Of a stretch of 64,000 nucleotides of DNA, positions 1 to 64,000 are shown one piece after another. The notes under the pieces are model-generated. The model saw nothing but the letters and a program-made list of their open reading frames with translations. It ran no database searches and was not told the origin of the DNA. Source of the DNA: Lewinella cohaerens DSM 23179 (GTDB lineage: Bacteria; Bacteroidota; Bacteroidia; Chitinophagales; Saprospiraceae); assembly GCF_000379805.1 (NCBI RefSeq), contig NZ_KB903533.1, positions 108,845 through 172,844 of the forward strand, written 5' to 3'. Positions within the stretch are counted from its first letter, which is position 1. Each line of letters starts with the position of its first letter. The translations under genes and the position numbers were made by a program.

Positions 1-2379
1 AAGCTTAGTTCCTTTAGCTGATCTAACTAATTGTCCCAAGCTATTGGTTAAGGTCAACTCATACTCACCCGTATGCTCCCCCTCAATTCTTAATTGGACA
101 AGGTTAGTCGCCGGATTTGGAAAAACAGAGATCACGGATTCCTTAACAATGTCATTAGTGGAAACAATTACCACTTCAATTAACTTAGTAATGCTGGTAG
201 TGCCACAAGTACTTGTTGCCGTCAATTCTACCGTGTAAGTTCCACTCGTTTGATAGATGTGTGTGGGTGAAATTTCTGTACTGGTCTGTCCGTCTCCAAA
301 AGTCCACATGTATTCAGGCTCTTCAGTTTCATATTGCGTCTGATTGGTGAATGCTACCATGTCGCCTTGCAGTACTGAAGAAAAATCAGCCATAGGGGCA
401 GATTGTACCGTAATGTACCCCTCTTGTGTAATGGAATTAGTCCCCGCTGTATTACTTACAGTAAGTGACACTGGATAAACACCGGCCTCCTCATAGGTGA
501 TGGTCGGATTCGCTGCGCTAGACATTCCCGGAGAGCCTCCAGGGAAGTTCCAAGCGTACGATGTTGGACTACCTGCGGACTGATCAGCAAAGCTCACCGT
601 TAGTGGCCCGCATCCCCCTTGGACATCTGAACTGAAATTTGCTGCTAAGGCCGCATTGAACACAACAGAATAACCATAGGGAAACCGCCAACTATTATCA
701 GTAGGTATACTTCCACACTCCAGGTAAAAGGTACCAGGGCCGACCTGCCGGTTAAAACTAATATTGCTTTCCCCTAAGGCTTGCACCTCTTCCAGTATAT
801 TGTAACCGTCGTCAAGTAAAAATAGCGCAAAACCATGCACCGGTATATTAAAAACATCCACTTCCAGGAGTCCGCTTTCTGGGATTTCTAATACATAGTT
901 GTCCCAGTCAATTACGTTATCTGGAGCAGGGATCGGATTATTCAGCGGCTGTATCGTAGAATGGCCGTAGTAAAGTGAATTTAAAGGAATTGGGTAAGCC
1001 AGTTCGTAGAATCTCGGTTCGTCTAAACCCTGGATGAGCACCGAATGATTCTCCGTATGGATACTTAGGTGGCCCGTTGTTACGTCAAACCGATCTGCGT
1101 TTAAATTGGCCAATGGTGGCTGAGCCAGCAGGTAATTGTTTAAATCCGCCCTAACTTCAGCCACGACACCATCTCCTCCCAAAGGATTTCCTACGCCGAC
1201 AATGCAAGCATAGTTCACATCAGCCGGTGCTATCTTCTGATTCAACCCGTTAATGTTATCACCAATAGCCCCATTGCAGTTGATGTCATCGTTGTAATAG
1301 ACCGAAAAGGCACTTTCAAAACCTCCCTCAAGGTATTGTCCCACAAAAGGAAAAGAAGGATACCGCAAATCTCTCACTGCCTCGGAAGACTCATCAATAC
1401 CAAAAAACAGCCCTAGAGATGCTCCGGTGACGTTACTCCCTCCATTGGGTGTTCCTATGGTCAGCACTTTGGCTACGTGATGATCTCCATCTGGCTGCCA
1501 ATTATTCGGGTTTTGCAGATACTCTCTAGATGCCAGACCTCCCATACTATGGCCCACTAGAATAACCTTTTCCGCACCTGTCGCGTCAAGGACCTTTTCG
1601 ACCGCATCGCTAATCGCCCAGCCTTGTTTTACGATGGCTGATTGGTTACTATAGTCATCATTGAATGGGATGCCATCATTACCAACGTACAGATCTCCCT
1701 CGGTAGAGACATCAAAATTGACATAGTAGTAATCGCCTACCCCCAGGTTGGAAACGTTGACAAAAGAGGTGATAAAACCATCAGAGGTAAACTGGTTATC
1801 ATCTGGGTTCAGGCAATAATCCAGTCTACCACCGTAACTCCATCCGTAATACTGTTTTGCCTCGGTCGTAAAATCAAACCAGGTTGTACTTTGACCAGTC
1901 AATCCATGCACAAAAATGATAGGATAGGTGGTTTTTTGTGTGCTGATAATAGTGCTGCCAATATTGAAGGTCAAACAGCTTGTGTCATCCGAAGCACAAA
2001 AGAGGTTATTTTCATCAGATTCAACTACATCATCAAAAGGATCTATCTCATATGCGATATAATAATCACCGGGAACTAAAGTACTCGGAATGGGACACAG
2101 AAAGTCAATATCCTGACTCTCCCCCGGAGCTAACTCTCTTATAGAAACTCTGCCGATGATCTCTTCATCTGTTACTGTTAAATCCTGACTAAAATAAATG
2201 AATAGATAATTTGCGGGTGCCGTCTGATTGCCAAAATTGGTTACCTGTGCCTGAACCAAGAATAGCTCACCTCGATCTACTTGATCTGATTGAAACGCTG
2301 CTGCTGAGAGTGCTAGATCGGCCTGGCCAAGTAAAAAATTAGCAAATAGAAAGAGTACTGTGAATAGGGGTGTTTTCAT
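1..2379 (-). CDS. T9SS-secreted lipase-like alpha/beta hydrolase with PKD domains (3' end cut by window)
   Basis: The frame is open from an ATG at 2379 to the window edge, 793 codons, so only the last residues are missing. The protein starts with a signal peptide (MKTPLFTVLFLFANFLLG), then a CARDB-like adhesion domain (about 20-130). A hydrolase domain follows, with an oxyanion-type FVHGLTG near residue 155 and the nucleophile elbow GHSMGG near 275, as in triacylglycerol lipases and PGAP1-like esterases. Two PKD repeats lie near 575-745; the second has the typical WTFGDG. The C-terminus (VFPNPATN near 750 onward) is a type IX secretion sorting domain. Inference: an exported, probably surface-attached or released esterase/lipase. 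No partner gene is visible beside it. The fold and secretion route are well supported; the substrate is unknown. Confidence 0.87.
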   Translation of the reverse strand, partial: MKTPLFTVLFLFANFLLGQADLALSAAAFQSDQVDRGELFLVQAQVTNFGNQTAPANYLFIYFSQDLTVTDEEIIGRVSIRELAPGESQDIDFLCPIPSTLVPGDYYIAYEIDPFDDVVESDENNLFCASDDTSCLTFNIGSTIISTQKTTYPIIFVHGLTGQSTTWFDFTTEAKQYYGWSYGGRLDYCLNPDDNQFTSDGFITSFVNVSNLGVGDYYYVNFDVSTEGDLYVGNDGIPFNDDYSNQSAIVKQGWAISDAVEKVLDATGAEKVILVGHSMGGLASREYLQNPNNWQPDGDHHVAKVLTIGTPNGGSNVTGASLGLFFGIDESSEAVRDLRYPSFPFVGQYLEGGFESAFSVYYNDDINCNGAIGDNINGLNQKIAPADVNYACIVGVGNPLGGDGVVAEVRADLNNYLLAQPPLANLNADRFDVTTGHLSIHTENHSVLIQGLDEPRFYELAYPIPLNSLYYGHSTIQPLNNPIPAPDNVIDWDNYVLEIPESGLLEVDVFNIPVHGFALFLLDDGYNILEEVQALGESNISFNRQVGPGTFYLECGSIPTDNSWRFPYGYSVVFNAALAANFSSDVQGGCGPLTVSFADQSAGSPTSYAWNFPGGSPGMSSAANPTITYEEAGVYPVSLTVSNTAGTNSITQEGYITVQSAPMADFSSVLQGDMVAFTNQTQYETEEPEYMWTFGDGQTSTEISPTHIYQTSGTYTVELTATSTCGTTSITKLIEVVIVSTNDIVKESVISVFPNPATNLVQLRIEGEHTGEYELTLTNSLGQLVRSAKGTKL

Positions 2380-2759
2380 TTTTTATTTTATTATTTTTTC
2401 AAAGAGGAAATTATTTTAGCGTAACAGTAATAATCGACTGCATCTTGATAATTTTTTGATTAAAAATACCATCCGTCCACTAGAATCAGGCTTTAAAAAC
2501 ACTTAATTTACATTCAAGCATTTTCAACTACTCAGTTATCGCTTCAGTCTTTTGTCTTATAGTATCGGGAATGGATACTGGCGAAGGAGAATAGGTTTGT
2601 AGACATGAGCGCATTTGTAAATTATGGAATAGAAGTCATCCTATTTCTACGACCATAGCTATCTAAAGTTACAACTAAATTTAAATCTTAGGTAACTTAT
2701 TTCTCTTTTCTACCGTATAGGATAAGAGATTGAGAAAACACAACAACTACACACTCCCA
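2380..2759. other. intergenic region, AT-rich, no gene seen
   Basis: This 380-base gap separates the divergent T9SS hydrolase and the first gene of the BREX-associated block, so it must hold promoters for both. I see no clear TAnnTTTG box, RNA gene or strong hairpin. A TTG codon at 2730 is in frame with the next gene and would add ten residues, but the ATG at 2760 is preferred. Confidence 0.5.
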
Positions 2760-5627
2760 ATGACTACGAGAAAACAGGGGGAAATAATTTTCTGGAACGG
2801 AGAATATGGATTTATAGAAGTCGATTTTACGGAAAAAAGTATCTTTTTTCATGCCAGCCAGGTGAATGACGAGTATGCTGATGTTCAGCTGCTAGATCAC
2901 GTTTCTTTTAAAGTAGGTAAATCAACGAACCCCAGACACCTTGGTGAACCAGTTGCTTACCGTATTAAGTTTATTGAGCGTGGTGACTACGCCAAATACC
3001 GCCGGGTAGTTGGGCAATTAAAAGGATGGAATGGACGATTCGGGTATATCTATTCGGAGCAGCTTGATAAAGCTACTTTGTTTTATCATACCCGCCTAGC
3101 AAGAGGCAATCATGCATTGAATGATGGGGATTATTTGGTCTTCTCTCCGGTGAAGTCTTCTAAGAATCCGGATGATCAATTTGCTTTTTTTGCTTACCCA
3201 TTTCATACAGAACTAGACAATCAATTCTTGTTAGCGTTATGGAAAGATAGTAGCTTATCTGCTGTTGGAGAGGTAATTATACTCAAGAATAGGCAGGAGG
3301 AATTCCTTTCTTTTCCCCAACGGTTTGAGATAGAGTTGGAGCTGCTGTTAAACCTTAGAGAAGATTATCCTTATACACCTATTAAAGCGTTGATCGACTC
3401 TTACAAAAGAAATTTCACACCTGAATATGAACGCTTAAAGCTTTTCTTACCCGAAGAAATTTTAATTCAGCTGTGGGAAGACGAAGTTATTGATACTTAC
3501 AACCTTGAGCAGCTCAAGTCTTATTTTTATCGCGCTTCTGCACCAACAAAACGCGCCATAATATCCAGATTCACGACAGAAGATCAGGAAGCTGTTCTGG
3601 AATATTTTTTTGATCGTCTAATGCGAAAAGGTAGTTTCGAGAGGACAAATAATGACTTGAAGACCTTTCTTGATCTCATTTGTCGGAATCCCGAAACTGA
3701 ACAATTAGCGCTCCTTGAGCGGGCAGAGGTAAGCTTGTATCAACATTTAGCTCCTACTGATATTATTGAGTTGTGGCTGAAGGGGTACATAAATACGCCC
3801 CCGCTAACCTTTCTACAGGAAAATCTGAGTATAAACGACTTAAACCGCTGGCAAGATCCGGACGGTAAACTAACTTCCCACCTACAAAAAATCGTAGAAG
3901 ATTACTTTGCGAACTTACGCTTTCATCTCAATTTTGAGGAAGCGTATGATCAAATTGTCATCGCGTTAAGATTTTTAAAAAGTGTTGATGAACCACTTTT
4001 TAAAAAGTGGTTACATGCAGTGAATACCCAGCTGCAAGCTGGTGAGAAATTAATTCTCTGGCTTTTCTTTCCTGAGAGCAATTTTGTTCCTGAAAGCTAT
4101 CTATCAGAAAATGGGCAGCAAATAGATCCATTCTGGGTGATGAACTATTTATTAGTGGCCGTAGCGGAAAAGCGCGTTATACCACCAGAGCTAGTGCAAA
4201 ATATGGAAAACCTTATTGCCGAAGATCAACTCCTGGAAAGCGCTAAAAAGTTTAAATGGAATAGGATTGTTAAACCTGTAGCGAAAGGAGATGATTTCTC
4301 TTTTTTAGCACAAACTAAAGCATACCTCCAGCAAAATGCCAGGGAAGATATCAAGCTCGAAAGTATTGGTGTTTTTCTTTTCGAGCATTTACCCGCCTAC
4401 CGGGTTGAACATGTGCGGATGTGGATCTATGCGTATGTTCCAAAAGGTTTTCTGAAATACCAAGAATTCCGCCAGCTATTTAAACATCTCACTAGAGAAG
4501 AGCAAAAGTCTTATCAAGGCGGGGTAACAGGATGGAAAAAAGAGGAAGTTATTACGACGGAACGAGAGGCGGTTACTCCTTGTGCCAATTTTATGAAGGA
4601 TGTGCAAAGGAACATAAAGACCTACCAAGTTCGTGTTAATAATATCCATTTCACTTCTTATAAGTGGGCATTGCGGATAGAGGATGGAACATATACTACG
4701 TCGGTAGAAAACGACAAATCGGACGTTACTTTTAATAGTATACCTGTAAACAGTACGTTAGGTGAGATGGAGTTTCGTATCCAAGTTGAGGGGGATAAAG
4801 TACTCAATGAGGATGCCTTAAATAAGCTTTTTGAAAAAGTACATAGTGATGAGATAGCCAAAGCGCTGAAAGATGAAGCCATAAATATGGAGGGAGAAAA
4901 AACTACTCCCAGTGCCGTTGCCTATCCCGAAGACTGGCACGCACGAAAGCAAAGCATCGCTTATCTACAAGCGCAGCAGTTGAAAGGAGAATCTCCGATT
5001 ATTTTGGAAGAGGCGAAAGCTCCTTACCGAAGATTAAATGAAGATACGCCTTCTGAAGATATCGTTTTAGAAACGACCCAACTATTCACCCTGGATGCCG
5101 GAGAGGACTATCTTATCGTTTGGGAGAATACGGATCTTTCTGAAGATAGAGCAACTTTTCTTTTTAAAACTACACCAGAAAATTATCTGGATCAAATGGA
5201 TAAACTGGTGGAATACATAACGACACAAGCCCATTTAAGGTCCGCCATAGTGAGTAGAAAAGACGACGGGCACGTGCAAATTTTAAGACACCATCTTGGC
5301 TTTGTCGGCAAAATATTGAAAGCCCGTGGCAATCATGAAGCCTTTGACAAATGGCGAGAAAAACTTGAAGCGTATTTTTATGTACCAACGCCCAGCCTGC
5401 CTGAACAGGAAGAATTGGATAGCCTGGAAAATTGGTCTTTGGCCCCTTCGGTTCGAATAAGGCGGCAATCTAAAAAAATCGAAGAAGAAGATCTGGAAAC
5501 CAGAGACGTTTTGATGAACGAATTGAAGGAAAGTGCCAAGAAGCCTTCTGTTCATTCCAACCGGCAATATCAACGCGAACAAATTTTAAAATCCCTGCAA
5601 GAGATCAACGCTATCCTAAATCCCTAA
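2760..5627 (+). CDS. large protein with two N-terminal cold-shock-like domains, BREX-associated
   Basis: Starting at the ATG at 2760 gives 955 residues; an in-frame TTG at 2730 is the alternative. Two cold-shock/OB-like units sit in tandem at the N-terminus: one with GEIIFWNGEYGFIEV then IFFHASQV (about 5-40), the other with GQLKGWNGRFGYIY and LFYHTRLA (about 85-125). They keep the aromatic RNP-like residues of nucleic-acid-binding CSDs. The remaining 800 residues are charged, mostly helical, with no enzyme motif I recognise. The gene ends 4 bases before the next and leads the block that runs into brxA, so it is likely cotranscribed with BREX. Inference: a single-stranded nucleic-acid-binding accessory factor. 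A 22-bp perfect palindrome lies inside the gene at 3991-4012. Confidence 0.7.
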   Translation: MTTRKQGEIIFWNGEYGFIEVDFTEKSIFFHASQVNDEYADVQLLDHVSFKVGKSTNPRHLGEPVAYRIKFIERGDYAKYRRVVGQLKGWNGRFGYIYSEQLDKATLFYHTRLARGNHALNDGDYLVFSPVKSSKNPDDQFAFFAYPFHTELDNQFLLALWKDSSLSAVGEVIILKNRQEEFLSFPQRFEIELELLLNLREDYPYTPIKALIDSYKRNFTPEYERLKLFLPEEILIQLWEDEVIDTYNLEQLKSYFYRASAPTKRAIISRFTTEDQEAVLEYFFDRLMRKGSFERTNNDLKTFLDLICRNPETEQLALLERAEVSLYQHLAPTDIIELWLKGYINTPPLTFLQENLSINDLNRWQDPDGKLTSHLQKIVEDYFANLRFHLNFEEAYDQIVIALRFLKSVDEPLFKKWLHAVNTQLQAGEKLILWLFFPESNFVPESYLSENGQQIDPFWVMNYLLVAVAEKRVIPPELVQNMENLIAEDQLLESAKKFKWNRIVKPVAKGDDFSFLAQTKAYLQQNAREDIKLESIGVFLFEHLPAYRVEHVRMWIYAYVPKGFLKYQEFRQLFKHLTREEQKSYQGGVTGWKKEEVITTEREAVTPCANFMKDVQRNIKTYQVRVNNIHFTSYKWALRIEDGTYTTSVENDKSDVTFNSIPVNSTLGEMEFRIQVEGDKVLNEDALNKLFEKVHSDEIAKALKDEAINMEGEKTTPSAVAYPEDWHARKQSIAYLQAQQLKGESPIILEEAKAPYRRLNEDTPSEDIVLETTQLFTLDAGEDYLIVWENTDLSEDRATFLFKTTPENYLDQMDKLVEYITTQAHLRSAIVSRKDDGHVQILRHHLGFVGKILKARGNHEAFDKWREKLEAYFYVPTPSLPEQEELDSLENWSLAPSVRIRRQSKKIEEEDLETRDVLMNELKESAKKPSVHSNRQYQREQILKSLQEINAILNP

Positions 5628-5631
5628 ACTA

Positions 5632-6204
5632 ATGTCAAACAAAACCATCGAAGACAACATACTTACCGAACTGGAACAATTGAAAGGCCTCGCCAGCCGC
5701 TTTAAAACAGCGGAGGAAGCTTACCAAAAGGCTCTGTCTTCGCAAGAATATTTTAAAGGTCTTGAAAGCCGGCTTAAAACAGCGGAAGAAGCTTATCTAA
5801 AGTCTTCCTCATCGCAGGAACAGCTGATCGATACGGAGGCACTGAACGAGAAGCTGGAACAATTTTTTCTCCAAGAGCTGGTCAAAGCTAAAGAAGATAT
5901 CATGGAAGAACGTGTCCACTGGATGGAAAAGCTGGAAGCTCGCTTGAACGCCATTATCAAAGGCATCGAGTACAAGTTCATCACCGAAGGGATCCCCTTT
6001 GAAAACCGGCAGCAGCTTATTCAACTCAAAGTAAAACAAGAACAAGACCTCCAACGGATCCAGATAGACAATAAGCAACTTCGCCAACAAATCACTCATT
6101 TAGAAGGGCAAACGCGGAGAAATTTTTATCTTATTATTGGGGTGTTGGCCTTGTTAACCCTTGTCGCTTTTGGGGCAGAGGCTTTTAAGTTGTTTGCTGG
6201 CTAA
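5632..6204 (+). CDS. coiled-coil protein with C-terminal membrane anchor, BREX-associated
   Basis: A 190-residue protein. Residues 15-60 hold two copies of a roughly 28-residue repeat (RFKTAEEAY... and RLKTAEEAY...). A long charged coiled coil reaches about residue 165, and a single hydrophobic segment (FYLIIGVLALLTLVAF) lies just before the C-terminus. There is no signal peptide, so it is probably tail-anchored with the coiled coil in the cytoplasm. It starts 4 bases after the cold-shock-domain gene and is followed by the BREX regulator. A protein of similar design is encoded at 23485-24048 next to the RecQ-like helicase, so the locus has two such anchors. I recognise no family; a role in tethering a BREX-associated complex to the membrane is inference. 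Confidence 0.65.
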   Translation: MSNKTIEDNILTELEQLKGLASRFKTAEEAYQKALSSQEYFKGLESRLKTAEEAYLKSSSSQEQLIDTEALNEKLEQFFLQELVKAKEDIMEERVHWMEKLEARLNAIIKGIEYKFITEGIPFENRQQLIQLKVKQEQDLQRIQIDNKQLRQQITHLEGQTRRNFYLIIGVLALLTLVAFGAEAFKLFAG

Positions 6205-6280
6205 AAAGGAAGGTCCAGGAAATACCAATTTCTATTTCCTCTGCTTATATTGCAGATCCTCTTTAAGAAAAATTAAAGTA

Positions 6281-6469
6281 GTGCTGAAACAAATACTAAG
6301 AACCAAGGGTATTAAACAAAAATGGCTGGCCACGAAGGTAGGCGTCAGTGAAGTGACGGTCTCCAACTGGATACAGGAAAAAACCGCTCCTAAAACCGAA
6401 CATCTTGAAAAACTCAGTGCGCTCCTCGAAGTACCGCTGGCTCAACTGGAGCAGACCTATGGTAAGTAG
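6281..6469 (+). CDS. small XRE/Cro-type HTH regulator upstream of brxA
   Basis: The frame is open from 6161, but the residues before 6281 read like non-coding DNA and overlap the previous gene. A GTG at 6281 begins the conserved domain and gives a 62-residue protein. It is almost entirely a helix-turn-helix: KQKWLATKVGVSEVTVSNWIQ, then a dimer helix with LEKLSALLEVPLAQLEQ. Its last codons overlap the brxA start at 6459 by 11 bases, so the two are probably translationally coupled. Many BREX loci carry a dedicated transcription factor (often WYL-type BrxR). This small Cro-like protein is in the right place to do that job, which is inference from position. Confidence 0.75.
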   Translation: MLKQILRTKGIKQKWLATKVGVSEVTVSNWIQEKTAPKTEHLEKLSALLEVPLAQLEQTYGK

Positions 6470-7073
6470 TAAGAATACCTACAGCTTTTCTTTTACGGCC
6501 GCTTCGATGAAGTTTCACGACTTTGTCCGGCTGGCGCGTTTTGCGGAAGAGGAAGATCCGGGGACGGACCTGGATCCTGATAAAATTATGCGCCGTAGCA
6601 ATACCCGCACCAACCAGCGCGAATTTCGGGAACTCCTGAAACGCTTTCAGCTCCTGACACCTGCCCAGCAAGCATTGCTCACCCAGGTGGATCCGGCGGG
6701 GCAAAAGCAACTGGCCCTGCTCAGTATTTGTAAAGCTTATGCTTTTATGCGGGACTTTATCATTGAAGTGGTACGGGAGAAGTACCTCTCATTGGATTAC
6801 CAGCTGACCGATGCCGACTGGCAGTCGTTTTTTAATCGCAAGCTCGACTTGCATCCGGAATTGGAGGATTTCGCGCCGTCGACCATCAAAAAAGCACGAC
6901 AGGTGAGTTGGAGAATGCTGGAACAAGCCGGGCTCATTGAGAGTACCAAGAATCGGCGCATTCTGCCCCAGTTTGTGGCAACACCAATTCTGCGGGTAGT
7001 AAGCGAAGATCAGCCCGATTTACTGAAAATCTTCCTGTTGCCTGAACAGGAAATCAACACTTGGGCTGCATGA
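6459..7073 (+). CDS. brxA: BREX protein BrxA (DUF1819)
   Basis: A 204-residue protein, usual for BrxA. The ATG at 6459 is chosen over the open frame further upstream because conserved sequence begins here (SFSFTAASMKFHDFVRLA). Family features include the basic stretch RRSNTRTNQREF, the central LLSICKAYAFMRDFIIEVV, and near the end the KKARQVSWRMLEQAGL segment. BrxA is a small helical DNA-binding protein needed in type 1 BREX; its exact step is not known. The stop overlaps the brxB start as ATGA at 7070-7073. The order brxA-brxB-brxC-pglX matches classical type 1 loci. The call rests on family resemblance plus gene order. Confidence 0.9.
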   Translation: MVSSKNTYSFSFTAASMKFHDFVRLARFAEEEDPGTDLDPDKIMRRSNTRTNQREFRELLKRFQLLTPAQQALLTQVDPAGQKQLALLSICKAYAFMRDFIIEVVREKYLSLDYQLTDADWQSFFNRKLDLHPELEDFAPSTIKKARQVSWRMLEQAGLIESTKNRRILPQFVATPILRVVSEDQPDLLKIFLLPEQEINTWAA

Positions 7074-7657
7074 TGGAAAAAGTAAACCTGGCCAGTAAAT
7101 TCTCGGACCTGCTAGCCATACTGCAAATGCAGAAGTTTCTCCGTATGGAAGCCCTCGGCGGGGAGATTCCTTTCTTTATTTCGACCTACGCTCCACAACA
7201 AGAACTGGAGCTGGTCAAAGCCGTGCATGGGCTCGTTAATAAACTCGAAACGAAGGGCATCAAAGTGCTGGAAATAAACTTGTGGCAGATTGTCATGGAC
7301 ATACTGGAACGCGAGCTGGGCCCCAGTGAAATCTTTTCGTTGGAGGAACAAATGGACAAGGATGAATTCAAGCAGGCGCTCCAATCGGTGCTTGATATCA
7401 ACGAAGTGCTGATGCCGGAAATTCACCAACGGATCGAGCAAGACCAGGCGCAATTGTATTTCGTGACCGGGGTGGGCAATGTGTACCCTTTCCTGCGCTC
7501 ACACAACATTCTGAACAACCTCCAGAACGTAGCCAAAGATGCTCCCACCGTGATGTTTTTCCCTGGCCGCTATACGGGCCAGTCGCTGGAGCTTTTCGGA
7601 TTACTCAAAGATGACAACTATTACCGTGCCTTTAACCTGGATAACTACAAATTATGA
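7070..7657 (+). CDS. brxB: BREX protein BrxB (DUF1788)
   Basis: A 195-residue protein. Two ATG codons lie at 7070 and 7073; 7070 overlaps the brxA stop and is preferred over the upstream TTG at 7061. Features of the DUF1788 family are the early EIPFFISTYAPQQE strand-loop, the central DILEREL segment and the late YFVTGVGNVYPFLRSH with VMFFPGRYTG. Those strands resemble a small P-loop-like fold without a Walker A motif. BrxB is an essential small protein of type 1 BREX thought to work in the complex with BrxC, PglX and PglZ. Its stop overlaps the brxC start (ATGA at 7654-7657), so dosage is tied to brxC. Confidence 0.9.
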   Translation: MMEKVNLASKFSDLLAILQMQKFLRMEALGGEIPFFISTYAPQQELELVKAVHGLVNKLETKGIKVLEINLWQIVMDILERELGPSEIFSLEEQMDKDEFKQALQSVLDINEVLMPEIHQRIEQDQAQLYFVTGVGNVYPFLRSHNILNNLQNVAKDAPTVMFFPGRYTGQSLELFGLLKDDNYYRAFNLDNYKL

Positions 7658-10600
7658 AACTGGATACGCTTTTTCTGAAAGACGTTAACCGCCCGATTGA
7701 GACGGTTATTAAAGCGGATGACCAAGACCACGTACTCACCGAAGTGGAGGAGTACGTCGTCACGCAGGAGATTGCCAAAAAGATCACCAACTTCTTTGCG
7801 GCCTACAACGATTACCAAAATGTCAACGGGGTCTGGATTTCCGGCTTCTTTGGCTCGGGTAAGTCGCACCTGCTGAAGATCCTTTCCTACGTGCTGGAAA
7901 ACAAAGCCTACGAAGAGGTGCAGCTCGGAGAGGTCTTCGCCGCTAAAATTGAGGGCGATGACTTGCTCAAGGCCGATGTGCTGCGTGCAACCCGCATCCC
8001 GTCGGAGTCGATCCTCTTCAATATCGACCAGCAGGCGCAGATTACTTCCAAATCCGACGAGGATGCCATCCTCAATGTCTTCTACAAGGTCTTCAATGAC
8101 CACCAGGGGTATTTTGGTACCCAGCGGCACGTAGCGGAGTTTGAACGCTGGCTCGACCAGGAAGGCCACTACCGTGATTTTATGGAGCGCTTTGAAACCT
8201 TCGCGGGCGAGCACTGGACGGTAGGCCGCCGCAAATATTTTGCTCCCAAAACCAAAGATGCCATCGCCCAAGCCCTGGGCGAAATTCATCAGGATGATCC
8301 GGCCAAATACCGGGATATTCTGGATACTCTGCGGAAGGACAACCGCATCTCGGTGGAAGACTTCAGCGAAAAAGTAGCCGCCTACATTGCCACCAAACCC
8401 AAAGGCTTTCGCCTAAACTTCTACGTAGACGAAGTGGGGCAGTTCATCAGCGACAATACCAAGCTGATGCTCAACCTGCAGACCATCGCCGAAACGCTGG
8501 CCACCAAATGCCAGGGCCATGCCTGGGTATTCGCAACCGCACAGGAAGACCTGGAAGCCATCGTAGGAGATAACTCCTCGATCAACAGCGATGACTTTTC
8601 CAAAATTCAGGGGCGCTTTAAACTGCGGATATCCCTCACTTCGGCCAATGTAGACGAGGTGATCGAAAAGCGCCTGCTGGCCAAAACAGATCCCGCAGAA
8701 CAACAACTGGGCCAAAACTGGGCCACCGAACAGGCCAACCTCAGTACCATCCTCTCTTTTTCGGAAGCCGGGGTACAGTTTCGCAAGTTCCGGGATGAGC
8801 ACGACTACGTGCGCAAGTTCCCGTTCGTGCCCTACCAGTTTGATTTGTTTCAGCAGTGTATCCGCGAGCTTTCCAAGCACAATGCCTTCCAGGGGCGGCA
8901 CGCCTCCATTGGGGAACGCTCGATGCTGGGGGTTTTTCAGGAGGTCCTCAAGAATCTCGGTAAGGTGGATACGACCACTCTGGTGAGTTTCGACCAGATG
9001 TTTGAAGGGATACGCTCTACCATCCGGGGCGAAATTCAGATTGCGATTACCCTGGCGGAGAAGAACATTGTGGGCAATCCGCTGGCCTTGCGCATCCTCA
9101 AAGCCTTGTTTTTGGTGAAGTACTATTCCAACTTCAAAACCAATACGCGCAATATCTCCGTCATGATGTTGCAAGCGACGGATGCTGACCTCAAAATCCA
9201 CGAAGCCAACGTCCAGGAAGCGCTCAACCTGTTGGAAAGGCAAACCTACATCCAGCGCAACGGAGAGCTCTACGAATTCCTGACCGACGATGAAAAGGAC
9301 GTAGAAAACGAGATCAAAACGACGGACATCGACCAGCAGCAGATCACCCATTTTTTTAACGAAGTGCTCTTTGATGGGGTCATTGCCGATAACCGCATCC
9401 GCTTTATTGAAAACAAGCAGGATTACGAATTCACCAAGCGCATCGATGGCGCTACGGTGGGGCGTGATAAGGAACTGACCCTGGAAATCATCACCCCCAA
9501 TTCTCCCTATTACGGGCAGGAAACCTACTACGAGGGCCAAACCATGGGCGTGACCACCAAAGTGCTTTTCGTGCTGCCGCAGGCACCGCGCTTGCTCCAG
9601 GATATTCACCTTTACCTTAAGACTGAAAAATACCATAGATTAAAAAGGTCTAGTACGAACAATGAGACGCTGTCGCGGATCATCTACGAAAAGCAGGCGA
9701 GCAACGTGTTGCGTAAGAAACAGCTGATCACCCTGCTGGACCAATTACTGGGACAAGCTACCGTGTACCTCAATGGTACCAGGCACGAAGTAAGCCACAG
9801 CAGTGACGGGAAGACCAAAGTCATCAAAGCCTTCCAGGATTTGGTAAAGCTGGCCTATTCCAACTTGCGCATGCTGGGTAAGCTCTCCTACGATGAGAGT
9901 ACCCTGAAGACCATCATGCGCTCCAAGCAGGATGATCTTTTTGGCAGCGATGAAGCCACTGTGAGTGAAGCCGAAAGCGAAGTGTACAACTACATCTTGC
10001 GCCGTAGAAAACAGGCCGACCGTACTTCCATCACCGATCTGAAGGATCACTTCAGTAAAAAGCCCTACGGTTGGTACACCAACGCCTTGCTGTGTATGTG
10101 TGCCCGCCTGTACAAGCGCGGCAAGGTGGAAGCTCGCCAGGATGCCAACCTCCTGTCGGAGGAAGATTTCCTGAACAACCTGCTTAACAATCGCACTTTC
10201 AGCAATACCCTGCTGGAACCCCAGGTGGAGTTTGACCAGCGTTTGATCAAGCAGCTCAAAGACCTTTACCAAGAACTTTTTGACGAGACGGCCCCCGTCA
10301 GTGAAGCCCGCGATCTGGCGCAGCAGTTTAAGCAAAAAGCCCGCGACGAAGCCCGCGAATTGTACAAGCTACTGGGCAATGCCACGGCCTACCCCTTCCT
10401 GAGTGCCCTGCAACCGCTGGCCAAGCTATTGGAACGCCTGGGCGATATGGATTACAGCCTGCTCATTCAGCAGGTCGATGATTTTGAAGACCAGCTGCTG
10501 GATCCCAAAGAGCAACTGCTGGACCCCATCCGTAAATTCTGGAACGGGGAACAGAAGAAGATTTTTGATCGGGTGAATACCTTTCTCAATGGCGATCGCT

Positions 10601-11133
10601 CCAACTTTGAGTACGTGGATGCCAGTGAACTGGAACGCTTGCGTGAGGTACAGGCGCACGAGCGCCCCTACCAAGGCTCCATTCTACGCGATGCCAGGGT
10701 AGCCATGGAAAAGCTGCAACAAAAAGTAGCCGACCGCATTCGGGAGGAAAAAGAAAAGACCCTGGAGCAGATCACCCAGGCCAAAGCACAACTGGTCAGC
10801 CAGCCCGACTTTGGCGAGCTGAGTGCCGAGCAGCAACAACGCGTGACCCAGCCGCTGGAGAGATTAGCTCAGCGGGTACAGGATCAGCGCTACATTGCCT
10901 CTATCCGCCAGCACGACAACCAGGTTTCTCAGCTGGTGGCCGATAGTCTGACGACCTACCAGAAACTGCTGCGGCCCGATGCCCCGACGATTAAATACAT
11001 CACGATCAGTAATGTAAAAGTAAACAGTCACCACCGGGAACTGACGACCCCCGAAGAGGTAGCCCACTACGTATCCGAATTGCAAGCGGAGCTGCTGCGC
11101 CATTTGGAAGCCAATCGCCGCATTAAATTATAA
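7654..11133 (+). CDS. brxC: BREX P-loop ATPase BrxC
   Basis: A 1159-residue protein, within the usual 1100-1250 of BrxC/PglY. A Walker A motif GFFGSGKSHLLK sits at about residues 64-75. The Walker B/sensor region is RLNFYVDEVGQF (about 255), followed by HAWVFATAQEDL. The C-terminal third is rich in charged coiled coil (about 960-1130). BrxC is an AAA+-like ATPase distantly related to Orc/Cdc6 that assembles with BrxB, PglZ and PglX on DNA. Base composition is markedly GC-richer than the accessory genes from 15218 on, consistent with the core and the insert having separate histories. The next gene is 141 bases away across a fold-back element. Confidence 0.95.
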   Translation: MKLDTLFLKDVNRPIETVIKADDQDHVLTEVEEYVVTQEIAKKITNFFAAYNDYQNVNGVWISGFFGSGKSHLLKILSYVLENKAYEEVQLGEVFAAKIEGDDLLKADVLRATRIPSESILFNIDQQAQITSKSDEDAILNVFYKVFNDHQGYFGTQRHVAEFERWLDQEGHYRDFMERFETFAGEHWTVGRRKYFAPKTKDAIAQALGEIHQDDPAKYRDILDTLRKDNRISVEDFSEKVAAYIATKPKGFRLNFYVDEVGQFISDNTKLMLNLQTIAETLATKCQGHAWVFATAQEDLEAIVGDNSSINSDDFSKIQGRFKLRISLTSANVDEVIEKRLLAKTDPAEQQLGQNWATEQANLSTILSFSEAGVQFRKFRDEHDYVRKFPFVPYQFDLFQQCIRELSKHNAFQGRHASIGERSMLGVFQEVLKNLGKVDTTTLVSFDQMFEGIRSTIRGEIQIAITLAEKNIVGNPLALRILKALFLVKYYSNFKTNTRNISVMMLQATDADLKIHEANVQEALNLLERQTYIQRNGELYEFLTDDEKDVENEIKTTDIDQQQITHFFNEVLFDGVIADNRIRFIENKQDYEFTKRIDGATVGRDKELTLEIITPNSPYYGQETYYEGQTMGVTTKVLFVLPQAPRLLQDIHLYLKTEKYHRLKRSSTNNETLSRIIYEKQASNVLRKKQLITLLDQLLGQATVYLNGTRHEVSHSSDGKTKVIKAFQDLVKLAYSNLRMLGKLSYDESTLKTIMRSKQDDLFGSDEATVSEAESEVYNYILRRRKQADRTSITDLKDHFSKKPYGWYTNALLCMCARLYKRGKVEARQDANLLSEEDFLNNLLNNRTFSNTLLEPQVEFDQRLIKQLKDLYQELFDETAPVSEARDLAQQFKQKARDEARELYKLLGNATAYPFLSALQPLAKLLERLGDMDYSLLIQQVDDFEDQLLDPKEQLLDPIRKFWNGEQKKIFDRVNTFLNGDRSNFEYVDASELERLREVQAHERPYQGSILRDARVAMEKLQQKVADRIREEKEKTLEQITQAKAQLVSQPDFGELSAEQQQRVTQPLERLAQRVQDQRYIASIRQHDNQVSQLVADSLTTYQKLLRPDAPTIKYITISNVKVNSHHRELTTPEEVAHYVSELQAELLRHLEANRRIKL

Positions 11134-11157
11134 GTTCCTTAGCCCCAAGAACAGCAC

Positions 11158-11258
11158 GAAAATAAAATGCGATTTTGGTTTTCAAATAGTTAGCCAAGCG
11201 GTTCACTTCAAGCGGGTTAACTATTTGAAAACCTTATAGAAAATCGTATTTTATTTTC
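11158..11258. repeat. fold-back (inverted-repeat) element between brxC and pglX
   Basis: The left arm from 11158 (GAAAATAAAATGCGATTTT, then GGTTTTCAAATAGTTAGCC) matches the reverse complement of the right arm ending at 11258 (GAAAATAAAATACGATTTT, a 6-base insert, then GGTTTTCAAATAGTTAACC). The arms are over 35 bp with only two substitutions and one gap; the loop is about 20 bases (near 11197-11216). It contains no ORF. It could be a MITE-like element, or a structure that attenuates or processes the operon mRNA between brxC and pglX. It lacks the U-run expected of a plain intrinsic terminator. Confidence 0.8.
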
Positions 11259-11274
11259 TGCGCAATAATAAGTT

Positions 11275-14200
11275 ATGAATACGAACGCCCTCAAGAAATT
11301 TGCCCAAAATGCCCGCCGCCAGCTGCTACAACAGGTAGCCGCCAAGCTGGACTACGTACTCACCAGCGATACGGCCGAGCTGCGCGAACGCGCCGCCCAG
11401 GTACAAGCCCTGCGCAAAGCCCTGGAAAGCAGCACCCGCGAGCAGCTGGTAGAAAAAGTGGCCTATACCTGGTTTAACCGCCTGATGGCCCTGCGCTTTA
11501 TGGATGCCAACGACTACCAGCCCGGTGGCCTGCGCGTGGTGTCGCCCCGCGAGGGTTACTCGCTGCCCCAACTGCTGGAAGAAGCCAAGCAAGGCAACTT
11601 CCCGCCGGAGCTGGCCCAGGAAAAGCAAACCGTCCTGGACCTGCTGGATGGCCGCCTGCCCAGCAATAACCCCCAGAACGAAGCCTACCGCCACCTGCTC
11701 ATCGCAGCCTGCAATGCCCTGCACCAGCAGTTTCCTTTCCTCTTTGAGCGCATCAATGACTATACCGAGCTGCTGCTGCCCGATGACCTGACCAGTGAAT
11801 TCTCGATCGTACACGAGGTGGTAACGGGCATGTCTGCCGAAGACTGCCAGGAGGTGGAGGTGATTGGCTGGCTGTACCAGTTTTATATTTCCGAGAAGAA
11901 GGACGCTGTTTTTGCCGCCAAAGGCAAGGTAAAGGCCGAAGACATTCCCGCCGCTACCCAGCTGTTTACGCCCCGCTGGATCGTGGAGTACATGGTGCAA
12001 AATACGTTGGGCAAGCTGTGGCTGCAAAACCGCCCCGCCAGCCGCCTGCGCGAGCACATGCCCTACTTTATCGAAAGCCCCTCGGTGGCAGCCGCTGATT
12101 ACCTGCGAGTAGACAGCCCCGAGGAGATTCGCCTACTGGACCAGGCCTGCGGCAGTGGCCACATCCTGGTGTATGGCTTTGATCTGCTCACTAAAATCTA
12201 CGAAGAAGAAGGCTACGCCCCCAGTGAGATCCCCGGCCTGATCCTGGCCAATAACCTCTACGGTTTTGAGATCGACGAGCGCGCCGCCCAGCTGGCCAGC
12301 TTTACGCTATTGATGAAAGCCCGCGAATACTACCGCCGCCTCTTCCGCAAGGAAGTACCGAAACCCCAGATCCTCTGCTACCAAAATATCACCTTTAAGG
12401 AAAACGAGCTGGAAGACTACCTCCAAAGCCTACAACTGGATATGTTTAGCCAGGACCTGCTGGCCGACATCCGCCAGTTTGAGCAGGCCACCAACCTGGG
12501 CTCGCTGCTGCGCTTCCGTACGCAGGACTTGCCCTACCTGGAGCGGGAACTGCCGACGCCCGACCTCTTTCTGCTGAATACGCACAACAAGGTGAAGCGC
12601 GTACTGCGAGATATGCAACTGCTAACCCAGCCCTACCATTGCGTGGTGGATAACCCGCCCTATATGGGCAGCGGTAACATGAATAAGCCGCTGGGCGACT
12701 ACGTGAAAAAGCACTACCCCGATAGCAAAGCCGACCTGATGGCCGCCTTTATGGAAGCCGGACTGGCCATACTCTACCCCAAGGGCTATCTGGGCATGAT
12801 CAACCAGCACAGCTGGATGTTTTTGAGTAGCTACGAAAAGCTGCGCGAAAAACTGATTGAAGACGTTTTCTTTGACACGCTGCTGCACCTGGGGCCGCGT
12901 ACCTTTCCGGAAATAGGCGGCGAGGTGGTACAGAATGCGGCTTTTACTTTTTGGCACCATAAGCACGAAGCCAAAGGCACCTACTTGCGCTTGGTGGACG
13001 ATGGTAGCTCTGAATTGAAACGAACCAAATCTTTGGAAGCCGCTCAAAACCCCGATTGCGACTGGTACTACACTGCCCAACAACAAGACTTTGCAAAGAT
13101 ACCGGGGAGTCCGATTGGGTATTGGTTGAGTGAGAACGTTATTTCTGTTTTTAAAGAGAGTTCTTTCTTAAAAGATATAGCAAAGCCTAGGCAAGGTTTA
13201 GCGACTTCTGATAATAATAGATTTTTGAGGCAATGGTTTGAAGTGACTTTAGGTAAGTTTGGTTATAATTCTTATTCAGCCTTGAGTGCAAAAGAGTCAA
13301 AGAAAACTTGGTTTCCATGTCAAAAAGGAGGGTCATTCAGAAAATGGTATGGAAATCAGAGTATTGTTATTAATTGGTTGAATGATGGAAGAGAAATTAT
13401 AGATTATGCCGCTTCAAAATATAAAAATGCTACACGGACAATAAAAAATATTTCGTTTTATTTTTCACATGAAGGTATGACATGGTCTACGATCTCTTCT
13501 GCTCCTCCAGCTTTTAGATACTCACCAAAAGGTTCGATTTTTGAAACCAAAGGAGCTATTTGCTTTCCAAATGAGGGAGTCAGCATTAACCTATTGTTAG
13601 GTGTTTTGAATTCTGTTGTTTCAAAAACGTTTTTAGGGATTTTTTCTCCAACTTTAGATTATCATGAAGGACCGGTCGGTAAAATTCCAATAGTCTATTC
13701 CAGCCTATTGAAAAATGAAAACTTTATTGAAAACATTGTTAATAATGCTCGTTCTGTTTCAAAGAATGATTGGAATTCCCAAGAAACTTCCTGGAACTTC
13801 CAACAAAACGAACTCCTCCGCATCCACGGCCAAGACTTAGAAGAAAGCTACGACCTCTACTGCCAGTACTGGACGCAGCAGTTTCGGCAGCTGCACCGCA
13901 ACGAAGAGGAGCTGAACAAGGAATTCATCCACCTCTACGGCCTGGCCGAAGAGCTCACCCCCGATGTGCCGCTGGCGGAGATTACCATTTTGCAGCAGGA
14001 GCTGGATCAGAAGCAGCTCAAAAAACTCAGTGCGGCCTACCAAAGCGGCTGGCAGCTGGTGGAAGGGCAGTGGGTGCTGCCGCAGCAGCGGCCTTATCCG
14101 GCGCTGCCTTTTGATGCGCAGGAAGTGATGGCGCAGTTGGTGAGCTACGCGGTGGGGTGTATGATGGGGAGGTATTCGTTGGAGAAGGAAGGGTTGGTGC

Positions 14201-15042
14201 TGGCCAATGCGGGGGAAGGGTTGGCCGAGTATTTTCGGAAGGTTGGAAGTGGGGAGGGGGAAGTCGGAGGTCGGAAGTGGGAAGTCGGAAGTGGGGAGGG
14301 GGAAGTCGGAGGTCGGAAGTGGGAAGTCGGAAGTGGGGAGGGGGAAGTCGGAGGTGAAGAGTCCTCCTACGCTGAAGCTTCGGCGGATGGAATGAACTTG
14401 TTCATTCCAGATGAGGATGCGATTATTCCGCTGCTGGATGATGAGTGGTTTGAGGACGATATCGTGGGGCAATTTCACGCATTTCTGAAGGCCAGTTTTG
14501 GAGAGGAGGATTTTGCGCGCAACCTGGCCTTTCTGGAAGAGCAGCTGGGGCGGGATGTACGCAGCTACTTCGTCAAGGACTTTTACAAAGACCATATCCA
14601 GCGCTACAAGAAGCGGCCGATCTACTGGCTGTTCAGTTCGCCGCAGGGGCATTTTCGGGTGCTGGTGTACCTGCACCGCTACACGCCCGATACCATCAGC
14701 AACATCCTGAACAACTACCTGCGGGAGTTTATCGAAAAGCTCAAGTCGCAGCGCAGCCACTACGAGCAGCAGGAGATCAGCGGCACCGCCAGCGAGCAAA
14801 ACCAGGCCACCAAAGCCATCGAGCAGCTCGAAAAGATGCTCCTCGACTGCGAAGCCTACGAGCGCGACATCCTCTACCCCCTGGCCACCGACCGCATCGC
14901 CCTCGATCTGGACGACGGCGTGCTGGTGAACTACAACAAGCTGGGCAGTGCGGTCCTCACGGTACCGGGGCTGAACGATAAGAAGGCGAAGAAGAAGGTG
15001 AGAGGGTTTGATTGGATTGAGGTGGCGGGGATTAGGGATTGA
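11275..15042 (+). CDS. pglX: BREX DNA (adenine-N6) methyltransferase PglX
   Basis: A 1255-residue protein, the usual length for BREX PglX. SAM motif I appears as DQACGSGHILVYGFD near residue 288, and the catalytic N6-adenine motif as DNPPYMGSGNM near 459. PglX methylates a non-palindromic site to mark self DNA and provides BREX specificity. Bases 13105-13795 (about residues 611-840) are strikingly AT-rich compared with both flanks; this is where the target-recognition region lies, so it looks exchanged. Between about residues 990 and 1027 there is an in-frame tandem repeat (14245-14355) absent from typical family members. The frame is intact across both. The gene follows brxC across the fold-back element. 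Confidence 0.95.
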   Translation: MNTNALKKFAQNARRQLLQQVAAKLDYVLTSDTAELRERAAQVQALRKALESSTREQLVEKVAYTWFNRLMALRFMDANDYQPGGLRVVSPREGYSLPQLLEEAKQGNFPPELAQEKQTVLDLLDGRLPSNNPQNEAYRHLLIAACNALHQQFPFLFERINDYTELLLPDDLTSEFSIVHEVVTGMSAEDCQEVEVIGWLYQFYISEKKDAVFAAKGKVKAEDIPAATQLFTPRWIVEYMVQNTLGKLWLQNRPASRLREHMPYFIESPSVAAADYLRVDSPEEIRLLDQACGSGHILVYGFDLLTKIYEEEGYAPSEIPGLILANNLYGFEIDERAAQLASFTLLMKAREYYRRLFRKEVPKPQILCYQNITFKENELEDYLQSLQLDMFSQDLLADIRQFEQATNLGSLLRFRTQDLPYLERELPTPDLFLLNTHNKVKRVLRDMQLLTQPYHCVVDNPPYMGSGNMNKPLGDYVKKHYPDSKADLMAAFMEAGLAILYPKGYLGMINQHSWMFLSSYEKLREKLIEDVFFDTLLHLGPRTFPEIGGEVVQNAAFTFWHHKHEAKGTYLRLVDDGSSELKRTKSLEAAQNPDCDWYYTAQQQDFAKIPGSPIGYWLSENVISVFKESSFLKDIAKPRQGLATSDNNRFLRQWFEVTLGKFGYNSYSALSAKESKKTWFPCQKGGSFRKWYGNQSIVINWLNDGREIIDYAASKYKNATRTIKNISFYFSHEGMTWSTISSAPPAFRYSPKGSIFETKGAICFPNEGVSINLLLGVLNSVVSKTFLGIFSPTLDYHEGPVGKIPIVYSSLLKNENFIENIVNNARSVSKNDWNSQETSWNFQQNELLRIHGQDLEESYDLYCQYWTQQFRQLHRNEEELNKEFIHLYGLAEELTPDVPLAEITILQQELDQKQLKKLSAAYQSGWQLVEGQWVLPQQRPYPALPFDAQEVMAQLVSYAVGCMMGRYSLEKEGLVLANAGEGLAEYFRKVGSGEGEVGGRKWEVGSGEGEVGGRKWEVGSGEGEVGGEESSYAEASADGMNLFIPDEDAIIPLLDDEWFEDDIVGQFHAFLKASFGEEDFARNLAFLEEQLGRDVRSYFVKDFYKDHIQRYKKRPIYWLFSSPQGHFRVLVYLHRYTPDTISNILNNYLREFIEKLKSQRSHYEQQEISGTASEQNQATKAIEQLEKMLLDCEAYERDILYPLATDRIALDLDDGVLVNYNKLGSAVLTVPGLNDKKAKKKVRGFDWIEVAGIRD
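14245..14355. repeat. in-frame 42-bp tandem repeat inside pglX
   Basis: A 42-bp unit beginning GGAAGTGGGGAGGGGGAAGT occurs at 14245, 14287 and (27 bases only) 14329, about 2.6 copies with no mismatch. Each full unit encodes 14 residues (GSGEGEVGGRKWEV). Copy-number change by whole units keeps the pglX frame. The segment looks like a flexible linker. Shorter GGAAGT/GGTCGG sub-repeats inside the unit could slip by other lengths. Confidence 0.95.
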
Positions 15043-15217
15043 TCAAATTGAGACGGTCAATTACGGCAGTTATGCTTAACTTGACGTATCAAGTTTTATA
15101 GACTGTGATACGTATCTGTTTTTTTGGGGAAAAGTATAGTCAAGTACATGAAAAACACGTGTGATGAGCTATGGATAATTTTCCAGGACGCTAATTTAAA
15201 AGAAAAACTACCAGTAT

Positions 15218-17353
15218 ATGGATAAGTATATTTCAAGGCATATAGATCGGTTGTTGTTAGACCCTAACAACTATCGATTCATAGATAACAAGGATTATCG
15301 CCCTATTTCCATTGAAGAAGTTCCAAATGAAAGGATACAATTACGTACCCGTAACTTTTTAGTAGGTAGAAATGAAGAAGGTATTGCCGATCTGATCACT
15401 AGCTTTAAATCGAATGGCGTATTAAAGTTGGATCCTATCCAGGTAAAAGAGATACCAGATAGCAAAGATTTTTTAGTCGTTGAAGGGAATAGACGCACAG
15501 CCGCCTTAAAATTCCTCTATGAGCAATGGAAAATTGGTAATGATGTAGGTAAGTTAACACAGGAGAGTTTCAAAAGTGTTGATGTCGTTCTTATATCAGA
15601 TGAAAGCCCTATTCAGCATTTGATTACCATGGGGTTGCATCATATTAGTGGTAAAAGAAAATGGAGTCCAGTAAATCAAGCTCAACTTATCTATGACCTT
15701 CGGTTTAAGCATGATATGAGTGAAATGGAAATATGTGATTCATTATCCATAACCAAGCATAGTCTCCGAAGAAACTTAAGGGTCTTGGCTTTGATAGACC
15801 GCTACAAGGAAAGTGATTATGGTGATCAGTTTCAAGCGAATAAGTATTCTATTTTTGAAGAGGTCGTGAAGAAAGTGGAAATGAAGTCGTGGTTGGAATG
15901 GAACGATGATACTTATCAGGCAGAAAACAAAGTAAATGAAGAAAAACTATTTTCATGGATTTCAAAGGAAGAGGTAATTGAGAGGGATGAGGAAAGTGGT
16001 GAAGAAAATAAGATCACCAAAGATCCAATTATTACAAAGAGTCACGAAATAAGAGATTTATCTAAATTCATCAACGACTCAGCGGCAGTCGAACAAATGG
16101 AAGAACGCCGAAGTATAACGGCTGGCTTTGCACTAAGTGACGCAGTTGGTGTACAACGATTGCAAAAAGCAATGGACAATATTGGTAAAGAAGTACAAGC
16201 TGCTTTTCAATTTAGTGAATATCTCGAAGATGAAGATTACTCTAAAGTTGCTATACTTAGAGATAAATTAGATCGCCTTATTCCGAGTAGCAATGGTGTT
16301 TCAGGATTGGTACAGAAGTCTTCAAATCGTTACTTTTCTGATATATCATCACATTTTCATTCTGTGAAAGTTGGGAGTTATCGTAAATTGAAAAACTTAG
16401 ATATAAGCCAGTTTTCCAGAGTGAATATTATTGCAGGTGGTAACAATACAGGTAAGACCTCTTTATTGGAAGCATTGTATCTGCTGACTCGCCTTAATAA
16501 TATTCCTACGCTAATCGAGTTAGAACGATTTAGAGGAAGGTTTTACGATGAATTTCATACCAAGTGGTTTGACAAGCTATTTATTTCCAGCATTGGACTT
16601 AGCGCTGTTTTTAATGATACCGAGATCGGACTTTCTGTCAATAAGCAAGAAACGGAAGAGCAGATTGATAAAAGCCAGTATCTCAATTCTATTATATCTG
16701 AAGCTATCATCAACGGCGAAGAACTGGACGGAACTATCCATTTATTTAACAACAGGGAACCTGAACTGTATTATCAAAAGAGCAAGGTGCTTTGTGAAGC
16801 TACCTTTACTAGCCCATACCGATTCAATGATGACCTGTTGATTAAAGCACATGCCAGGGCTGTTGAAAATCGATATTTAGACGAAGTCGTAGCATTCATC
16901 AATTCAAAAATGGATGAGTCTATTGAAAAAATAGAAATGATTTCTATCGAAAACGAAAGTCGGTTAATGGTAAGTTCGTCTAAACTCGAATATGCTATTG
17001 ATCTTACCAAGTATGGAGAAGGTCTTCAGAGAGTTGTAGAAATTGCATTATTGATGGGCTATAGTCAGAACGGAATTATCTGTATTGATGAACTTGATAG
17101 TGCTATTCATAAAAGCCTGCTAAGAGATTTTACATCCTTCATACAAGAGGCTGCTGCCAAGTTTAACGTCCAAGTATTCTTAACAACGCACAGCAAAGAA
17201 TGTATTGATGCCTTTGTAGAAAACTCTTACCCAGATGATGAATTAACGGCATTTGCGTTAAGTGAAAATAACGATGGAAAGATCATTTCTAACTATTTGC
17301 CAGGCAACAAACTTAAGCAGCTGGTAGATTCCATAAATCTTGATATCCGATGA
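15218..17353 (+). CDS. ParB/Srx-domain and ABC-type AAA ATPase fusion (PARIS/OLD-like ATPase)
   Basis: A 711-residue protein. The N-terminal 120 residues resemble a ParB/Srx nucleotide-handling fold (FLVVEGNRRTAALKFL near residue 87, DPIQVKEI before it). A helical linker with an HTH-like stretch follows. An OLD/AAA_21-type ATPase then has Walker A GGNNTGKTS near 406, a signature-like YGEGLQR, Walker B IICIDELDSAIH and the H-loop LTTHSKE. The stop overlaps the next gene (ATGA at 17350-17353), a TOPRIM-like protein. ATPase plus TOPRIM in two coupled genes is the plan of PARIS (AriA/AriB) and split OLD systems. The ParB-like fusion is not part of canonical AriA. The gene is AT-rich compared with pglX and pglZ, suggesting later insertion into the BREX locus. 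Confidence 0.8.
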   Translation: MDKYISRHIDRLLLDPNNYRFIDNKDYRPISIEEVPNERIQLRTRNFLVGRNEEGIADLITSFKSNGVLKLDPIQVKEIPDSKDFLVVEGNRRTAALKFLYEQWKIGNDVGKLTQESFKSVDVVLISDESPIQHLITMGLHHISGKRKWSPVNQAQLIYDLRFKHDMSEMEICDSLSITKHSLRRNLRVLALIDRYKESDYGDQFQANKYSIFEEVVKKVEMKSWLEWNDDTYQAENKVNEEKLFSWISKEEVIERDEESGEENKITKDPIITKSHEIRDLSKFINDSAAVEQMEERRSITAGFALSDAVGVQRLQKAMDNIGKEVQAAFQFSEYLEDEDYSKVAILRDKLDRLIPSSNGVSGLVQKSSNRYFSDISSHFHSVKVGSYRKLKNLDISQFSRVNIIAGGNNTGKTSLLEALYLLTRLNNIPTLIELERFRGRFYDEFHTKWFDKLFISSIGLSAVFNDTEIGLSVNKQETEEQIDKSQYLNSIISEAIINGEELDGTIHLFNNREPELYYQKSKVLCEATFTSPYRFNDDLLIKAHARAVENRYLDEVVAFINSKMDESIEKIEMISIENESRLMVSSSKLEYAIDLTKYGEGLQRVVEIALLMGYSQNGIICIDELDSAIHKSLLRDFTSFIQEAAAKFNVQVFLTTHSKECIDAFVENSYPDDELTAFALSENNDGKIISNYLPGNKLKQLVDSINLDIR

Positions 17354-18240
17354 ATGAATTTACCCAAGTCATATCCTTCTTTTGCGAAGGGCCACATGAT
17401 GTAGCATTCATCTATAAAATGCTTAAAATAATTGGTTATAAATCCTACGATGCTTGCAAAATAGGGGATCTTCCTATTCCTTTTAACCAACTTATCTTAA
17501 ATGAGGTTAAAAAATATGACATCGAGAATCTCAATATCATTGAAGTTAGAAGAGGTTTTTTGCCAGCGCGTATCTTACATAAGGAGGGGAAATGTATTTT
17601 TCTGTATTCCTTAGGAGGAGACAGTAAGCGAGCCATTCGACAGTCAATGTTGTCGGACTTATTATCTTTTATACCGGAAGAAGGAGAGATTCCAAGATTA
17701 CCGCAAGACACCAGTTTGTCGGTCATTTATCTTTTCGATGCTGATGAGGTTGGTGTACAGTCTAGACTGAGAACAATTAATAATGAGGTCAACGCTAAGC
17801 TTGCTAATAGTAGATTAACATTTGCTAATAATGGCGAATTTCATACTGTCAATCAAATGAATTTTGGGGCTTATGTTTTCACTGGTGAAGATGATGAAAC
17901 TGGATCGCTTGAATCGATCCTTGTTCCATTGATGCGTCAAGAAAACGAAGTGATTTTTGAAGATGCACAAAGTTTTATTGATACGCATTACGATGAGATG
18001 CGGTTATTTCCTTTAAAAATAAGAATTAATGAAGATGAAATAATTGAAGAAAGAAGTGAGAGAGGAAGAGATAAATATAAATTTTATCCCTCTAAATCCC
18101 TTATTGGTGTTACAGGTCAGCTACAATGTTCTGGTAAATCAAATGTTGTTTGTATTGGTGATACTGACTTTTTAACGAAGGACAAGTTAACTAATACCCG
18201 GAAATCTCTTGAGATACTGGATTTCTTAAAGAGAATTTAA
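17350..18240 (+). CDS. TOPRIM-like effector partner of the upstream ATPase (AriB-like)
   Basis: A 296-residue protein whose start codon overlaps the upstream ATPase stop, so the pair is translationally coupled. The N-terminus FFCEGPHDVAFIYKML has the TOPRIM glutamate followed by helix alpha1. Near residues 124-130 IYLFDADEVG supplies the DxD metal-binding strand. This arrangement occurs in OLD nucleases, in DUF4435/AriB of PARIS and in related families. I infer a metal-dependent nuclease unleashed by the ATPase when it senses an anti-restriction or phage protein. It could instead be a different TOPRIM subfamily (for example DUF3226-like); the sequence alone does not settle this. Confidence 0.65.
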   Translation: MNEFTQVISFFCEGPHDVAFIYKMLKIIGYKSYDACKIGDLPIPFNQLILNEVKKYDIENLNIIEVRRGFLPARILHKEGKCIFLYSLGGDSKRAIRQSMLSDLLSFIPEEGEIPRLPQDTSLSVIYLFDADEVGVQSRLRTINNEVNAKLANSRLTFANNGEFHTVNQMNFGAYVFTGEDDETGSLESILVPLMRQENEVIFEDAQSFIDTHYDEMRLFPLKIRINEDEIIEERSERGRDKYKFYPSKSLIGVTGQLQCSGKSNVVCIGDTDFLTKDKLTNTRKSLEILDFLKRI

Positions 18241-18387
18241 CGCAAGAGATTTAAATGGGAAATTCATAGTAGGCTATTATTACAGGGTAAAGGTCAATGA
18301 ATAAACCACAACTGATTTTTTTTAAATTCACAGAATACGCATCTTCTAATCTCTCAACACGTAAAACTCAGCATTCAACCACATTTT

Positions 18388-18999
18388 ATGGACCTATTCA
18401 GTTCAATTGAGCCCTCGCAGCACGAGTTTGCGATCAGAAATGGGGCTTACTATTTTGAGGAAAATTTCTTCCCCAAGAAATATGCCGATGCCTTGTTGGA
18501 GCGATTCATCAAGAATATCGAATGGAAGCAGGAATCCATGAACATGTACGGGAAGGAAGTGAAGTTCCCCCGGCTTACGGCCTGGTACGGAGACGATGAT
18601 AAGCCTTATTCCTTTTCTGGCATCACCCTACAGCCCAAGCCCTGGACCAAGGAGCTGCTCTACATTAAGGAACAAATAGAGCCGCTGGCGGGCGTTGAAT
18701 TCAACAGTGTGCTGCTCAACTTGTACCGCGACGGCAATGACTCGATCTCCTGGCATACGGATGCGGAGAAAGAGCTGGGCGAAAACCCGGTCATCGCCTC
18801 CGTAAATTTTGGCGATACCCGAACCTTTCAGCTCAAGCACATCGAAACGAGCGAGAAAATAAGCATGGATTTGTCTCACGGCAGTATTCTTATCATGAAA
18901 GGAGAGCTTCAGCATTTCTGGAAGCACCAAGTGCCTAAAACCAAGAAGGAGAAACAGGCCCGCGTGAATCTTACTTTTAGAGTAATAAAAGACAAATGA
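18388..18999 (+). CDS. AlkB-like 2-oxoglutarate/Fe(II) dioxygenase
   Basis: A 203-residue protein with the complete AlkB active site. The metal ligands are H and D of SWHTDAE near residue 122 and the distal histidine of LQHFWKH near 175. The 2-oxoglutarate-binding arginines are in RVNLTFR near 192-198. The region just before (LNLYRDGNDSISWH) is the typical nucleotide-recognition lid. AlkB-family enzymes oxidatively remove alkyl groups from nucleobases in DNA or RNA. The stop overlaps the start of the methyltransferase-helicase gene (ATGA at 18996-18999), an uncommon coupling: a demethylase-type enzyme with a methyltransferase-helicase inside BREX. It may act on modified phage DNA, or simply be a repair gene carried along. 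Confidence 0.88.
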   Translation: MDLFSSIEPSQHEFAIRNGAYYFEENFFPKKYADALLERFIKNIEWKQESMNMYGKEVKFPRLTAWYGDDDKPYSFSGITLQPKPWTKELLYIKEQIEPLAGVEFNSVLLNLYRDGNDSISWHTDAEKELGENPVIASVNFGDTRTFQLKHIETSEKISMDLSHGSILIMKGELQHFWKHQVPKTKKEKQARVNLTFRVIKDK

Positions 19000-21900
19000 G
19001 CTACGCGGACAAAATACTGTCTTTATCAGAGCCTTCTTTTGAAGGTATTCGAGCAATTGCGAAACAGCAAATTGCTCATTTACCCAATGGGAAAAAGAAC
19101 CAGTTGTATCGGGAATTAGAGAGAGGCACCGCTTTGCTAGCTTCTCACGAGCAGATGTGCATGTATTTGTATGCCTTCGGAAACATGCATCAGGCCAAGT
19201 TGCGGGATGCCTTTCGAAAAATACCCGAAATTGTTTATCAAGGTCCATTGGAAATAGTGGACTGGGGCTGTGGTCAGGCCATGGGTACGGTCAACTTGTT
19301 TGATCACTTGAAGACGCTGGGCTTAGCGGAAAATGTAAAAAAAGTCACGCTGATTGAGCCCTCCTTAGCGGCACTACAGAGAGGTGAATTACACGTAAAG
19401 CCTTACGTCGGCGAAGAGGTAGCATTGGTAGCGATCAACGAATATTTTGAACGTTTATCCCCGACTGATATTAAAGGAGGAGAAGGTCGCACCGTTTTGC
19501 ACCTGTTTTCTAACATACTTGATGTCGCCCAGATAGATTTAAAGCATTTGGCGAATACTGTTGATGACACCGTTGTTTCAGATAATTACTTGATCTGTGT
19601 AGGTCCTCTTAATCCGACCAATCATCGACTTGATGCTTTTCTCAGGTATTTTGATTCGGACCTAATCAAAGCTATTTATGAATTCGAAACAAGTACCCTC
19701 AATAATAGGAACTGGACCTATAAAGCCAGGATTTACCAGCTGGCGTATAACCAGCAAGGCCACCTTATCCCCATTGAGTATTATCCTACGGTACAATTTC
19801 AAGCGGCTTATGAACTGGATGGTATTGGTACGTTGAGGAAAAAGGGGAAATTAGCCTACGATCCTATTTTGACCCATTTCGAAGTAGCTGCTCCTTTCGA
19901 TTTGGGCGCTAGCGTGTATGATGATGTCCATCCGATCTTGGCGGTACTCAACAATATGATCTGTCGTGGACTGCCAACCAAGAGTAGTATTTACATCGAA
20001 GAGGAGTTTAGGAGAGTTTTTGGTTTAACCCGAAAAGAAGAACATTACGGTGAGGTGAAATTCACTGCAATAGAGGGGAATGAAACGCTACTTGAATCGT
20101 CCGTTCAATTATTTCAGCAGTACCTGGATAGCCAACAAGCTATTGCGGAAGAACATAAAATTCCGCTCCAGCTTTTGCTGACCCCCATTGCAATAGCACG
20201 ATTTCAGAAAGTCTTGCTGGAAGCCATCATTACCGAGCAACTATCCCTGGAACAAGATACCTGGCGGATATTGATTGAGGAAAAAGATGTTCCCTACGGT
20301 CGCTTAGGAGTCAAGGATTTTCAACACCACTTTCATCATCTCACCCAGCTCAGTGAGGAATATGATACGCTATTTCTACCAAAGATTGAGTTGTACATTG
20401 TCAGTAATCAAGACTTTTATCAGTCAGCGCTACAGGCTCAGGAAAACGTCTTTGTCACCATACCTAATTCCCTAAAGAATATGGATTTTGACATGGTGGT
20501 TACCCAATCCATGTTGAAGAGCGTCGCCAGTGATATTGAATCCTTCAGCACATTTAAAGTAGGCAACGACTGTTATTTCAATATCAGAACCATCAACGAA
20601 GTGAGGACGAATCGGATTATTTACACCTCAGATCTTATTCGTTACAAGAATTTGGTGCAAAAAACACAGCAAGGAGCTTATGAAGAATTAGAAACCGTCG
20701 GACCTCATGTTAATTACTTCCTACAACTCTTGTTCCGAAAGGCAACCTTCAGGCCAGGCCAGCTTCCGATACTAGATAGAGCGTTACAAAACCTGCCGGT
20801 GATTGGATTATTACCAACAGGAGGAGGAAAGTCTTTGACCTATCAAATTGCCGCGCTGCTTCAGCCGGGAGTAACCATGGTCATCGACCCTCTGAAATCC
20901 TTGATGAAAGATCAATTGGATGGCTTAATCGCCAATGGGATTGACTGTGCAGCTTATATCAACTCATCCTTGTCGAGAGAGGAAAGAGCTGAAGTAGAGA
21001 AGAAGCTGGAATCCTCCGAGCTACTCATGACTTTCTTATCCCCTGAACGCCTTTCTATATTGAGTTTTCGAGAACGGCTAAAGAACATGCACAACTACAA
21101 TGTGTACTTCTCCTACGGCGTGATTGATGAAGTTCACTGCGTCTCGGAATGGGGGCATGATTTCAGGTTTTCCTATTTGCACCTGGGGAGAAACCTTTAC
21201 AACTATGTCCGTGGTAAAAACAAAGAAATTTCCCTTTTAGGGCTTACCGCTACCGCCTCTTTCGATGTTTTAGCAGATGTTGAGAGAGAGCTTTCTGGTA
21301 ACGGTGCTTTTGATTTGGATGCTGATACTGTTGTGCGGTATGAAAACACCAACCGACTGGAATTACAGTATAAAGTGGAGAGAGTGCCTGTTGAGTTTGG
21401 TGACGATCAATTTTATGATCAAAACGGGATTATTGATCCGTCTTTGCCACGTGCCTTGAATGTTACCAATAAGTGGGCATCGTTTGATTCAAAAAGCAAT
21501 TTTCTTAGTCATTACTACCAAGCGACTCCGGGCTATTTAACTGAATTGCAGACTGCTGAAAATACCAATCGTATAAAAGAGCAGTTTACGGAGCGGCAAA
21601 ATGACAATTCGGGGATGGAAGAAGACCTTTCCATTGGAGTTGATCACGATTATTACGCCCCAAAGTCCGATTATGATCAGGCAGGAATCGTTTTTTGTCC
21701 TCACGTTAATAAAACAGGTTTATCGGTTCGGGTCAATGAGAAAAATCTACTCGGAGCAGGGGTAGAGGATATCACCTCCTATTCAGGCCAAGACAATGAT
21801 GATCTAGCCATGAAAAGCTTGGACCGTTTTCGGGATAATAAAAGCCCTTTAATGGTTGCCACCAAAGCGTTTGGAATGGGGATAGATAAACCCAATGTTC

Positions 21901-23492
21901 GTTTTACGGTGAACATGAACTACTCCAGCTCACTGGAAGCCTTTGTGCAAGAAGCGGGAAGAGCTGGGAGGGATAAGAAAATGGCATTAGCTACTATCCT
22001 GGTATCTGATTACAACCTCGCCCAAGTTAGTAGGCAATATCAATCCAATCAATTTCCTGTTTCTACGCTAAAGAACAAATGGTTTAAACAAGAAGACTTG
22101 GAACAAATTCTTCAGTTCTATAACTTAGAGATACCGGAAGAATTTATTCAATATGCCTCACCCGCCAATGATATTGTAAAGCTGCACTGTAAGCATGACA
22201 ATAAAATGTTTGCCTTAGGCAAATGTAATGCAGAATGTACGGCTTTTAAAGGCTGCTCTTTGCGTAAAGTTTCTAGAGAAACAAAGGGCTGGCGACCAGA
22301 GGAAGAGCTTATTCAAGAATTGAAGGTTCAAGGATTGAACATCACCCGGAAAGCTTTTCAGTACCTAAATGCGGATTACCAAACCATCATGTTTTTCTAC
22401 GGCCTATCCTTTAAGGGGGCTTTGGTCGAAAAGAGGTTTATGTACAACCTGATGAAGGTAGACGAGATTGTCATCCAAAATAGGCAAGGGGTAAGCAATG
22501 GTTTTTTATCAGCACTCACCGGTGCTGATATTGACACCGAGGTTATTGCCTTTATTCCTTACACCAAAGATAACAGTACGGATTTATCGAAGGCCATTTA
22601 CAGGATGTGCTGCATCGAGTTGATAGAAGATTTTACTATAGATTATAGAAACAAGCAATTCAGAATTGTCGCCAGCAGAAAGCAGCAAGGAGCTTACTAC
22701 GGAGGATTACAGCGGTTTCTAGAGAGGTATTACACTTCAGAAAGAGCAGCATTAGAATTAGAAAAAGCCAAGAACAATTCCTTAAACCAAGATGATTTCC
22801 ATTCCATTGAGGAAGAAATTTATAAATGTCTTGCTTACTTAATCGAATTCATCTACGATAAGATTTCTGAGAAAAGGAAAAGGGCGATAAATGATATGCG
22901 TGACTTTTGTATGGAAGGAAGCATAGCAGGTGAATCCTGGTTGCTCCATAATGAGCGAATGAAGGATTTCCTTTATTACTATTTCAATTCTAAATTCGCT
23001 AAAAGTGATTACGTAGCAGAGAATGGAGAACCTTTTTCCTTGGTAGAAGATACGGAGGGTGGGAAAAAATCGAGTGAAGGCATTCTGTTTAAATACCTGC
23101 GCGTCATTGATGATGATGTAGTTGGGATAGGCACGCCATTGGATAATATCAAACACCTCCACGGTGCCATCAGGCTCATTTCTCGATCACTTACGGATAG
23201 TAATCCTGCTTTATCCTTACTGGAAGCCTTTTGTTTAGCTTATTTAGGAGTGGAGAATAATCAAAACCTAAGAAAATCACTAAAGCAAAGGTACACGGAA
23301 GGGATGATCGACTTTTCTGAAAGATTTACTAACCTCCATCTTTTTTGGGAAGTTTTTACCCGGTTCAATGAGTTTTTATCTAGTTATTTGGACGATGCTA
23401 CTTTTGAAGCACTCGTGACAGAAACTACGCTACTCTTGCATGTTGGTCAATTGAATAAAATCAAAGACAAATACCTGGAAAATTATGCTTAA
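18996..23492 (+). CDS. methyltransferase-like domain fused to RecQ-family helicase
   Basis: A 1498-residue protein. Residues about 80-250 look like a class I SAM-dependent methyltransferase: DWGCGQAMGT (motif I), then TLIEPSLAAL (post-I) and LHLFSNILDV. A RecQ-type superfamily 2 helicase follows: an FRPGQ entry motif, Walker A LLPTGGGKSLTYQ near 603-613, motif II IDEVHCVSEWGHDFR near 709, motif III GLTATAS, motif V ATKAFGMGIDKP and motif VI QEAGRAGRD near 984. A cysteine cluster near 1080 (KCNAECTAFKGC) fits a RecQ zinc site. The C-terminal 400 residues are unassigned. Such a fusion is not part of canonical type 1 BREX. It overlaps the next gene by 8 bases. It could also be catalytically dead in the methyltransferase part. 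Confidence 0.85.
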   Translation: MSYADKILSLSEPSFEGIRAIAKQQIAHLPNGKKNQLYRELERGTALLASHEQMCMYLYAFGNMHQAKLRDAFRKIPEIVYQGPLEIVDWGCGQAMGTVNLFDHLKTLGLAENVKKVTLIEPSLAALQRGELHVKPYVGEEVALVAINEYFERLSPTDIKGGEGRTVLHLFSNILDVAQIDLKHLANTVDDTVVSDNYLICVGPLNPTNHRLDAFLRYFDSDLIKAIYEFETSTLNNRNWTYKARIYQLAYNQQGHLIPIEYYPTVQFQAAYELDGIGTLRKKGKLAYDPILTHFEVAAPFDLGASVYDDVHPILAVLNNMICRGLPTKSSIYIEEEFRRVFGLTRKEEHYGEVKFTAIEGNETLLESSVQLFQQYLDSQQAIAEEHKIPLQLLLTPIAIARFQKVLLEAIITEQLSLEQDTWRILIEEKDVPYGRLGVKDFQHHFHHLTQLSEEYDTLFLPKIELYIVSNQDFYQSALQAQENVFVTIPNSLKNMDFDMVVTQSMLKSVASDIESFSTFKVGNDCYFNIRTINEVRTNRIIYTSDLIRYKNLVQKTQQGAYEELETVGPHVNYFLQLLFRKATFRPGQLPILDRALQNLPVIGLLPTGGGKSLTYQIAALLQPGVTMVIDPLKSLMKDQLDGLIANGIDCAAYINSSLSREERAEVEKKLESSELLMTFLSPERLSILSFRERLKNMHNYNVYFSYGVIDEVHCVSEWGHDFRFSYLHLGRNLYNYVRGKNKEISLLGLTATASFDVLADVERELSGNGAFDLDADTVVRYENTNRLELQYKVERVPVEFGDDQFYDQNGIIDPSLPRALNVTNKWASFDSKSNFLSHYYQATPGYLTELQTAENTNRIKEQFTERQNDNSGMEEDLSIGVDHDYYAPKSDYDQAGIVFCPHVNKTGLSVRVNEKNLLGAGVEDITSYSGQDNDDLAMKSLDRFRDNKSPLMVATKAFGMGIDKPNVRFTVNMNYSSSLEAFVQEAGRAGRDKKMALATILVSDYNLAQVSRQYQSNQFPVSTLKNKWFKQEDLEQILQFYNLEIPEEFIQYASPANDIVKLHCKHDNKMFALGKCNAECTAFKGCSLRKVSRETKGWRPEEELIQELKVQGLNITRKAFQYLNADYQTIMFFYGLSFKGALVEKRFMYNLMKVDEIVIQNRQGVSNGFLSALTGADIDTEVIAFIPYTKDNSTDLSKAIYRMCCIELIEDFTIDYRNKQFRIVASRKQQGAYYGGLQRFLERYYTSERAALELEKAKNNSLNQDDFHSIEEEIYKCLAYLIEFIYDKISEKRKRAINDMRDFCMEGSIAGESWLLHNERMKDFLYYYFNSKFAKSDYVAENGEPFSLVEDTEGGKKSSEGILFKYLRVIDDDVVGIGTPLDNIKHLHGAIRLISRSLTDSNPALSLLEAFCLAYLGVENNQNLRKSLKQRYTEGMIDFSERFTNLHLFWEVFTRFNEFLSSYLDDATFEALVTETTLLLHVGQLNKIKDKYLENYA

Positions 23493-24048
23493 GGAGACAC
23501 TAAACCAGTCTTTAATTGACTTAGAGCAAAGTTTGATTGATATCAACTCGGCAAGAACTCAAGTAAGTAACGTCGCGGATAAAAGCGAAGCGCTTATTCG
23601 TATTTTTACCACTGTTCTTCAGAACTTAAAGGAAATTGATGAGCGACTAGCTCTCGATAGTGGAGATTTTAAGGAAAGACTTGATGAAAGCTTCAGCAGC
23701 CTGAATGATGAATTACTTAAAGTGACTTCTGAGGTATCCTCAAAATCGAAGGAACTAAACAGTGAACTAGATGATGTTTTTGGCTTGTTTTCCAAGAAGA
23801 TAGACACGCTAAAAATTGACATAGAAAGCTTGAGCAAGGAACTTCATGTTACTGAGGCTCGAATTAGTAAACTGGATTTGAAGAAAGATTTCTTAGATGT
23901 TATTGAACAGTCTAAAAAAGAAATTGATACTGCTTTTCAACAAAAAATGGAGGAGCTTGAATCAAAGATTAGTGCTGCTTCCAATCGGAATCTGGTCGCA
24001 TTGATAATTGGTTTGGTTTTACTAGTTTTGGTGGTTCTTGTCAAATAG
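23485..24048 (+). CDS. tail-anchored coiled-coil protein partnered with the helicase
   Basis: A 187-residue protein overlapping the helicase stop by 8 bases, so translation is likely coupled. About 165 residues of serine-, lysine- and leucine-rich heptads form a long coiled coil. A single hydrophobic helix (LVALIIGLVLLVLVVLV) ends the protein. With no signal peptide, the coiled coil should be cytoplasmic. The layout mirrors the protein at 5632-6204, though sequence similarity is not obvious beyond coiled-coil character. I infer a membrane tether or oligomerisation scaffold for the methyltransferase-helicase; there is no known family I can name. Confidence 0.65.
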   Translation: MLKETLNQSLIDLEQSLIDINSARTQVSNVADKSEALIRIFTTVLQNLKEIDERLALDSGDFKERLDESFSSLNDELLKVTSEVSSKSKELNSELDDVFGLFSKKIDTLKIDIESLSKELHVTEARISKLDLKKDFLDVIEQSKKEIDTAFQQKMEELESKISAASNRNLVALIIGLVLLVLVVLVK

Positions 24049-24109
24049 AAAGAATCGAGAACGTTACAGGGGGTGAAAGCCCTTGTGTCAGTCAATTGGA
24101 TAAGTCAGC

Positions 24110-26617
24110 ATGAATAGAATAGAAGCGTCTTTAAATATTTTGTTTCAAACCCACCGCGTCATCTTCTGGTACGACAAGGAGGAAAAGATGCGTCCGGAGT
24201 ACGAGCAGATTTCCCTGGAGGGTATCGAGAAACTGGAGGTGAGCAACAACGAATTTGCGGTCAAAGCACGCGTATTACAGTCTACGCAGCCGGATGATCG
24301 CTTGTTGCTCTATTTTCCCCAATCGGAGCCTCCCATGGAGCAGAACTGGCTGCTCGACCTACAGTTGGCGCACAAAGTGTTCCATACCGACCAGGAAGCG
24401 CTGTACCTGCAAGACCTGGGGCTGGATTATTTATTCAAGGAACTGGTGCAGCAGCACCTGGAGTTTTTTGAAAGCAAAGAACGACGCGCTCAACTACGCG
24501 AACTACTCGCTGAAGGCGACCAGGAGCCGGATCTGCGCTTCAAGATGATGGCAGTCGTTTTTGGTACGGAGTATCCTAACCTGGAGGCTTACATCCAGGT
24601 TTACGCGGGCGCATTTGTCGATGAAAACAACCGGATCGAGCGCGATCTGGAACGCTTTCGATTACGGGAGGTGTTTTGGCGGGAGGTGAGCCGTAAGTTC
24701 AACTACCCTACGGACGAAAAGACGGGGATCTACGATTTTTTACTGGATGTGTTCGCCCGTAATTTTAGTCCGCTTAATGCAGGCCGTTCTATCAAGGAAA
24801 CCCGGATTTTGCTTTCACTGTGGAAGGATGCGATTTCTTACCAGGAAACTTTTCGGCGCGTATCTGCGAAAATTGCCAGTGATCTGCTGGTCGTGAACCT
24901 CCTGGAGGACTGTGAATTAGAACCCATCTTATCCGACGATTTGTTCGAGCTGGTGGATCGTCGGATCATTTACCTATTGGCTACTCGTTTGGCTAGTGGA
25001 GCGATAAATTTACCCGCTTTTCTGGGACATCTAAAGTTACGGGAGAACAAGTTTTGGTATGCGGACTATGCCGACTTCTACACCTGTCTGGAACAAGGGG
25101 CCCTGCTCTTGGATAAAGTCCAGCGGGCCGAGGAGGTCAACTTTTCTTCGGTAGAAGATGCCGCCCGACAGTACGCGCAGGAGTTGCACCTGATTGACTA
25201 TCACTACCGGAAATTTGTCTACCACTACCGGCAGACAAACCAGAATGCTATTCTGGCTCCTTTAGAAGAGCGCATCCGCAAAGTCTACAGTAATGATTGG
25301 TTGTTGAAGATCAATCATCAGCTTCAGGACAGGATCAATGAAATGGATCATTGGATCCAGCGTTCCCCACAAGCGCAGTCCAATTTCTTCGTCCATCACG
25401 TAGAGCCGGTCACTAGTCGCCCGTCTCGTTTGTTTGTGATCATCTCCGATGCTTTGCGTTACGAAAATGGCTGGGAGTTATGCCAGAAATTACAAGGTGC
25501 CAAACGCTACGAAGCAGAGATGGATTACCTGATCACCAGCTTGCCTTCGTATACCCAGTTGGGGATGGCGGCACTGCTCCCTCACCGAAAATTGGCCATT
25601 AAACCAGAAGATGGGCAGGTGCTGGCCGACGGGATGTCGACCCTGGGGCTCCAGGGCCGCAACAAAGTATTGGAAGCGAATGCCGGGGTACGAACCGTAG
25701 CCATTAACGCAGAAGACTTTATGAAGATGAACGCCAGTACGGAGGGCCGTGCGTTTGTCAAACAATACGACCTGATCTACATTTATCACAACCGGATCGA
25801 CAAGGCCGGTGATGATACCACTTCGGAAGATAAAGTCTTCGAAGCGGTAGAAAAAGAAATCAGCTTCCTCCAGGACCTTTTGCGTAAGATTGGCAATATG
25901 AATGGCAATAACATTTATATCACTGCTGATCACGGCTATTTGTATCAACACGAGCAACTGGAAGAGAGTGAATTTACGAAAGTTGACCTGCTAGGGGAAG
26001 ACTATAAAATCAACCGCAGGTTTGTACTCGGTAAGGGTAATAGTGGGACGGTTCCTCCTGCGCTAAAGCTATTTACGGCAGAGCAGCTGGGGCTGGAACC
26101 CGGCGTAGAGGTCTTGATCACAAAAGGAATTAACCGGCTGCGGGTACGGGGTGCCGGATCACGTTACGTGCACGGCGGAGCTTCCTTACAGGAAATTGTG
26201 GTGCCGCTGGTAAAAGTAGCCCGTAAGCGAGAGGATACTACGCGACAGGTCGAGGTCGACATCATTAAGTCTACCGATAAAATTACGACCAATCTGCTGG
26301 GTGTTTCCTTTTTGCAACAGGAGCTGGTTAGTGATAAGATCCTGCCGCGTCAATTGCGCATCTATTTGCGTGCAGAAGATGGCACCAAGTTGTCGGATAT
26401 CTTCAATTACACCTTTGATGCCACGGAAGGTAGTGAACGGCAACGTGAAGTAAAACACCGGTTCCAGCTAAGTTCCCAGGCCAGTGGCAAATACAAGAAT
26501 CAACGCATTTCACTGGTGCTGGAAGAACCCGTAGCGGGAAGCTCGCGCTGGAAGGAGTACGAATCGTATTTTTATTACCTCAACATTTCTTTCACCAATG
26601 ATTTTGACGACTTTTAG
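24110..26617 (+). CDS. pglZ: BREX phosphatase-superfamily protein PglZ
   Basis: An 835-residue protein, usual length for type 1 PglZ. The alkaline-phosphatase-superfamily core begins at VIISDALRYENGWEL (about 442-456), the hallmark metal/nucleophile motif of the PglZ domain. It continues to YITADHGYLYQHEQL near 602 with the Asp/His metal ligands. The N-terminal 380 residues are the helical PglZ-specific part. PglZ is required for BREX modification and exclusion and is a metal-dependent nuclease/phosphodiesterase in some systems. It lies 61 bases after the insert genes. Its TAG stop (26615-26617) coincides with the first bases of a MITE-like element, which may therefore provide the stop. Confidence 0.94.
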   Translation: MNRIEASLNILFQTHRVIFWYDKEEKMRPEYEQISLEGIEKLEVSNNEFAVKARVLQSTQPDDRLLLYFPQSEPPMEQNWLLDLQLAHKVFHTDQEALYLQDLGLDYLFKELVQQHLEFFESKERRAQLRELLAEGDQEPDLRFKMMAVVFGTEYPNLEAYIQVYAGAFVDENNRIERDLERFRLREVFWREVSRKFNYPTDEKTGIYDFLLDVFARNFSPLNAGRSIKETRILLSLWKDAISYQETFRRVSAKIASDLLVVNLLEDCELEPILSDDLFELVDRRIIYLLATRLASGAINLPAFLGHLKLRENKFWYADYADFYTCLEQGALLLDKVQRAEEVNFSSVEDAARQYAQELHLIDYHYRKFVYHYRQTNQNAILAPLEERIRKVYSNDWLLKINHQLQDRINEMDHWIQRSPQAQSNFFVHHVEPVTSRPSRLFVIISDALRYENGWELCQKLQGAKRYEAEMDYLITSLPSYTQLGMAALLPHRKLAIKPEDGQVLADGMSTLGLQGRNKVLEANAGVRTVAINAEDFMKMNASTEGRAFVKQYDLIYIYHNRIDKAGDDTTSEDKVFEAVEKEISFLQDLLRKIGNMNGNNIYITADHGYLYQHEQLEESEFTKVDLLGEDYKINRRFVLGKGNSGTVPPALKLFTAEQLGLEPGVEVLITKGINRLRVRGAGSRYVHGGASLQEIVVPLVKVARKREDTTRQVEVDIIKSTDKITTNLLGVSFLQQELVSDKILPRQLRIYLRAEDGTKLSDIFNYTFDATEGSERQREVKHRFQLSSQASGKYKNQRISLVLEEPVAGSSRWKEYESYFYYLNISFTNDFDDF

Positions 26618-26821
26618 AGCTTGTTCGGAAATTTTGCAAACTGATTTTCAACGATTTATGGTTCTGGCTAAGGAATTAAAATTGAATTTAGCGGGCTAAA
26701 TGAAATTTTCATACCGACGCCAGGTTCGTAAATCCTTGAAAAGCAGGCAGCATTAACTCTTTTCTTCTCTAGGATTCAGAGTATTTGCATTTCACCAAAT
26801 AAAATTTCCGAACAAGCTCTA
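26615..26821. repeat. MITE-like element, copy A (between pglZ and brxL)
   Basis: A 207-bp non-coding element with perfect 21-bp terminal inverted repeats (TAGAGCTTGTTCGGAAATTT plus one T) at 26615-26635 and 26801-26821. An inner inverted repeat pairs 26641-26657 with 26730-26746 (CTGATTTTCAACGATTT against AAATCCTTGAAAAGCAG). A diverged second copy lies at 40872-41074. The left end overlaps the pglZ stop. No ORF is present, so any movement would need a transposase in trans. Confidence 0.88.
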
Positions 26822-26845
26822 GACGCTTGTTAAACAGTATTAATT

Positions 26846-28849
26846 ATGAAAGCGCTTGACCAAAAGCTCAACGATCATTTTGCGGGTAAAGTCGTCCGTA
26901 AGGATCTTACCAAACTGGTAAAAGGCAATGCCATTGTCCCCACCTACGTACTGGAGTACCTATTGGGGCAGTACTGTGCCACCGATGATGAGGAAACCAT
27001 TAACGCTGGTGTGGAGACCGTTCGCAGTATCATCGCCAAGCACTTCGTTCACCGAGACGAAGCTCAGATCATTAAATCTACCATCCGGGAAAGAGGGACT
27101 CACCGCATTATCGATAAGGTATCGGTACGGCTGAATGAGCACAAAGATCGTTACGAAGCATCTTTCGCAAATCTTGGCCTCAAAAACGTAGTGATTGACG
27201 ACAATTTCATCCGTCAGCACCAAAAGTTGTTGTCGGAGGGCGTCTGGTGTATAACCGTGATCGGTTACCTTGCTTCTGATGAACGCGATGTCTCTCCCTG
27301 GCTCATAGAAAGTCTGAAGCCCATCCAGATCAGTCACATTGATGTGGACGAGTACAAAACCGCCCGGCGGGCTTTGAGTAAAGAAGAATGGGTAGACACG
27401 CTGCTACAAACCATTGGCTTGAACCCGGAAGAGTTCAGCTTTCGCTCCAAGCTTTTGCAGCTGGCCCGCCTGATCCCTTTTGCCGAAAATAACTACAATC
27501 TGATTGAGTTGGGGCCTAAAGGAACGGGGAAATCCCACATCTTTTCGGAGCTTTCTCCCCATGGTATTCTACTTTCCGGAGGAGAAGTAACCAAAGCCAA
27601 GCTATTTGTCAATAACAGTTCTGGCGATATCGGCTTGGTCGGCTATTGGGATGTGGTGGCTTACGATGAATTTGCGGGCAAATCCAAAAGTGTGGACAAG
27701 GGCTTGGTCGATATTATGAAGAATTACATGGCCAATAAGAGCTTCTCGCGGGGTACCCAGGTGTACGGCGCAGCAGCCAGTATGGCCTTTGTGGGGAATA
27801 CCGACCACTCGGTGCCCTACATGCTAAGGCACAGTAATCTTTTTGATGCCTTGCCTAAGCAATATTACGATACCGCTTTCCTGGATCGTATTCACGCCTA
27901 TCTGCCAGGCTGGGAAATCCAGAAGCTGCGGCAAGACATGTTTACCAACGACTACGGCTTCATTGTCGACTACCTGGCCGAAGTGCTTAAGGAGTTGCGC
28001 AAGGAAGACCACATGCACGACTACAAGGCGTATTTTTCCCTTTCTAGTAGTATCACTACGCGAGATCGTGACGCTATTGCCAAAACCTTCTCGGGCCTCG
28101 TTAAGGTCATCTACCCCCACGGAGAACTGACCGCCGAAGAAGCGCGGGAATTACTGGAATTCGCGATTGAAAGCCGTAAGCGCGTTAAGCAGCAACTCAT
28201 CAAAATGGATGAAACCTTTGAGGAGGTAGACTTCAGTTACGAGTACAAAGGCTCCGGCAAAAAACGCATGGTAGAGACGCTGGAAGTCCTGGAACACCAG
28301 CAGCCCCAGCTTAGTGAAGAAGAAGCCTTGGCCCAGTCCGTTGCCACTGCACCAAAGGAGTTGCCAGCGGTCGTTCTGAAGGAAGGGCAGACCATCATCA
28401 TGGATAACCAAACGGGGGTATCCTACGACCAACTTTTTGGTCCGTACCTCAAAGGCGCAGAAAGTATCAAGCTGATCGACCCTTACGTTCGCTTGCCGTA
28501 TCAGTTGCGCAACTTCATGGAGTTTGCGCGTTTGATAGCCCAAAGCAAGGATGCCTCAGACGAAGTAGCCCTGCACCTGGTCACCAACAACAACGAAGAC
28601 TACCTGGAGAACGCCAAATCAGCCTTTCAGCAAATGGCCGACTCGCTGGACCCCTTAGGCATCCGCTTCACCTACGAATTTGACAACGACATTCACGATC
28701 GCTCCATCCTCCTGGACAACGGCTGGAAGATCCTCATGGGTCGCGGCCTGGACATCTTCCAGAAAACCGGCGGCTGGTTCGACATTGCAGAATACGATCA
28801 GGAACGGCGGCAGTGTAAGGCTTGTGAGGTTACTTATTTGTGGGGGTGA
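26846..28849 (+). CDS. brxL: BREX AAA+ protein BrxL with MITD1-like C-terminal domain
   Basis: A 667-residue protein. The BrxL ATPase core has Walker A LGPKGTGKSHIFSELS near 222, followed by LLSGGEVTKAKLF and Walker B YWDVVAYDEFAGKSK near 270. BrxL forms DNA-encircling rings required for type 1 BREX defence. The C-terminus (about 525-667) is unexpected: IDPYVRLPYQLRNFMEF, then IHDRSILLDNGWKILMGRGL near 620-640 and a cysteine-containing tail. This strongly resembles the phospholipase-D-like C-terminal domain of MITD1 (MIT_C), whose human member has HDREIRFNNGW and IGRGLDYF. That family binds membranes or acts as a dimeric PLD-like fold. I see no Lon-type Ser-Lys protease segment. Confidence 0.9.
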   Translation: MKALDQKLNDHFAGKVVRKDLTKLVKGNAIVPTYVLEYLLGQYCATDDEETINAGVETVRSIIAKHFVHRDEAQIIKSTIRERGTHRIIDKVSVRLNEHKDRYEASFANLGLKNVVIDDNFIRQHQKLLSEGVWCITVIGYLASDERDVSPWLIESLKPIQISHIDVDEYKTARRALSKEEWVDTLLQTIGLNPEEFSFRSKLLQLARLIPFAENNYNLIELGPKGTGKSHIFSELSPHGILLSGGEVTKAKLFVNNSSGDIGLVGYWDVVAYDEFAGKSKSVDKGLVDIMKNYMANKSFSRGTQVYGAAASMAFVGNTDHSVPYMLRHSNLFDALPKQYYDTAFLDRIHAYLPGWEIQKLRQDMFTNDYGFIVDYLAEVLKELRKEDHMHDYKAYFSLSSSITTRDRDAIAKTFSGLVKVIYPHGELTAEEARELLEFAIESRKRVKQQLIKMDETFEEVDFSYEYKGSGKKRMVETLEVLEHQQPQLSEEEALAQSVATAPKELPAVVLKEGQTIIMDNQTGVSYDQLFGPYLKGAESIKLIDPYVRLPYQLRNFMEFARLIAQSKDASDEVALHLVTNNNEDYLENAKSAFQQMADSLDPLGIRFTYEFDNDIHDRSILLDNGWKILMGRGLDIFQKTGGWFDIAEYDQERRQCKACEVTYLWG

Positions 28850-29035
28850 TGGTGAACTTAACTGTCTTTGAAAATAAATAGTCAGTAATAAAAACTTCCT
28901 TTTTGGGGAAAGTGGATTCAATTTCGATTCGCGAAATAGGTTCTTCTGGAGGGATTCGCAAACAAATAATAAGAAAATTCTGTGATAGAGTTAGGGTCGT
29001 AGTGCTTCGCGATCTAATTAATATTAAACTTTCAT

Positions 29036-29066
29036 TTTGAATTTGATATTTAATTCCATAGATTTG
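29036..29066 (+). promoter_or_regulatory. Bacteroidota-type promoter for the subtilase cassette
   Basis: TTTG at 29036-29039, then 19 bases, then TAGATTTG at 29059-29066. This matches the Bacteroidota housekeeping pattern (TTTG at -33, TAnnTTTG at -7). Transcription would start near 29073, about 50 bases before the ATG at 29126. Confidence 0.6.
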
Positions 29067-29125
29067 GATTTGTAATTAGTCGTCCCTCCCATACTAATAT
29101 ATTCAATACACCTAAAACTGTACTT

Positions 29126-30076
29126 ATGCCAAGGTATGCCTGGGGCGATATGCTGCCATTCTTGGACTCCAATACTATTCAAAATCAAGGCAGAGGAGTC
29201 AAAGTAGCACTCCTAGATACTGGAGTAGACTTCACCCATCCTGCATTAGCACATCTAAATAAAGCAGGGCATTGCTTCGATGCCAGTGGAGAACATTTAC
29301 AGATTGACAATGAATTTGTTACCGGTAATGATGCTGTGTTTGACAACAACGGTACCTCCTTCAGTTATCATGGTTCCGAGCTCGCCGGTATTCTAGCGGG
29401 TTGGTACGTAGGAGATGGAGATAATCAGTATCTAGGAATTGCGCCGGGCATAGATCTATATATATTTAAGGTGTCCACTTACGATAATTATATCGGGTCG
29501 GATGCTTATTACCATGCACTCGCTTATGCTGTTTATGGCTTAGATGTTGATATTATTTGTTCTGCTGTATATCCTTTTGACAGTGAATACGAGAAGATAG
29601 GATTCGGCCATGATAAATATAGTAAAGTGTTTGATGAAGTAGAACGAAGAGGTATCCTGTATTTCCAATGTCTTAAAAACGCGAATTTGGTAGACACGAT
29701 TTTGGATTTCAATTTTCCGGCGAATCAAAAAGTCGCTTTGAAAATTGGAGCGATGAGTAAATACTTGTATGATGATTTTCAAGTGAAATCACCCTATGAT
29801 TATAGCAGTGAAATAAACTATTTGCTGCCAACAATAGATACAATAATTTGTCATCAAAAAGAAAGCCTATTTAAGTTGAGCCCACTTAGTGCGAGCTACG
29901 CAACTGCTGTTATGGCGGGTATTGCCTGCATCATATTGAGTCGAGACAGGCTAAGTGCAAACGATTTCGGCTTAAGGTTTCACTCCGATCATTTGCGGAG
30001 AAATCTGAAGCATGCATGTTTACCTGTTAGCAACGTTGTATTCTCTTTACAAGAAATGTACTTATATATACCTTAA
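29126..30076 (+). CDS. intracellular S8 (subtilisin-like) serine protease
   Basis: A 316-residue protein without signal peptide or propeptide. The catalytic triad is visible: Asp in VALLDTGVDFTHP near 33, His in SFSYHGSELAGILAGW near 82, Ser in SASYATAVMAG near 264. The last replaces the usual GTSMATP but keeps the serine. Lack of export signals puts it in the cytoplasm, unlike most S8 proteases. It has its own promoter and is followed at 11 bases by an exported protein and then a pentapeptide-like membrane protein, which look like one operon. Several defence and conflict systems use intracellular S8 proteases as effectors; such a role here is inference from location in a defence island. Confidence 0.88.
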   Translation: MPRYAWGDMLPFLDSNTIQNQGRGVKVALLDTGVDFTHPALAHLNKAGHCFDASGEHLQIDNEFVTGNDAVFDNNGTSFSYHGSELAGILAGWYVGDGDNQYLGIAPGIDLYIFKVSTYDNYIGSDAYYHALAYAVYGLDVDIICSAVYPFDSEYEKIGFGHDKYSKVFDEVERRGILYFQCLKNANLVDTILDFNFPANQKVALKIGAMSKYLYDDFQVKSPYDYSSEINYLLPTIDTIICHQKESLFKLSPLSASYATAVMAGIACIILSRDRLSANDFGLRFHSDHLRRNLKHACLPVSNVVFSLQEMYLYIP

Positions 30077-30087
30077 ACCTAATTGTC

Positions 30088-32130
30088 ATGAAGTATGGGT
30101 ATTTACTTTTTCTGCTAATTGGAACTCTGGATCTGTCAGCACAAAATTTATTCAGAGATGCAATTTGGATCGAATCGAATATTAAGTTCACGCAAGGAAG
30201 GAAAAATATAGCTATCGCTGAAGATTCGATTAGTCAACAGCGTTTAGTTAGACTCTTAGCAGCTAGTTTGCAGTTGGATTCTCTGGGAATAGCCAATCTA
30301 ACAATTGAGGATATTTTCAAAAAGCTTGCTGAGGGTAACCCCTTTATTACCAGTAATAACAGAAATACCAAGCCGGGGGCATTGGAATTTACGCGTCCAA
30401 TTCAAAATTTTAGCGATAAGTATTTGGGTAATATAGATCAAAGCGATCTTTCCTCTAAAACTTTCGGCATTCCCCAAATAGCCGATGGTTTTGCCAAATT
30501 CCTAGTAACCAGAACCAAGGAGGAGCTCTCGATTTCCTTCTTTCGCCGGTTTCAGCATAAATTAGAACAACAGCAGGATTTACGTATCCTATTTCCAGCT
30601 ACTTACGAAACGCTGCGTACGGCTGATAAACAGATTTACGCTTACGAGCGCTATCTGGAAAGCCTGCGTTATAGTTTTACCAACGACCTACAGCTGCTAC
30701 CTACCCAGCTACAGTATTATTTACAGCGAATGCCCATAACTAAAGATACAGTAGCAAATAACGCACTATTGGATGTGTTGCAGTTAACCCAATATTTGCT
30801 TGAAGACCGTCAGGGAAAGCCTGAGCAGGAACGCGGATTCTGGGATTACCTTAATTACCTTGCTGATGATTCTTTTATTCATCAGGCAGCTCTGTCTGAT
30901 ACCGCTAATGATAGGCTTAAAATACTGAATGGACACCTCCAATTAAGCAAAGCAATTGCCGAGTCTTTTTGGAATGCGGAGAGGGAAATCTGGGAGGACC
31001 CGGCCGAGGTTTTTCGAGCGCTAAGCGATGAGCAGACTTTGAAAATTTATTTGGGATTACTTTACCCTAAAACCAAAGATTACGCTATTGGGCTTGACAA
31101 ACAAGGAAGTTTAGTCACTTTTGGTGAACTACTACACGCTAAGAGTAAAGACTTGAATCAGCTCCAATCACTCAAAGCAGAACTGCTCAGATTTGTAGAA
31201 AACGGAGAACGATTTACAGATGAGTTCAAAGCATTCAAAGCATTAAAAGATAGGAACCAGGAGACAGATACCAACACATACGAATTGTTATATCCGATGC
31301 TGGAATCTATGTTCAATATGTTTGAAGCGGGCTATAGTCTTAGTCAACTGAGTGATCATAAAGTAAAAAGGAACGACAATAAAGAGGGAACGATAACACC
31401 GGAAATTTTCTTCCGATTATTGAGACAGCTTAACGAATTAAATTTACATATCTCTCAGGCACGCTACGGAGCCGGGATCACCAACTTACTCAGCGTGCTC
31501 AGCGAGGTAGGAGAAATTGAAAATGCGAAAACAAAAAAGGTTGTAAAAGAGGTGTTCCGCTATGGGTATTTCGCAGCAGCCGTAGCGGATGCTGATGATT
31601 CAGATGAAGTCGCACAGGCTATCGAAACATTCGCCCTGCCAGTCGGCAGTAGTATACAAAAAAAGCACAGCCGCTTTTCTATCTCCTTGAATGCTTACAG
31701 TGGGCTCACCTACGGCAAAGAATACTTGGTGGATTTGGAAGAAAACGATACTAAAGTTGATTCCCTGGAACGAGGGATACTGGCAATATCTGCCCCCATC
31801 GGTATCGGTGTCAACCTTGGTCTTCGGAAATGTGGTAGTGTTTCATTATACGCTTCCTTTGTTGATATCGGTGCGCTAACGGCCTATCGCTTCAATGATC
31901 CGAATGCAGCCGACTTACCCGCTTTCGAGTGGGAAAATATTCTTGCCCCCGGTGCCTACTTGGTATATGGACTGCCGCATGATATACCCGTTAGTATTGG
32001 TTTTGGATTACAGAGCGGGCCACAACTCAGGCGCGTGAGTGGTGATTTTTCTATCCCGGAAAGTCGTACCCGACGAATGGGCATTTTCCTGAGTGTAGAT
32101 ATTCCGATTCTACATTTCTATACTCGTTAA
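30088..32130 (+). CDS. exported protein of unknown function in the protease operon
   Basis: A 680-residue protein with a signal peptide (MKYGYLLFLLIGTLDLSAQ). Residues 20-510 are helical and charged, with no motif I recognise. The last 160 residues change to short alternating hydrophobic strands (SFSISLNAYSG, GILAISAPIGIGVNLGL, YLVYGLPHDIPVSIGFGL) ending in a terminal aromatic (HFYTR). That pattern fits an outer-membrane beta-barrel or beta-rich terminal domain. The gene lies 11 bases after the subtilase and 12 before the next gene, so it is almost surely cotranscribed. It may be the envelope component on which the cassette acts. I cannot assign a family. Confidence 0.6.
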   Translation: MKYGYLLFLLIGTLDLSAQNLFRDAIWIESNIKFTQGRKNIAIAEDSISQQRLVRLLAASLQLDSLGIANLTIEDIFKKLAEGNPFITSNNRNTKPGALEFTRPIQNFSDKYLGNIDQSDLSSKTFGIPQIADGFAKFLVTRTKEELSISFFRRFQHKLEQQQDLRILFPATYETLRTADKQIYAYERYLESLRYSFTNDLQLLPTQLQYYLQRMPITKDTVANNALLDVLQLTQYLLEDRQGKPEQERGFWDYLNYLADDSFIHQAALSDTANDRLKILNGHLQLSKAIAESFWNAEREIWEDPAEVFRALSDEQTLKIYLGLLYPKTKDYAIGLDKQGSLVTFGELLHAKSKDLNQLQSLKAELLRFVENGERFTDEFKAFKALKDRNQETDTNTYELLYPMLESMFNMFEAGYSLSQLSDHKVKRNDNKEGTITPEIFFRLLRQLNELNLHISQARYGAGITNLLSVLSEVGEIENAKTKKVVKEVFRYGYFAAAVADADDSDEVAQAIETFALPVGSSIQKKHSRFSISLNAYSGLTYGKEYLVDLEENDTKVDSLERGILAISAPIGIGVNLGLRKCGSVSLYASFVDIGALTAYRFNDPNAADLPAFEWENILAPGAYLVYGLPHDIPVSIGFGLQSGPQLRRVSGDFSIPESRTRRMGIFLSVDIPILHFYTR

Positions 32131-32142
32131 CTGTAACATGAT

Positions 32143-33270
32143 ATGTATAAATACCTGATTACCCTGCTCACTGGTATTGTTATCGGTGCGCTAGTGTTTT
32201 TTGATTCTGCTGAAAAAATCCTTGATTTTTTTCTAGACCGCTGGCAAATGGCCTTGATTATTGCATTAGTTATGATCTTATTCGCCTGGGCTATTTATAC
32301 ATTTTTTGACAAAATTGCTCAAAAAGCATTGGGGGTTGTTGTTCCGGAGTATCCAGAACTTGTTGAAAATACATTCCAGGCGGTAGAGAATTACCGAGAA
32401 GGTAACAAGGAAGAGCTTTCTGAAAACCTTCAAGTACTACTAAAAAAAGTAGCTGCAAAATATGGAGAATGGCGTGCTAGGCGGTTTTTCTTAGGCGTAC
32501 TTCTGGGGGTGGTTACGTTGTTGTTTAGTATTTTTGGTTCCCTTCTATTAAGGAACCAAAATATTCTCATTGCCACGCAAGTAAAAAATGAGGAAATAGC
32601 AATGCTGGAAAGAAAAATTGATAAAATTAGGGAGTCACTTCAAAATCAGTATACTCGGAATAACCGACCTCCAACAGAATTGGTTGAATCCTTCTTTGAA
32701 CACGTGAATGCATTAGATAACTTAGGAGTATACGTTTCTAATGTTAGACTCTCTGGGATGCAAATAAATGGTGATTCAAGAGTTTCCGGTGATCTGAGCA
32801 ATATATATATAGACAATTCGAACTTCCAGCACTCATCCTTTGTAGATTGCAATTTCAAGAATTCTGATTTATCTCATTCTGTAATTAGTAATTGTAATTT
32901 TTATAATTGTAACATGGACAGTATAACATTGAAGGGGGTAGACCTTGATCGGGTGGTCTTTCGAAAAACAGAGTCATTAAGCTTTTGCTGTGATGATACT
33001 TATTTCGGAACAGATCATGATGATACTCCAGATTTTAATGATGTGATATTTTTGGAGAATGAAGCCATTTCGGCAAAAGAAATTAAGCTACTCCGTAGTT
33101 GGGGTGCGACTATAGGCAAAGAAGAGGTACTTGACATAATTGACAGCCTCAGAATAGAATGTTCCAAGCTGGAAAAAAAAGCTCACAATTCTTACGAAGA
33201 CAAGAATATTTATGATTATTGCATAATGGACTTGGAATGGTTCGAGGGGATATTGAACGATAAAAAATAA
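32143..33270 (+). CDS. membrane protein with pentapeptide-repeat-like domain
   Basis: A 375-residue protein. Two transmembrane helices lie near residues 3-22 and 35-55, and a third near 117-138. A short coiled coil comes next, then about eight quasi-pentapeptide units (for example SNIYIDNSNFQHSSF, CNFKNSDLSHSVI, CNFYNCNMDSITL near 218-265), which form a right-handed beta helix in related proteins. The topology would put the repeats in the cytoplasm, but that is uncertain. It is the last gene of the protease operon. Pentapeptide-repeat membrane proteins occur in many signalling and defence cassettes, mostly without known function. Confidence 0.65.
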   Translation: MYKYLITLLTGIVIGALVFFDSAEKILDFFLDRWQMALIIALVMILFAWAIYTFFDKIAQKALGVVVPEYPELVENTFQAVENYREGNKEELSENLQVLLKKVAAKYGEWRARRFFLGVLLGVVTLLFSIFGSLLLRNQNILIATQVKNEEIAMLERKIDKIRESLQNQYTRNNRPPTELVESFFEHVNALDNLGVYVSNVRLSGMQINGDSRVSGDLSNIYIDNSNFQHSSFVDCNFKNSDLSHSVISNCNFYNCNMDSITLKGVDLDRVVFRKTESLSFCCDDTYFGTDHDDTPDFNDVIFLENEAISAKEIKLLRSWGATIGKEEVLDIIDSLRIECSKLEKKAHNSYEDKNIYDYCIMDLEWFEGILNDKK

Positions 33271-33370
33271 AAAGATCCAAGTTCCAAGATAATCCTCCAA
33301 TCCCAAATTCTACCAAGTACTGTGAGGTACCTTGGACTTCCATTGCTTTTAAGACACACAAAAAGGTAAC

Positions 33371-34351
33371 TCACATCAACCTCTTCACCCTCCCCTGAAA
33401 CCCCTGCCAATAACTCCGCTTCCTGCGCTCATCCAGAAAGGAAGCCTGAATGAAACCAAAGACCTTTTCCTCTTGCGAAGTCAGCTGTTTTAGGATACGA
33501 GTGGTCTGTTGTTTCGTTAATCCAGCCAACTCACCCAGAAGGTGGAAATGCCCGAGAACACCGCCTTTTTTTAACCGATCAGGGATTAGGCCTTGTGCCA
33601 ACGCAAAGTCAGCATCATCAATATGGATTCGACTGTTGAGCAGGTCGTAGGCAGGGCTGAGGATGAAATCTCCCAGAGGTGTTTCGCTCAGGGAAAAGTT
33701 TTTGAAGTGGGCGTCTCCATTAGACACGAGGTAGTTGAACAGGATGAGTTTAAACAATTTCAACGCCTCGACTTTATAGGCGGGGACGTGCTTTTTTAAA
33801 AGCTCAAACAACTCATAGTAATGGCCCTGGTATTTGTAATCTTCCCCGTGGGTTTGCGGTGTACGACCTGCTAGGGAGGCGAAATCTTCCTGGGCGATCT
33901 TGTGGCCATCGGCACCAACGTCAAAGCGTTTGGTGAGGTAGGCGGGGGCACCATCGTTGAAAAAGATCAAAGCATTTTCCGCCGTTTCTATGCCGAACAC
34001 CTGGCGAGCAATTTGCATGGTAAGGTGTTCATTGGCGGGCATTTGCTCGGCGTACTTACCGGCCCTGGGGATGGGCTTGAGGATATGGGTGCCTTGCTCG
34101 TCGGCTTCGGTGAGGCGCAGGTGGTTTTTCTCTAAAATAACCGAAAACTTCTCCTGCACGCCAGAGATGGATATGCTACGCTGGTTGTCGGCAAATGGCT
34201 CTCCAAGGACACCCGTACTGGTGGGGGACGCATAAGGAAGAAAGGGCGATAGTCGCCGTCCGTTGAACACCCGCTTGAGTGCGGTAGCGCTATAGGTCGT
34301 ATGCCCTGGTGCCAGGGTGCCGGGGCAGTGGTTGATCACGGGTTTACTCAT
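33371..34351 (-). CDS. hipT: HipT-like Ser/Thr kinase toxin of a HipBST module
   Basis: A 326-residue HipA-type kinase lacking the N-subdomain that HipA normally carries; that piece is encoded separately just upstream (34348-34674). Motifs: a Gly-rich phosphate loop preceded by serines (RSISISGVQEKF near 60-70), the catalytic loop NGDAHFKNFSL near 211, and the metal-binding LSPAYDLL that follows. In HipBST of E. coli, HipT phosphorylates tryptophanyl-tRNA synthetase and is controlled by autophosphorylation of two serines in the SIS segment; two serines are present at that place here. Its start overlaps the hipS stop by four bases. The target in this organism is unknown. Confidence 0.88.
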   Translation of the reverse strand: MSKPVINHCPGTLAPGHTTYSATALKRVFNGRRLSPFLPYASPTSTGVLGEPFADNQRSISISGVQEKFSVILEKNHLRLTEADEQGTHILKPIPRAGKYAEQMPANEHLTMQIARQVFGIETAENALIFFNDGAPAYLTKRFDVGADGHKIAQEDFASLAGRTPQTHGEDYKYQGHYYELFELLKKHVPAYKVEALKLFKLILFNYLVSNGDAHFKNFSLSETPLGDFILSPAYDLLNSRIHIDDADFALAQGLIPDRLKKGGVLGHFHLLGELAGLTKQQTTRILKQLTSQEEKVFGFIQASFLDERRKRSYWQGFQGRVKRLM

Positions 34352-34674
34352 GCTGCCGTTCTTTGAATGCGTACCGCGCCAATGGTATCGTGCGTTGCTG
34401 TTTGCAGCAATAACCCAAAGTGGTCTTCTTTATCGATCCGCAAAGCGAAACACACGGCTTCCTTGTTGGCCCCTTCGGGCAGGAGGTGAAAGAAAAAAGG
34501 AAAGAGGTGATCTGCCCGATACTCCTGCTGTTTTTTGGGCAATGTCAGACTAATCGCGGGCTTGTCGGAAGTACGCCACCAGGCATCGTCGTAGCGAAAC
34601 ACAAAGCTTCCGTCATCGAGCTGCGTGAGGGTGCCAGCTTCTTCGTTTTTATAGATCACTTTTGCTTGTCTCAT
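34348..34674 (-). CDS. hipS: HipS-like antitoxin (detached HipA N-subdomain)
   Basis: A 108-residue protein matching the N-terminal subdomain of HipA kinases (HipA_N / couple_hipA): YKNEEAGTLTQLDDGSFVFRY near the start, then ISLTLPKKQQEY, LFPFFFHLLPEG and a final DHFGLLL segment. In HipBST modules this separate protein binds HipT and acts as the antitoxin. It starts at the ATGA overlap with hipB (34671-34674) and ends in an ATGA overlap with hipT, so all three are translationally coupled. The alternative, a frameshifted hipA, is unlikely because both junctions are clean stop/start overlaps. Confidence 0.85.
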   Translation of the reverse strand: MRQAKVIYKNEEAGTLTQLDDGSFVFRYDDAWWRTSDKPAISLTLPKKQQEYRADHLFPFFFHLLPEGANKEAVCFALRIDKEDHFGLLLQTATHDTIGAVRIQRTAA

Positions 34675-34883
34675 TCAGACTTAGTTTTTACTTGAAAGCA
34701 GAGCTCCAGCCCCAAAGCATCGGCCAACTTACTGACGGTGGCCAGGGTAGGATTTCCCTTCCCGCTTTCAAATTGCTTGAGCGTACGCAAACCCACTCCC
34801 GAAAGCTCCGAAAGCGTTTTTTGGGTGACGTTCAACATGTCGCGGCGTGCTTTTAAGCTATTAATCAACTTCTCAAAGTGCAT
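34671..34883 (-). CDS. hipB: HipB-like HTH antitoxin/repressor
   Basis: An ATG at 34883 gives 70 residues; the frame is open further upstream but that part crosses the operator region and is not protein-like. The core is a Cro/CI HTH: RRDMLNVTQKTLSELSGVGL, then RTLKQFESGKGNPTLATVSK and LADALGLEL. HipB proteins dimerise on palindromic operators and repress their own operon. Two matching 18-bp palindromes lie upstream at 34938 and 34999, which supports autoregulation. It is the first gene of the hipBST operon. Confidence 0.85.
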   Translation of the reverse strand: MHFEKLINSLKARRDMLNVTQKTLSELSGVGLRTLKQFESGKGNPTLATVSKLADALGLELCFQVKTKSE

Positions 34884-34937
34884 TATATGGCTCTTTTGAC
34901 TAGTAAGATACGTTGATTTTGATAAAAAGCAATGATT

Positions 34938-34955
34938 AGTGCGGGTTATTGCACT
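34938..34955. promoter_or_regulatory. palindromic operator O1 of hipBST
   Basis: AGTGC-8 bases-GCACT, 18 bp, located 55 bases upstream of hipB. The same half-sites with the same spacing recur at 34999, centre to centre 61 bp, about six helical turns. This is the geometry expected for two HipB-type dimers on one face of DNA. Confidence 0.7.
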
Positions 34956-34998
34956 TTTTGGTATATATCGGTGATTATTGGTTGTTCTCTGTGTAAAT

Positions 34999-35016
34999 AG
35001 TGCAATATATCGCACT
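34999..35016. promoter_or_regulatory. palindromic operator O2 of hipBST
   Basis: AGTGC-8 bases-GCACT with inner sequence AATATATC. It has half-sites identical to O1 and is the distal member of the pair upstream of hipB. Confidence 0.7.
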
Positions 35017-35073
35017 CTTTGATTGGTGTTTTTAACTGATTCGAGGGGTAGTTTTATCCCTAACTTATAGACG

Positions 35074-36345
35074 TTAAACTACATTGGTAAGCCGATTCAT
35101 CCAATTCATAATTTCTTCCCCTATTTGTTTCTGCCACTTGACTACAGAACCGTCGAATTTTGTAAACAACAGCCCACATTCCATTTCCGACAATTGCTTT
35201 TGCTTATTGATGTCCACAAATTTTCCTGTAACATAAGGCTTATCACCGGGGTACAAAAGCGCGACTTTCTCTGCCTTAAAGTAATGGTGATAGGCGTACA
35301 TTTGCCTAATGTCTTCAATAGAAGGCTTATTGGCTACTAACTTCCATTTTGTATCCAATACATAATTACCGTCTTCAGTGGAAATGGTAATGTCCGGTCT
35401 GATGCTTCTCTTTCTTCCACCTTCTGGTTTCCAAAAAAATCTTGAGTTCTGACCTTTAACTTTAAGTTGCTTGTTTTTCCTCAAACTCACCAATACAAAT
35501 TGCTCCCAAAGTGCATTCATGTCAAACATCAATGCCAGCACATCGTTTTGACCTTTGCTTAAATCAGGATGATAATGCAGTAGAATCAAGCGGGCAATTT
35601 CGATGGCTTTACTGTAACCAATCGTTTTACGATTGAACACGAGTTGATCAAAAACCGATGCTGAAATTTTTTGATTGGGCATTTCGGGAAAATGGAGTAG
35701 CAGCGCATTGATTCTGCCAACTAATGCCGAATTAGTATTGATTATTTTAAGTACCCGGATGGTTTGATAGAGAATGATATGCAGTAAATGTACGGCATCA
35801 TAAGTGGTGTTTTTGGTGTAAAAACGCTCTTTGTGTACCAGGTTTTTACTTACCTGTTTGCTGAATTGAAGGCTTCCTTTTAATGCTTTTAAATTCCCCT
35901 CGGTCTTTCTATATTTTTTTACCAAGCCCCGATGCAGCAGGTATTCTACTTCTATTACAAATAGTTCGAAGTACAAATCCAGCACGGAATTGTTTTGGAT
36001 TTTCAAATGGGATGAGCTTGGTGCTTTTACATCAAAACCATGGACGTTTCGCAGCATGTCTATCAAGACCTGGTTCCATTTTTTCTTTTCACTCTCATCC
36101 TCCTTTTGTCGTTTGTCGGCTTTGGGAATCACACTGATTAAGGTGTTACCCACCTGAATAGCTCCAACATATTCATTGAATTGTATTCCGTTGCGAATTA
36201 AGCTGTAATACGGAACACCCTTCCCAAAAAAGCGTAAAAATGCATCCAGTTTGTTTTGGTCAAAGACCACGCCGTCCTCAAACTTTTGATTGAGTACGAT
36301 GGCCTGGTGTTCAAATACGCATATATGTTCTCTTCTAGCTTTCAA
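35074..36345 (-). CDS. mcrC: McrC-like endonuclease subunit of type IV restriction
   Basis: A 423-residue protein. The start is a TTG at 36345 supported by an AGGAG ribosome-binding site seven bases before it and a stop codon immediately upstream in frame; there is no nearby in-frame ATG. The N-terminal McrC domain includes GVPYYSLIRNGIQFNEYVGA and LISVIPKAD. The C-terminal PD-(D/E)xK nuclease core is RPDITISTEDGNYVLDTKWK near 335-355 with catalytic D and D-x-K. McrC cuts DNA when McrB translocates from methylated sites. It begins 17 bases after the mcrB stop, as in classical mcrBC operons. Confidence 0.92.
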   Translation of the reverse strand: MKARREHICVFEHQAIVLNQKFEDGVVFDQNKLDAFLRFFGKGVPYYSLIRNGIQFNEYVGAIQVGNTLISVIPKADKRQKEDESEKKKWNQVLIDMLRNVHGFDVKAPSSSHLKIQNNSVLDLYFELFVIEVEYLLHRGLVKKYRKTEGNLKALKGSLQFSKQVSKNLVHKERFYTKNTTYDAVHLLHIILYQTIRVLKIINTNSALVGRINALLLHFPEMPNQKISASVFDQLVFNRKTIGYSKAIEIARLILLHYHPDLSKGQNDVLALMFDMNALWEQFVLVSLRKNKQLKVKGQNSRFFWKPEGGRKRSIRPDITISTEDGNYVLDTKWKLVANKPSIEDIRQMYAYHHYFKAEKVALLYPGDKPYVTGKFVDINKQKQLSEMECGLLFTKFDGSVVKWQKQIGEEIMNWMNRLTNVV

Positions 36346-36361
36346 TTTCTTCTCCTAGTGC

Positions 36362-39106
36362 CTAGTTCATCAATAAGCGGATGGCTTTTTGAAAGGTCAT
36401 CCCATTTTGAATGTATCTACTCCCCGATTGATTGGGACGATAATCAATGATCTGGTAAATTGCCTTCTCCGCAAAGTCTTCATTTTCGTACCCCGTAGCA
36501 AAGTCTACTTGATCGGGTTCATTTTCGGAGTAGACAAAACCACTGCCTAACACTGCTCCTATTTTGGCGTAATCGCCAAAGAAATATTCTTGCAATAAAG
36601 GAATGATATTGCGATAAAAAGATTCTTCCAAATCCATCCAATCATTCACCCGAATAAAATAGCTATGACCTATAAGATGGTCCCGGTCAAGTAATTTTTC
36701 AATTCTTCGATTGATGGTTTTTAAAACGTCTTTGAGGTTAAGTCCTTCAAATTTGATCACTCCCTCAAATTTCTCTGATGGAATATTCAAATCATTTACT
36801 GATCCCATATACTCATACTTTTTTGTATTCAAGATAGTCGCTCCAACTAGATCAATAAAACCTTTTTCGGCTTCAATCCATTGAGAGTCATTCGACGCCA
36901 ATATTTTATTTTTCATCCAAAGCCTCTGAAGCATTAGACTCGGTTCAAGCAGTTCTGGCTTGGGCGGCATTTCGGTAAAACTGAATCGTCTTCTTAATGC
37001 AGTATCGAGTGCCTCTACGCTTCGGTCAGCAGTGTTCATCGTACCAATGATGTAAAGATTGGCGGGTACGCCGAATTTTTCTTTGCTATAGGGAAGCATT
37101 ACTTTAAGTGCTTCCTCTTTCCCCAGTCGTTTATCCGCTTCAATGAGCGTAATCAGTTCGCCAAAAATCTGGGAGACATTTCCCCTGTTGATTTCGTCAA
37201 TGATTAGGACGTAGTTTTTTCCTTGCGTAGTGTCAAAGTCTTTTTTGGTCATCTTTTGGACCACTTCAACTTTATCATTATAAGTGTAGGATTTCTCTTC
37301 AACCTTCCCATTTACCCTCTTCCCAGTCTGTTTTATGGCGTTTAAAGCAGACCAGTAAGCGGAGGAATTAATACCACCAATAACTTCTCTAAATTCATTA
37401 TTAATATTACTAACACTATCTAAACTACCTATAGCTGCTTGTAATTTTGTTAATCTCGGCTTGGAAACCGTATAAGTTCTTATCCCATTGTGATGCTTGA
37501 TAATGATATTCCCTTGCTGCGAGATACTGTCAATCAGAACAGTACCACCTGATTTTGTCTTTAATTCAACCTCTTCCTCGTTGATTAGCTTTTCTTGAAC
37601 TTCCTCAATGAACAAATCGTAGAGGTATGAAAAATCCAGTGCTTCGGCGGTTTCTTTTGATTTACTGAACTTGGCAATGTCAAAGGACGCTTCAATACTA
37701 AGTTTTTTAAACAATCCCGGCTCTACTCGGTAAATAACTTCGTCGCCATCTTTTTCAGGTTCAATTGGCTTGATTCCCTCAATAAACTCTTCATAACTCA
37801 TGCTTTGGTGAAAGGTGGTAAAGACGATTTGTCCCTCTTTCAATTTCTTGTCAAACTCCTCCTTTATTTGGGGCCGAGTCAAGCCAGAAATATCTACACC
37901 AACAATTGTAAGTGCCTCATTGATGGTATGGTAGGTTTTACCTGTACCTGGAGGGCCGAAAAGAATTTGATTTAAAGGCGTTTGGGGAGTGTTGTCAGTC
38001 ATTACTAATCCAGGATTTATTATCTCGTCATCGTTTACTATTTCTTTGATTGGAGACAGGTTATCTTGCCTAGGCTTTGAATAATTGCCATAGAATTTAA
38101 AATCTGATATAGGCTTGGGTGAAATTTCCTCAATGGATTCAGCTAAGAATAGGATATAGGCCTTCTTCGTATCATCCTTATAATCTCCGAAGTTGGAATG
38201 AAAGTACTTGATCTTTTTTTCATCCCATTTTTTCTCGGATAGTTCTTTTGCATTGATCGCGAAATCCACGATGTTCGCTCTGTACTGTACATGGCCTTTG
38301 CTACTGTAATAAAGAGGGAAGCTTTGCCCGTCTTTTACTTTTTCTCTTAGAAAATTCAAGGTTTTTTGGCCACCGCTGGGCTTTTTACTATTCCAGGTTA
38401 TTAATCCCGAATATTCTGCTTCTAAGTTTGTTGCATCTTCCTGCCACCCCGTACCATCAGATGCCATTAAGCCGATCACTTCCTCGATCCATTCAGTTCT
38501 GAAAGCATAGACTAGTGAGGAAATTAGATACGTGTAATTGTCTTGATTTTGGAGCTTTAGCTTATACTCGTCAAAATATTCTTTTAAATCATGGATAAAC
38601 TTCGGAGGAGAGTAGTCCTTCTTTAATAAATTGACACTCACCATTTGCCTATGATTATCACTTAAAATGGTGCAATTATCCTGAGGTGATAAAAGGTAAT
38701 TGAAAGCATTTAATATGGACTTACCCGTTATTTCAGCGTGCTTGAATTTGAATTTCACCAAACTTTCTACCCAATTGCCCATGCGGACGCTGGCATCCGC
38801 TAGTACTCGATAGCCATCATATCGATTATACCTTGCTTTGTCTTTAGCCCTGTTGTCACAATAGGCGATGATCTCAAAAAGATTGTCCTTAATTTTTTCA
38901 AATTCAGGATTGATTTCTGTTATTTCCAGAAACTGTGTATAATCCGAAGAAAGACGAATCAAATCCTCCTTCATTTGATCAGATACGTTCAGTTCCAACC
39001 AGTTCTTGAGTGCTAATTGGCCTTTTAGGAAGTAAAAGTCTGTTTCCCTAATAATATTCTGAAAATGCTGCCCCTGGATGGTTTTTTCTATTTCTTGCTG
39101 AGTCAT
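36362..39106 (-). CDS. mcrB: McrB-like GTPase of type IV restriction
   Basis: A 914-residue protein, longer than E. coli McrB (about 460) because of a 380-residue N-terminal recognition region. The AAA+ motor has Walker A ILFGPPGTGKTYHT near 384, an FTTFHQSMSYEEFIEG segment typical of McrB, Walker B YVLIIDEINRGNVSQI near 630, and TMNTADRSVEALDTALRRRF containing sensor 1 and arginine finger. McrB hydrolyses GTP rather than ATP and recognises modified cytosine through its N-terminus. That N-terminus is unrelated to any domain I can name, so the modification sensed is open. It is directly upstream of mcrC. Confidence 0.92.
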   Translation of the reverse strand: MTQQEIEKTIQGQHFQNIIRETDFYFLKGQLALKNWLELNVSDQMKEDLIRLSSDYTQFLEITEINPEFEKIKDNLFEIIAYCDNRAKDKARYNRYDGYRVLADASVRMGNWVESLVKFKFKHAEITGKSILNAFNYLLSPQDNCTILSDNHRQMVSVNLLKKDYSPPKFIHDLKEYFDEYKLKLQNQDNYTYLISSLVYAFRTEWIEEVIGLMASDGTGWQEDATNLEAEYSGLITWNSKKPSGGQKTLNFLREKVKDGQSFPLYYSSKGHVQYRANIVDFAINAKELSEKKWDEKKIKYFHSNFGDYKDDTKKAYILFLAESIEEISPKPISDFKFYGNYSKPRQDNLSPIKEIVNDDEIINPGLVMTDNTPQTPLNQILFGPPGTGKTYHTINEALTIVGVDISGLTRPQIKEEFDKKLKEGQIVFTTFHQSMSYEEFIEGIKPIEPEKDGDEVIYRVEPGLFKKLSIEASFDIAKFSKSKETAEALDFSYLYDLFIEEVQEKLINEEEVELKTKSGGTVLIDSISQQGNIIIKHHNGIRTYTVSKPRLTKLQAAIGSLDSVSNINNEFREVIGGINSSAYWSALNAIKQTGKRVNGKVEEKSYTYNDKVEVVQKMTKKDFDTTQGKNYVLIIDEINRGNVSQIFGELITLIEADKRLGKEEALKVMLPYSKEKFGVPANLYIIGTMNTADRSVEALDTALRRRFSFTEMPPKPELLEPSLMLQRLWMKNKILASNDSQWIEAEKGFIDLVGATILNTKKYEYMGSVNDLNIPSEKFEGVIKFEGLNLKDVLKTINRRIEKLLDRDHLIGHSYFIRVNDWMDLEESFYRNIIPLLQEYFFGDYAKIGAVLGSGFVYSENEPDQVDFATGYENEDFAEKAIYQIIDYRPNQSGSRYIQNGMTFQKAIRLLMN

Positions 39107-39191
39107 GTGTTTTTCTCTTTTTCATGCTTTGGAGACATACGTGTTTCTTTATAGAAATCAGAATTTTCCTGATCCAAGCAGATAAATCATC

Positions 39192-39350
39192 TCAGATGTT
39201 AGCCATTACTTGTTCAGCTAATTCCTCCACGTCAATCACCCCCGTCATCAAGTGAGGTAGTAAAATTACGCTCGCTTCTTTCAAGAGTTGATTTTGTAGG
39301 ATTTGTAATAGAATCAAAGCGAAAGGGGATGTGAACAGGTGGGAAAAACG
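39192..39350 (-). pseudogene. relic of type I restriction specificity subunit (hsdS C-terminus)
   Basis: Read on the minus strand, the frame ending in a TGA at 39192-39194 translates to ...ALILLQILQNQLLKEASVIL then LPHLMTGVIDVEELAEQVMA plus two residues and stop. This matches the conserved end of HsdS subunits (coiled-coil conserved region, L(R/K)EARDxLLPRLMSGxIxV). No start codon precedes it; an in-frame stop lies about 53 codons upstream. It is a leftover tail of a lost type I restriction locus between mcrB and the XRE regulator. Confidence 0.7.
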
Positions 39351-39362
39351 TAATCTACCTTC

Positions 39363-39740
39363 TCACTCAATAATCCCCCACCGCCGCGCCTGGTCCGGAT
39401 TATTCTCTGCTATGTAATCTTCTAATATCTTAATCCGCTTTTGGAGTTCATTGTTTAGTTGAATGAAAACAGCATCTTGTTTTTGCTCATCCATGCTGGT
39501 ATAAGGCTTTTCAGGGCGGGGGAATTTGGGTGCTTCGGTAGTAAGATCCGTCAATACAAGATCTTGCAAATTCATATCAAAAATATCTGCTATTTGGACC
39601 AGCTTGTCGACGGGTGGATCACTTGTGCCTTTTTCATACTTGGTTACCTGACTTCCATTCACGCCAATTTTATCCCCAAGGTCATTTTGGGTTAAGCCCT
39701 GGCTTTTTCGCAAGTACTTGATATTCTTAGATAAAAACAT
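39363..39740 (-). CDS. XRE-family HTH regulator with coiled-coil tail
   Basis: A 125-residue protein. Residues 1-60 are a classic Cro/CI HTH (NIKYLRKSQGLTQNDLGDKI, then GVNGSQVTKYEKGTSDPPVD). A linker and a C-terminal helical segment (QDAVFIQLNNELQKRIKILE) probably give dimerisation. It is divergent from the module that starts at 39785 on the plus strand, and its own start region lies just behind that promoter, so it may control both directions. In Bacteroidota mobile elements such regulators often sit at one end; which genes it controls here is not shown. Confidence 0.8.
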   Translation of the reverse strand: MFLSKNIKYLRKSQGLTQNDLGDKIGVNGSQVTKYEKGTSDPPVDKLVQIADIFDMNLQDLVLTDLTTEAPKFPRPEKPYTSMDEQKQDAVFIQLNNELQKRIKILEDYIAENNPDQARRWGIIE

Positions 39741-39784
39741 TATTGAAATAAAAATATTTACAGATAAGAAGAAAAAACGTCTTA

Positions 39785-39820
39785 ATTGTAAGGTTTTATG
39801 AATAAAAGGCAGTAAATTTG
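39785..39820 (+). promoter_or_regulatory. Bacteroidota-type promoter of the leader RNA / accessory module
   Basis: TAAATTTG at 39813-39820 is an exact TAnnTTTG -7 box, with an ATTG at 39785-39788 about 24 bases upstream in the -33 place. Transcription would begin near 39827, upstream of a run of hairpins and of the gene at 40064. It faces away from the XRE gene ending its 5' side at 39740. Confidence 0.6.
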
Positions 39821-39880
39821 TATCGAAACAACGATTTAACGGCTAAATTACACCATAAGAAGACACAAACAAAGATTTGA

Positions 39881-40035
39881 CCGGCAAAACTTGCATTTGC
39901 CGGAGGAAACCCTCCATGTCTTTAAGTAAGATACTCCGGGAGTAAACAAGCCAGAGGGCTTGCACTGGGTAAATACGATGGGTGCATTGAAGTTGAATTA
40001 AATCGAGTTATCCCCGGTACTTCGTAACGGGTTTT
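39881..40035 (+). ncRNA. putative structured leader RNA ending in a terminator-like hairpin
   Basis: Five short stems follow one another downstream of the promoter. They are CCGGCAAA/TTTGCCGG (39881-39903, perfect, 7-base loop), GGAGG/CCTCC (39902-39915, sharing bases with the first, so the two compete), ACTCC/GGAGT (near 39930), CAAGCC/GGCTTG (near 39949-39964), and CCC-G...C-GGG with a TTC loop (40013-40031) followed by TTTT. The last resembles an intrinsic terminator or attenuator 30 bases before the ATG at 40064. Stem choice between the first two suggests regulation. I do not recognise a known riboswitch class. Confidence 0.45.
40013..40035 (+). terminator. terminator/attenuator-like hairpin before the 40064 gene
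   Basis: A stem of eight positions with one mismatch (CCCGGTAC against GTAACGGG), 3-base TTC loop, then TTTT. It lies 29 bases upstream of the first gene of the module, so read-through would decide its expression. Confidence 0.4.
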
Positions 40036-40063
40036 AAACAGCTTAAAGATAAAAATTAAATCC

Positions 40064-40411
40064 ATGAGTGCGCCCGTAAAATTACCAGCGGTGAGGTCGA
40101 CCATTCAGCGATGGGTGGAAGACCAGATGGTGGCCAACCAGGTGTCTAAGGAAGACCTGGCGACGGCCCTGGGTATTTCTACCGAGAGAACCACCCGTCG
40201 CCTGAGCGGTTCCAGTGACTTTAAGGCGGCGGAGATCTTCAAGATGGCCCTGCTGTTCGATAAGCATTGGTACAACGATATCGTACGGCCTTTCGAGGTG
40301 GGTACGGATGAAATCACCCTGGGAAAGGCCATTTGTCTGGCCCGCGAAGAAGGGAAAGATTTGTGCCTGATCGACCGCGCAGCAAGTATTCCTCCTCCCA
40401 AAATCTCCTAG
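40064..40411 (+). CDS. small HTH protein, first gene of the accessory module
   Basis: A 115-residue protein. A helix-turn-helix of the XRE type is readable at residues 20-60 (NQVSKEDLATALGISTERTT then RRLSGSSDFKAAEIFK), where the second helix is unusually basic. The C-terminal 45 residues (TLGKAICLAREEGKDLCLID) are not recognised. It follows the structured leader by about 30 bases and is followed after 2 bases by the next gene. Probable DNA-binding regulator of the module; no function beyond that can be assigned. Confidence 0.65.
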   Translation: MSAPVKLPAVRSTIQRWVEDQMVANQVSKEDLATALGISTERTTRRLSGSSDFKAAEIFKMALLFDKHWYNDIVRPFEVGTDEITLGKAICLAREEGKDLCLIDRAASIPPPKIS

Positions 40412-40413
40412 CA

Positions 40414-40803
40414 ATGACCAAAGACACGACTGCCATCTCCAAAGACTTACTGTCTGTACTCATGCAGCAGAATATGCTCCTGCTCCAGCAGCAGAAGGAC
40501 CTGCAAATTGAGCGGGAAGCTTATCGCATTGAGATGATGAAAATGGAGTTCTCCATGCGGGCATCCTTACCGGCGGATACGCGACCGCAGTGGGTGTCTA
40601 AAGACGAAGCGGCTTGGCTACTGGGCCTGACGCTCTTTACCACCGGCCATCACCGACGAGCAATTGGCTGGCTACATGATAACGGTGAGTTGATCACCAC
40701 GGCGGGTGGCCGCAACTCGATGCTTTTTCTTAGAAATGAAGTCATGGAAGTCAATCAACGCATCGTGGAGGGCACCGTAATTGTCCCTAAGAAATTTGGC
40801 TAA
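40414..40803 (+). CDS. excisionase/MerR-like helix-turn-helix protein
   Basis: The ATG at 40414 is chosen over the upstream open frame, which overlaps the previous gene; this gives 129 residues. Residues 15-50 are a glutamine-rich coiled coil (LMQQNMLLLQQQKDLQIERE). The C-terminal half looks like the winged helix of excisionase-type proteins: WVSKDEAAWLLGLTLFTTGH, then RRAIGWLHDNGELITTAGGR. This domain is common in Bacteroidota mobile elements, where it regulates excision or transfer genes. It lies 2 bases downstream of the 40064 gene. The domain type is likely; its role is not shown. Confidence 0.65.
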   Translation: MTKDTTAISKDLLSVLMQQNMLLLQQQKDLQIEREAYRIEMMKMEFSMRASLPADTRPQWVSKDEAAWLLGLTLFTTGHHRRAIGWLHDNGELITTAGGRNSMLFLRNEVMEVNQRIVEGTVIVPKKFG

Positions 40804-40871
40804 CCTTCTGTAGTGGAGGCTAAATAGCCGACGGCTTTTCGATCACAAATTCAAAACACTGTAAAGAACTT

Positions 40872-41074
40872 AGAACTTATTGGAAAATTTGCGAACTGAT
40901 TCTCAATGATTTGCGGTTCTGGCTAAGAAGTCAAAATCGAGCTTAGCGGGCTAAGTGAGATTTTTAGTTCGACGCCAGGTTCGAAAATCCTTGAGAATCA
41001 GGAAGCATCGAGCGATTTCTTTCGAATACTTCAATCATTCGTTTTTCATCAAATTAAATTTTCCAATAAGCTCT
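40872..41074. repeat. MITE-like element, copy B
   Basis: A 203-bp non-coding element collinear with copy A (26615-26821). Terminal repeats AGAACTTATTGGAAAATTT (40872-40890) and its near-complement (41056-41074) match at 18 of 19 positions. Inner arms 40896-40912 and 40985-41001 pair (CTGATTCTCAATGATTT with AAATCCTTGAGAATCAG). Compared with copy A, TTTTC/GAAAA in the arms has become TTCTC/GAGAA on both sides, so pairing is kept. Confidence 0.85.
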
Positions 41075-41224
41075 TAACTCAGCACGCCACGTGCGAGCTG
41101 GGCAAGATGATGCCTGACGTGACGGTTGCTGGCTGGGACTTCGGTCCCGGTCAGTACCTCACCAGGTAGGCTAGACCATTGTTCATTTGTTCCGATAAAT
41201 CGGAATTTAACCAACTACTTACCT

Positions 41225-42574
41225 ATGGGTAATACTGTGATCCTCGTTCCCAAGACCGCTCCCGTTTCCTTCTTTGAACTGCACTTTCAGTACAGTAAGA
41301 AGCTGCTCCGGCAGCACATCAATGACTATAACGCCCAGCAGCAGGGGCCAGGCGCTTTGAAGCTCAAACTGCGGGCGGCGCATATCCAGTTGGCGGAGTA
41401 CCTCTTCCAACTCTACGGCGGGATGCTGCGAGGACAGCAGCGGAGTAGTAGTAGCAATCTGGCCGAGGGCATCCTCCCCGTGCTAAAGACCAGCAACGGA
41501 GCGCTGGCGAAACAACTGGGCACTTGCAAGGCTACCATCATCAACTTGCGTAAACGGCTGGTAGCGGCCAATATCATCGCTTACAAGAAGTGGCACGGAA
41601 GCAATGCGGCCTACGAGCTGGAGCTGAACGCCAAATGCTTGTTTCTGCGCGACCCCAAAGGCCAGCTCAACGCTAATTTGAACGACCTTTTTTTTGGTGC
41701 CCAAACAAAAACTTTTGACCATACAGTGTCAGGTACTCAGTATCCTGAGTATCCTGATCAGGATACTAAGAAAGAAAGAAATAAGAAAGGCGAAGCAACG
41801 GCTCCGATTGTGGAAAACTCAGCTCAGGCTGATGTAGCGGCCGTTCCTTCTTCGGCAAATATTCAGGAAACTGGTTCAGGATACGATGCCAACGTAACGG
41901 ATTCCGCCTCATCCCGCAAGGGCGAAAATCAGGATACCCAGCCCCCCAAGTTGCGCGCGGTCCCCCCATTTGCCAATACCCAGGGAGCTGTGTCGCAGGG
42001 ATTGCCCGAGCGGCTACCCGCCACTATGGATGAGGCCATCGGCTTTCTTAGTCCGGAAAACCAAACAAAGGTCCGCTACGCTGCCGGAATGTGCTGGAGC
42101 AAAGCCCTGGCCTCGATCTACAAAGACGAATGGTTGACCGACCGCCAGAAGGAAGCCGGAATGATTGCCCTGGCGGAATACATCGCTCGTTCGGTTCACC
42201 CGAAACGCTACGATGCCGCCAGGGGAGAAATCCAGGAGCGGCTGGATATGGTTTTCGAATGGGTCAATGACAAGCGTGGGCGCTTTGTGCTGCTGCCGCG
42301 CTACTACTTCGACCTCCGCAACCAAAAGAACGGCGGCTTCTCCGCGACGGAGCGCTGGCTGAAGAAAAAGCAGGTGCGCAACTTCCGTCGGGCGCGCCGG
42401 ACGGCCATCACCAAAGCCGTGAATACCTACCTGAAAGCCTTGCAACCCAATAGCGAAGTCGACCGACAGGAGCTGCATCACCAGTTGACGCAAACCCTGC
42501 GTAAGAAATACGGCGCAAAGATCGTGGCCATCTTTGAAGACCGGATTGATCAGGCCATTCTAAATATGAAATAA
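41225..42574 (+). CDS. replication-initiator-like winged-helix protein of the accessory module
   Basis: The ATG at 41225 (449 residues) is preferred; the frame extends upstream to 41126 but reads as leader. An N-terminal domain has a winged-helix core (NGALAKQLGTCKATIINLRK then RLVAANIIAYKKW, about 88-125), reminiscent of plasmid and ICE replication or transfer initiators. A low-complexity linker (about 160-270) carries five copies of the DNA word TCAGGATAC. The C-terminal 180 residues are basic and helical (RNFRRARRTAITKAVNTYLK). It stands after copy B of the MITE and 1 base before the next gene. I do not recognise a definite Rep family, so the replication role is a guess from architecture. 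Confidence 0.55.
   Translation: MGNTVILVPKTAPVSFFELHFQYSKKLLRQHINDYNAQQQGPGALKLKLRAAHIQLAEYLFQLYGGMLRGQQRSSSSNLAEGILPVLKTSNGALAKQLGTCKATIINLRKRLVAANIIAYKKWHGSNAAYELELNAKCLFLRDPKGQLNANLNDLFFGAQTKTFDHTVSGTQYPEYPDQDTKKERNKKGEATAPIVENSAQADVAAVPSSANIQETGSGYDANVTDSASSRKGENQDTQPPKLRAVPPFANTQGAVSQGLPERLPATMDEAIGFLSPENQTKVRYAAGMCWSKALASIYKDEWLTDRQKEAGMIALAEYIARSVHPKRYDAARGEIQERLDMVFEWVNDKRGRFVLLPRYYFDLRNQKNGGFSATERWLKKKQVRNFRRARRTAITKAVNTYLKALQPNSEVDRQELHHQLTQTLRKKYGAKIVAIFEDRIDQAILNMK
41740..41937. repeat. cluster of TCAGGATAC words
   Basis: Five exact copies of the 9-mer TCAGGATAC or its complement: 41740, 41749 (both complement, adjacent), 41758, 41876 and 41929. They fall in more than one reading frame of the host gene (YPE/YPD, QDT and SGY), so conservation is at DNA level. 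Confidence 0.85.
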
Positions 42575-42575
42575 G

Positions 42576-42890
42576 ATGCCTAAGCACCGAGACAAAGCGA
42601 CCACCGAGTTCGCCTTGCGGATCAAATTCAGGAACAACCCCGACACGACCTTCACCTGGTACCAAAGGGCGAAGGATGCCGAGGAGCAGCTCAGTATCTG
42701 GAAATCCTACCCCTACAAACAGTACAGCGGAGCGATCAAATGGGCGGCGATTCTGCCCGCCGAAGCCGCCAGAAATAAAGCCGACGCCAGTACCCACCTC
42801 TACGAGTACGACACCTGGTCAAACGGAAGTACCTGCTGGCTTAACCGGGAAGAGATAGACCACTTGAAACGCCAGAAAGCAAGAGTGTGA
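42576..42890 (+). CDS. small protein of unknown function
   Basis: A 104-residue, slightly basic protein starting 1 base after the winged-helix protein, hence in the same operon. It is rich in aromatic residues (FTWYQRAKDAEEQLSIWKSY near 25-45, TWSNGSTCWLNREEIDHL near the end) and has one cysteine. No membrane helix or signal peptide is present. No family recognised; it may be a partner of the preceding DNA-binding protein. Confidence 0.6.
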   Translation: MPKHRDKATTEFALRIKFRNNPDTTFTWYQRAKDAEEQLSIWKSYPYKQYSGAIKWAAILPAEAARNKADASTHLYEYDTWSNGSTCWLNREEIDHLKRQKARV

Positions 42891-42906
42891 TGACTTCATA
42901 GAATAA

Positions 42907-43228
42907 TTAGCCACAGAGGCACAGGGACACGGAGTTTTTTTAATCTGCGCCTCTGCGCGACATAAACTTTTGGGAACGTAACCATCCAAATACGCCTATG
43001 CACAGAAAACTACTCTACCTGACTTTTGCTCAACTGGGCCGCTGGGCCTATCGCTACCTGGTTTGGTGGGAAAAGAACGTGCTTAGGACCTTGGATGGAC
43101 TGGCCGATTACTTCAACGAGGACAATTAAAACCAGCAGTTCTCACTACTTAACTATAAAGGCAAAAGACACCGTGAAACGGTTTCGACCAGAAATAAAAA
43201 CCTCCGTACCTCCGCGCCTCCGCGGCTT
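42907..43228. repeat. REP-type inverted pair flanking a 43-codon ORF
   Basis: At 42907-42940 lies TTAGCCACAGAGGCACAG... ending ACGGAGTTTTT; at 43194-43228 is a related sequence in inverse orientation (AAAAACCTCCGTACCTCCGC then GCCTCCGCGGCTTAG). Within the left copy, CCACAGAGGCACAG can pair with CTGCGCCTCTGCG at 42945-42958. This family of CACAGAGGCACGGAG repeats is common between genes in Bacteroidota. Here two copies bracket about 250 bases containing the small ORF at 42998. Confidence 0.6.
42998..43129 (+). CDS. 43-residue ORF between inverted repeats
   Basis: An ATG at 42998 opens 43 codons ending in TAA at 43127-43129. The peptide has a high tryptophan and tyrosine content (FAQLGRWAYRYLVWWEKNVL near 8-27) and could be an amphipathic or membrane-binding helix. 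It is short and bracketed by REP-like repeats, so it may be either a real small gene of the module or a chance ORF. Coding composition resembles its neighbours. Confidence 0.4.
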   Translation: MHRKLLYLTFAQLGRWAYRYLVWWEKNVLRTLDGLADYFNEDN

Positions 43229-43259
43229 AGAAAAATGACAATTACAAACTAAAAATACA

Positions 43260-43640
43260 ATGGAGAATTTTGACAAAATACGCACGAGCATCTTCGGCCA
43301 TTCGCTGGCGATGACCGCCATCAGTAGCCCGCTGCCCAGAGATCTTGCCCGCAGCGAGGTGAAAATAGAAATAGCCTTTCAAGGCCTGAAAGCGACCATC
43401 GTTTCCAACGGGCCAATTACCCATGCCGCCCTTCTAAGAAAGACCGATACCAATTACCCAAGGATGCAGATCCGAAAAGAGTTGCTGATCCTCGAAGGGC
43501 TTTTCTTAGAAAACTACACCTCCTATTTGTCGCGAATGGCCGTCCTGGAGAAAGTGTTTTGGGCTTATCGCGAACTAGGACCCGTTTTAAATATCACCAC
43601 TTCAAAACCTAAGCAGGATGTTACAAATGGAAATTCCTAA
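43260..43640 (+). CDS. small protein of unknown function in the accessory operon
   Basis: A 126-residue soluble protein. It has KIRTSIFGHSLAMTAISSPL near the start and a helical C-terminal half (IRKELLILEGLFLENYTSYL). It overlaps the following gene by 23 bases, so translation is coupled to the HTH/membrane protein at 43618. Two TTCTWAGAA palindromes lie inside it (43432 and 43506). No family recognised. Confidence 0.6.
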   Translation: MENFDKIRTSIFGHSLAMTAISSPLPRDLARSEVKIEIAFQGLKATIVSNGPITHAALLRKTDTNYPRMQIRKELLILEGLFLENYTSYLSRMAVLEKVFWAYRELGPVLNITTSKPKQDVTNGNS

Positions 43641-44460
43641 TCAACCCGTCATGCTCGCTGAGTTCTTAGAAATCAGCCTGGAGGCATTGCGCAAGCAAAT
43701 GAAAAGAATGGGCCTGGTCGAAGGCCGTTTCAATCGCTACGCCAAAATGGACAAACGGACCATCAAGGTGCTCTTAGAGGTTTACGGACAAGAAGAGCAG
43801 GCACAACACTTGTCCACTTCTATAGAAACGGACACCCCACCAAGCGGACAAACGGACGCTTTAAAACCTGTCCACTTGGAAACCCGCCAAACGGACAATT
43901 CTTTAAACGGACACCTTTCTAAAGAAACGGACAAGCAGGCCAGTTTCCCAACGGACATCACGTCTGTTAAACAGGACATACCCACGAACGGACAAGTAGA
44001 TCCTTTTTCTAAAGAAACGGACAGCTGGGTAAGCGGATCGCTTTCCTTAAAAACGGACAATTACCTGGGTATTGATTACACCGAATTGTCGAAAGATGTC
44101 CTGTTGGCTTTGATCGCGATGGTAAGTATGTATGTCCAGATGAACCACACGGCACAGGTGGTGGGTGGCGAATGGCTGCAAGCCTGGGCTTACGCCCTAA
44201 GCATCCAATTTACGGGCTTGGCGATGACGCTTTACAAGGGCAGCCTCTGGTACCTACGGGTATTTGCGCTGGCGGAGTTCTCGATCAACCTGTTGCATTA
44301 CCGCCCCTGGGCCTGTGAGTGGGTAGAAAGCGTGTCCGTTTGTGGTGGAGCAGAAGAGTGGACACGTAGCCTGCTCTTGTCCGCTTTGATCGCCTTTACA
44401 ATCTATAGCTACGTAGAAATATTTGCCGCAAGGCGCAACGAAAAAACGGACATACGATGA
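43618..44460 (+). CDS. HTH-like and membrane protein with repeat-rich linker
   Basis: A 280-residue protein; an ATG at 43627 is an alternative start. The N-terminal 55 residues look like a DNA-binding helical unit (MLAEFLEISLEALRKQMKRM). Residues 60-145 are a hydrophilic linker with repeated TD/KETD steps, encoded by many ACGGACA words. The C-terminal 130 residues hold about four transmembrane helices (DVLLALIAMVSMYVQM, YALSIQFTGLAMTLY, WYLRVFALAEFSINLL, LLLSALIAFTIYSYV). The design, a membrane-tethered DNA-binding protein, recalls mobile-element membrane anchors for DNA. The stop overlaps the next start (ATGA at 44457-44460). Function unknown. Confidence 0.6.
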   Translation: MLQMEIPNQPVMLAEFLEISLEALRKQMKRMGLVEGRFNRYAKMDKRTIKVLLEVYGQEEQAQHLSTSIETDTPPSGQTDALKPVHLETRQTDNSLNGHLSKETDKQASFPTDITSVKQDIPTNGQVDPFSKETDSWVSGSLSLKTDNYLGIDYTELSKDVLLALIAMVSMYVQMNHTAQVVGGEWLQAWAYALSIQFTGLAMTLYKGSLWYLRVFALAEFSINLLHYRPWACEWVESVSVCGGAEEWTRSLLLSALIAFTIYSYVEIFAARRNEKTDIR

Positions 44461-44561
44461 ACTGGATTTTCTTCGCCCTGTCTGGTTACGATCCAGACAA
44501 AGAGGCCCGCAAGCCACGCGCGAAAGCGGACAGCAACAAAAAGCGGATCGTAGAACGGACA
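43828..44561. repeat. cluster of ACGGACA words
   Basis: Exact ACGGACA or complement at 43828, 43891, 43907, 43927, 43951, 43988, 44017, 44053, 44333 (complement), 44446 and 44555, with near matches GCGGACA at 43844 and 44526. Eight exact copies lie within 232 bases. They occur in several reading frames (ETD, NGH, NGQ) and both strands. Confidence 0.85.
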
Positions 44562-44924
44562 ACGGACCTGCCGGAAGACGTAAAGACGAATCCGATTACT
44601 AAGAAAACCGAACGCTACATCCGCGAAGACGAGGACACCCACACCTGGCAACAGGTAGACCAACAGACCGATTTCGGACAACGCAGCAGCACTTTACTGC
44701 CGGAAGAGATCGATTTCCTGAAAACCACCAAGCATTACCTGGTCGAGAAGGGTGAAGTTCTCAAAGTCTATTGGGCCACTGGTTTGACGCCCCGTGAAAC
44801 CGCGCAACAGTTTACCGAACGGGGCTACGGTTACGAAACCATCCGCCTGTACTTCCGCCTGTTCAACCGCTACGAAGCCACCCCTACCGAACAGGAGAGG
44901 GGTTTCGCCCCGGAGGGTGGGTAA
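44457..44924 (+). CDS. small HTH-containing protein of the accessory operon
   Basis: A 155-residue protein coupled to the upstream gene by an ATGA overlap. The N-terminal 80 residues are charged and probably disordered. The C-terminal half ends in a helix-turn-helix-like stretch (TGLTPRETAQQFTERGYGYE then TIRLYFRLFN), similar to resolvase or sigma-4-like DNA-binding helices. It carries further ACGGACA words at its 5' end. Probably DNA-binding; no named family. Confidence 0.55.
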   Translation: MNWIFFALSGYDPDKEARKPRAKADSNKKRIVERTTDLPEDVKTNPITKKTERYIREDEDTHTWQQVDQQTDFGQRSSTLLPEEIDFLKTTKHYLVEKGEVLKVYWATGLTPRETAQQFTERGYGYETIRLYFRLFNRYEATPTEQERGFAPEGG

Positions 44925-44929
44925 GTCTG

Positions 44930-46057
44930 GGTAATTCGTGGAGTGTAAAATGTAATTATCAGATTTTCAATGAATTACAACAAAATGGAATTACCCACTT
45001 ACCCAGGTAATTGGTAGGTAATTGGTGGGTAATTCCGCTTTTAAAAAGCCATAAACATGCAGTATATCATCGTATTAACCATGGCCCTCTACTTCGTCGT
45101 GATGCGTATTTGGGGTCCTGTCGCTGCCTTAATCATCACTACCATCTGGGTAATCGCTTGCGTAGCACTTTACCTGCGGCTAGACTATCGCCGGAAGTTG
45201 CGCCACTACGGCAAGCGCCTGGAGAACATCTACGAGTGGCAGCAATCACCCACCGACAAGCGGGTAGTCGTACGCGCCCAAGAACACGAAGCGTGGATAA
45301 AACTATCGGGTAACAAGATGGGTATTCGGGTAATTACCCTCTTTTACCAAGACGCCCATAACCCCAGCGAAACCTGGGAGGAGTACACCGATAGGGTAGC
45401 GGCCACCATCGCCAACGACCGCATCCTGCGGCACCAGGAGATCGAGCGCTCCCAAGGTCGTGACTATTACCTAAGAGAAATGCACGGTCAGCAAGGCATC
45501 CGTTTTTCCGAAGAACCCGAGCCGGTATCTTTCTGGCGGCGTCTATTCACCCGCAAAAAGCAGCCGGTATGAACCAGGATAAAATTACCATCAAAGTTTC
45601 TAAAGAAAATCCGCCCAATTACCAGCGAAATACCTCCACTTTTGAAAGCATCAGCTACCAGAAAGCAGGGGAGGGGCCGGTAATTACCCACCTGAAGTCG
45701 GTAGGTAGTTTCTTAGAAAGCCTCCCACCCACAATTACCCGCTGGGGCAAGCACGCCTTAAAGCCAATTACCGGTCATTGGCTACGAATTACCATCACTT
45801 TCTTAGTAAAGGGTGGGGGATTGCTACTGGGTAATTGCCTGGTAATGTTGAAAGATCTCCTCATGCTTGTCTATTACCTGGTAATTGGTTCTTTAAAACT
45901 CCTCTTTACCGTTCTTGCTGGTGCATTTACCTCCTCTGGCAGAACTACCCATCCCCTAAAAACCAAAACCAAAGCCAAGCATTACCAACCACCCATCGAT
46001 GACGAATGGTGGCGGCGTAAGCCTCGGCCCAAGGCTGCTAAGAAGAAGCGGGTAATT
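44930..46057. repeat. cluster of GGTAATT words, including an 11-bp-spaced triplet
   Basis: GGTAATT or AATTACC occurs at 44930, 44989, 45006, 45017, 45028, 45329, 45583, 45617, 45679, 45733, 45766, 45787, 45830, 45880 and 46051. At 45328-45339 and 45679-45688 two words merge into palindromes (GGGTAATTACCC, GGTAATTACC). The three at 45006, 45017 and 45028 are direct repeats exactly 11 bp apart in the 132-base gap before the 45057 gene. That resembles iterons or operator arrays. Confidence 0.88.
45057..45572 (+). CDS. small membrane protein of the accessory operon
   Basis: A 171-residue protein. A hydrophobic N-terminus (IIVLTMALYFVVMRI then GPVAALIITTIWVIACVALYL) forms two transmembrane helices separated by a tight turn. 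The remaining 120 residues are soluble and basic (RRKLRHYGKRLENIYEWQQS). The gap before it holds the 11-bp-spaced GGTAATT repeats, so it may be their regulatory target. It overlaps the next gene (ATGA at 45569-45572). No family recognised. Confidence 0.6.
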   Translation: MQYIIVLTMALYFVVMRIWGPVAALIITTIWVIACVALYLRLDYRRKLRHYGKRLENIYEWQQSPTDKRVVVRAQEHEAWIKLSGNKMGIRVITLFYQDAHNPSETWEEYTDRVAATIANDRILRHQEIERSQGRDYYLREMHGQQGIRFSEEPEPVSFWRRLFTRKKQPV

Positions 46058-46084
46058 CGGGTGATTGTGGAGGTGGAGGAGTGA
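45569..46084 (+). CDS. basic membrane-associated protein, last gene of the accessory operon
   Basis: A 171-residue protein. Two hydrophobic segments around 85-125 (ITFLVKGGGLLLGNCLVML and LMLVYYLVIGSLKLLFTVLA) suggest a hairpin in the membrane. The tail is strongly basic (RRKPRPKAAKKKRVIRVIVE), which would suit DNA or phospholipid contact. It contains nine GGTAATT/AATTACC words, in both orientations. It is coupled to the 45057 gene by an ATGA overlap. It faces the convergent Cas6-like gene 24 bases away. No family recognised. Confidence 0.6.
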   Translation: MNQDKITIKVSKENPPNYQRNTSTFESISYQKAGEGPVITHLKSVGSFLESLPPTITRWGKHALKPITGHWLRITITFLVKGGGLLLGNCLVMLKDLLMLVYYLVIGSLKLLFTVLAGAFTSSGRTTHPLKTKTKAKHYQPPIDDEWWRRKPRPKAAKKKRVIRVIVEVEE

Positions 46085-46107
46085 GGGTTTTTATTCAGTA
46101 CTTGAAG

Positions 46108-46791
46108 TTAACCTATTCTAGGACTAATCAATTTTTCCAAAACTCCAAATCCATGACTAACTCCCTTACCAAGGCCAATATTTGATGGTAAAATCAACTG
46201 CGTGCGGAATTCTAAATCAAAAGCTGGCCTCAATATTTGGTGGAGGGCTATAGGGCGCTGGCTGGTGAGGTTGGTAATCTCAATGTCAAAACGACCTGGA
46301 ATACGCCAGTGGACACTTTTGGCAAAGCTGATGAGGTGGCCGGGGATTATGCGGGCAAGTAGTGCTATCTTGTCTTGGAGTAGATCCAAATTCTGCCATT
46401 GTTCAAAGTTGTCCTTATTGAATGGCAGGTAATTATGGATGCGATAGGAATGCCATTTTTGATCAAGATGAAGTTCATAGTTATCCAATTGAAAGTTCCT
46501 TATTCCTAAGGAAGTAAGTGTGTTTTTCCACCTGATTTGCCATTCGTTGACTGCCAAGGTTTGCTGAACATCTTTCACCGCTTCTTGGATGGCTACAAAA
46601 CCTGCCTGCCTACGATAGGTTCTATATTGCAGGAGAGGATAACGGTAAATAACTTTTCCATCCCCACTGCGATGATTATGAAATCGGTCTACTTCCCAGC
46701 CCGCCATTTCGCACCAAGCTCCCCTCCAGCGGGAAATTTCTGCTAGGGTAAGTGGTAAATCGAAAGTTGTGGTAAGGAGTTGTATGTTCAT
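46108..46791 (-). CDS. cas6: stand-alone Cas6b-like CRISPR RNA endonuclease
   Basis: A 227-residue RAMP-type protein. The N-terminal half matches the Cas6b N domain: EISRWRGAWCEM, FHNHRSG near 37, then IYRYPLLQYRTY near 47-58 and FVAIQEA. The C-terminal half ends with the glycine-rich loop typical of Cas6 (NIGLGKGVSHGFGVLEKL near 203-220). Cas6 enzymes cut CRISPR precursor RNA at repeat stem-loops. No CRISPR array or effector cas gene lies in this window. The gene is divergent from an mCpol gene 132 bases away, so the two share a promoter region. It may process another structured RNA, act only by binding, or be left over from a CRISPR locus; its intact frame argues against simple decay. Confidence 0.85.
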   Translation of the reverse strand: MNIQLLTTTFDLPLTLAEISRWRGAWCEMAGWEVDRFHNHRSGDGKVIYRYPLLQYRTYRRQAGFVAIQEAVKDVQQTLAVNEWQIRWKNTLTSLGIRNFQLDNYELHLDQKWHSYRIHNYLPFNKDNFEQWQNLDLLQDKIALLARIIPGHLISFAKSVHWRIPGRFDIEITNLTSQRPIALHQILRPAFDLEFRTQLILPSNIGLGKGVSHGFGVLEKLISPRIG

Positions 46792-46923
46792 ACCAGCACT
46801 ACAGATTATTAATGTTTATAAAGTATCTTATTTTTGCTGTGGGATAAAACTAGAAAAGAATCCTAAAGTAATCGATAAAACCTATTTTTACAAACTACTT
46901 TGCTAACTATAGAATCATAAATA

Positions 46924-47298
46924 ATGACCAAAAGTCTATACGTAGGATTGGATGGCGATAGCATAGGCCGCGTCATTGAATCTTTTCTGATAACCAATAA
47001 TGAGGAGGCAGTTCAAGAATTTAGCAATAGGATCGTTGAAGTACTAAATATCATTCGCGACCAAGTGCTTCTTAAGGACGGTAAGGTTCTTTTTTGTAGC
47101 GGTGATAGTATTTTGTTTTTTGGTGATTTTGATTTCACGTACATTAATGATATTCGAGAGCTTTTTAGCGAAAGAACAGGGAGAACAGCATCAATTGGAA
47201 TGGGGTATACCTTAGCAGAAACATATCTTGGATTAAAGCTGGCAAAATCCAAAGGAGGAGATCAAATTGTTCATTATGTTCTTAATGAGAAGGTATGA
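46924..47298 (+). CDS. minimal CRISPR polymerase (mCpol), predicted cyclic-nucleotide synthase
   Basis: A 124-residue palm-domain protein, the size of mCpol. The first metal site is YVGLDGDSIGRVIE (D10, D12). The second is FCSGDSILFFG (residues 57-67), corresponding to the GGDD of Cas10 with Ser in the last place. The C-terminal ASIGMGYTLAETYLGLKLAK, then SKGGDQIV, is the conserved helix of Cas10/GGDEF-like palms. Stand-alone mCpol proteins make cyclic oligonucleotides; in Panoptes defence mCpol (OptS) keeps a membrane effector (OptE) silent. Here it is coupled by an ATGA overlap to a different, apparently soluble partner. Low GC compared with the neighbours suggests recent arrival. Confidence 0.85.
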   Translation: MTKSLYVGLDGDSIGRVIESFLITNNEEAVQEFSNRIVEVLNIIRDQVLLKDGKVLFCSGDSILFFGDFDFTYINDIRELFSERTGRTASIGMGYTLAETYLGLKLAKSKGGDQIVHYVLNEKV

Positions 47299-48197
47299 GG
47301 AAGAATATTTTCATTTTCACTTCTATTGGAGCAAAACCTGATCCATATATCAATATTATTTGCAATTGTGTAGATAAGTTTGGAGTTGATATCATTGAGG
47401 ATTTTCATCTTCTTAAAGTTTTAGAACTAAATGAGTTTAATAACCCTGATTTGCTTGGAGAATTAGGTGTGCTAAGAAATAATATTTTGATTCAATTAAG
47501 GAAATTATCACAGTGTAGTTATCTTGATTGGGATAGGGATAGTAATGATTTTAAAACAGAGGCTAGAGGCATTGTGATAGATCAAAGTCATCAAGATCTT
47601 TACGGTAGTGTTTTAAATAAAATTCGCAGAAATGAAATAAAAACTGATCATATTGTTAGTGATGATTTAGCTAACTGGCTAGAAAGAAGGATAAATAATT
47701 CATCATACGAATTTATTACTGATTTAACTCTTGTTGATAAGATAGATTTCCTGAAGATAAGTATGGTTCTCCTTTCCAGGGATAGCAGTATTTACTACTT
47801 TAAAGTACATCGAAGATTTTCACATGATGAAGGAGATTTGATTCATAACCTTATGGTTGATAATAAAAAACTTCTTTGCGACCACATTAACCTAACCCCC
47901 AAAGGCTACCAAATAAATAAGCTAGAAAAATCGATCTCTGTTGATTTACTAAAAGCAAAGTGGACGAAAAGAATAAAAAATGGTGAAGACTTAATAAGTG
48001 TTTTAGAAGAGATAGATATAGAATTAGAGTCAAGTCGAAGCTTTTCAGGGGACGAAAAAATACTTGTTGTTCAGTGGCTAACAAACCTAAGGAGGTTCAA
48101 TAAAAAAAATGATAAAAATTTAATGACAAATAGTGATTTAGAAAAGAAAGTAGCTGAAATCCAAGTGTCAGTTATTAAGTTTCTTGGTTCTTTTTAG
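47295..48197 (+). CDS. putative CARF-like nucleotide sensor/effector coupled to mCpol
   Basis: A 300-residue AT-rich gene whose ATG overlaps the mCpol stop. The N-terminus FIFTSIGAKPDPYINIICNC is the beta1-loop-helix pattern that opens CARF domains of Csm6/Csx1-type proteins (for example VxxxG(T/A)xPxPxxxxI). A helical middle and a charged C-terminus (about 220-300) follow, without membrane helix, HEPN Rx4-6H or PD-(D/E)xK motif that I can see. I infer that it binds the mCpol product; whether it also kills or signals is unknown. It differs from the two-helix membrane effector of known Panoptes pairs. CARF assignment is tentative; the coupling is certain. Confidence 0.55.
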   Translation: MRKNIFIFTSIGAKPDPYINIICNCVDKFGVDIIEDFHLLKVLELNEFNNPDLLGELGVLRNNILIQLRKLSQCSYLDWDRDSNDFKTEARGIVIDQSHQDLYGSVLNKIRRNEIKTDHIVSDDLANWLERRINNSSYEFITDLTLVDKIDFLKISMVLLSRDSSIYYFKVHRRFSHDEGDLIHNLMVDNKKLLCDHINLTPKGYQINKLEKSISVDLLKAKWTKRIKNGEDLISVLEEIDIELESSRSFSGDEKILVVQWLTNLRRFNKKNDKNLMTNSDLEKKVAEIQVSVIKFLGSF

Positions 48198-48348
48198 CAA
48201 CGGTCTCGGGTCTCCGTTCTGTTGCAATTGCTGTAAGCTTCCCAAAACTATTTCCAATTAACAAGATAGAGTGGTATATTTACTATCTCCTCACCCGTAC
48301 ATTAAGAATATTAATTGAGAAGCCTACAGCGCTGTCTTTCTCTTCAAT

Positions 48349-51300
48349 CTATTGTATGATAATTTTTTCTACAATTACACTTCTTCCGAGGTGAAATTTA
48401 CCATAGTAGACTCCAGGGAGTAACTGTTGAAAAGAGAATGGAGTATCTTCTTCATTGATCGTTAACACTTTGATCAACTGATTTTTAGTGTTAAATAATT
48501 CAAATGTACCCGGTTTCCCAAGATGGTTTTTTACAATAAACCTTCCTGACGACGGATTTGGAAAAATTTCAATTCCACTTTCAATATTCGTTGGCAAATG
48601 ATTGATGTAAACTATTTTATAATCACCCAATGCGCCATCGAAATCGACACTTCTTAATCGATAATAGTTCTCGCCAATATAAGGGGCTTCATCTTTATAG
48701 AAATAATCGTGATTTCCGTTTCCTTTACTATCGGTTTCCGTCAATTGCGTGTAATCAACTCCATCCCCGGATTTTTCCACGAGAAACTTTTCAACATCAA
48801 TTTCATTTTCTGTATGCCAAGTCAAATTGATAAAATCATCAACACTACTACCATTAAATATTAATTTATCAATAGGTAGTGGTGAAGAAGTGAAAATAAT
48901 ATCAATATTATCTATGAAAAGGTTATTACCATTTCCCGTTTGATTCCAAATAGCCAAATTGATCCGACTACTCAAATCCTGGGTCAAGCTAGATATATCA
49001 ATAATTTTTGTTTCCCATTCTGTCACAGAAGGAATAAAGGCAGTACTTTGAGGAGGTGCCGTAGCTAAGCTGTTTCCTCCTTCCGCCCAGATAATGTTAC
49101 CTGTATCGTAGTCAAAAACAATCAAATTGTCAATTGCCGTGTTGGTCCCGTCTGAGAAATAGGTATAAGCGTAATCAAACTGTAAATAGCCAAATAATGA
49201 TCCTTCAGGACACAAATTAGCTAGGATCAACCCATCAAATTCTCCGGGAGAATCATATCCATAGTTCTCCATGTACAGGCAATAATTACTGCCATTCGGG
49301 CCATTCAGGTTTACTAACTGAAACGTATTGCTATTATCTCCATTAAAATTCAACGATCCGGAAGGTATTTGAACGTTTTCAAAGTCGGTATACTGAGCGG
49401 TACACAAAATGTTATAAGTTTCAGCACTCGTTATGTTCTCCCCATAAATGGTAGAAATAGTAACGGGTGAACTAATTGTACCAATATTAGGAATAGCACT
49501 AATTGTATTTTCATCGATCAGGTTAGCAGACAGTGCAGGACTGTTTCCAAACTTTACTCCATTTACTATGCCCAGCGTGAAATTATTACCAATGATCAAC
49601 ATCTCTTCTCCGACATGCCCTTGATCAGGGTCAATACTGGTAATCGAAGGGGGAACATATGAATTCACAACTAACGTATAATCCTCGGTTTCACCATAGG
49701 TATAGGAACCACATGGCAAAATATCATCGGCACTATCTTCATCTGGAAGGCCATCAATCATATTCATGCATACAATGCGTAGGCGAATCGGCCCTAGACT
49801 TGCCGAGGAAGGAACGACAAAACCGCCTTGGACGATACCATTTCCTTGTTCAGGAGACACGAACACTTGCTCTCCCGAGTCATCAAAGTCTTCATCATCA
49901 TTCCAATCGACGAAAACCTTGAAAGCTTTCGTGAAGTTTGTACTGTTATTATTGCAAGACCCCATTGTTACTTCAAAAGGGACTACTTCGTCTCGAAACA
50001 CGTCTATTTCAGTTGAAGTCCAATCAGTATAAGTGCTGCACGTAGCCCCAGAACTTACTGTAAACTGACCTGGAGGAAAAGATACTATTGATATTTTTCC
50101 AAAGTCATTAAATAGCGCCTCAGAGAGACAGATACCTGAAGTACTTTCCGGATCAATTGCTGCAATGATCCCATCTGAACTTCCATAACTACTCACACTC
50201 TGAGAGCCTGAAGACACAGTGTTATAAAAGGAACCAACAAGGAATACAGTTCCATTATTATTGGTTGCTACATCCGTTCCCCAATCATCTCCTCCTCCAG
50301 TAAAAGCCAAACTCCACTGGCTTGTCGAGCCAGCATAACATGCCGTAACGATGTCGTCAGCATTATTAGCCTTACCTGTTACGATGTATTCTCCTCCAAC
50401 TGAGATCGTTAAGCCATTAGCTTCCTCAATTCCGCTCAATATGCTTGAAAATACTTGATTTCCAAAAGTTCCATATCTCGAGACAAAACCATTGGAACCT
50501 CCCATGTTTTTATTTCCAACCATTACGATATCGCCATTCGAAGCTATTTCAATATCAGTACCTTCATCATTAGAAGAACCACCTTCGCTAGCAATCCATT
50601 GTAATGATCCCGATGAATTGTATTTACCCAAAAACACATCGTTAGCGCCATTAGAAATAATTGTGCTGCTTCCGAATTCAGCCGTGCTGTTGAAAAAACC
50701 AGTAATAAAAAATGTGCCGTCATTCAGAACACTTATTTCAGTAGCATAGTCGTCTCCTACTCCTCCTTCGCTTCTGGCCCATAATAAACTACCTCCACTA
50801 GAGTATTTTGCAATAAAAACATCTGCTAAGCCGGAAGATTCCAATACGGTTGTCGAAGATGCGCCATCATTAAAATAAGCTGTACCATTAAAATATCCGG
50901 TAATATAGATAGCTCCGCTGCCATCTGTTGCTATTGCAGTACCTGCACCGGCAATGCCTGAAACTAGTTCCTTAACGGTCCATAATAGCGTTCCATTAGC
51001 ATCGTATTTTACAATGTAGACATTAGAGCCTTCAAAATCACTATGTAAACCTGTTATTAGAACATTTTGGGCATTATCAACGTGAATATCTTCCCCTTCA
51101 TCAAAAGAGCTTCCTCCTACAGCACGTATAAGATTGAGGTTTCCTGATATATCATAGCGCGCATAAAAGATATCCTGGCCGCCTGCACCAGATAGTGAAC
51201 CGCTACCATAATTCAGAATTCCGGTGAAATTCCCGACCACATGGAGGTTATTACCGTTAATATCTATTGATCGAGCATTGTCACTAGAAGTATTTCCCAA

Positions 51301-51381
51301 ATGATTCATCCAAAGGCTCGATTGTCCAGTTAGATAAATAGCAATTATTGAGATCAGTAAGAATATTATAGTTTTTTTCAT
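48349..51381 (-). CDS. large T9SS-secreted protein with beta-propeller-like repeats, GEVED and IPT domains
   Basis: An ATG at 51381 (1010 residues) is preferred to a GTG one codon earlier. A signal peptide (KKTIIFLLISIIAIYLTGQS) is followed by about nine SBBP-like repeats of roughly 45 residues (DGSGAIYITGYFNG, NDGTFFITGFFNS, SNGDIVMVGN), residues 25-420. A GEVED domain (FVDWNDDEDFDD, ETEDYTLVV; about 440-580), an IPT/TIG domain (SIDPDQGHVGEEMLIIGNNF; about 590-665) and a lectin-like stretch follow. The T9SS sorting domain starts at IEIFPNPSSGRF near 940. Likely a surface or secreted adhesin-like protein. It is convergent with the CARF-like gene and not part of the defence genes. Confidence 0.88.
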   Translation of the reverse strand: MKKTIIFLLISIIAIYLTGQSSLWMNHLGNTSSDNARSIDINGNNLHVVGNFTGILNYGSGSLSGAGGQDIFYARYDISGNLNLIRAVGGSSFDEGEDIHVDNAQNVLITGLHSDFEGSNVYIVKYDANGTLLWTVKELVSGIAGAGTAIATDGSGAIYITGYFNGTAYFNDGASSTTVLESSGLADVFIAKYSSGGSLLWARSEGGVGDDYATEISVLNDGTFFITGFFNSTAEFGSSTIISNGANDVFLGKYNSSGSLQWIASEGGSSNDEGTDIEIASNGDIVMVGNKNMGGSNGFVSRYGTFGNQVFSSILSGIEEANGLTISVGGEYIVTGKANNADDIVTACYAGSTSQWSLAFTGGGDDWGTDVATNNNGTVFLVGSFYNTVSSGSQSVSSYGSSDGIIAAIDPESTSGICLSEALFNDFGKISIVSFPPGQFTVSSGATCSTYTDWTSTEIDVFRDEVVPFEVTMGSCNNNSTNFTKAFKVFVDWNDDEDFDDSGEQVFVSPEQGNGIVQGGFVVPSSASLGPIRLRIVCMNMIDGLPDEDSADDILPCGSYTYGETEDYTLVVNSYVPPSITSIDPDQGHVGEEMLIIGNNFTLGIVNGVKFGNSPALSANLIDENTISAIPNIGTISSPVTISTIYGENITSAETYNILCTAQYTDFENVQIPSGSLNFNGDNSNTFQLVNLNGPNGSNYCLYMENYGYDSPGEFDGLILANLCPEGSLFGYLQFDYAYTYFSDGTNTAIDNLIVFDYDTGNIIWAEGGNSLATAPPQSTAFIPSVTEWETKIIDISSLTQDLSSRINLAIWNQTGNGNNLFIDNIDIIFTSSPLPIDKLIFNGSSVDDFINLTWHTENEIDVEKFLVEKSGDGVDYTQLTETDSKGNGNHDYFYKDEAPYIGENYYRLRSVDFDGALGDYKIVYINHLPTNIESGIEIFPNPSSGRFIVKNHLGKPGTFELFNTKNQLIKVLTINEEDTPFSFQQLLPGVYYGKFHLGRSVIVEKIIIQ

Positions 51382-51721
51382 CACATCACAATTTTAATTA
51401 GGCTCGGATTACTTGAGCTAAATAGTAGTGCTTTCAAATGGATTGACAGCTCAGCTAATTATGACCAAGTAATCATCGCCAGCGATTAATTTTTTATTCA
51501 ATAAATATTTGCAATAAGGCAGTAGGCTACCCATCTGTTTTGTTACTCTCAGGCTTGACAGATATTACATGTCAAACTGCTATCAGAGTTTCCAAATTCG
51601 TGCAAGTCATCTAAGATCCTTTCGAAGTTTTTTTGCATTTTCTGTTTTAAAAGACATGGCAAAGCCAGTCCTCCTCCCCCGTAAATTTGGGGGAGGTAAG
51701 CAGGCTATTGAGAAATGCCTA
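51382..51721. other. intergenic region with one strong hairpin
   Basis: A 340-base AT-rich gap between two minus-strand genes. Apart from the hairpin at 51673-51696 I see no gene, RNA or clear promoter box; it must hold the promoter of the T9SS protein. Confidence 0.5.
51673..51696. terminator. CCTCCCCC/GGGGGAGG hairpin downstream of the 51722 gene
   Basis: A perfect 8-bp GC stem with an 8-base AT loop, 26 bases past the stop of the 51722-53812 gene. It lacks a T-run on the minus strand, so it may be a REP-like mRNA-stabilising hairpin rather than a true intrinsic terminator. Confidence 0.5.
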
Positions 51722-53812
51722 TTATTCGATGAACGTTAAAACTTGATACGAATGGGAGTTGGTACGAAATTCGACCTCCATACCATGGTCTCGCCAGTAT
51801 GCTCCAAAAAACTGTTTTGCCACTTCATGTAAATCGTCATCTTGCGTGGTAGGCAGATAGTAATTCACCAGACGAATGCCTGTTAAATCACCTAATGGGT
51901 AGTCTGTCTCCAGCACCTGCCAGAGTTCTTCTTTATTCTCAAGTAGTAATCTTGGAGCCAGCTGATATTGATAGAAATTGGTCTTACCGTCATTCAAAAT
52001 CAAATCCGACCAACTTACTATCCATTTCATACCCTGCTGTTGCTGGAGCCAGTGCAAGCGGTGATAGAAATTTTGATGAATATGCGACTCTCTCATTGCT
52101 TCCGATGCTTCAGCCACTTCTTTAATGGCATACACTAATTCTTTTTTGAATTGCCATAACTCATGTTCAAGTTTCTTCTCGTTGCGAAGCCAGTATGGTG
52201 GACTGGCATCCAAAGTCACCGTCCATACCTTTTGACTGGATACTTCGCCGATTTGTGAAAGATTAACGCGAACATTTCCCCAATGACCAGCAGCAAGTTG
52301 GCCCTCCACGAGCTCAATTACCGCATGCGTCATAGCCGTTGTATCAGGATCGAAGGTTGCGTCCGTCTGATCATATAAGAATTCTATCGTTGTATCAGGA
52401 AGCTCATTTTGACAACTTAAAAGTACGAGGCTCAAAAGCAAGCAAATGGCAGTTGAATTCTTTATTATATGGCTTCCATTCGGTGGCCGGACAGCAGAAG
52501 GTTTGTACCAATCTTCAACGGATTGACTGCCTGCCTTCTCCCTAGCTAACTGGTTTAAATTCCGGTAGGTTCTGTGCGCATTATCTCGAATATGTTCCAC
52601 CTGTGATCTGGCTTGATCAAATGCAGAAGGTAGCCGATCTTCTGTTTTCTCTAACTGCTGCGTCAGGTTGAATTGAGCATCATATAAGTGGCGCTTCGCA
52701 TCATCATAGCCGTCCTGTAGTTTCTGTTCCAGGATTACCTGATGATGATTTATCTGTTGACGGATTTTTGGAATCCATATCATCAAATGAAGCTTCTTTT
52801 TTTCTAGCTTCCGAGCTAGTCGCTTAACGGTAAAATAGGTGGCGTGTTTCTCGTGGTGATAAGCAACGTAAAACGTAAAGCCGGCAATCAAAAAATTGAC
52901 AAAAACACCGACTACTTGATTCACTAGGCTATCGGCAACATGCCAACGCACCAAACTAATCAAGCTGCACAAAATGAGCGTTAATGCTGTAAATAATGCT
53001 AACTTTCTCCAATGCCTGTTCCAAAAAGCCTGTCCAGCTAGTTTGGCACCGACAGCCTGGAATAAGGCAAAAAAGATGCCAATTGTGAGCGCTCCCAGGT
53101 TATTGCCTCCCATGTTCATTTGTTGGAATGCTCCAAAATTCACCAGGCATTCTACGACAAACAATAAAAAAATCTGTAAGTAAAAAACAAAGGGCCGATC
53201 AATCCATCGCTTTAAAGGTGGTACTCTTCCATAAGTCGCTAATAACTTTGCGCTCATATTGCTAGTATCATTTGTGTGGCGTTCAGCATCTCTCAATTGG
53301 TCATTTAGCCAATCTAACAGACCATTGCTACTACCTAACTGCATTTGTTTCCAGTTCCAGCGAAGCTTCCATAATGGGAGGCGTACCCATTGCACAGCTT
53401 TGGTTTCCGACTTTAACCGGTGTGATTGCCACTCTTTTTCTAAAGCGACTTCACTTAAGGTAGATTCTTTCCAGTGTTTGCTACGCTCTTGTAGCTGAAT
53501 CAATACTTCTGCCTGTATGCTCTCTGCATGATCCAGTTCTTGCATGCAACGTTCTGCATAAAAGTCAATTTGTGCTTCCGCAGAACTTTGCTCTTGGCTA
53601 TTCACGGGGATTTTACGTGCTCCGTCAATAGCACCTTCCTCAGCAAAAGCCTCGGCCTTTGCTTTGTAGGATTCTACAATTGAAAAAATGCTGTGATTGA
53701 CGCTGTCCCAAATCTGTGTCAGCGCAGTCTCCGCTGTAGCGATGATCTCTCTTTGCAAGTAACTTTCTTTACCCAGGATCAATTGCTTCTGCTTGCTCTT
53801 TTGAAACTTCAT
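51722..53812 (-). CDS. membrane and coiled-coil protein with internal lipoprotein-like signal
   Basis: A 696-residue protein. The N-terminal 190 residues are long helices (coiled coil). Four transmembrane helices lie near 205-325 (FYLIQIFL-type segments, LGALTIGIFFALFQAVGAKL, LALFTALTLILCSLISLV, VVGVFVNFLIAGFTFYVAY). Another coiled coil runs to about 440. At about 455-470 a second hydrophobic stretch ends in a lipobox-like LLSLVLLSCQNE, followed by a soluble beta/alpha domain to the end. The second half thus looks like a complete lipoprotein fused in frame to a membrane protein. No family recognised. It is flanked by intergenic gaps and appears monocistronic. Confidence 0.65.
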   Translation of the reverse strand: MKFQKSKQKQLILGKESYLQREIIATAETALTQIWDSVNHSIFSIVESYKAKAEAFAEEGAIDGARKIPVNSQEQSSAEAQIDFYAERCMQELDHAESIQAEVLIQLQERSKHWKESTLSEVALEKEWQSHRLKSETKAVQWVRLPLWKLRWNWKQMQLGSSNGLLDWLNDQLRDAERHTNDTSNMSAKLLATYGRVPPLKRWIDRPFVFYLQIFLLFVVECLVNFGAFQQMNMGGNNLGALTIGIFFALFQAVGAKLAGQAFWNRHWRKLALFTALTLILCSLISLVRWHVADSLVNQVVGVFVNFLIAGFTFYVAYHHEKHATYFTVKRLARKLEKKKLHLMIWIPKIRQQINHHQVILEQKLQDGYDDAKRHLYDAQFNLTQQLEKTEDRLPSAFDQARSQVEHIRDNAHRTYRNLNQLAREKAGSQSVEDWYKPSAVRPPNGSHIIKNSTAICLLLSLVLLSCQNELPDTTIEFLYDQTDATFDPDTTAMTHAVIELVEGQLAAGHWGNVRVNLSQIGEVSSQKVWTVTLDASPPYWLRNEKKLEHELWQFKKELVYAIKEVAEASEAMRESHIHQNFYHRLHWLQQQQGMKWIVSWSDLILNDGKTNFYQYQLAPRLLLENKEELWQVLETDYPLGDLTGIRLVNYYLPTTQDDDLHEVAKQFFGAYWRDHGMEVEFRTNSHSYQVLTFIE

Positions 53813-54093
53813 AATTGTCTTGATTTAAGTAATAGAATATCTGGGCCGAGCAACACTCGACATCTCATGGAATCATCACCATTTCTAAGAGCCCAAAAGA
53901 CAACGGTATTTGGGAATAGCATTATCTTTTGCCTATGGACACTCCAAAGGCAAGGCCAGAACAGCTGACAGCTAGTAGAATAAGTGTTATGAAACTGTAA
54001 TTAATCCGTTGGTTTCCGAATAAGTAGATTGTCTATAAGTATAGAAGGGATATAGATCAAAAGGTAACCCGGAGTAAAGAAAAAAAAAGAAAT

Positions 54094-54858
54094 TTAGTGG
54101 AAGAATTTGCGTAATGGACTATCTAATTGCTTTAGAAGCCTTGTGGCTTTCTCATGATAAGTCCATTTTTCCTCTACAATGAGAGAAAGTTCTGTTCGCG
54201 CTTTATCTTCTCGCCCTGCACCAAGATAAGCCAGTGCAAGATGCCACTGTCTTTGTTCAAAAAACTCTCCTTTCTTATTTATCTGAGTCAGGTAATAAAT
54301 GGCCTTCTGGTATTGCTTACTTTGTAGTAATGCTTTGGCTAGAAAGAGATTAAATCTGGCGTGCTCTTTTGTTGAATCGGGCGCAGCAAGAAGTAGTTCA
54401 ATTGCTCTTTCATATTCCTGCTCACGATAAGCTTTAATTCCTAAGTTGTATTTGTCGCTTGGCTCTATATTATTACTGGTTCCGCGTTTTAGTTCTTCAT
54501 CATTATCTCCAATAATATTGGCTGCTACTATTCTATCATTTTGATAATAATATTGCCCTCCCCAGTAGCCTGCGGATAACAAAAGAATAATACTTGCAGC
54601 AATGGATAGTGAAATATATACCCTCTTTCTACTTTTCTTTTGTTCTTGTAATCTGACTTCTTTTTGTAGTAATTCGCGAAAGTATATCTGTCTGTAATAG
54701 TGGGTAGATTGTGTAATAAGTTTTTGCAATCTTACCTCCTCAGCAAAATCAGCATCGGATTCCATTCGCTCCAGAAAGATGGATAATTCTTCTGGACTAA
54801 GCTTATCATCAAGATAGAGCTCAATGTATTCTTCTATATTACGTTTCGATGAATTCAT
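54094..54858 (-). CDS. anti-sigma-like membrane protein with TPR domain
   Basis: The ATG at 54858 overlaps the sigma-factor stop (ATGA) and gives 254 residues; the longer open frame is rejected. The N-terminal 75 residues resemble cytoplasmic anti-sigma regions of Bacteroidota (NIEEYIELYLDDKLSPEELS then IFLERMESDADFAEEV). A transmembrane helix follows (VYISLSIAASIILLLSAGYW near 89-108), then about three TPR-like helix pairs (KYNLGIKAYREQEYERAIEL near 150). It is the last gene of the CHAT-sigma operon. It probably holds the ECF factor inactive until a signal arrives; this is inference from coupling and architecture. Confidence 0.75.
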   Translation of the reverse strand: MNSSKRNIEEYIELYLDDKLSPEELSIFLERMESDADFAEEVRLQKLITQSTHYYRQIYFRELLQKEVRLQEQKKSRKRVYISLSIAASIILLLSAGYWGGQYYYQNDRIVAANIIGDNDEELKRGTSNNIEPSDKYNLGIKAYREQEYERAIELLLAAPDSTKEHARFNLFLAKALLQSKQYQKAIYYLTQINKKGEFFEQRQWHLALAYLGAGREDKARTELSLIVEEKWTYHEKATRLLKQLDSPLRKFFH

Positions 54859-55445
54859 TTTCGCATAATTTCCATGACCCTTTTCTGGAATTCGGGGTTC
54901 TGCTTCAGAATTTTTTTGGCTTTTCTCAAGCATTTATATTTAGCTGTCTTTGCTGATTCAATACTATCATAACCGAATTGCTCGGCAATTTCATACATTG
55001 TATATCCACTTTCCTTCATGTATATTATATCGTAGCATCGCTCACCGATGAGTGCTCTTAATTCCTTAAGTACGTTCACTTCTTCTTCATTTAATAATAG
55101 ATGGTCTGAAGAAGATGATTCATCACCTACGTCAAGTTCTTCCGTAAGAGCTTGCACTTGTACTTGACCTTTTTCCTTATTCTTATTTCTAATATCACGA
55201 TTGAATATCTTCGAAATGTAGCCGCAGATATTGCTAATTATTTTTTCCCGATCGTTTAAAATTTGAAATTGAAATTTGAGAACAGCATCCGCATAACAAT
55301 CTATAAAATCATTAAGCGTTAATTTTTCTGCAACTTTGTAATAAAGATAATATTTCACCTGGCACTCCTTGAGGATTAAGAGTATTGCATTTTCTTCTTC
55401 ACGGCCGCCATTTCTAATAGCCTTAATTAGTTTCTCAGCATCCAT
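54855..55445 (-). CDS. ECF-type RNA polymerase sigma factor
   Basis: A 196-residue protein. Region 2-like helices lie near residues 20-85 (KLTLNDFIDCYADAVLKFQF), with the DNA-melting part around EKIISNICGYISKIFNRDIR. Region 4 is an HTH near 140-185 (GYTMYEIAEQFGYDSIESAK, then TAKYKCLRKAKKIL). The middle linker is short, as in ECF factors. It follows the CHAT gene by 17 bases and overlaps the anti-sigma-like gene. Similar sigma plus TPR-CHAT operons are frequent in Saprospiria. The signal and regulon are unknown. Confidence 0.85.
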   Translation of the reverse strand: MDAEKLIKAIRNGGREEENAILLILKECQVKYYLYYKVAEKLTLNDFIDCYADAVLKFQFQILNDREKIISNICGYISKIFNRDIRNKNKEKGQVQVQALTEELDVGDESSSSDHLLLNEEEVNVLKELRALIGERCYDIIYMKESGYTMYEIAEQFGYDSIESAKTAKYKCLRKAKKILKQNPEFQKRVMEIMRK

Positions 55446-55462
55446 AAAAGAAATTAAACATC

Positions 55463-58400
55463 TTACTTTTTGAATAAAGCTCCTTTAAAGAAAAGGCCTA
55501 AAAGTATTAAAAACAAAAGAGTAATTCCGTATAAAAAATAATTTTTATTTGAATTTTGTATTTCTACTGAAGAAGTATCGCCTATAGAAATGTATCCAGC
55601 CCAAAAGTATGGGTGCCTATCCCTTTCTTCCATTAATTCTTCCTGTGGAAGCCTCCGAGTTTTATTATCCAGATAATCCAGTTGAGATTGACGTAGTGCC
55701 TGATCTTTAGGGAGATTTTCTGCTAACAGTTCATAAAAACGTACCATCATTTTATAAGACACATGATCCTTGGTGTCCCATAAGGTCGCAGTGACATTTT
55801 TAGCTCCGGCAAACATGAACGCTCTCGCTAAACTAATCATACCTTCTCCCTTGACTCTTGCTCCCAGGCTTGTTTTACAAGCACTAAGCGTAACCATATC
55901 TGCATTCAAGTCCAGGTTGTAAATTTCCGCTATGGTAAGCTTGTTGTTTTGAAGGGATCCCAAGCTGTCACTAAACAGAATATGAGTCTCTTTAGGAGAG
56001 TTATCATCAAGTATGCCATGGGTAGCCAGGTGAATCATTCTATATTCCCCGGAACGGGAAACAAAATTCTCACGAGTTGCTTTTTCATCTACCCATGTGT
56101 CTCCACCAGTAATCTTCTGAATATCAACAACCTCATCCTTATTATATTCGAGGAAAAGACTTTCATTTCTGCTAGGTTCATAATTAGCAATACCAGGCTG
56201 ATTCGCAGGGAAAGCGGGCGCAAATCCAATATACTCCTGTCTGGCATTCCGTTGCCGGTTGTTTACTTGCGCCAGGAGTGTTGCAGAGTAGGCATATTCT
56301 ATTTGATGGTCCCGCAATAAATAGGGGTATTTAGAATACCTTCGAATGTCCGACGGGATCTCTGTCAATAAGGCTGAAAAGGATACTAGACTCAGTTCTT
56401 CGTCCGGTATAATGAGTAGGTTAGATGGCAATGCATACTTCTCCAGCGCAGGAGTTAATAATCGCTCATATAGATTTACAGCACCCGAAACATATAGTTG
56501 TTGATAATAATTGTAAGTCGAATCAATTTGCCCTGTTTGCCAGTAACCGTAGATTCCAGTATTAAAATCAGTGATGGACTGATAAAGCATCGAATCTGCA
56601 GGGTTTTCTATAAGGTCATAATCCTCTTGTGTTATGATAAATGAGTGTAAATTTTCTTCACCCAGGAAGTAGGAAATAGCTGCCTTATCTTGGGCAATTA
56701 AGCTGGTTTGAACATCCTGAATGTTTTGAATATTCACATCATATTTGGCTTTGTAATAGAGATTGTAATTGACTTCTAATTGCTCGATCAAGGTTTGATA
56801 TTCTTGATGTTTTTTAAACAATAACTTTCCTTGCAAATCATTGCCTCGCTCTGCAATACTGCTTTCTAAATTAGAAATAGATGTACGTAATTCATGTTCT
56901 CTGTCAAGTAATTCTTTCGGAATGTTAGCAAATTCTTTCGCTCCACTTTCCAATAACACCAACAACATGACAATACCTTTGCTTTTTTCTGAATATGAAA
57001 AAGCCTGATCGATATATTTTTTATCCTTTGTCAGTTGATACAATTGGTAATTGATATGTATAGCATCCTCATAAATTGACTTTGCACTCTCTCCTAGCAC
57101 ATCTCTGTCTTGAATGTGTGAAACCCTAAGGGAATCCAATAGTTTATCGCATATGGTTATCGTTTGTGCAGCTGCTATTAAATCCTCAGTATTTCCACTG
57201 GTTTCATAACGTTTTCCCAGTGCAATCGCTTTGCGGTGAAAAATTGGGAGTAGGATATTCTTTGGAAGAGGCAAAAACGGGGAAGGGTTGACATACATAT
57301 CGGTTAGTAGTTCATCTTTTCCTTCAAGATCATAGAATACCTCTTGGTAGTACGACAAAGATTTGGTGTTATCACCCTGCAGGTGATAATTATAACCTAT
57401 ATCGCTATTGACTTTGATTCGTGAGGGGTGCTGAGGATCATAAATGCCTTTAAAATCGTTCATCGCCTTTCGATAAAATGTCAAGGCATTGGCATGTTCT
57501 CCTCTCCTCCGATAGAGGTTTCCAAGCCGATGGTAGCACGACCCTCTTAACCAATAATCTATATCATTGGCCGGGTTCAGTATATGTAAAGCATTTCTAT
57601 AAAATGATTCCGCATTAACAAGGTTGTTCTTCAAAAAATAGGTCTCGCCGATATTAATATAATTATGAGCAATCTCAGTACTGGGAGTCTTTTTAGCTTC
57701 CAGTAATTGTTCATTTATCTCTAAAGCCTTCTGATAGTATACGAGTGTTGTATCGTAATCTTTTAAGAATTTATAGTCACTGGCTATATTACTATAAGCC
57801 GTAGCAAAATTGGGATGTAGCTTACTACCATGTTGTAACGAATAAACCCGCCTTGCTTCCTTATGGTACATTAATGCTTCTCTTGGTCGATCGAGGGATA
57901 AATAAGTTGCGCCTAGATTATTGTATAAATCTGCTCTTGTTACTAAGAATTTTAAACCTTCAGTATCAATGGCTTCAAGTACTTCCAAACCTTTAAGGTA
58001 AGTTTCCAATGCTTTAAAATATTTTCCCGTTCTATGATAATTTGCGCCAATCATGGAATAAATAACTGACATTTCATGGCTCGGTTCAGGAGAAAAATCG
58101 ATGATGTTGTTTAGTACTTTTTGATAATAGTACCGGGCGGAATCATATTGGTGTTTTTTTTCGAGATGCGCACCATAATTGCGAGAAGCTAAATTAATCT
58201 GGAGTTTTAACTCTTTCAATTCATCTTCAAGAACCATCGCTTTTCTAAAGTATATCGCAGCAGAATCAATTTCCTGTTGATTTGAAAATGCTGTGCCAAT
58301 GTTATTTAGAATATGAAACATTTGCAGCGGATCATTTCCCTTTGAAATTCGCTTATGCTCTTCGAGTGCGCGTTGGTAATAGGTCATTGCTTTACTGTGA

Positions 58401-58906
58401 TCAGTATTAGATCCGTCTGACCAATATGCACCAATATTTATTAGATTATCAACGATTAACTTGTTGTCAGGATATTTAGCTTCCAGAATCTCAAGACTTT
58501 TTTTAAAGTAAGTAATTGCCGCTTCATGTTGTTGCTCTGAAAAGAAACAAACACCTATAAAGTTGTAGGCTTTTGCTTCTGCTTCATTATTGGCCTCCAA
58601 TCGAAAAGGACTTTCCTCTGCAACAATTCTGGCTTTATTCCTTCCATCCTCAATTAGGCCATTAATAATAAGTGTTTCTGCAGTTTTTAATTCACATGAG
58701 AAATAAGCTGTCCATTGCTCATTTTGACGATAAATGGTACAAGCTGAATCCATATTCATGCTAAATCCGGAAAGGTCACCATTAGCTAATGTAGTATCAG
58801 CCTTCATTATTAAGGATTCCGCTTCCCTGCTTAAGTCTATCGAAGCCTTTTGTGCGAAGAATGACAGCCCTAGAATTATGAGGATAAAAAGGAGAAGGTT
58901 TCTCAT
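55463..58906 (-). CDS. TPR-CHAT caspase-like protease
   Basis: A 1147-residue protein. A signal-like hydrophobic N-terminus (LLLFILIILGLSFFAQ) is followed by some fourteen TPR repeats (for example AITYFKKSLEILEAKYPDNK, LVYYQKALEINEQL; about 40-520). After a helical linker comes the CHAT caspase-like domain (about 800-1100): catalytic His in MIHLATHGILDD near 962 and Cys in VTLSACKTSLGARV near 1009. A C-terminal membrane helix (YFLYGITLLFLILLGLFF) ends the protein. CHAT proteases act in regulated proteolysis, including the TPR-CHAT partner of type III-E CRISPR and some gasdermin systems. It is the first gene of an operon with an ECF sigma factor and an anti-sigma-like protein, a possible cleavage target. 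Confidence 0.9.
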   Translation of the reverse strand: MRNLLLFILIILGLSFFAQKASIDLSREAESLIMKADTTLANGDLSGFSMNMDSACTIYRQNEQWTAYFSCELKTAETLIINGLIEDGRNKARIVAEESPFRLEANNEAEAKAYNFIGVCFFSEQQHEAAITYFKKSLEILEAKYPDNKLIVDNLINIGAYWSDGSNTDHSKAMTYYQRALEEHKRISKGNDPLQMFHILNNIGTAFSNQQEIDSAAIYFRKAMVLEDELKELKLQINLASRNYGAHLEKKHQYDSARYYYQKVLNNIIDFSPEPSHEMSVIYSMIGANYHRTGKYFKALETYLKGLEVLEAIDTEGLKFLVTRADLYNNLGATYLSLDRPREALMYHKEARRVYSLQHGSKLHPNFATAYSNIASDYKFLKDYDTTLVYYQKALEINEQLLEAKKTPSTEIAHNYINIGETYFLKNNLVNAESFYRNALHILNPANDIDYWLRGSCYHRLGNLYRRRGEHANALTFYRKAMNDFKGIYDPQHPSRIKVNSDIGYNYHLQGDNTKSLSYYQEVFYDLEGKDELLTDMYVNPSPFLPLPKNILLPIFHRKAIALGKRYETSGNTEDLIAAAQTITICDKLLDSLRVSHIQDRDVLGESAKSIYEDAIHINYQLYQLTKDKKYIDQAFSYSEKSKGIVMLLVLLESGAKEFANIPKELLDREHELRTSISNLESSIAERGNDLQGKLLFKKHQEYQTLIEQLEVNYNLYYKAKYDVNIQNIQDVQTSLIAQDKAAISYFLGEENLHSFIITQEDYDLIENPADSMLYQSITDFNTGIYGYWQTGQIDSTYNYYQQLYVSGAVNLYERLLTPALEKYALPSNLLIIPDEELSLVSFSALLTEIPSDIRRYSKYPYLLRDHQIEYAYSATLLAQVNNRQRNARQEYIGFAPAFPANQPGIANYEPSRNESLFLEYNKDEVVDIQKITGGDTWVDEKATRENFVSRSGEYRMIHLATHGILDDNSPKETHILFSDSLGSLQNNKLTIAEIYNLDLNADMVTLSACKTSLGARVKGEGMISLARAFMFAGAKNVTATLWDTKDHVSYKMMVRFYELLAENLPKDQALRQSQLDYLDNKTRRLPQEELMEERDRHPYFWAGYISIGDTSSVEIQNSNKNYFLYGITLLFLILLGLFFKGALFKK

Positions 58907-58966
58907 GGTTTTTAGATGTATAGAGGGTAGAAGTATGTGAAAGTAACCCTAAACACGCAGATTTTT

Positions 58967-59074
58967 TCATATTTTTACCATCTCCAGCCTTACATCTGGT
59001 GCACTACCCTTTTTCGCAAGGGTATTGCCTCTTGTGTAGATGAGTAAGATGTTGGTATCCAGGAGGTATTCCAT
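58967..59074 (-). pseudogene. truncated PIN-domain (VapC-like) toxin relic
   Basis: An ATG at 59074 opens only 35 codons, beginning MEYLLDTNILLIYTRGN, the canonical PIN-domain start with the first catalytic Asp. A TGA at 58967-58969 ends it, so about 100 residues and three acidic residues are lost. It lies 6 bases after the antitoxin relic, as in vapBC operons. Confidence 0.65.
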
Positions 59075-59080
59075 ACGTTG

Positions 59081-59369
59081 CTATAACTGGGCTAGTAGTT
59101 CGTCGATACCTTCTTCCATAGCTAATTCATCGGTAAGACTGAAGAAGTGTACCCTTATCTAAGGGTGTATAGCTTTGTTCAGTGGGCAATTCTGCTACGC
59201 TAATGGTTTCGCGCATAGGCTTTACATCCAAATCCCACACTTAGTCATCGGTAGATTCCTCGCTCTCTTACGCAAGTCGCTCTTCCTGGTCTGTGATCAA
59301 GGCTTTATTCTCGGTCTTAATCAGCTCCTAGATAATCCGATATTTTCTATCCTTTAAATTATTTGTCAT
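59081..59369 (-). pseudogene. decayed antitoxin gene upstream of the PIN relic
   Basis: From an ATG at 59369 the minus strand reads MTNNLKDRKYRII-stop-ELIKTENKALITDQEERLA-stop-ESEESTDD-stop-VWDLDVKPMRETISVAELPT and on, with a frameshift near 59125 before ...GIDELLAQ and stop at 59081-59083. All three in-frame stops (TAG, TAA, TAA) could come from Gln codons by one C-to-T change. The layout matches a VapB-type antitoxin preceding a PIN toxin. Confidence 0.6.
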
Positions 59370-59495
59370 CCCGAACTCTGTCTTTTGACCTTTCCAAATA
59401 TAATCATTCTCCTTCTTATAGTGCTGAATCATGTACATAAGGTTTCATCGGTAGTTAGAAAACAAGGGTAAACCTGAACAAAATCTTCTTGGTAA

Positions 59496-60671
59496 CTACC
59501 GAAAATAATCACTCTTCGCCGCCAACTTAGCACTATCCATATTGCTACACCTCAGATACAGCTGCAAGGTCTTCATATTCTCCCAGCCCCCCAGGTCCGC
59601 AATCGTTTTGAGGCTGAACTGGCCGCTGAGGTAGAGGTTGGTGGCGGCGCTACGCCGGGCCGTGTGCATGGTGATGATGGAGCTTTTCGGAGCGGTGATG
59701 GCTCCTTGGGTGACCATCTCGTTGATTCCTGCCGCAGCGATGGCCATCTTTACCTGGCGATTGGCTTGCTGGTTGGTGCCCCAGGAGAAATCGAAGTTGT
59801 AGGTTTCCATCAGCTCCATGGCGCGTTGGCGGACGGGGATGGTGGCTTCTTTTTGGGTCTTTCCGGCGCGGTACCGCAGGAAGGTGGTGCCGTCGATCTG
59901 CATGAGGTTGGCGGAGGAGATCTCCTGGAGGTCGGAAAAGCGCAGGAGGAAGTAGTAGGCGACCAGCCAGCGATCTAGTTCCTTTTGGAGGTGGGGCTGG
60001 GCGCTGAGGTCGGTGTTCTCCAGGGTGATGATTTCCTGCTCGTTGAGGAAGACTTTGTCGGACTTGCTCAGTCGCGGGCGACGGAAGCCTTTTTCCTGGT
60101 GGACGGTGTTTTGGTGGATCTTTCTTTCCAGGCCAATGTTCATCACCCGCTTCAGGACTTTGATGTGTTTGTTGATGCCGGGCAGCTGGCAATTCCCGTG
60201 CGTAGAGAGGTAAGCGGTAAACTTCTGGTAGAAAGCCATATCGATACCTTCCAAAGTGAGGTGTTCGCCGGTCTTCTTTTCGTAGCCCTTCAGGCGGGTG
60301 AGTAGCGACTGGTAGTTGTTGACCGTTCCGCTGGTGAGGGAGAGCAGCCCGTTTTTGCCTTCGGTGATGATTTTTTCTAAAAATTCCACCAGGCCGTTTT
60401 TGCTGCCTTTAGAAAAGAGGTTGTCCCAGTCGCCGCCTTCCAGGAAGTGGCGCTCGATGTCGAGCCGCAGGCGGGTGATTTTAGCGTTGTAGCGCGCGGC
60501 CAGCGGGTGCGTGTTGCGGACGGCCTCCTTGCGCTCGTCCCAGTCTTTAGGCAGGAGCTGGATGCCGGTGGAGAAATATTTTTTCTTATTTTCATGGCTG
60601 CAATAGACCTTCACATCACAGGTTCCATTCTTCCTGACAAAGTACGTCCACAGGACAGTTCTAAAATTCAT
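59496..60671 (-). CDS. tyrosine recombinase / integrase
   Basis: The ATG at 60671 gives 391 residues; an in-frame TTG at 60680 is the alternative. Arm-binding N-terminus, SAM-like core-binding domain (near 100-190) and C-terminal catalytic domain are in the usual order of Bacteroidota ICE and island integrases. Catalytic residues: Arg in FLLRFSDLQEI near 240, the HTARRSAAT box near 345, Trp in place of the second His (LGGWENMKTLQ) and nucleophile Tyr in LQLYLRCSN near 373. The frame is intact. The gene points away from tRNA-Arg 234 bases off, and the 3' end of that tRNA faces it, a typical attachment arrangement. It probably moved the island to its left, whose far end is not seen. Confidence 0.92.
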   Translation of the reverse strand: MNFRTVLWTYFVRKNGTCDVKVYCSHENKKKYFSTGIQLLPKDWDERKEAVRNTHPLAARYNAKITRLRLDIERHFLEGGDWDNLFSKGSKNGLVEFLEKIITEGKNGLLSLTSGTVNNYQSLLTRLKGYEKKTGEHLTLEGIDMAFYQKFTAYLSTHGNCQLPGINKHIKVLKRVMNIGLERKIHQNTVHQEKGFRRPRLSKSDKVFLNEQEIITLENTDLSAQPHLQKELDRWLVAYYFLLRFSDLQEISSANLMQIDGTTFLRYRAGKTQKEATIPVRQRAMELMETYNFDFSWGTNQQANRQVKMAIAAAGINEMVTQGAITAPKSSIITMHTARRSAATNLYLSGQFSLKTIADLGGWENMKTLQLYLRCSNMDSAKLAAKSDYFR

Positions 60672-60861
60672 GACACTCAATTTTCTTTAGAAGCATTTTA
60701 GCGAAAGCGTGTCAAAAATACACAAATAAAAACAATTGGGTATTGTTAATTTTTAAGTTAAAACAAAAACAAACACATTTGAACGGCGATGAGTGATCTT
60801 TGGGTGTTATCTTAAGTGTCAGTAAACCAGTTGATTATGAATAAAAGTAGGGTAGGGGCAC

Positions 60862-60893
60862 AAAAAAAGCCCGCTCCAGGATTGGAGCGAGCT
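60862..60893 (-). terminator. intrinsic terminator after tRNA-Arg
   Basis: On the minus strand AAGCTCGCTCC, loop AATCCT, GGAGCGGGCTT and a run of seven T. It lies 12 bases past the tRNA 3' end. The stem has one G-T-type mismatch and is GC-rich. Confidence 0.85.
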
Positions 60894-60904
60894 TAATTTT
60901 TCAG

Positions 60905-60978
60905 TGATCCCAGCAGGATTCGAACCTGCGACCGCCTCATTAGAAGTGAGGTGCTCTATCCAGCTGAGCTATAGGACC
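60905..60978 (-). tRNA. tRNA-Arg (anticodon UCU)
   Basis: A 74-base cloverleaf on the minus strand. The acceptor stem GGTCCTA pairs with TGGGATC (two wobble pairs), with discriminator A. The D stem is GCTC/GAGC. The anticodon arm is CCTCA-CTTCTAA-TGAGG with anticodon TCT. The T arm GCAGG-TTCGAAT-CCTGC is perfect. CCA is not encoded. It reads AGA codons. Its 3' end faces the integrase gene, which makes it the likely attachment site. Confidence 0.97.
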
Positions 60979-61176
60979 ATTTTCACTTCAGCGGCAAAAA
61001 TACACATTTATTTTTCCTTCCGCCAAGTACTTAACCGTTTTATTATTTTAATAGTTCCATTGGCAGATTTTTTATAGCTTTTTTGTTGTGTAATTCGTTG
61101 ACATTTAATACATTCGGTGTAATTATTGTAGCCGTTTCAGTAACGGTTATTCAACCTAACAATCCACCCATATTCT

Positions 61177-62109
61177 ATGAAAAAGCCACTTCGTATCATT
61201 GGCCGGCTACTGCTCGGCCTTATTTTGCTGCTATTACTCTTTGTTGCTTTCATCGCGTTCAGTGCTCCACCTACTTATACTGATGTCCAAGCCCCCGCGC
61301 TTACAGTTGACCTTAGTCCCGAAGCCATTGCCCGGGGCCAAAAACTAGTGGATAGCAACTGCCGAAATTGCCATCGCGCTGAGGATGGTACCCAAATGAT
61401 TGGCCGCATATTTGAAGATCGGGGCGCCAACAGTGACTTTGGTACCATTTACACGGCCAATATCACCAAACATCCCACCGCAGGTATTGGCGATTATACC
61501 GATGGCGAACTGTACAGAGTCCTCCGCACGGGCATCAAAAAAAACAATGAAAGGGCCATCGCCGTCATGCCTACATGGCCGCTGGCCTCCGAGCAAGATA
61601 TCCATGATATTATTGCCTTCCTGCGTTCCGATCACCCTTGGGTAGCACCCTCCAACGAGGTTCACCCTCCCCATCAGCCCTCGTTATTATCTAAGGCGCT
61701 TCATCGGTTTGTGCTCACACCTACGCCTTATCAAACGGAGTATCCCACCAACCCCAGCCTCAGCGACTCGGTGGCCTATGGTGCCTATCAGGTCAACAAT
61801 GTCAACCTTTGCTATTACTGCCATTCCGCGGATATAAAAGCCGCTAGTGCCCTCGAACCCAAGACTACACCGGGTTACATGGCTGGTGGTTTTGTATTTC
61901 TGCACCTGGATTATGATATCCCCGTGCCCGGGCTAATCCCCACCGCCGATAACAATGTCGGAAAGTGGACCATAGAACAGTTTGTCGATGCCGTGAAATT
62001 TGGTCAGCGCCCGGATTTGCCAGCCTACAAGCAGCCTATGCACCCCTTTAATTTGCTCGATACCGCTGAAGTGAGGGCTATCCACCATTATCTAGGTTCA
62101 TTGCAGTAA
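61177..62109 (+). CDS. membrane-anchored dihaem cytochrome c
   Basis: A 310-residue protein with an N-terminal membrane anchor (LLLGLILLLLLFVAFIAF, residues 11-28). Two haem-attachment motifs are present: CRNCH at residues 62-66 and CYYCH near 212-216. Likely axial methionines lie downstream (VMPTWPL near 130; QPMHPFN near 288). The fold is two class I cytochrome c domains, as in electron-transfer subunits of periplasmic dehydrogenases. It stands alone, with a strong terminator after it. The partner enzyme is not visible. Chromosomal gene outside the island. Confidence 0.88.
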   Translation: MKKPLRIIGRLLLGLILLLLLFVAFIAFSAPPTYTDVQAPALTVDLSPEAIARGQKLVDSNCRNCHRAEDGTQMIGRIFEDRGANSDFGTIYTANITKHPTAGIGDYTDGELYRVLRTGIKKNNERAIAVMPTWPLASEQDIHDIIAFLRSDHPWVAPSNEVHPPHQPSLLSKALHRFVLTPTPYQTEYPTNPSLSDSVAYGAYQVNNVNLCYYCHSADIKAASALEPKTTPGYMAGGFVFLHLDYDIPVPGLIPTADNNVGKWTIEQFVDAVKFGQRPDLPAYKQPMHPFNLLDTAEVRAIHHYLGSLQ

Positions 62110-62145
62110 CCGCGTGCTGTTAATTTATTAGATTTATGGCACAGA

Positions 62146-62188
62146 GGCCACCTTGAAGCATCAAATAGTGTTTTGAGGTGGCCTTTTT
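62146..62188 (+). terminator. intrinsic terminator after the cytochrome gene
   Basis: GGCCACCT... pairs with ...GAGGTGGCC around a loop containing CATCAAATAG, followed by TTTTT at 62184-62188. Located 37 bases past the cytochrome stop and just before the next gene, so that gene needs its own promoter. Confidence 0.8.
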
Positions 62189-62207
62189 ACTCAGATAAAA
62201 AAAACTT

Positions 62208-63098
62208 TTGGATAAGAATAACGATAACTCCTTCGCGCGCCTCGTTGCCAGGTACGATGAGTTCAAATTTAGCCTCCTTGAATCCCAAACCTTCGATCCT
62301 GTTCATTTTGGTTTCCCGCCTTTGTATTACCAAATTATGGAAAGTGATCGGGAAAGGGTAGGGGCCTTTCAGCGTGCTTTTGCGCAGTACGATTTTCATG
62401 ACAAAGTGGTTTGTGAGGCAGGGGTCGGGCGCTTGGCGCTCACGCGGTTTTACTTACCTTTCGTAAAACACGCTTACCTCATCGAGCATAACCCCGATTT
62501 GCGAGCCACCATTGAAGCGATGATTACACAAAACAATTGGCAGCATAAAGTTACCGTACTGTACGCCGATGCGAGGGCTGTGGCATTGCCCGAGCCTGTA
62601 GATGTTCTTGTCGGTGAAATGATGAGCATCTTTTGTGCCAATGAATACCAAGTGCAGGTTTTTCAGCATCTCCGCAGCTATCTTCGCCCGGAAGGGGTAC
62701 TTTTTCCACAGCGTATTATCAATCTGGCCCAATTGGCACAAGTTGATTTTTCGGAAGCCCCCGACCATTACCCCGTCAATTTTACCAGGCATTTACCCAC
62801 GTTACTTTCCACACAGGTGGTCGTTAATACAATTGATTTAATGACCGAGGTGGCCCATGATGCAACTGTTGATAAGCCTGTCACTGCATTGCTCTCTGGC
62901 GAAGTCAATGCCTTGTACCTCCGTTCTTTCGTTGAGGTTTCTCCCGGTATCAACTTTACGGGAACGGATAGCCTGATGCCGCCAACCGTGCTCAAATTGT
63001 CGCGTTCAGTAGTAGTGGAAGCGGGAGTAACCTGCCAGCTAAAAGGCCATTTTAAGTTCGGGACGTCCCTGGATGATGCGGTATTTTGGATAGCGTAG
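62208..63098 (+). CDS. SAM-dependent methyltransferase, PRMT-like
   Basis: A 296-residue protein. The start is a TTG at 62208 just after an in-frame stop; an ATG at 62337 (MESDRERV) is the alternative and would still precede the fold core. Motif I VVCEAGVGRLALTRFYL near 67, acidic post-I AYLIEHNPDL near 88, and DVLVGEMMSIFCANE near 132 resemble the double-E loop region of arginine methyltransferase-like enzymes. The C-terminal half is beta-rich, as in PRMT barrels (TALLSGEVNALYLRSFVEVS). The substrate is not predictable. It lies right after a terminator, without close partners. Confidence 0.75.
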   Translation: MDKNNDNSFARLVARYDEFKFSLLESQTFDPVHFGFPPLYYQIMESDRERVGAFQRAFAQYDFHDKVVCEAGVGRLALTRFYLPFVKHAYLIEHNPDLRATIEAMITQNNWQHKVTVLYADARAVALPEPVDVLVGEMMSIFCANEYQVQVFQHLRSYLRPEGVLFPQRIINLAQLAQVDFSEAPDHYPVNFTRHLPTLLSTQVVVNTIDLMTEVAHDATVDKPVTALLSGEVNALYLRSFVEVSPGINFTGTDSLMPPTVLKLSRSVVVEAGVTCQLKGHFKFGTSLDDAVFWIA

Positions 63099-63479
63099 TA
63101 GATTTCTGATTGATTATGGGCCATGCCATCGTTCCTCGGCACCAGGCTATCCAGTCGCTATCGCTTCTTTTTATCCTTTGTCCTCCTCCTCCGTCCGGCG
63201 CGCTTCAGGCCCTGCCTTGCGCGTCAACATGATGTGTTTTCCTTTATTTTATTTTACTCATTTGTAAATTTCTTCCTATGTTAATCTTTCAACTGTTTCA
63301 TGCCGCCCAGAACGGCTCCCTGTAATTTATACTTCGGCAAGTCTAGGGTTGGCGAAGTATAACATCCTATTAGTTTCTACCACGACCACTGTTTAGTGGT
63401 AGCAGTACCTCCGCCAGCGTTTAGCCTTAGCTGTAAATAGTTGGTCAAAAACATTATTTTAGCATCAAATTCACCACCA
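63099..63479. other. intergenic region, no gene seen
   Basis: A 381-base gap holding C/T-rich stretches (TCCTCCTCCTCCGTCCGGCG near 63180) and AT-rich DNA nearer the next gene. Neither strand has a believable ORF or RNA gene, and no clear promoter box stands out. Confidence 0.5.
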
Positions 63480-64000
63480 ATGAACCCCAACACGCTCTTT
63501 TACGAACCTTCTGGCCGTATTAATCCAATAGGCTTAACGGCTGCTTATATTTCTGGACTATTAGTAACCAGTCTATTGGCCTATCTCTATACCCTCATTG
63601 TTCTGTTTATACCCTTGATTTACCTCAACTTTCTGGTCACGGTAGTTTTTGGAATTGCTTTAGGTATTCTCGTACGACTACTTACTAAATTGACTCAAAA
63701 TCGCAGCCTTAAACACCAGTTGCTACTGGCTATTGTTTTAGGGCTATTCGCCAACTATTGCCAGTGGGTAGGGTTTGTTGTATATGCCGTTATGGGGGGA
63801 ATGCCCAGTATCGGAGATTACTACCTCAACCTGGGCTTGATTACTGATCCCACCACCTTTTTCGGCGTCATTAGCGAGATCAATAAGGTCGGGATGTGGG
63901 AAGTCTTTGGGATCACCTTCAACGGTGTGATCCTGGCGATTATCTGGTTGATAGAGTTTGGTATTATAGCAGCTTTCCCGGTTATTGGCGTCTATTCCGC
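63480..64000 (+). CDS. multi-pass membrane protein (3' end beyond window)
   Basis: An ATG at 63480 opens a frame that continues past the window end, 173 codons seen. At least four hydrophobic helices are visible (LLVTSLLAYLYTLIVLFIPL, LNFLVTVVFGIALGILV, LLLAIVLGLFANYCQWVGFV, FNGVILAIIWLIEFGIIAAF). No motif points to a family, and only about half of a typical protein may be present. Ordinary chromosomal gene as far as can be told. Confidence 0.7.
   Translation, partial: MNPNTLFYEPSGRINPIGLTAAYISGLLVTSLLAYLYTLIVLFIPLIYLNFLVTVVFGIALGILVRLLTKLTQNRSLKHQLLLAIVLGLFANYCQWVGFVVYAVMGGMPSIGDYYLNLGLITDPTTFFGVISEINKVGMWEVFGITFNGVILAIIWLIEFGIIAAFPVIGVYS

Follow-up and report, generated by a model that had tools for sequence, protein, structure and literature searches.

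What does a BrxL ring do when the Lon-like domain at its C-terminus has given way to a domain shared with a human cytokinesis protein? The question is raised by a locus in the 64,000-nucleotide stretch of Lewinella cohaerens DSM 23179 that we analysed (the window), where the ORF at 26846-28849 on the plus strand is brxL, encoding a 667-aa, MIT_C-tailed BrxL variant. The PADLOC BrxL model PDLC02508 matched residues 1-665 with 1025 bits, and Pfam placed BrxL_N (PF20442) at residues 11-141 (26876-27268, E 2.5e-49) and the AAA+ domain BrxL_ATPase (PF13337) at residues 152-464 (27299-28237, E 6.1e-130), both far above their cut-offs; a Walker A sequence, GPKGTGKS, is seen in the translation of the AAA+ domain. 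The gene is the last of a type-1 BREX operon, all on the plus strand, comprising brxA (6405-7073), brxB (7061-7657), brxC (7654-11133, from profile searches), the BREX-1 adenine methyltransferase gene pglX (11275-15042; NF033452, 1324 bits), BREX-1 type A pglZ upstream of brxL (24110-26617; Pfam and TIGR02687) and brxL itself. A block of other genes (15218-24048) lies between pglX and pglZ. It includes a PDC-M38A/B pair (ParB-like plus AAA ATPase, with a DUF3226 protein as partner) and an AlkB-like 2OG oxygenase, besides a RecQ/DpdF-like helicase of 1498 aa whose start resembles a methyltransferase and a coiled-coil ORF whose end is hydrophobic. On the 3' side of brxL (29126-33270) are a subtilase-family protein (Peptidase_S8), a 680-aa protein without a Pfam match and a pentapeptide-repeat membrane protein.

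The preliminary description of this DNA had likened residues from about 620 to 667 to the C-terminus of MITD1 and had seen no Lon-like segment. The likeness is borne out and extends beyond those residues: MIT_C (PF16565), a PLD-like domain, matched residues 524-665 (28415-28840) with E 1.7e-46 and 158 bits versus a cut-off of 25, covering nearly the full length of the domain (profile positions 1-141 of 142), and phmmer aligned residues 516-660 with human MITD1 (4a5z) at E 1.1e-20. Both motifs on which the likeness had been based lie where claimed, IHDRSILLDNGW at residues 616-627 and MGRGLDIFQK at residues 631-640. Chance resemblance was rejected by a shuffle control with MITD1 as the query, in which the real BrxL tail scored 80 bits and the best of 1000 shuffled tails 6 bits. 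The "Cys-rich" end did not hold up, as it contains merely two cysteines, C657 (39/44 non-redundant tails) and C660; with cysteine at 660 in only 20 of the 44, a metal site was dropped as a candidate. Pfam found no MIT domain in the window BrxL, so that the N-terminal, ESCRT-III-binding MIT of MITD1 is absent.

The absence of a Lon-like segment was likewise confirmed. Pfam listed no Lon_C match for the window BrxL, and two Lon-tailed BrxL scanned alike as positive controls (L058 and L059) gave the Lon_C match; the Lon-tailed BrxL of PDB 8emc/8emh aligned to the window protein over residues 2-467 only, and TIGR02653, the full Lon-tailed model, matched only residues 3-477 with 618.5 bits, below its curated cut-off of 628.25. 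An AlphaFold2 model of residues 505-667, built from 33 aligned tails, reached a mean pLDDT of 90.1 and a pTM of 0.87, and its best PDB matches were the MITD1 entries 4a5z and 2ymb (Foldseek E 8.8e-17, TM 0.83-0.88; VIA Z 21.7, rmsd 2.2 over 153). Other proteins of the PLD fold fell far below MITD1, with Z of 9.1 for SauUSI, 8.9 for phosphatidylserine synthase, 8.2 for Tdp1, 8.1 for NucT, 7.6 for NgoAVII and 7.3 for BfiI; values near 8 may reflect merely a common arrangement. Nothing MITD1-like was found among the best 50 matches listed from a viral structure library. A full-length model, poor over residues 216-353 and used for the linker only, predicts a flexible linker at residues 484-508 (28295-28369, pLDDT < 50). 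A Lon-like fold for the tail was therefore rejected on Pfam, sequence alignment and structure matches alike, and the profile match, the alignments, the predicted fold and the tree all fully bear out the identification of the tail as a MITD1-type PLD-like domain in place of Lon.

Although this replacement stands, its implied rarity does not. Among 395 genomes of the window's phylum we found 46 near-full-length BrxL_ATPase matches, of which 25 lie in ORFs that also have MIT_C, 13 in long proteins without it and 8 in tail-less proteins of 477-503 aa; among 398 genomes from the phylum of Methylobacter bin G396 the tail is present in 7 of 17 BrxL. These counts exclude partial BrxL_ATPase matches (11 in the first sample and 1 in the second), and become 24/45 and 5/15 without G000 in the first sample and G396 and G397 in the second, which were chosen for having MIT_C. 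In the literature, 1030 of 2913 type-1 BREX taxa are described as having a BrxL with an "HKD-endoDNase" bearing an HRD motif instead of the Lon domain (Rakesh & Krishnan, NAR 2026, PMC12839542); from the described position and motif, we infer that this domain is MIT_C, although the main text of that paper names neither MIT_C nor MITD1. With about a third of BrxL in the literature and about half in our samples, the tail often stands in for the Lon-like one, and the proviso that it might already be the norm among type-1 BrxL is largely borne out by these counts. MIT_C was found in 4 of 198 genomes from the phylum of Desulfobulbaceae bin G395, over the cut-off in 5 of 190 genomes from the class of Methylobacter bin G396, and in 25 of 72,556 plasmid records, mostly annotated as brxL and including Actinomycetota. 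No tblastn match to the tail was found in phage records; MIT_C-tailed BrxL is carried on IMG/VR contigs classed as viral (L156-L167). Some brxL genes are split over several frames with the MIT_C portion as an ORF of its own, as in L142 (6430-8471, on a Hymenobacter sp. BRD67 plasmid), L086 and L108. One tail-less BrxL (L042, 477 aa) has a core that falls within the main MIT_C clade, a position that points to tail loss; L051 (489 aa) resembles it by score and was not kept in the tree.

We compared 83 distinct BrxL tails and then 44 non-redundant ones, the latter drawn from a slightly enlarged set of loci. In all 44 non-redundant tails the same ten residues recur without exception (R549, Q553, H617, R619, G626, W627, R633, G634, D636 and R655), seven of them polar (R549, Q553, H617, R619, R633, D636 and R655), and human MITD1 has every one of the ten. 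The canonical PLD motif is HxKx4Dx6GSxN (PMC3634480). Its counterparts in the window are the HxRxxxxD motif HDRSILLD (residues 617-624, 28694-28717), in which Lys is changed to Arg, and GRGLD (residues 632-636, 28739-28753) in the place of GSxN, and the tails as a set fail to match the HKD phosphodiesterase motif, with HxR for HxK, Asp, Asn or Ser at 624, and GRGLD or DRGLD for GSxN. At the position of the HKD aspartate, 624, the 44 tails have Asp in 34, Asn in 9 and Ser in 1, MITD1 has Asn, and a quick tree of 47 rows requires 9 changes, which indicates that D624 is dispensable. An acid occurs at 618 or 632 in 47/47 non-redundant rows; strong compensation between these two positions was rejected, the swap being a single change on the tree. 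Judged by this conservation, an invariant set shared with MITD1 together with an unconserved HKD aspartate weakens the published inference of nuclease activity.

What, then, might the tail do? We favour, at slightly under an even chance, a phosphodiester-binding and ring-pairing module in an ordinary type-1 BREX BrxL variant, and not a proven nuclease. The solved structure of a Lon-tailed BrxL shows rings on DNA that are built from the N-terminal and AAA+ domains; the tail links one ring to another, and residues 469-497 serve as a hinge (PMC10164562). By analogy with that Acinetobacter structure, the N-terminal and AAA+ domains of the window protein would form a ring around foreign DNA, from whose C-terminal face MIT_C would hang via its short flexible linker; because the core is homologous over residues 2-467 and the tail follows a linker as in the solved BrxL, MIT_C would sit where the Lon-like domain otherwise connects two rings tail to tail. 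The polar set would then hold on to a phosphodiester, most probably in DNA that is inside the chamber or on its way out, and MIT_C might either pair rings, grip DNA, or both. ATP hydrolysis by the Lon-tailed BrxL is required for restriction, as judged by E280Q, and the substitutions T658W and Q661W at the Lon-like interface did not lower phage restriction (PMC10164562), so that ring pairing is possibly dispensable for defence.

Against a binding module stand the strict constancy of one His and several Arg, a frequent sign of catalysis, the presence of PLD-fold nucleases and Tdp1 among the relatives after MITD1, and the latest survey of BREX, which takes this domain for an active DNase (PMC12839542). 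That published proposal, in which the tail is an HRD-type (HKD-like) DNase for invading DNA that the BrxL ring threads or holds, is a credible possibility that we nonetheless hold to be somewhat doubtful. H617 is kept in 82 of the 83 distinct tails (Gln in one) and in all 44 non-redundant ones, and R619 in 83 of 83, as strictly as in enzymes; an acid is kept beside this pair, at 618 or 632, in every row; and the single-motif nuclease Nuc acts as a dimer, which BrxL rings could supply (PMC6008594). The acid is a less telling sign than its constancy suggests, given the one tree change behind the 618/632 swap, D624 is not conserved, and GSxN is replaced by GRGLD. The Lys-to-Arg change is the one that kills PLD1 and PLD2, of which PLD1 K898R and PLD2 K758R are standard dead mutants. 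Human MITD1 has the same residues and, to our knowledge, no nuclease activity. We rate the phosphodiester-binding module slightly above an active DNase because of the variable D624, the Lys-to-Arg change and the altered GSxN, set against the strictly kept His and Arg.

A tether to anionic lipids, which would keep the BREX ring at the site of phage DNA entry on the inner membrane, much as MITD1 acts with ESCRT-III, seems improbable. MITD1 binds membranes through the same fold and needs to do so for abscission (PMC6015221), human MITD1 groups with one BrxL clade, and one bacterial dynamin-family GTPase (L144) has a C-terminal MIT_C in a membrane-remodelling context; membrane binding by BrxL would be carried over from MITD1 by analogy. 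This sole dynamin example, however, is without R549 and W627, conservation falls on polar residues of the PLD active-site type, and the window tail is just 34% identical to MITD1. We know of no BrxL that binds membranes. A nucleic-acid role for the tail is at least as likely as membrane binding, because BrxL is a DNA-loaded ring (PMC10164562). Least probable by far is a structural spacer or protein-protein module without a ligand: the Lon-like tail that was replaced is catalytically dead and structural (PMC10164562, PMC12839542), and BrxL without any tail exist (8/46, with L042 nested in the MIT_C clade), but such a part would hardly be expected to keep ten residues, seven of them polar, invariant across 44 non-redundant tails and in human MITD1.

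The sequence comparison also bears on where the MITD1 domain came from. Human MITD1, 34% identical to the window tail, reaches 44-49% identity to one BrxL clade (L147, L002, L003, L150 and L156-L163) but does not exceed about 40% with the other listed tails. The branch joining it to this clade has support of 100/100 in one tree and 100/99 in another, from which L026, L027, L144 and the fragment L101 were omitted; these trees have one eukaryotic sequence, are unrooted, sample few phyla without archaea, and have long branches meeting at MITD1. An AU test on the MIT_C tree gave p 0.003, with MITD1 placed among non-BrxL bacterial rows on the "other" side, and hence does not concern MITD1 alone; because of this mixture, the claim rests on the two branch supports and the identities. 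With one eukaryotic sequence and a root on the MITD1 branch allowed, MITD1 as sister to the BrxL clade and MITD1 inside it both fit. The simplest reading is that the MITD1 tail came from a BrxL tail, and we put forward tentatively, at rather less than an even chance, that the MITD1 C-terminal domain descends from the BREX BrxL tail in a clade of brxE-containing loci. Members of this clade come from Thioflavicoccus and Hymenobacter plasmids, with more on contigs classed as viral, and two of its BREX loci (L154 and L155) carry brxE together with a PglZ whose annotation is just "PglZ domain-containing protein" and not type A.

In the core tree this clade lies apart from the main MIT_C clade. An initial AU test placing all MIT_C BrxL together gave p 2.65e-07, with the tail-less L042 and the very divergent L152 in the set; after removal of L020, L152, L042 and L051 a single origin was not rejected (p 0.281, or 0.255 with L059 also removed). 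As the rejection vanished, we make no claim of multiple fusion origins. The tally of tree cores (126, 18 and 2) was ascertained by MIT_C and thus gives no frequency. MIT_C architectures other than BrxL are rare. The dynamin (L144, 5631-8474, on plasmid pTs485 of Candidatus Thiodictyon syntrophicum) is a 947-aa protein with Dynamin_N at residues 65-293 and MIT_C at 798-936, and this combination was found in one plasmid record and in no viral contig. We also observed a protein in which Sel1 repeats come after MIT_C and the BrxL core is missing (L023, 790-3414), a small protein with IF2_N and MIT_C (L143, 5452-6501, on Paenarthrobacter plasmid pYJN5-1), and MIT_C-like proteins adjoining AAA_15/DUF3696-type ATPases (L026, 1018-1956, and L027, a 319-aa ORF on the minus strand with Ser at the motif His position), possibly a separate two-gene system.

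There is still no agreement on the killing step of BREX restriction, and if between a third and a half of type-1 BrxL have a PLD-fold tail, knowing whether it cuts DNA, grips DNA or binds membrane settles what these systems do. The invariant set shared with human MITD1 connects a phage-defence domain with a factor of human cytokinesis and makes the question testable by single point mutants. If the descent is true, a phosphodiester-gripping site of anti-phage rings would have found a second use in attaching ESCRT-III to membranes, and the ligands of BrxL tails and of MITD1 may be of one kind, so that either protein could serve to find the ligand of the other.

The tail swap itself is already published, and the window gene adds one more example to a BrxL variant that was known before; PF16565 is mentioned together with BrxL in a genomics paper of 2025 (PMC12715929). 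Beyond print, as far as we found, are the invariant residues shared with MITD1, which cast doubt on the nuclease reading, and the link of MITD1 to one BrxL clade. In open-licence PMC papers we found PF16565 in a single paper, and neither MITD1 with horizontal gene transfer nor "bacterial dynamin" together with MITD1, and the close link to one human protein is apparently undiscussed there. PADLOC PDLC02508 takes in the window BrxL whole, from residue 1 to 665, and is silent on what its tail does. The variant of Rakesh & Krishnan (PMC12839542) is, like that of the window, a Lon replacement in type-1 BREX with the Lys-to-Arg motif, and differs in being read as an active DNase, a reading that the conservation found here weakens. 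The Lon-tailed BrxL of PDB 8emc/8emh (Shen et al. 2023, PMC10164562) is alike in its BrxL_N and AAA+ core over residues 2-467, whereas its C-terminal domain is Lon-like and ring-joining where the window protein has MIT_C. Human MITD1 (4a5z/2ymb) is alike in fold (TM 0.83-0.88, Z 21.7) and in all ten invariant residues of the tail, but is a eukaryotic cytokinesis protein in which an N-terminal MIT domain binds ESCRT-III and which, unlike the window BrxL, has no AAA+ ring.

What the first reader, a model, noticed from the sequence alone, without database searches (positions are those of the whole stretch)
44930..46057. GGTAATT word: fifteen copies, two fused palindromes and an 11-bp-phased triplet
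Expected number in 1.1 kb is about 0.14. Copies lie both in the gap (three exactly 11 bp apart, same face of the helix) and across two coding genes in both orientations. They end sharply at 46057. The phased triplet looks like an operator or replication iteron; the coding copies are unexplained.
Basis: seen in the sequence. Interest (0 to 1): 0.7.

Follow-up and report, generated by a model that had tools for sequence, protein, structure and literature searches.

The report
Provirus-encoded DNA-binding-site array, word GGTAATT
A leftover early region of a small bacterial virus carries 15 places with the same 7-letter DNA word; related elements keep the layout of the main cluster but change every copy of the word together, so it looks like the docking-site set of one of the element's own DNA-binding proteins, with extra sites kept by selection inside a neighbouring gene.

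Summary
In detail: 15 places (17 strand matches) of GGTAATT in 1.13 kb, against 0.25 expected from the genome-wide count. They lie in the early part (39363-46084) of a provirus-derived module. An intergenic array (44930-45034) has sites stepping 21-21-16-18-11-11 bp; ten more matches lie inside gene 45569-46084.

Four related loci show that this is most likely a protein-binding array. Three keep the layout very closely: two use the same word, while a provirus elsewhere in the same genome has CGTAAGTA at seven sites. A fourth, distant cassette has an analogous but shorter array with ATGCAA. Two specificities in one cell argue against a host protein; the best candidate reader is the adjacent helix-turn-helix protein 44457-44924 (inferred, binding untested).

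The copies inside gene 45569 are under selection as DNA: 0 of 66 word bases differ from the orthologous locus, against 69 of 441 others, and codon shuffling never reaches the observed number. The pair in gene 45057 is not selected.

The module carries further private words (AACGGACA, CAGGATAC). Operator, centromere and origin cannot be separated here; an operator-type nucleoprotein switch is favoured. It works like plasmid R388 stbDRs or mycobacteriophage stoperators but is a member of neither on features tested.

The parts
39363..46084 (.). Provirus-derived early module: repressor (39363-39740, -), Cro-like (40064), replication-like protein (41225-42574), then the cassette 43618 / 44457 / 45057 / 45569. 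Relatives with late genes at L008 (G000:C79) and L007 (G002).
44930..45034 (.). Intergenic site array, core GTAATT: 44931+, 44952+, 44973-, 44989-, 45007+, 45018+, 45029+ (steps 21, 21, 16, 18, 11, 11), with an AT-rich centre. Full heptamers at 44930+, 44989-, 45006+, 45017+, 45028+.
   Evidence: layout conserved in L006, L007, L008
44457..44924 (+). Gene for a 155-aa protein with a C-terminal helix-turn-helix, directly upstream of the array; inferred reader of GGTAATT
   Evidence: AlphaFold model helices 82-90, 96-107, 112-118, 126-140 with block pLDDT about 73-80; its divergence parallels the word change; PDB fold hits are DNA-binding domains in the main but not significant
45057..45572 (+). 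First gene downstream of the array, N-terminal membrane segment; holds the palindrome 45329-45338, which is within chance and not conserved
45569..46084 (+). Second downstream gene, two membrane segments; contains 10 GGTAATT matches (45583-, 45617-, 45679+, 45682-, 45733-, 45766-, 45787-, 45830+, 45880+, 46051+) kept by selection on DNA
43618..44460 (+). Gene for a protein with an HTH-like N-terminus and a hydrophobic C-terminus; carries the second word island
43753..44567 (+). Second word island, AACGGACA (11 exact copies; AACGGAC 14) across genes 43618 and 44457, in all three reading frames; conserved in L006 (11), L007 (17-18), L008 (20)
41740..41937 (.). Third, smaller word island, CAGGATAC (5 copies; three within 27 bp), inside the replication-like gene 41225-42574; 6 copies in L006, none in the diverged L007 and L008 genes

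Best explanation
GGTAATT is the recognition word of a DNA-binding protein encoded by the element itself, most likely the helix-turn-helix protein of the adjacent gene 44457-44924. The protein fills a helically phased array between its own gene and the two-gene membrane-protein operon 45057-45569, and the additional sites inside 45569 enlarge or stabilise the nucleoprotein complex. Shown: the array, its conserved layout, concerted replacement of the word between relatives, and DNA-level selection on the copies in 45569. Inferred with less certainty: that the complex acts chiefly as an operator-type switch on the downstream operon (and perhaps on itself), rather than as a centromere, membrane tether or replication origin.
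For: (1) Excess over genome background. (2) Layout preserved while the word changes: GGTAATT in window, L006 and L007; CGTAAGTA at seven sites in L008. A weaker, fifth case is L070, with ATGCAA pairs 10 bp apart on either side of an AT-rich centre. (3) The window and L008 lie in the same genome, so word specificity is set by the element, not by a host factor. (4) Module proteins whose relationships match the word pattern (window, L006, L007 together, L008 apart) are 44457 (67% against 42%), 45057 (75/34%), 43260 (absent in L008) and weakly Rep (40/28%). Genes 43618 and 45569 (L007 closest to L008) and the repressor and Cro (L007 most distant) do not match. Of the matching ones, 44457 has an HTH and touches the array. 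(5) The cassette recurs in L070 with no Rep or repressor seen on the 5.2-kb contig. (6) Copies in 45569: codon shuffles 0 of 3000; 0/66 differences inside words against 69/441 outside, p=6e-5; third positions 0/26 against 37/143, p=0.001. (7) At one homologous place the window has CCAATTACC and L007 has GGTAATTG, the same word in opposite orientation encoding different residues. (8) Module genes are under purifying selection between window and L006 (dN/dS 0.04-0.34 where computable).
Against: No binding data. Only five loci are known and two of them are orthologous. The AlphaFold model is weak overall (mean pLDDT 55) and no PDB fold match is significant. The copies inside 45569 are absent from L008, and in L070 the words inside the corresponding gene differ from that locus's intergenic word, so the coding sites are not a fixed part of the system. 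Both orientations occur, unlike known transcription-blocking sites. No Bacteroidota-type promoter motif (TANNTTTG) was found in the array.
Confidence: 0.55

Rival explanations
1. Centromere- or tether-type maintenance site: the array and the dispersed sites gather a bound protein that positions the extrachromosomal or excised element, possibly through the membrane proteins of the cassette, as StbA with the stbDRs of R388 or ParB with parS.
For: Direct repeats with 10-11 bp pitch next to the gene of a small DNA-binding protein, as in R388; extra sites spread over 1 kb in both orientations; neighbouring proteins carry membrane segments; an IHF-consensus site sits in the array centre of L007 and L008 (9 and 5 of 500 shuffles).
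Against: No ParA-like ATPase was seen among the cassette proteins; the L070 cassette stands without replication genes on its short contig, where a centromere would be idle; the IHF match in window, L006 and L070 is not above chance.
Confidence: 0.25
2. Replication origin: GGTAATT copies are iterons for the element's initiator.
For: Iteron-like pitch and AT-rich centre; a replication-like protein lies in the module (PHROG replication hit E=0.009).
Against: The replication-like gene carries a different word of its own, CAGGATAC, the better origin candidate there; no DnaA box in the array and no GC-skew switch at it in L007 or L008; sites run 1 kb into genes; the L070 contig has the cassette without an initiator gene seen.
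Confidence: 0.1
3. Local word spreading by a mutational process (slippage, template switching, gene conversion), without function.
For: Several neighbouring genes each have their own word; coding copies vary between loci.
Against: Sites share little beyond the heptamer (mean flank match 1.0 base against 0.67 expected); zero substitutions inside the words of 45569; array layout conserved while the word is replaced at every site; most tandem arrays of this word found elsewhere have an 8-bp unit, unlike this one.
Confidence: 0.07
4. Protein-level constraint: the words are a by-product of amino-acid composition and codon use.
For: GGTAATT can encode V-I or L-V-I and antisense I-T; 45569 has membrane segments.
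Against: Codon-shuffled genes with the same protein and the same codons never reach 10 copies (0 of 3000); copies use several frames and both strands; intergenic copies cannot be explained.
Confidence: 0.03

Closest known systems
Plasmid R388 stbDRs bound by StbA (PMC3098194)
   Same: Short direct repeats (9 bp plus 2, i.e. 11-bp pitch) at the promoter region of an operon, bound by a small plasmid-encoded protein; the same motif also occurs elsewhere in the element
   Different: Word, proteins and gene order unrelated by sequence; here inverted copies and ten coding copies; no StbB-like ATPase seen among the cassette proteins; StbA DNA-binding domain (7pc1) only as a non-significant fold match (E=4.3)
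Cluster A mycobacteriophage operators and stoperators (PMC6550527)
   Same: One phage-encoded protein, many sites spread beyond promoters, consensus diverging together with the protein between related phages
Lambda-type origin inside the initiator gene (ori-lambda within gene O; PMC6022878)
   Same: Binding sites inside a coding gene; the best parallel for the CAGGATAC island in the replication-like gene
   Different: GGTAATT sites lie outside the replication gene and next to another DNA-binding protein gene
P1 parS and other ParB centromeres (own knowledge)
   Same: Heptamer boxes on both sides of a bend region with an IHF site
   Different: No ParA or ParB seen; IHF site significant in only two of five loci

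Membership tests
Operator array of an element-encoded regulator | Clustered repeats of one word far above background | tested here: met
Operator array of an element-encoded regulator | Site sequence changes together with an element-encoded protein while layout is kept | tested here: met
   correlation with 44457 over few loci
Operator array of an element-encoded regulator | Protein binds the word and controls the adjacent promoter | not testable with these tools
   needs EMSA and reporter assays
Cluster A stoperators | Sites mainly in one orientation relative to transcription | tested here: not met
   In gene 45569: 4 plus, 6 minus
Cluster A stoperators | Reader is the immunity repressor | tested here: not met
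   Repressor and Cro identities do not follow the word pattern
R388 stbDR / StbA | Direct repeats at about 11-bp pitch next to the gene of a small DNA-binding protein | tested here: met
R388 stbDR / StbA | Homology of the DNA-binding protein to StbA | tested here: not met
   No family or meaningful PDB sequence match; fold match to 7pc1 not significant
Iteron replication origin | Iterons beside the initiator gene, with DnaA box or skew switch | tested here: not met
   the replication-like gene has another word
ParABS centromere | ParA ATPase and ParB-type protein in the module | tested here: not met
   Profile searches of the module genes gave no such family
Simple tandem repeat | Constant period with copied flanks | tested here: not met

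The most novel reading that the evidence does not exclude
The module is built from several DNA-binding proteins that each own a private word and place many copies of it inside neighbouring genes (AACGGACA around an HTH-membrane protein, GGTAATT around 44457, CAGGATAC in Rep). Together with the membrane proteins they form an undescribed membrane-linked nucleoprotein system, for silencing, segregation or exclusion, whose site sets are swapped as a whole between relatives.
Probability: 0.2. Interest if true: 0.75.

Novelty: new variant of a known kind. Interest (0 to 1): 0.5.

Why it matters
It gives a natural series of related arrays in which a whole site set has moved to a new word, with two versions coexisting in one genome. 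That allows a direct test of how a DNA-binding protein and its sites co-evolve. It also shows, in a poorly studied group of small phages, binding sites held inside a coding gene by selection on DNA and not on protein, a constraint that ordinary annotation would miss.

Tried and rejected
Searches of IMG/VR with 43618, the packaging ATPase and 45057 found no relative; likewise genome contigs with 43618 and INPHARED with the ATPase. Pfam, PADLOC and NCBIfam gave nothing for 43618, 44457, 45057 and 45569 above cut-off. Fold search of the 44457 model returned HTH domains, response regulators and sigma region 4 in the main, none significant. The virion-type protein L008:15323 could not be placed by fold or sequence, so the phage class stays open. 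IHF site as a general feature: not above chance in three of five arrays. Helical phasing of coding copies: not supported. Selection on the 45057 palindrome: not supported. The weak relative of 45057 in G190 (L009) was not a module: the match lies antisense to a long open frame. Host-wide word (HIP1- or uptake-type): rejected, the genome count is ordinary. A BREX or restriction motif was considered because the window holds BREX; rejected because the enrichment is confined to the module and a second module in the same cell uses another word.

Full report
Observation. One search finds 17 strand matches of GGTAATT between 44930 and 46057, which are 15 distinct places because two are fused palindromes (GGTAATTACC at 45329 and 45679). 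The genome holds 1633 copies in 7.30 Mb, so 0.25 is expected in this 1128-bp stretch; a Markov-2 model gives 0.27 per 1.2 kb and p about 1e-22. The 11-bp triplet 45006/45017/45028 is real. A triple of this word at close spacing was found in 9 of 249 relatives; those with 10-11 bp pitch are the module loci in G000 and G002, while the rest are 8-bp tandem arrays except one 12-bp array in G191.

Setting. The window is G000:C3:108845-172844. The word lies in the last part of a module 39363-46084: a repressor resembling RstR (62 bits, below the NCBIfam cut-off of 80), a Cro-like protein, a replication-like protein, then 43618 (HTH-like N-terminus, hydrophobic C-terminus), 44457 (C-terminal HTH), 45057 and 45569 (membrane segments). 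Relatives with late genes are L008 in the same genome (C79) and L007 in G002. They add a packaging-type ATPase with weak terminase and Zot matches, and L008 also an amidase and a lytic transglycosylase-like protein. The window copy and L006 in G002 lack the late genes. A HipA-like gene lies upstream in both, and both module copies evolve under purifying selection (dN/dS 0.04-0.34 where computable).

The array. Counting the core GTAATT, the intergenic sites of window and L006 step 21, 21, 16, 18, 11, 11 bp with orientations + + - - + + +. L007 has the same with additional sites. L008 has CGTAAGTA at seven sites, with steps 10, 60 (= 21+21+18), 18, 11, 11, 10; the two positions missing from L008 hold degenerate copies by eye. 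A distant cassette in another genus, L070, has 43618-, 44457-, 45569- and 45057-like genes and an analogous, shorter array with the word ATGCAA, in pairs 10 bp apart on either side of an AT-rich centre. Its correspondence to the other four is by position and general layout, not by alignment.

Who reads it. Window and L008 modules share one cell but differ in word, so specificity must be element-encoded. Protein identities follow the word pattern for 44457, 45057, 43260 and weakly Rep. They do not for 43618, 45569, repressor, Cro and 40408. Gene 44457 is adjacent, has a four-helix C-terminal segment with an HTH pattern (block pLDDT about 73-80 in an otherwise poor model), and is present in L070. 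This is inference; the number of loci is small.

Coding copies. In 45569 the window and L006 have 10 matches each, L007 has 4, L008 none. Codon shuffles preserving protein and codon use give a mean of 2.4 and a maximum of 7 in 3000. Between window and L006, 0 of 66 word bases differ against 69 of 441 others (Fisher p=6e-5); at third positions 0/26 against 37/143 (p=0.001). At one homologous place window has CCAATTACC and L007 GGTAATTG, with different residues. The pair in 45057 is within chance and not conserved. Coding copies are unphased.

Other words. The same module has AACGGACA (11 copies in window and in L006; 17-18 in L007; 20 in L008; 201 in the whole genome) in gene 43618 and the start of 44457, in all three frames, above codon-shuffle maxima. 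The core CGGACA is also enriched in the 44457-like gene of L070 (8 copies, 0 of 200 shuffles). CAGGATAC occurs five to six times in the replication-like gene of window and L006 but not in the diverged genes of L007 and L008. More distant proviruses with a related ATPase carry CTTAAG islands around the start of their late genes.

Mechanism. I favour an operator-type nucleoprotein array read by 44457 and acting on the 45057-45569 operon, with the sites in 45569 as auxiliary sites. The reason is the position between regulator gene and operon, and the recurrence of the cassette without replication genes seen in L070. A centromere-like or tethering role comes next, a replication origin third. The mutational and protein-level explanations are disfavoured by tests.

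Comparison. By mode of action the nearest are R388 stbDRs/StbA (9-bp repeats with 2-bp spacing at an operon promoter; PMC3098194) and Cluster A stoperators, whose consensus diverges with the repressor (PMC6550527). I therefore rate it a new variant of a known kind.

Noticed in passing
43753-44567: AACGGACA word island (11 exact copies; 201 in the whole genome) in genes 43618 and 44457, stronger than GGTAATT and conserved in L006, L007 and L008.
   Followed up: partly
41740-41937: CAGGATAC repeats (three within 27 bp) inside the replication-like gene; possible in-gene origin. Absent from the diverged genes of L007 and L008.
   Followed up: partly
L036:11953-14962, L038:2868-4257, L039:6652-7738: CTTAAG/CCTTAAGG islands around the start of the late genes in more distant proviruses with a related ATPase; in G058 8 of 87 genomic CCTTAAGG lie within 3 kb, and another five within 1.3 kb at C56:346754.
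   Followed up: partly
L070:3835-5195: The distant cassette has further words inside and after its genes, TTCGGCGAA and GACAAG/AAGACA, different from its intergenic word ATGCAA.
   Followed up: partly
39363-39740 (-): Repressor gene is only 66% identical to the orthologous locus L006 while most module proteins are 92-97% (45569 82%): fits immunity-region exchange.
   Followed up: no
46108-48197: Next to the module: Cas6 (-), an mCpol-domain protein and a CARF-TM-like protein; in L006 the module is followed instead by a repeat array and cas1/RT-like genes.
   Followed up: partly
about 7654-39106: Defence island: BREX-like set with PglZ type A (24110-26617) and an McrB-like gene (36362-39106) upstream of the module.
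   Followed up: no
L008:11649-11999: NACHT-like gene with 12-bp units encoding GLVGGLV/FGLV repeats in its membrane segments, within the provirus.
   Followed up: no
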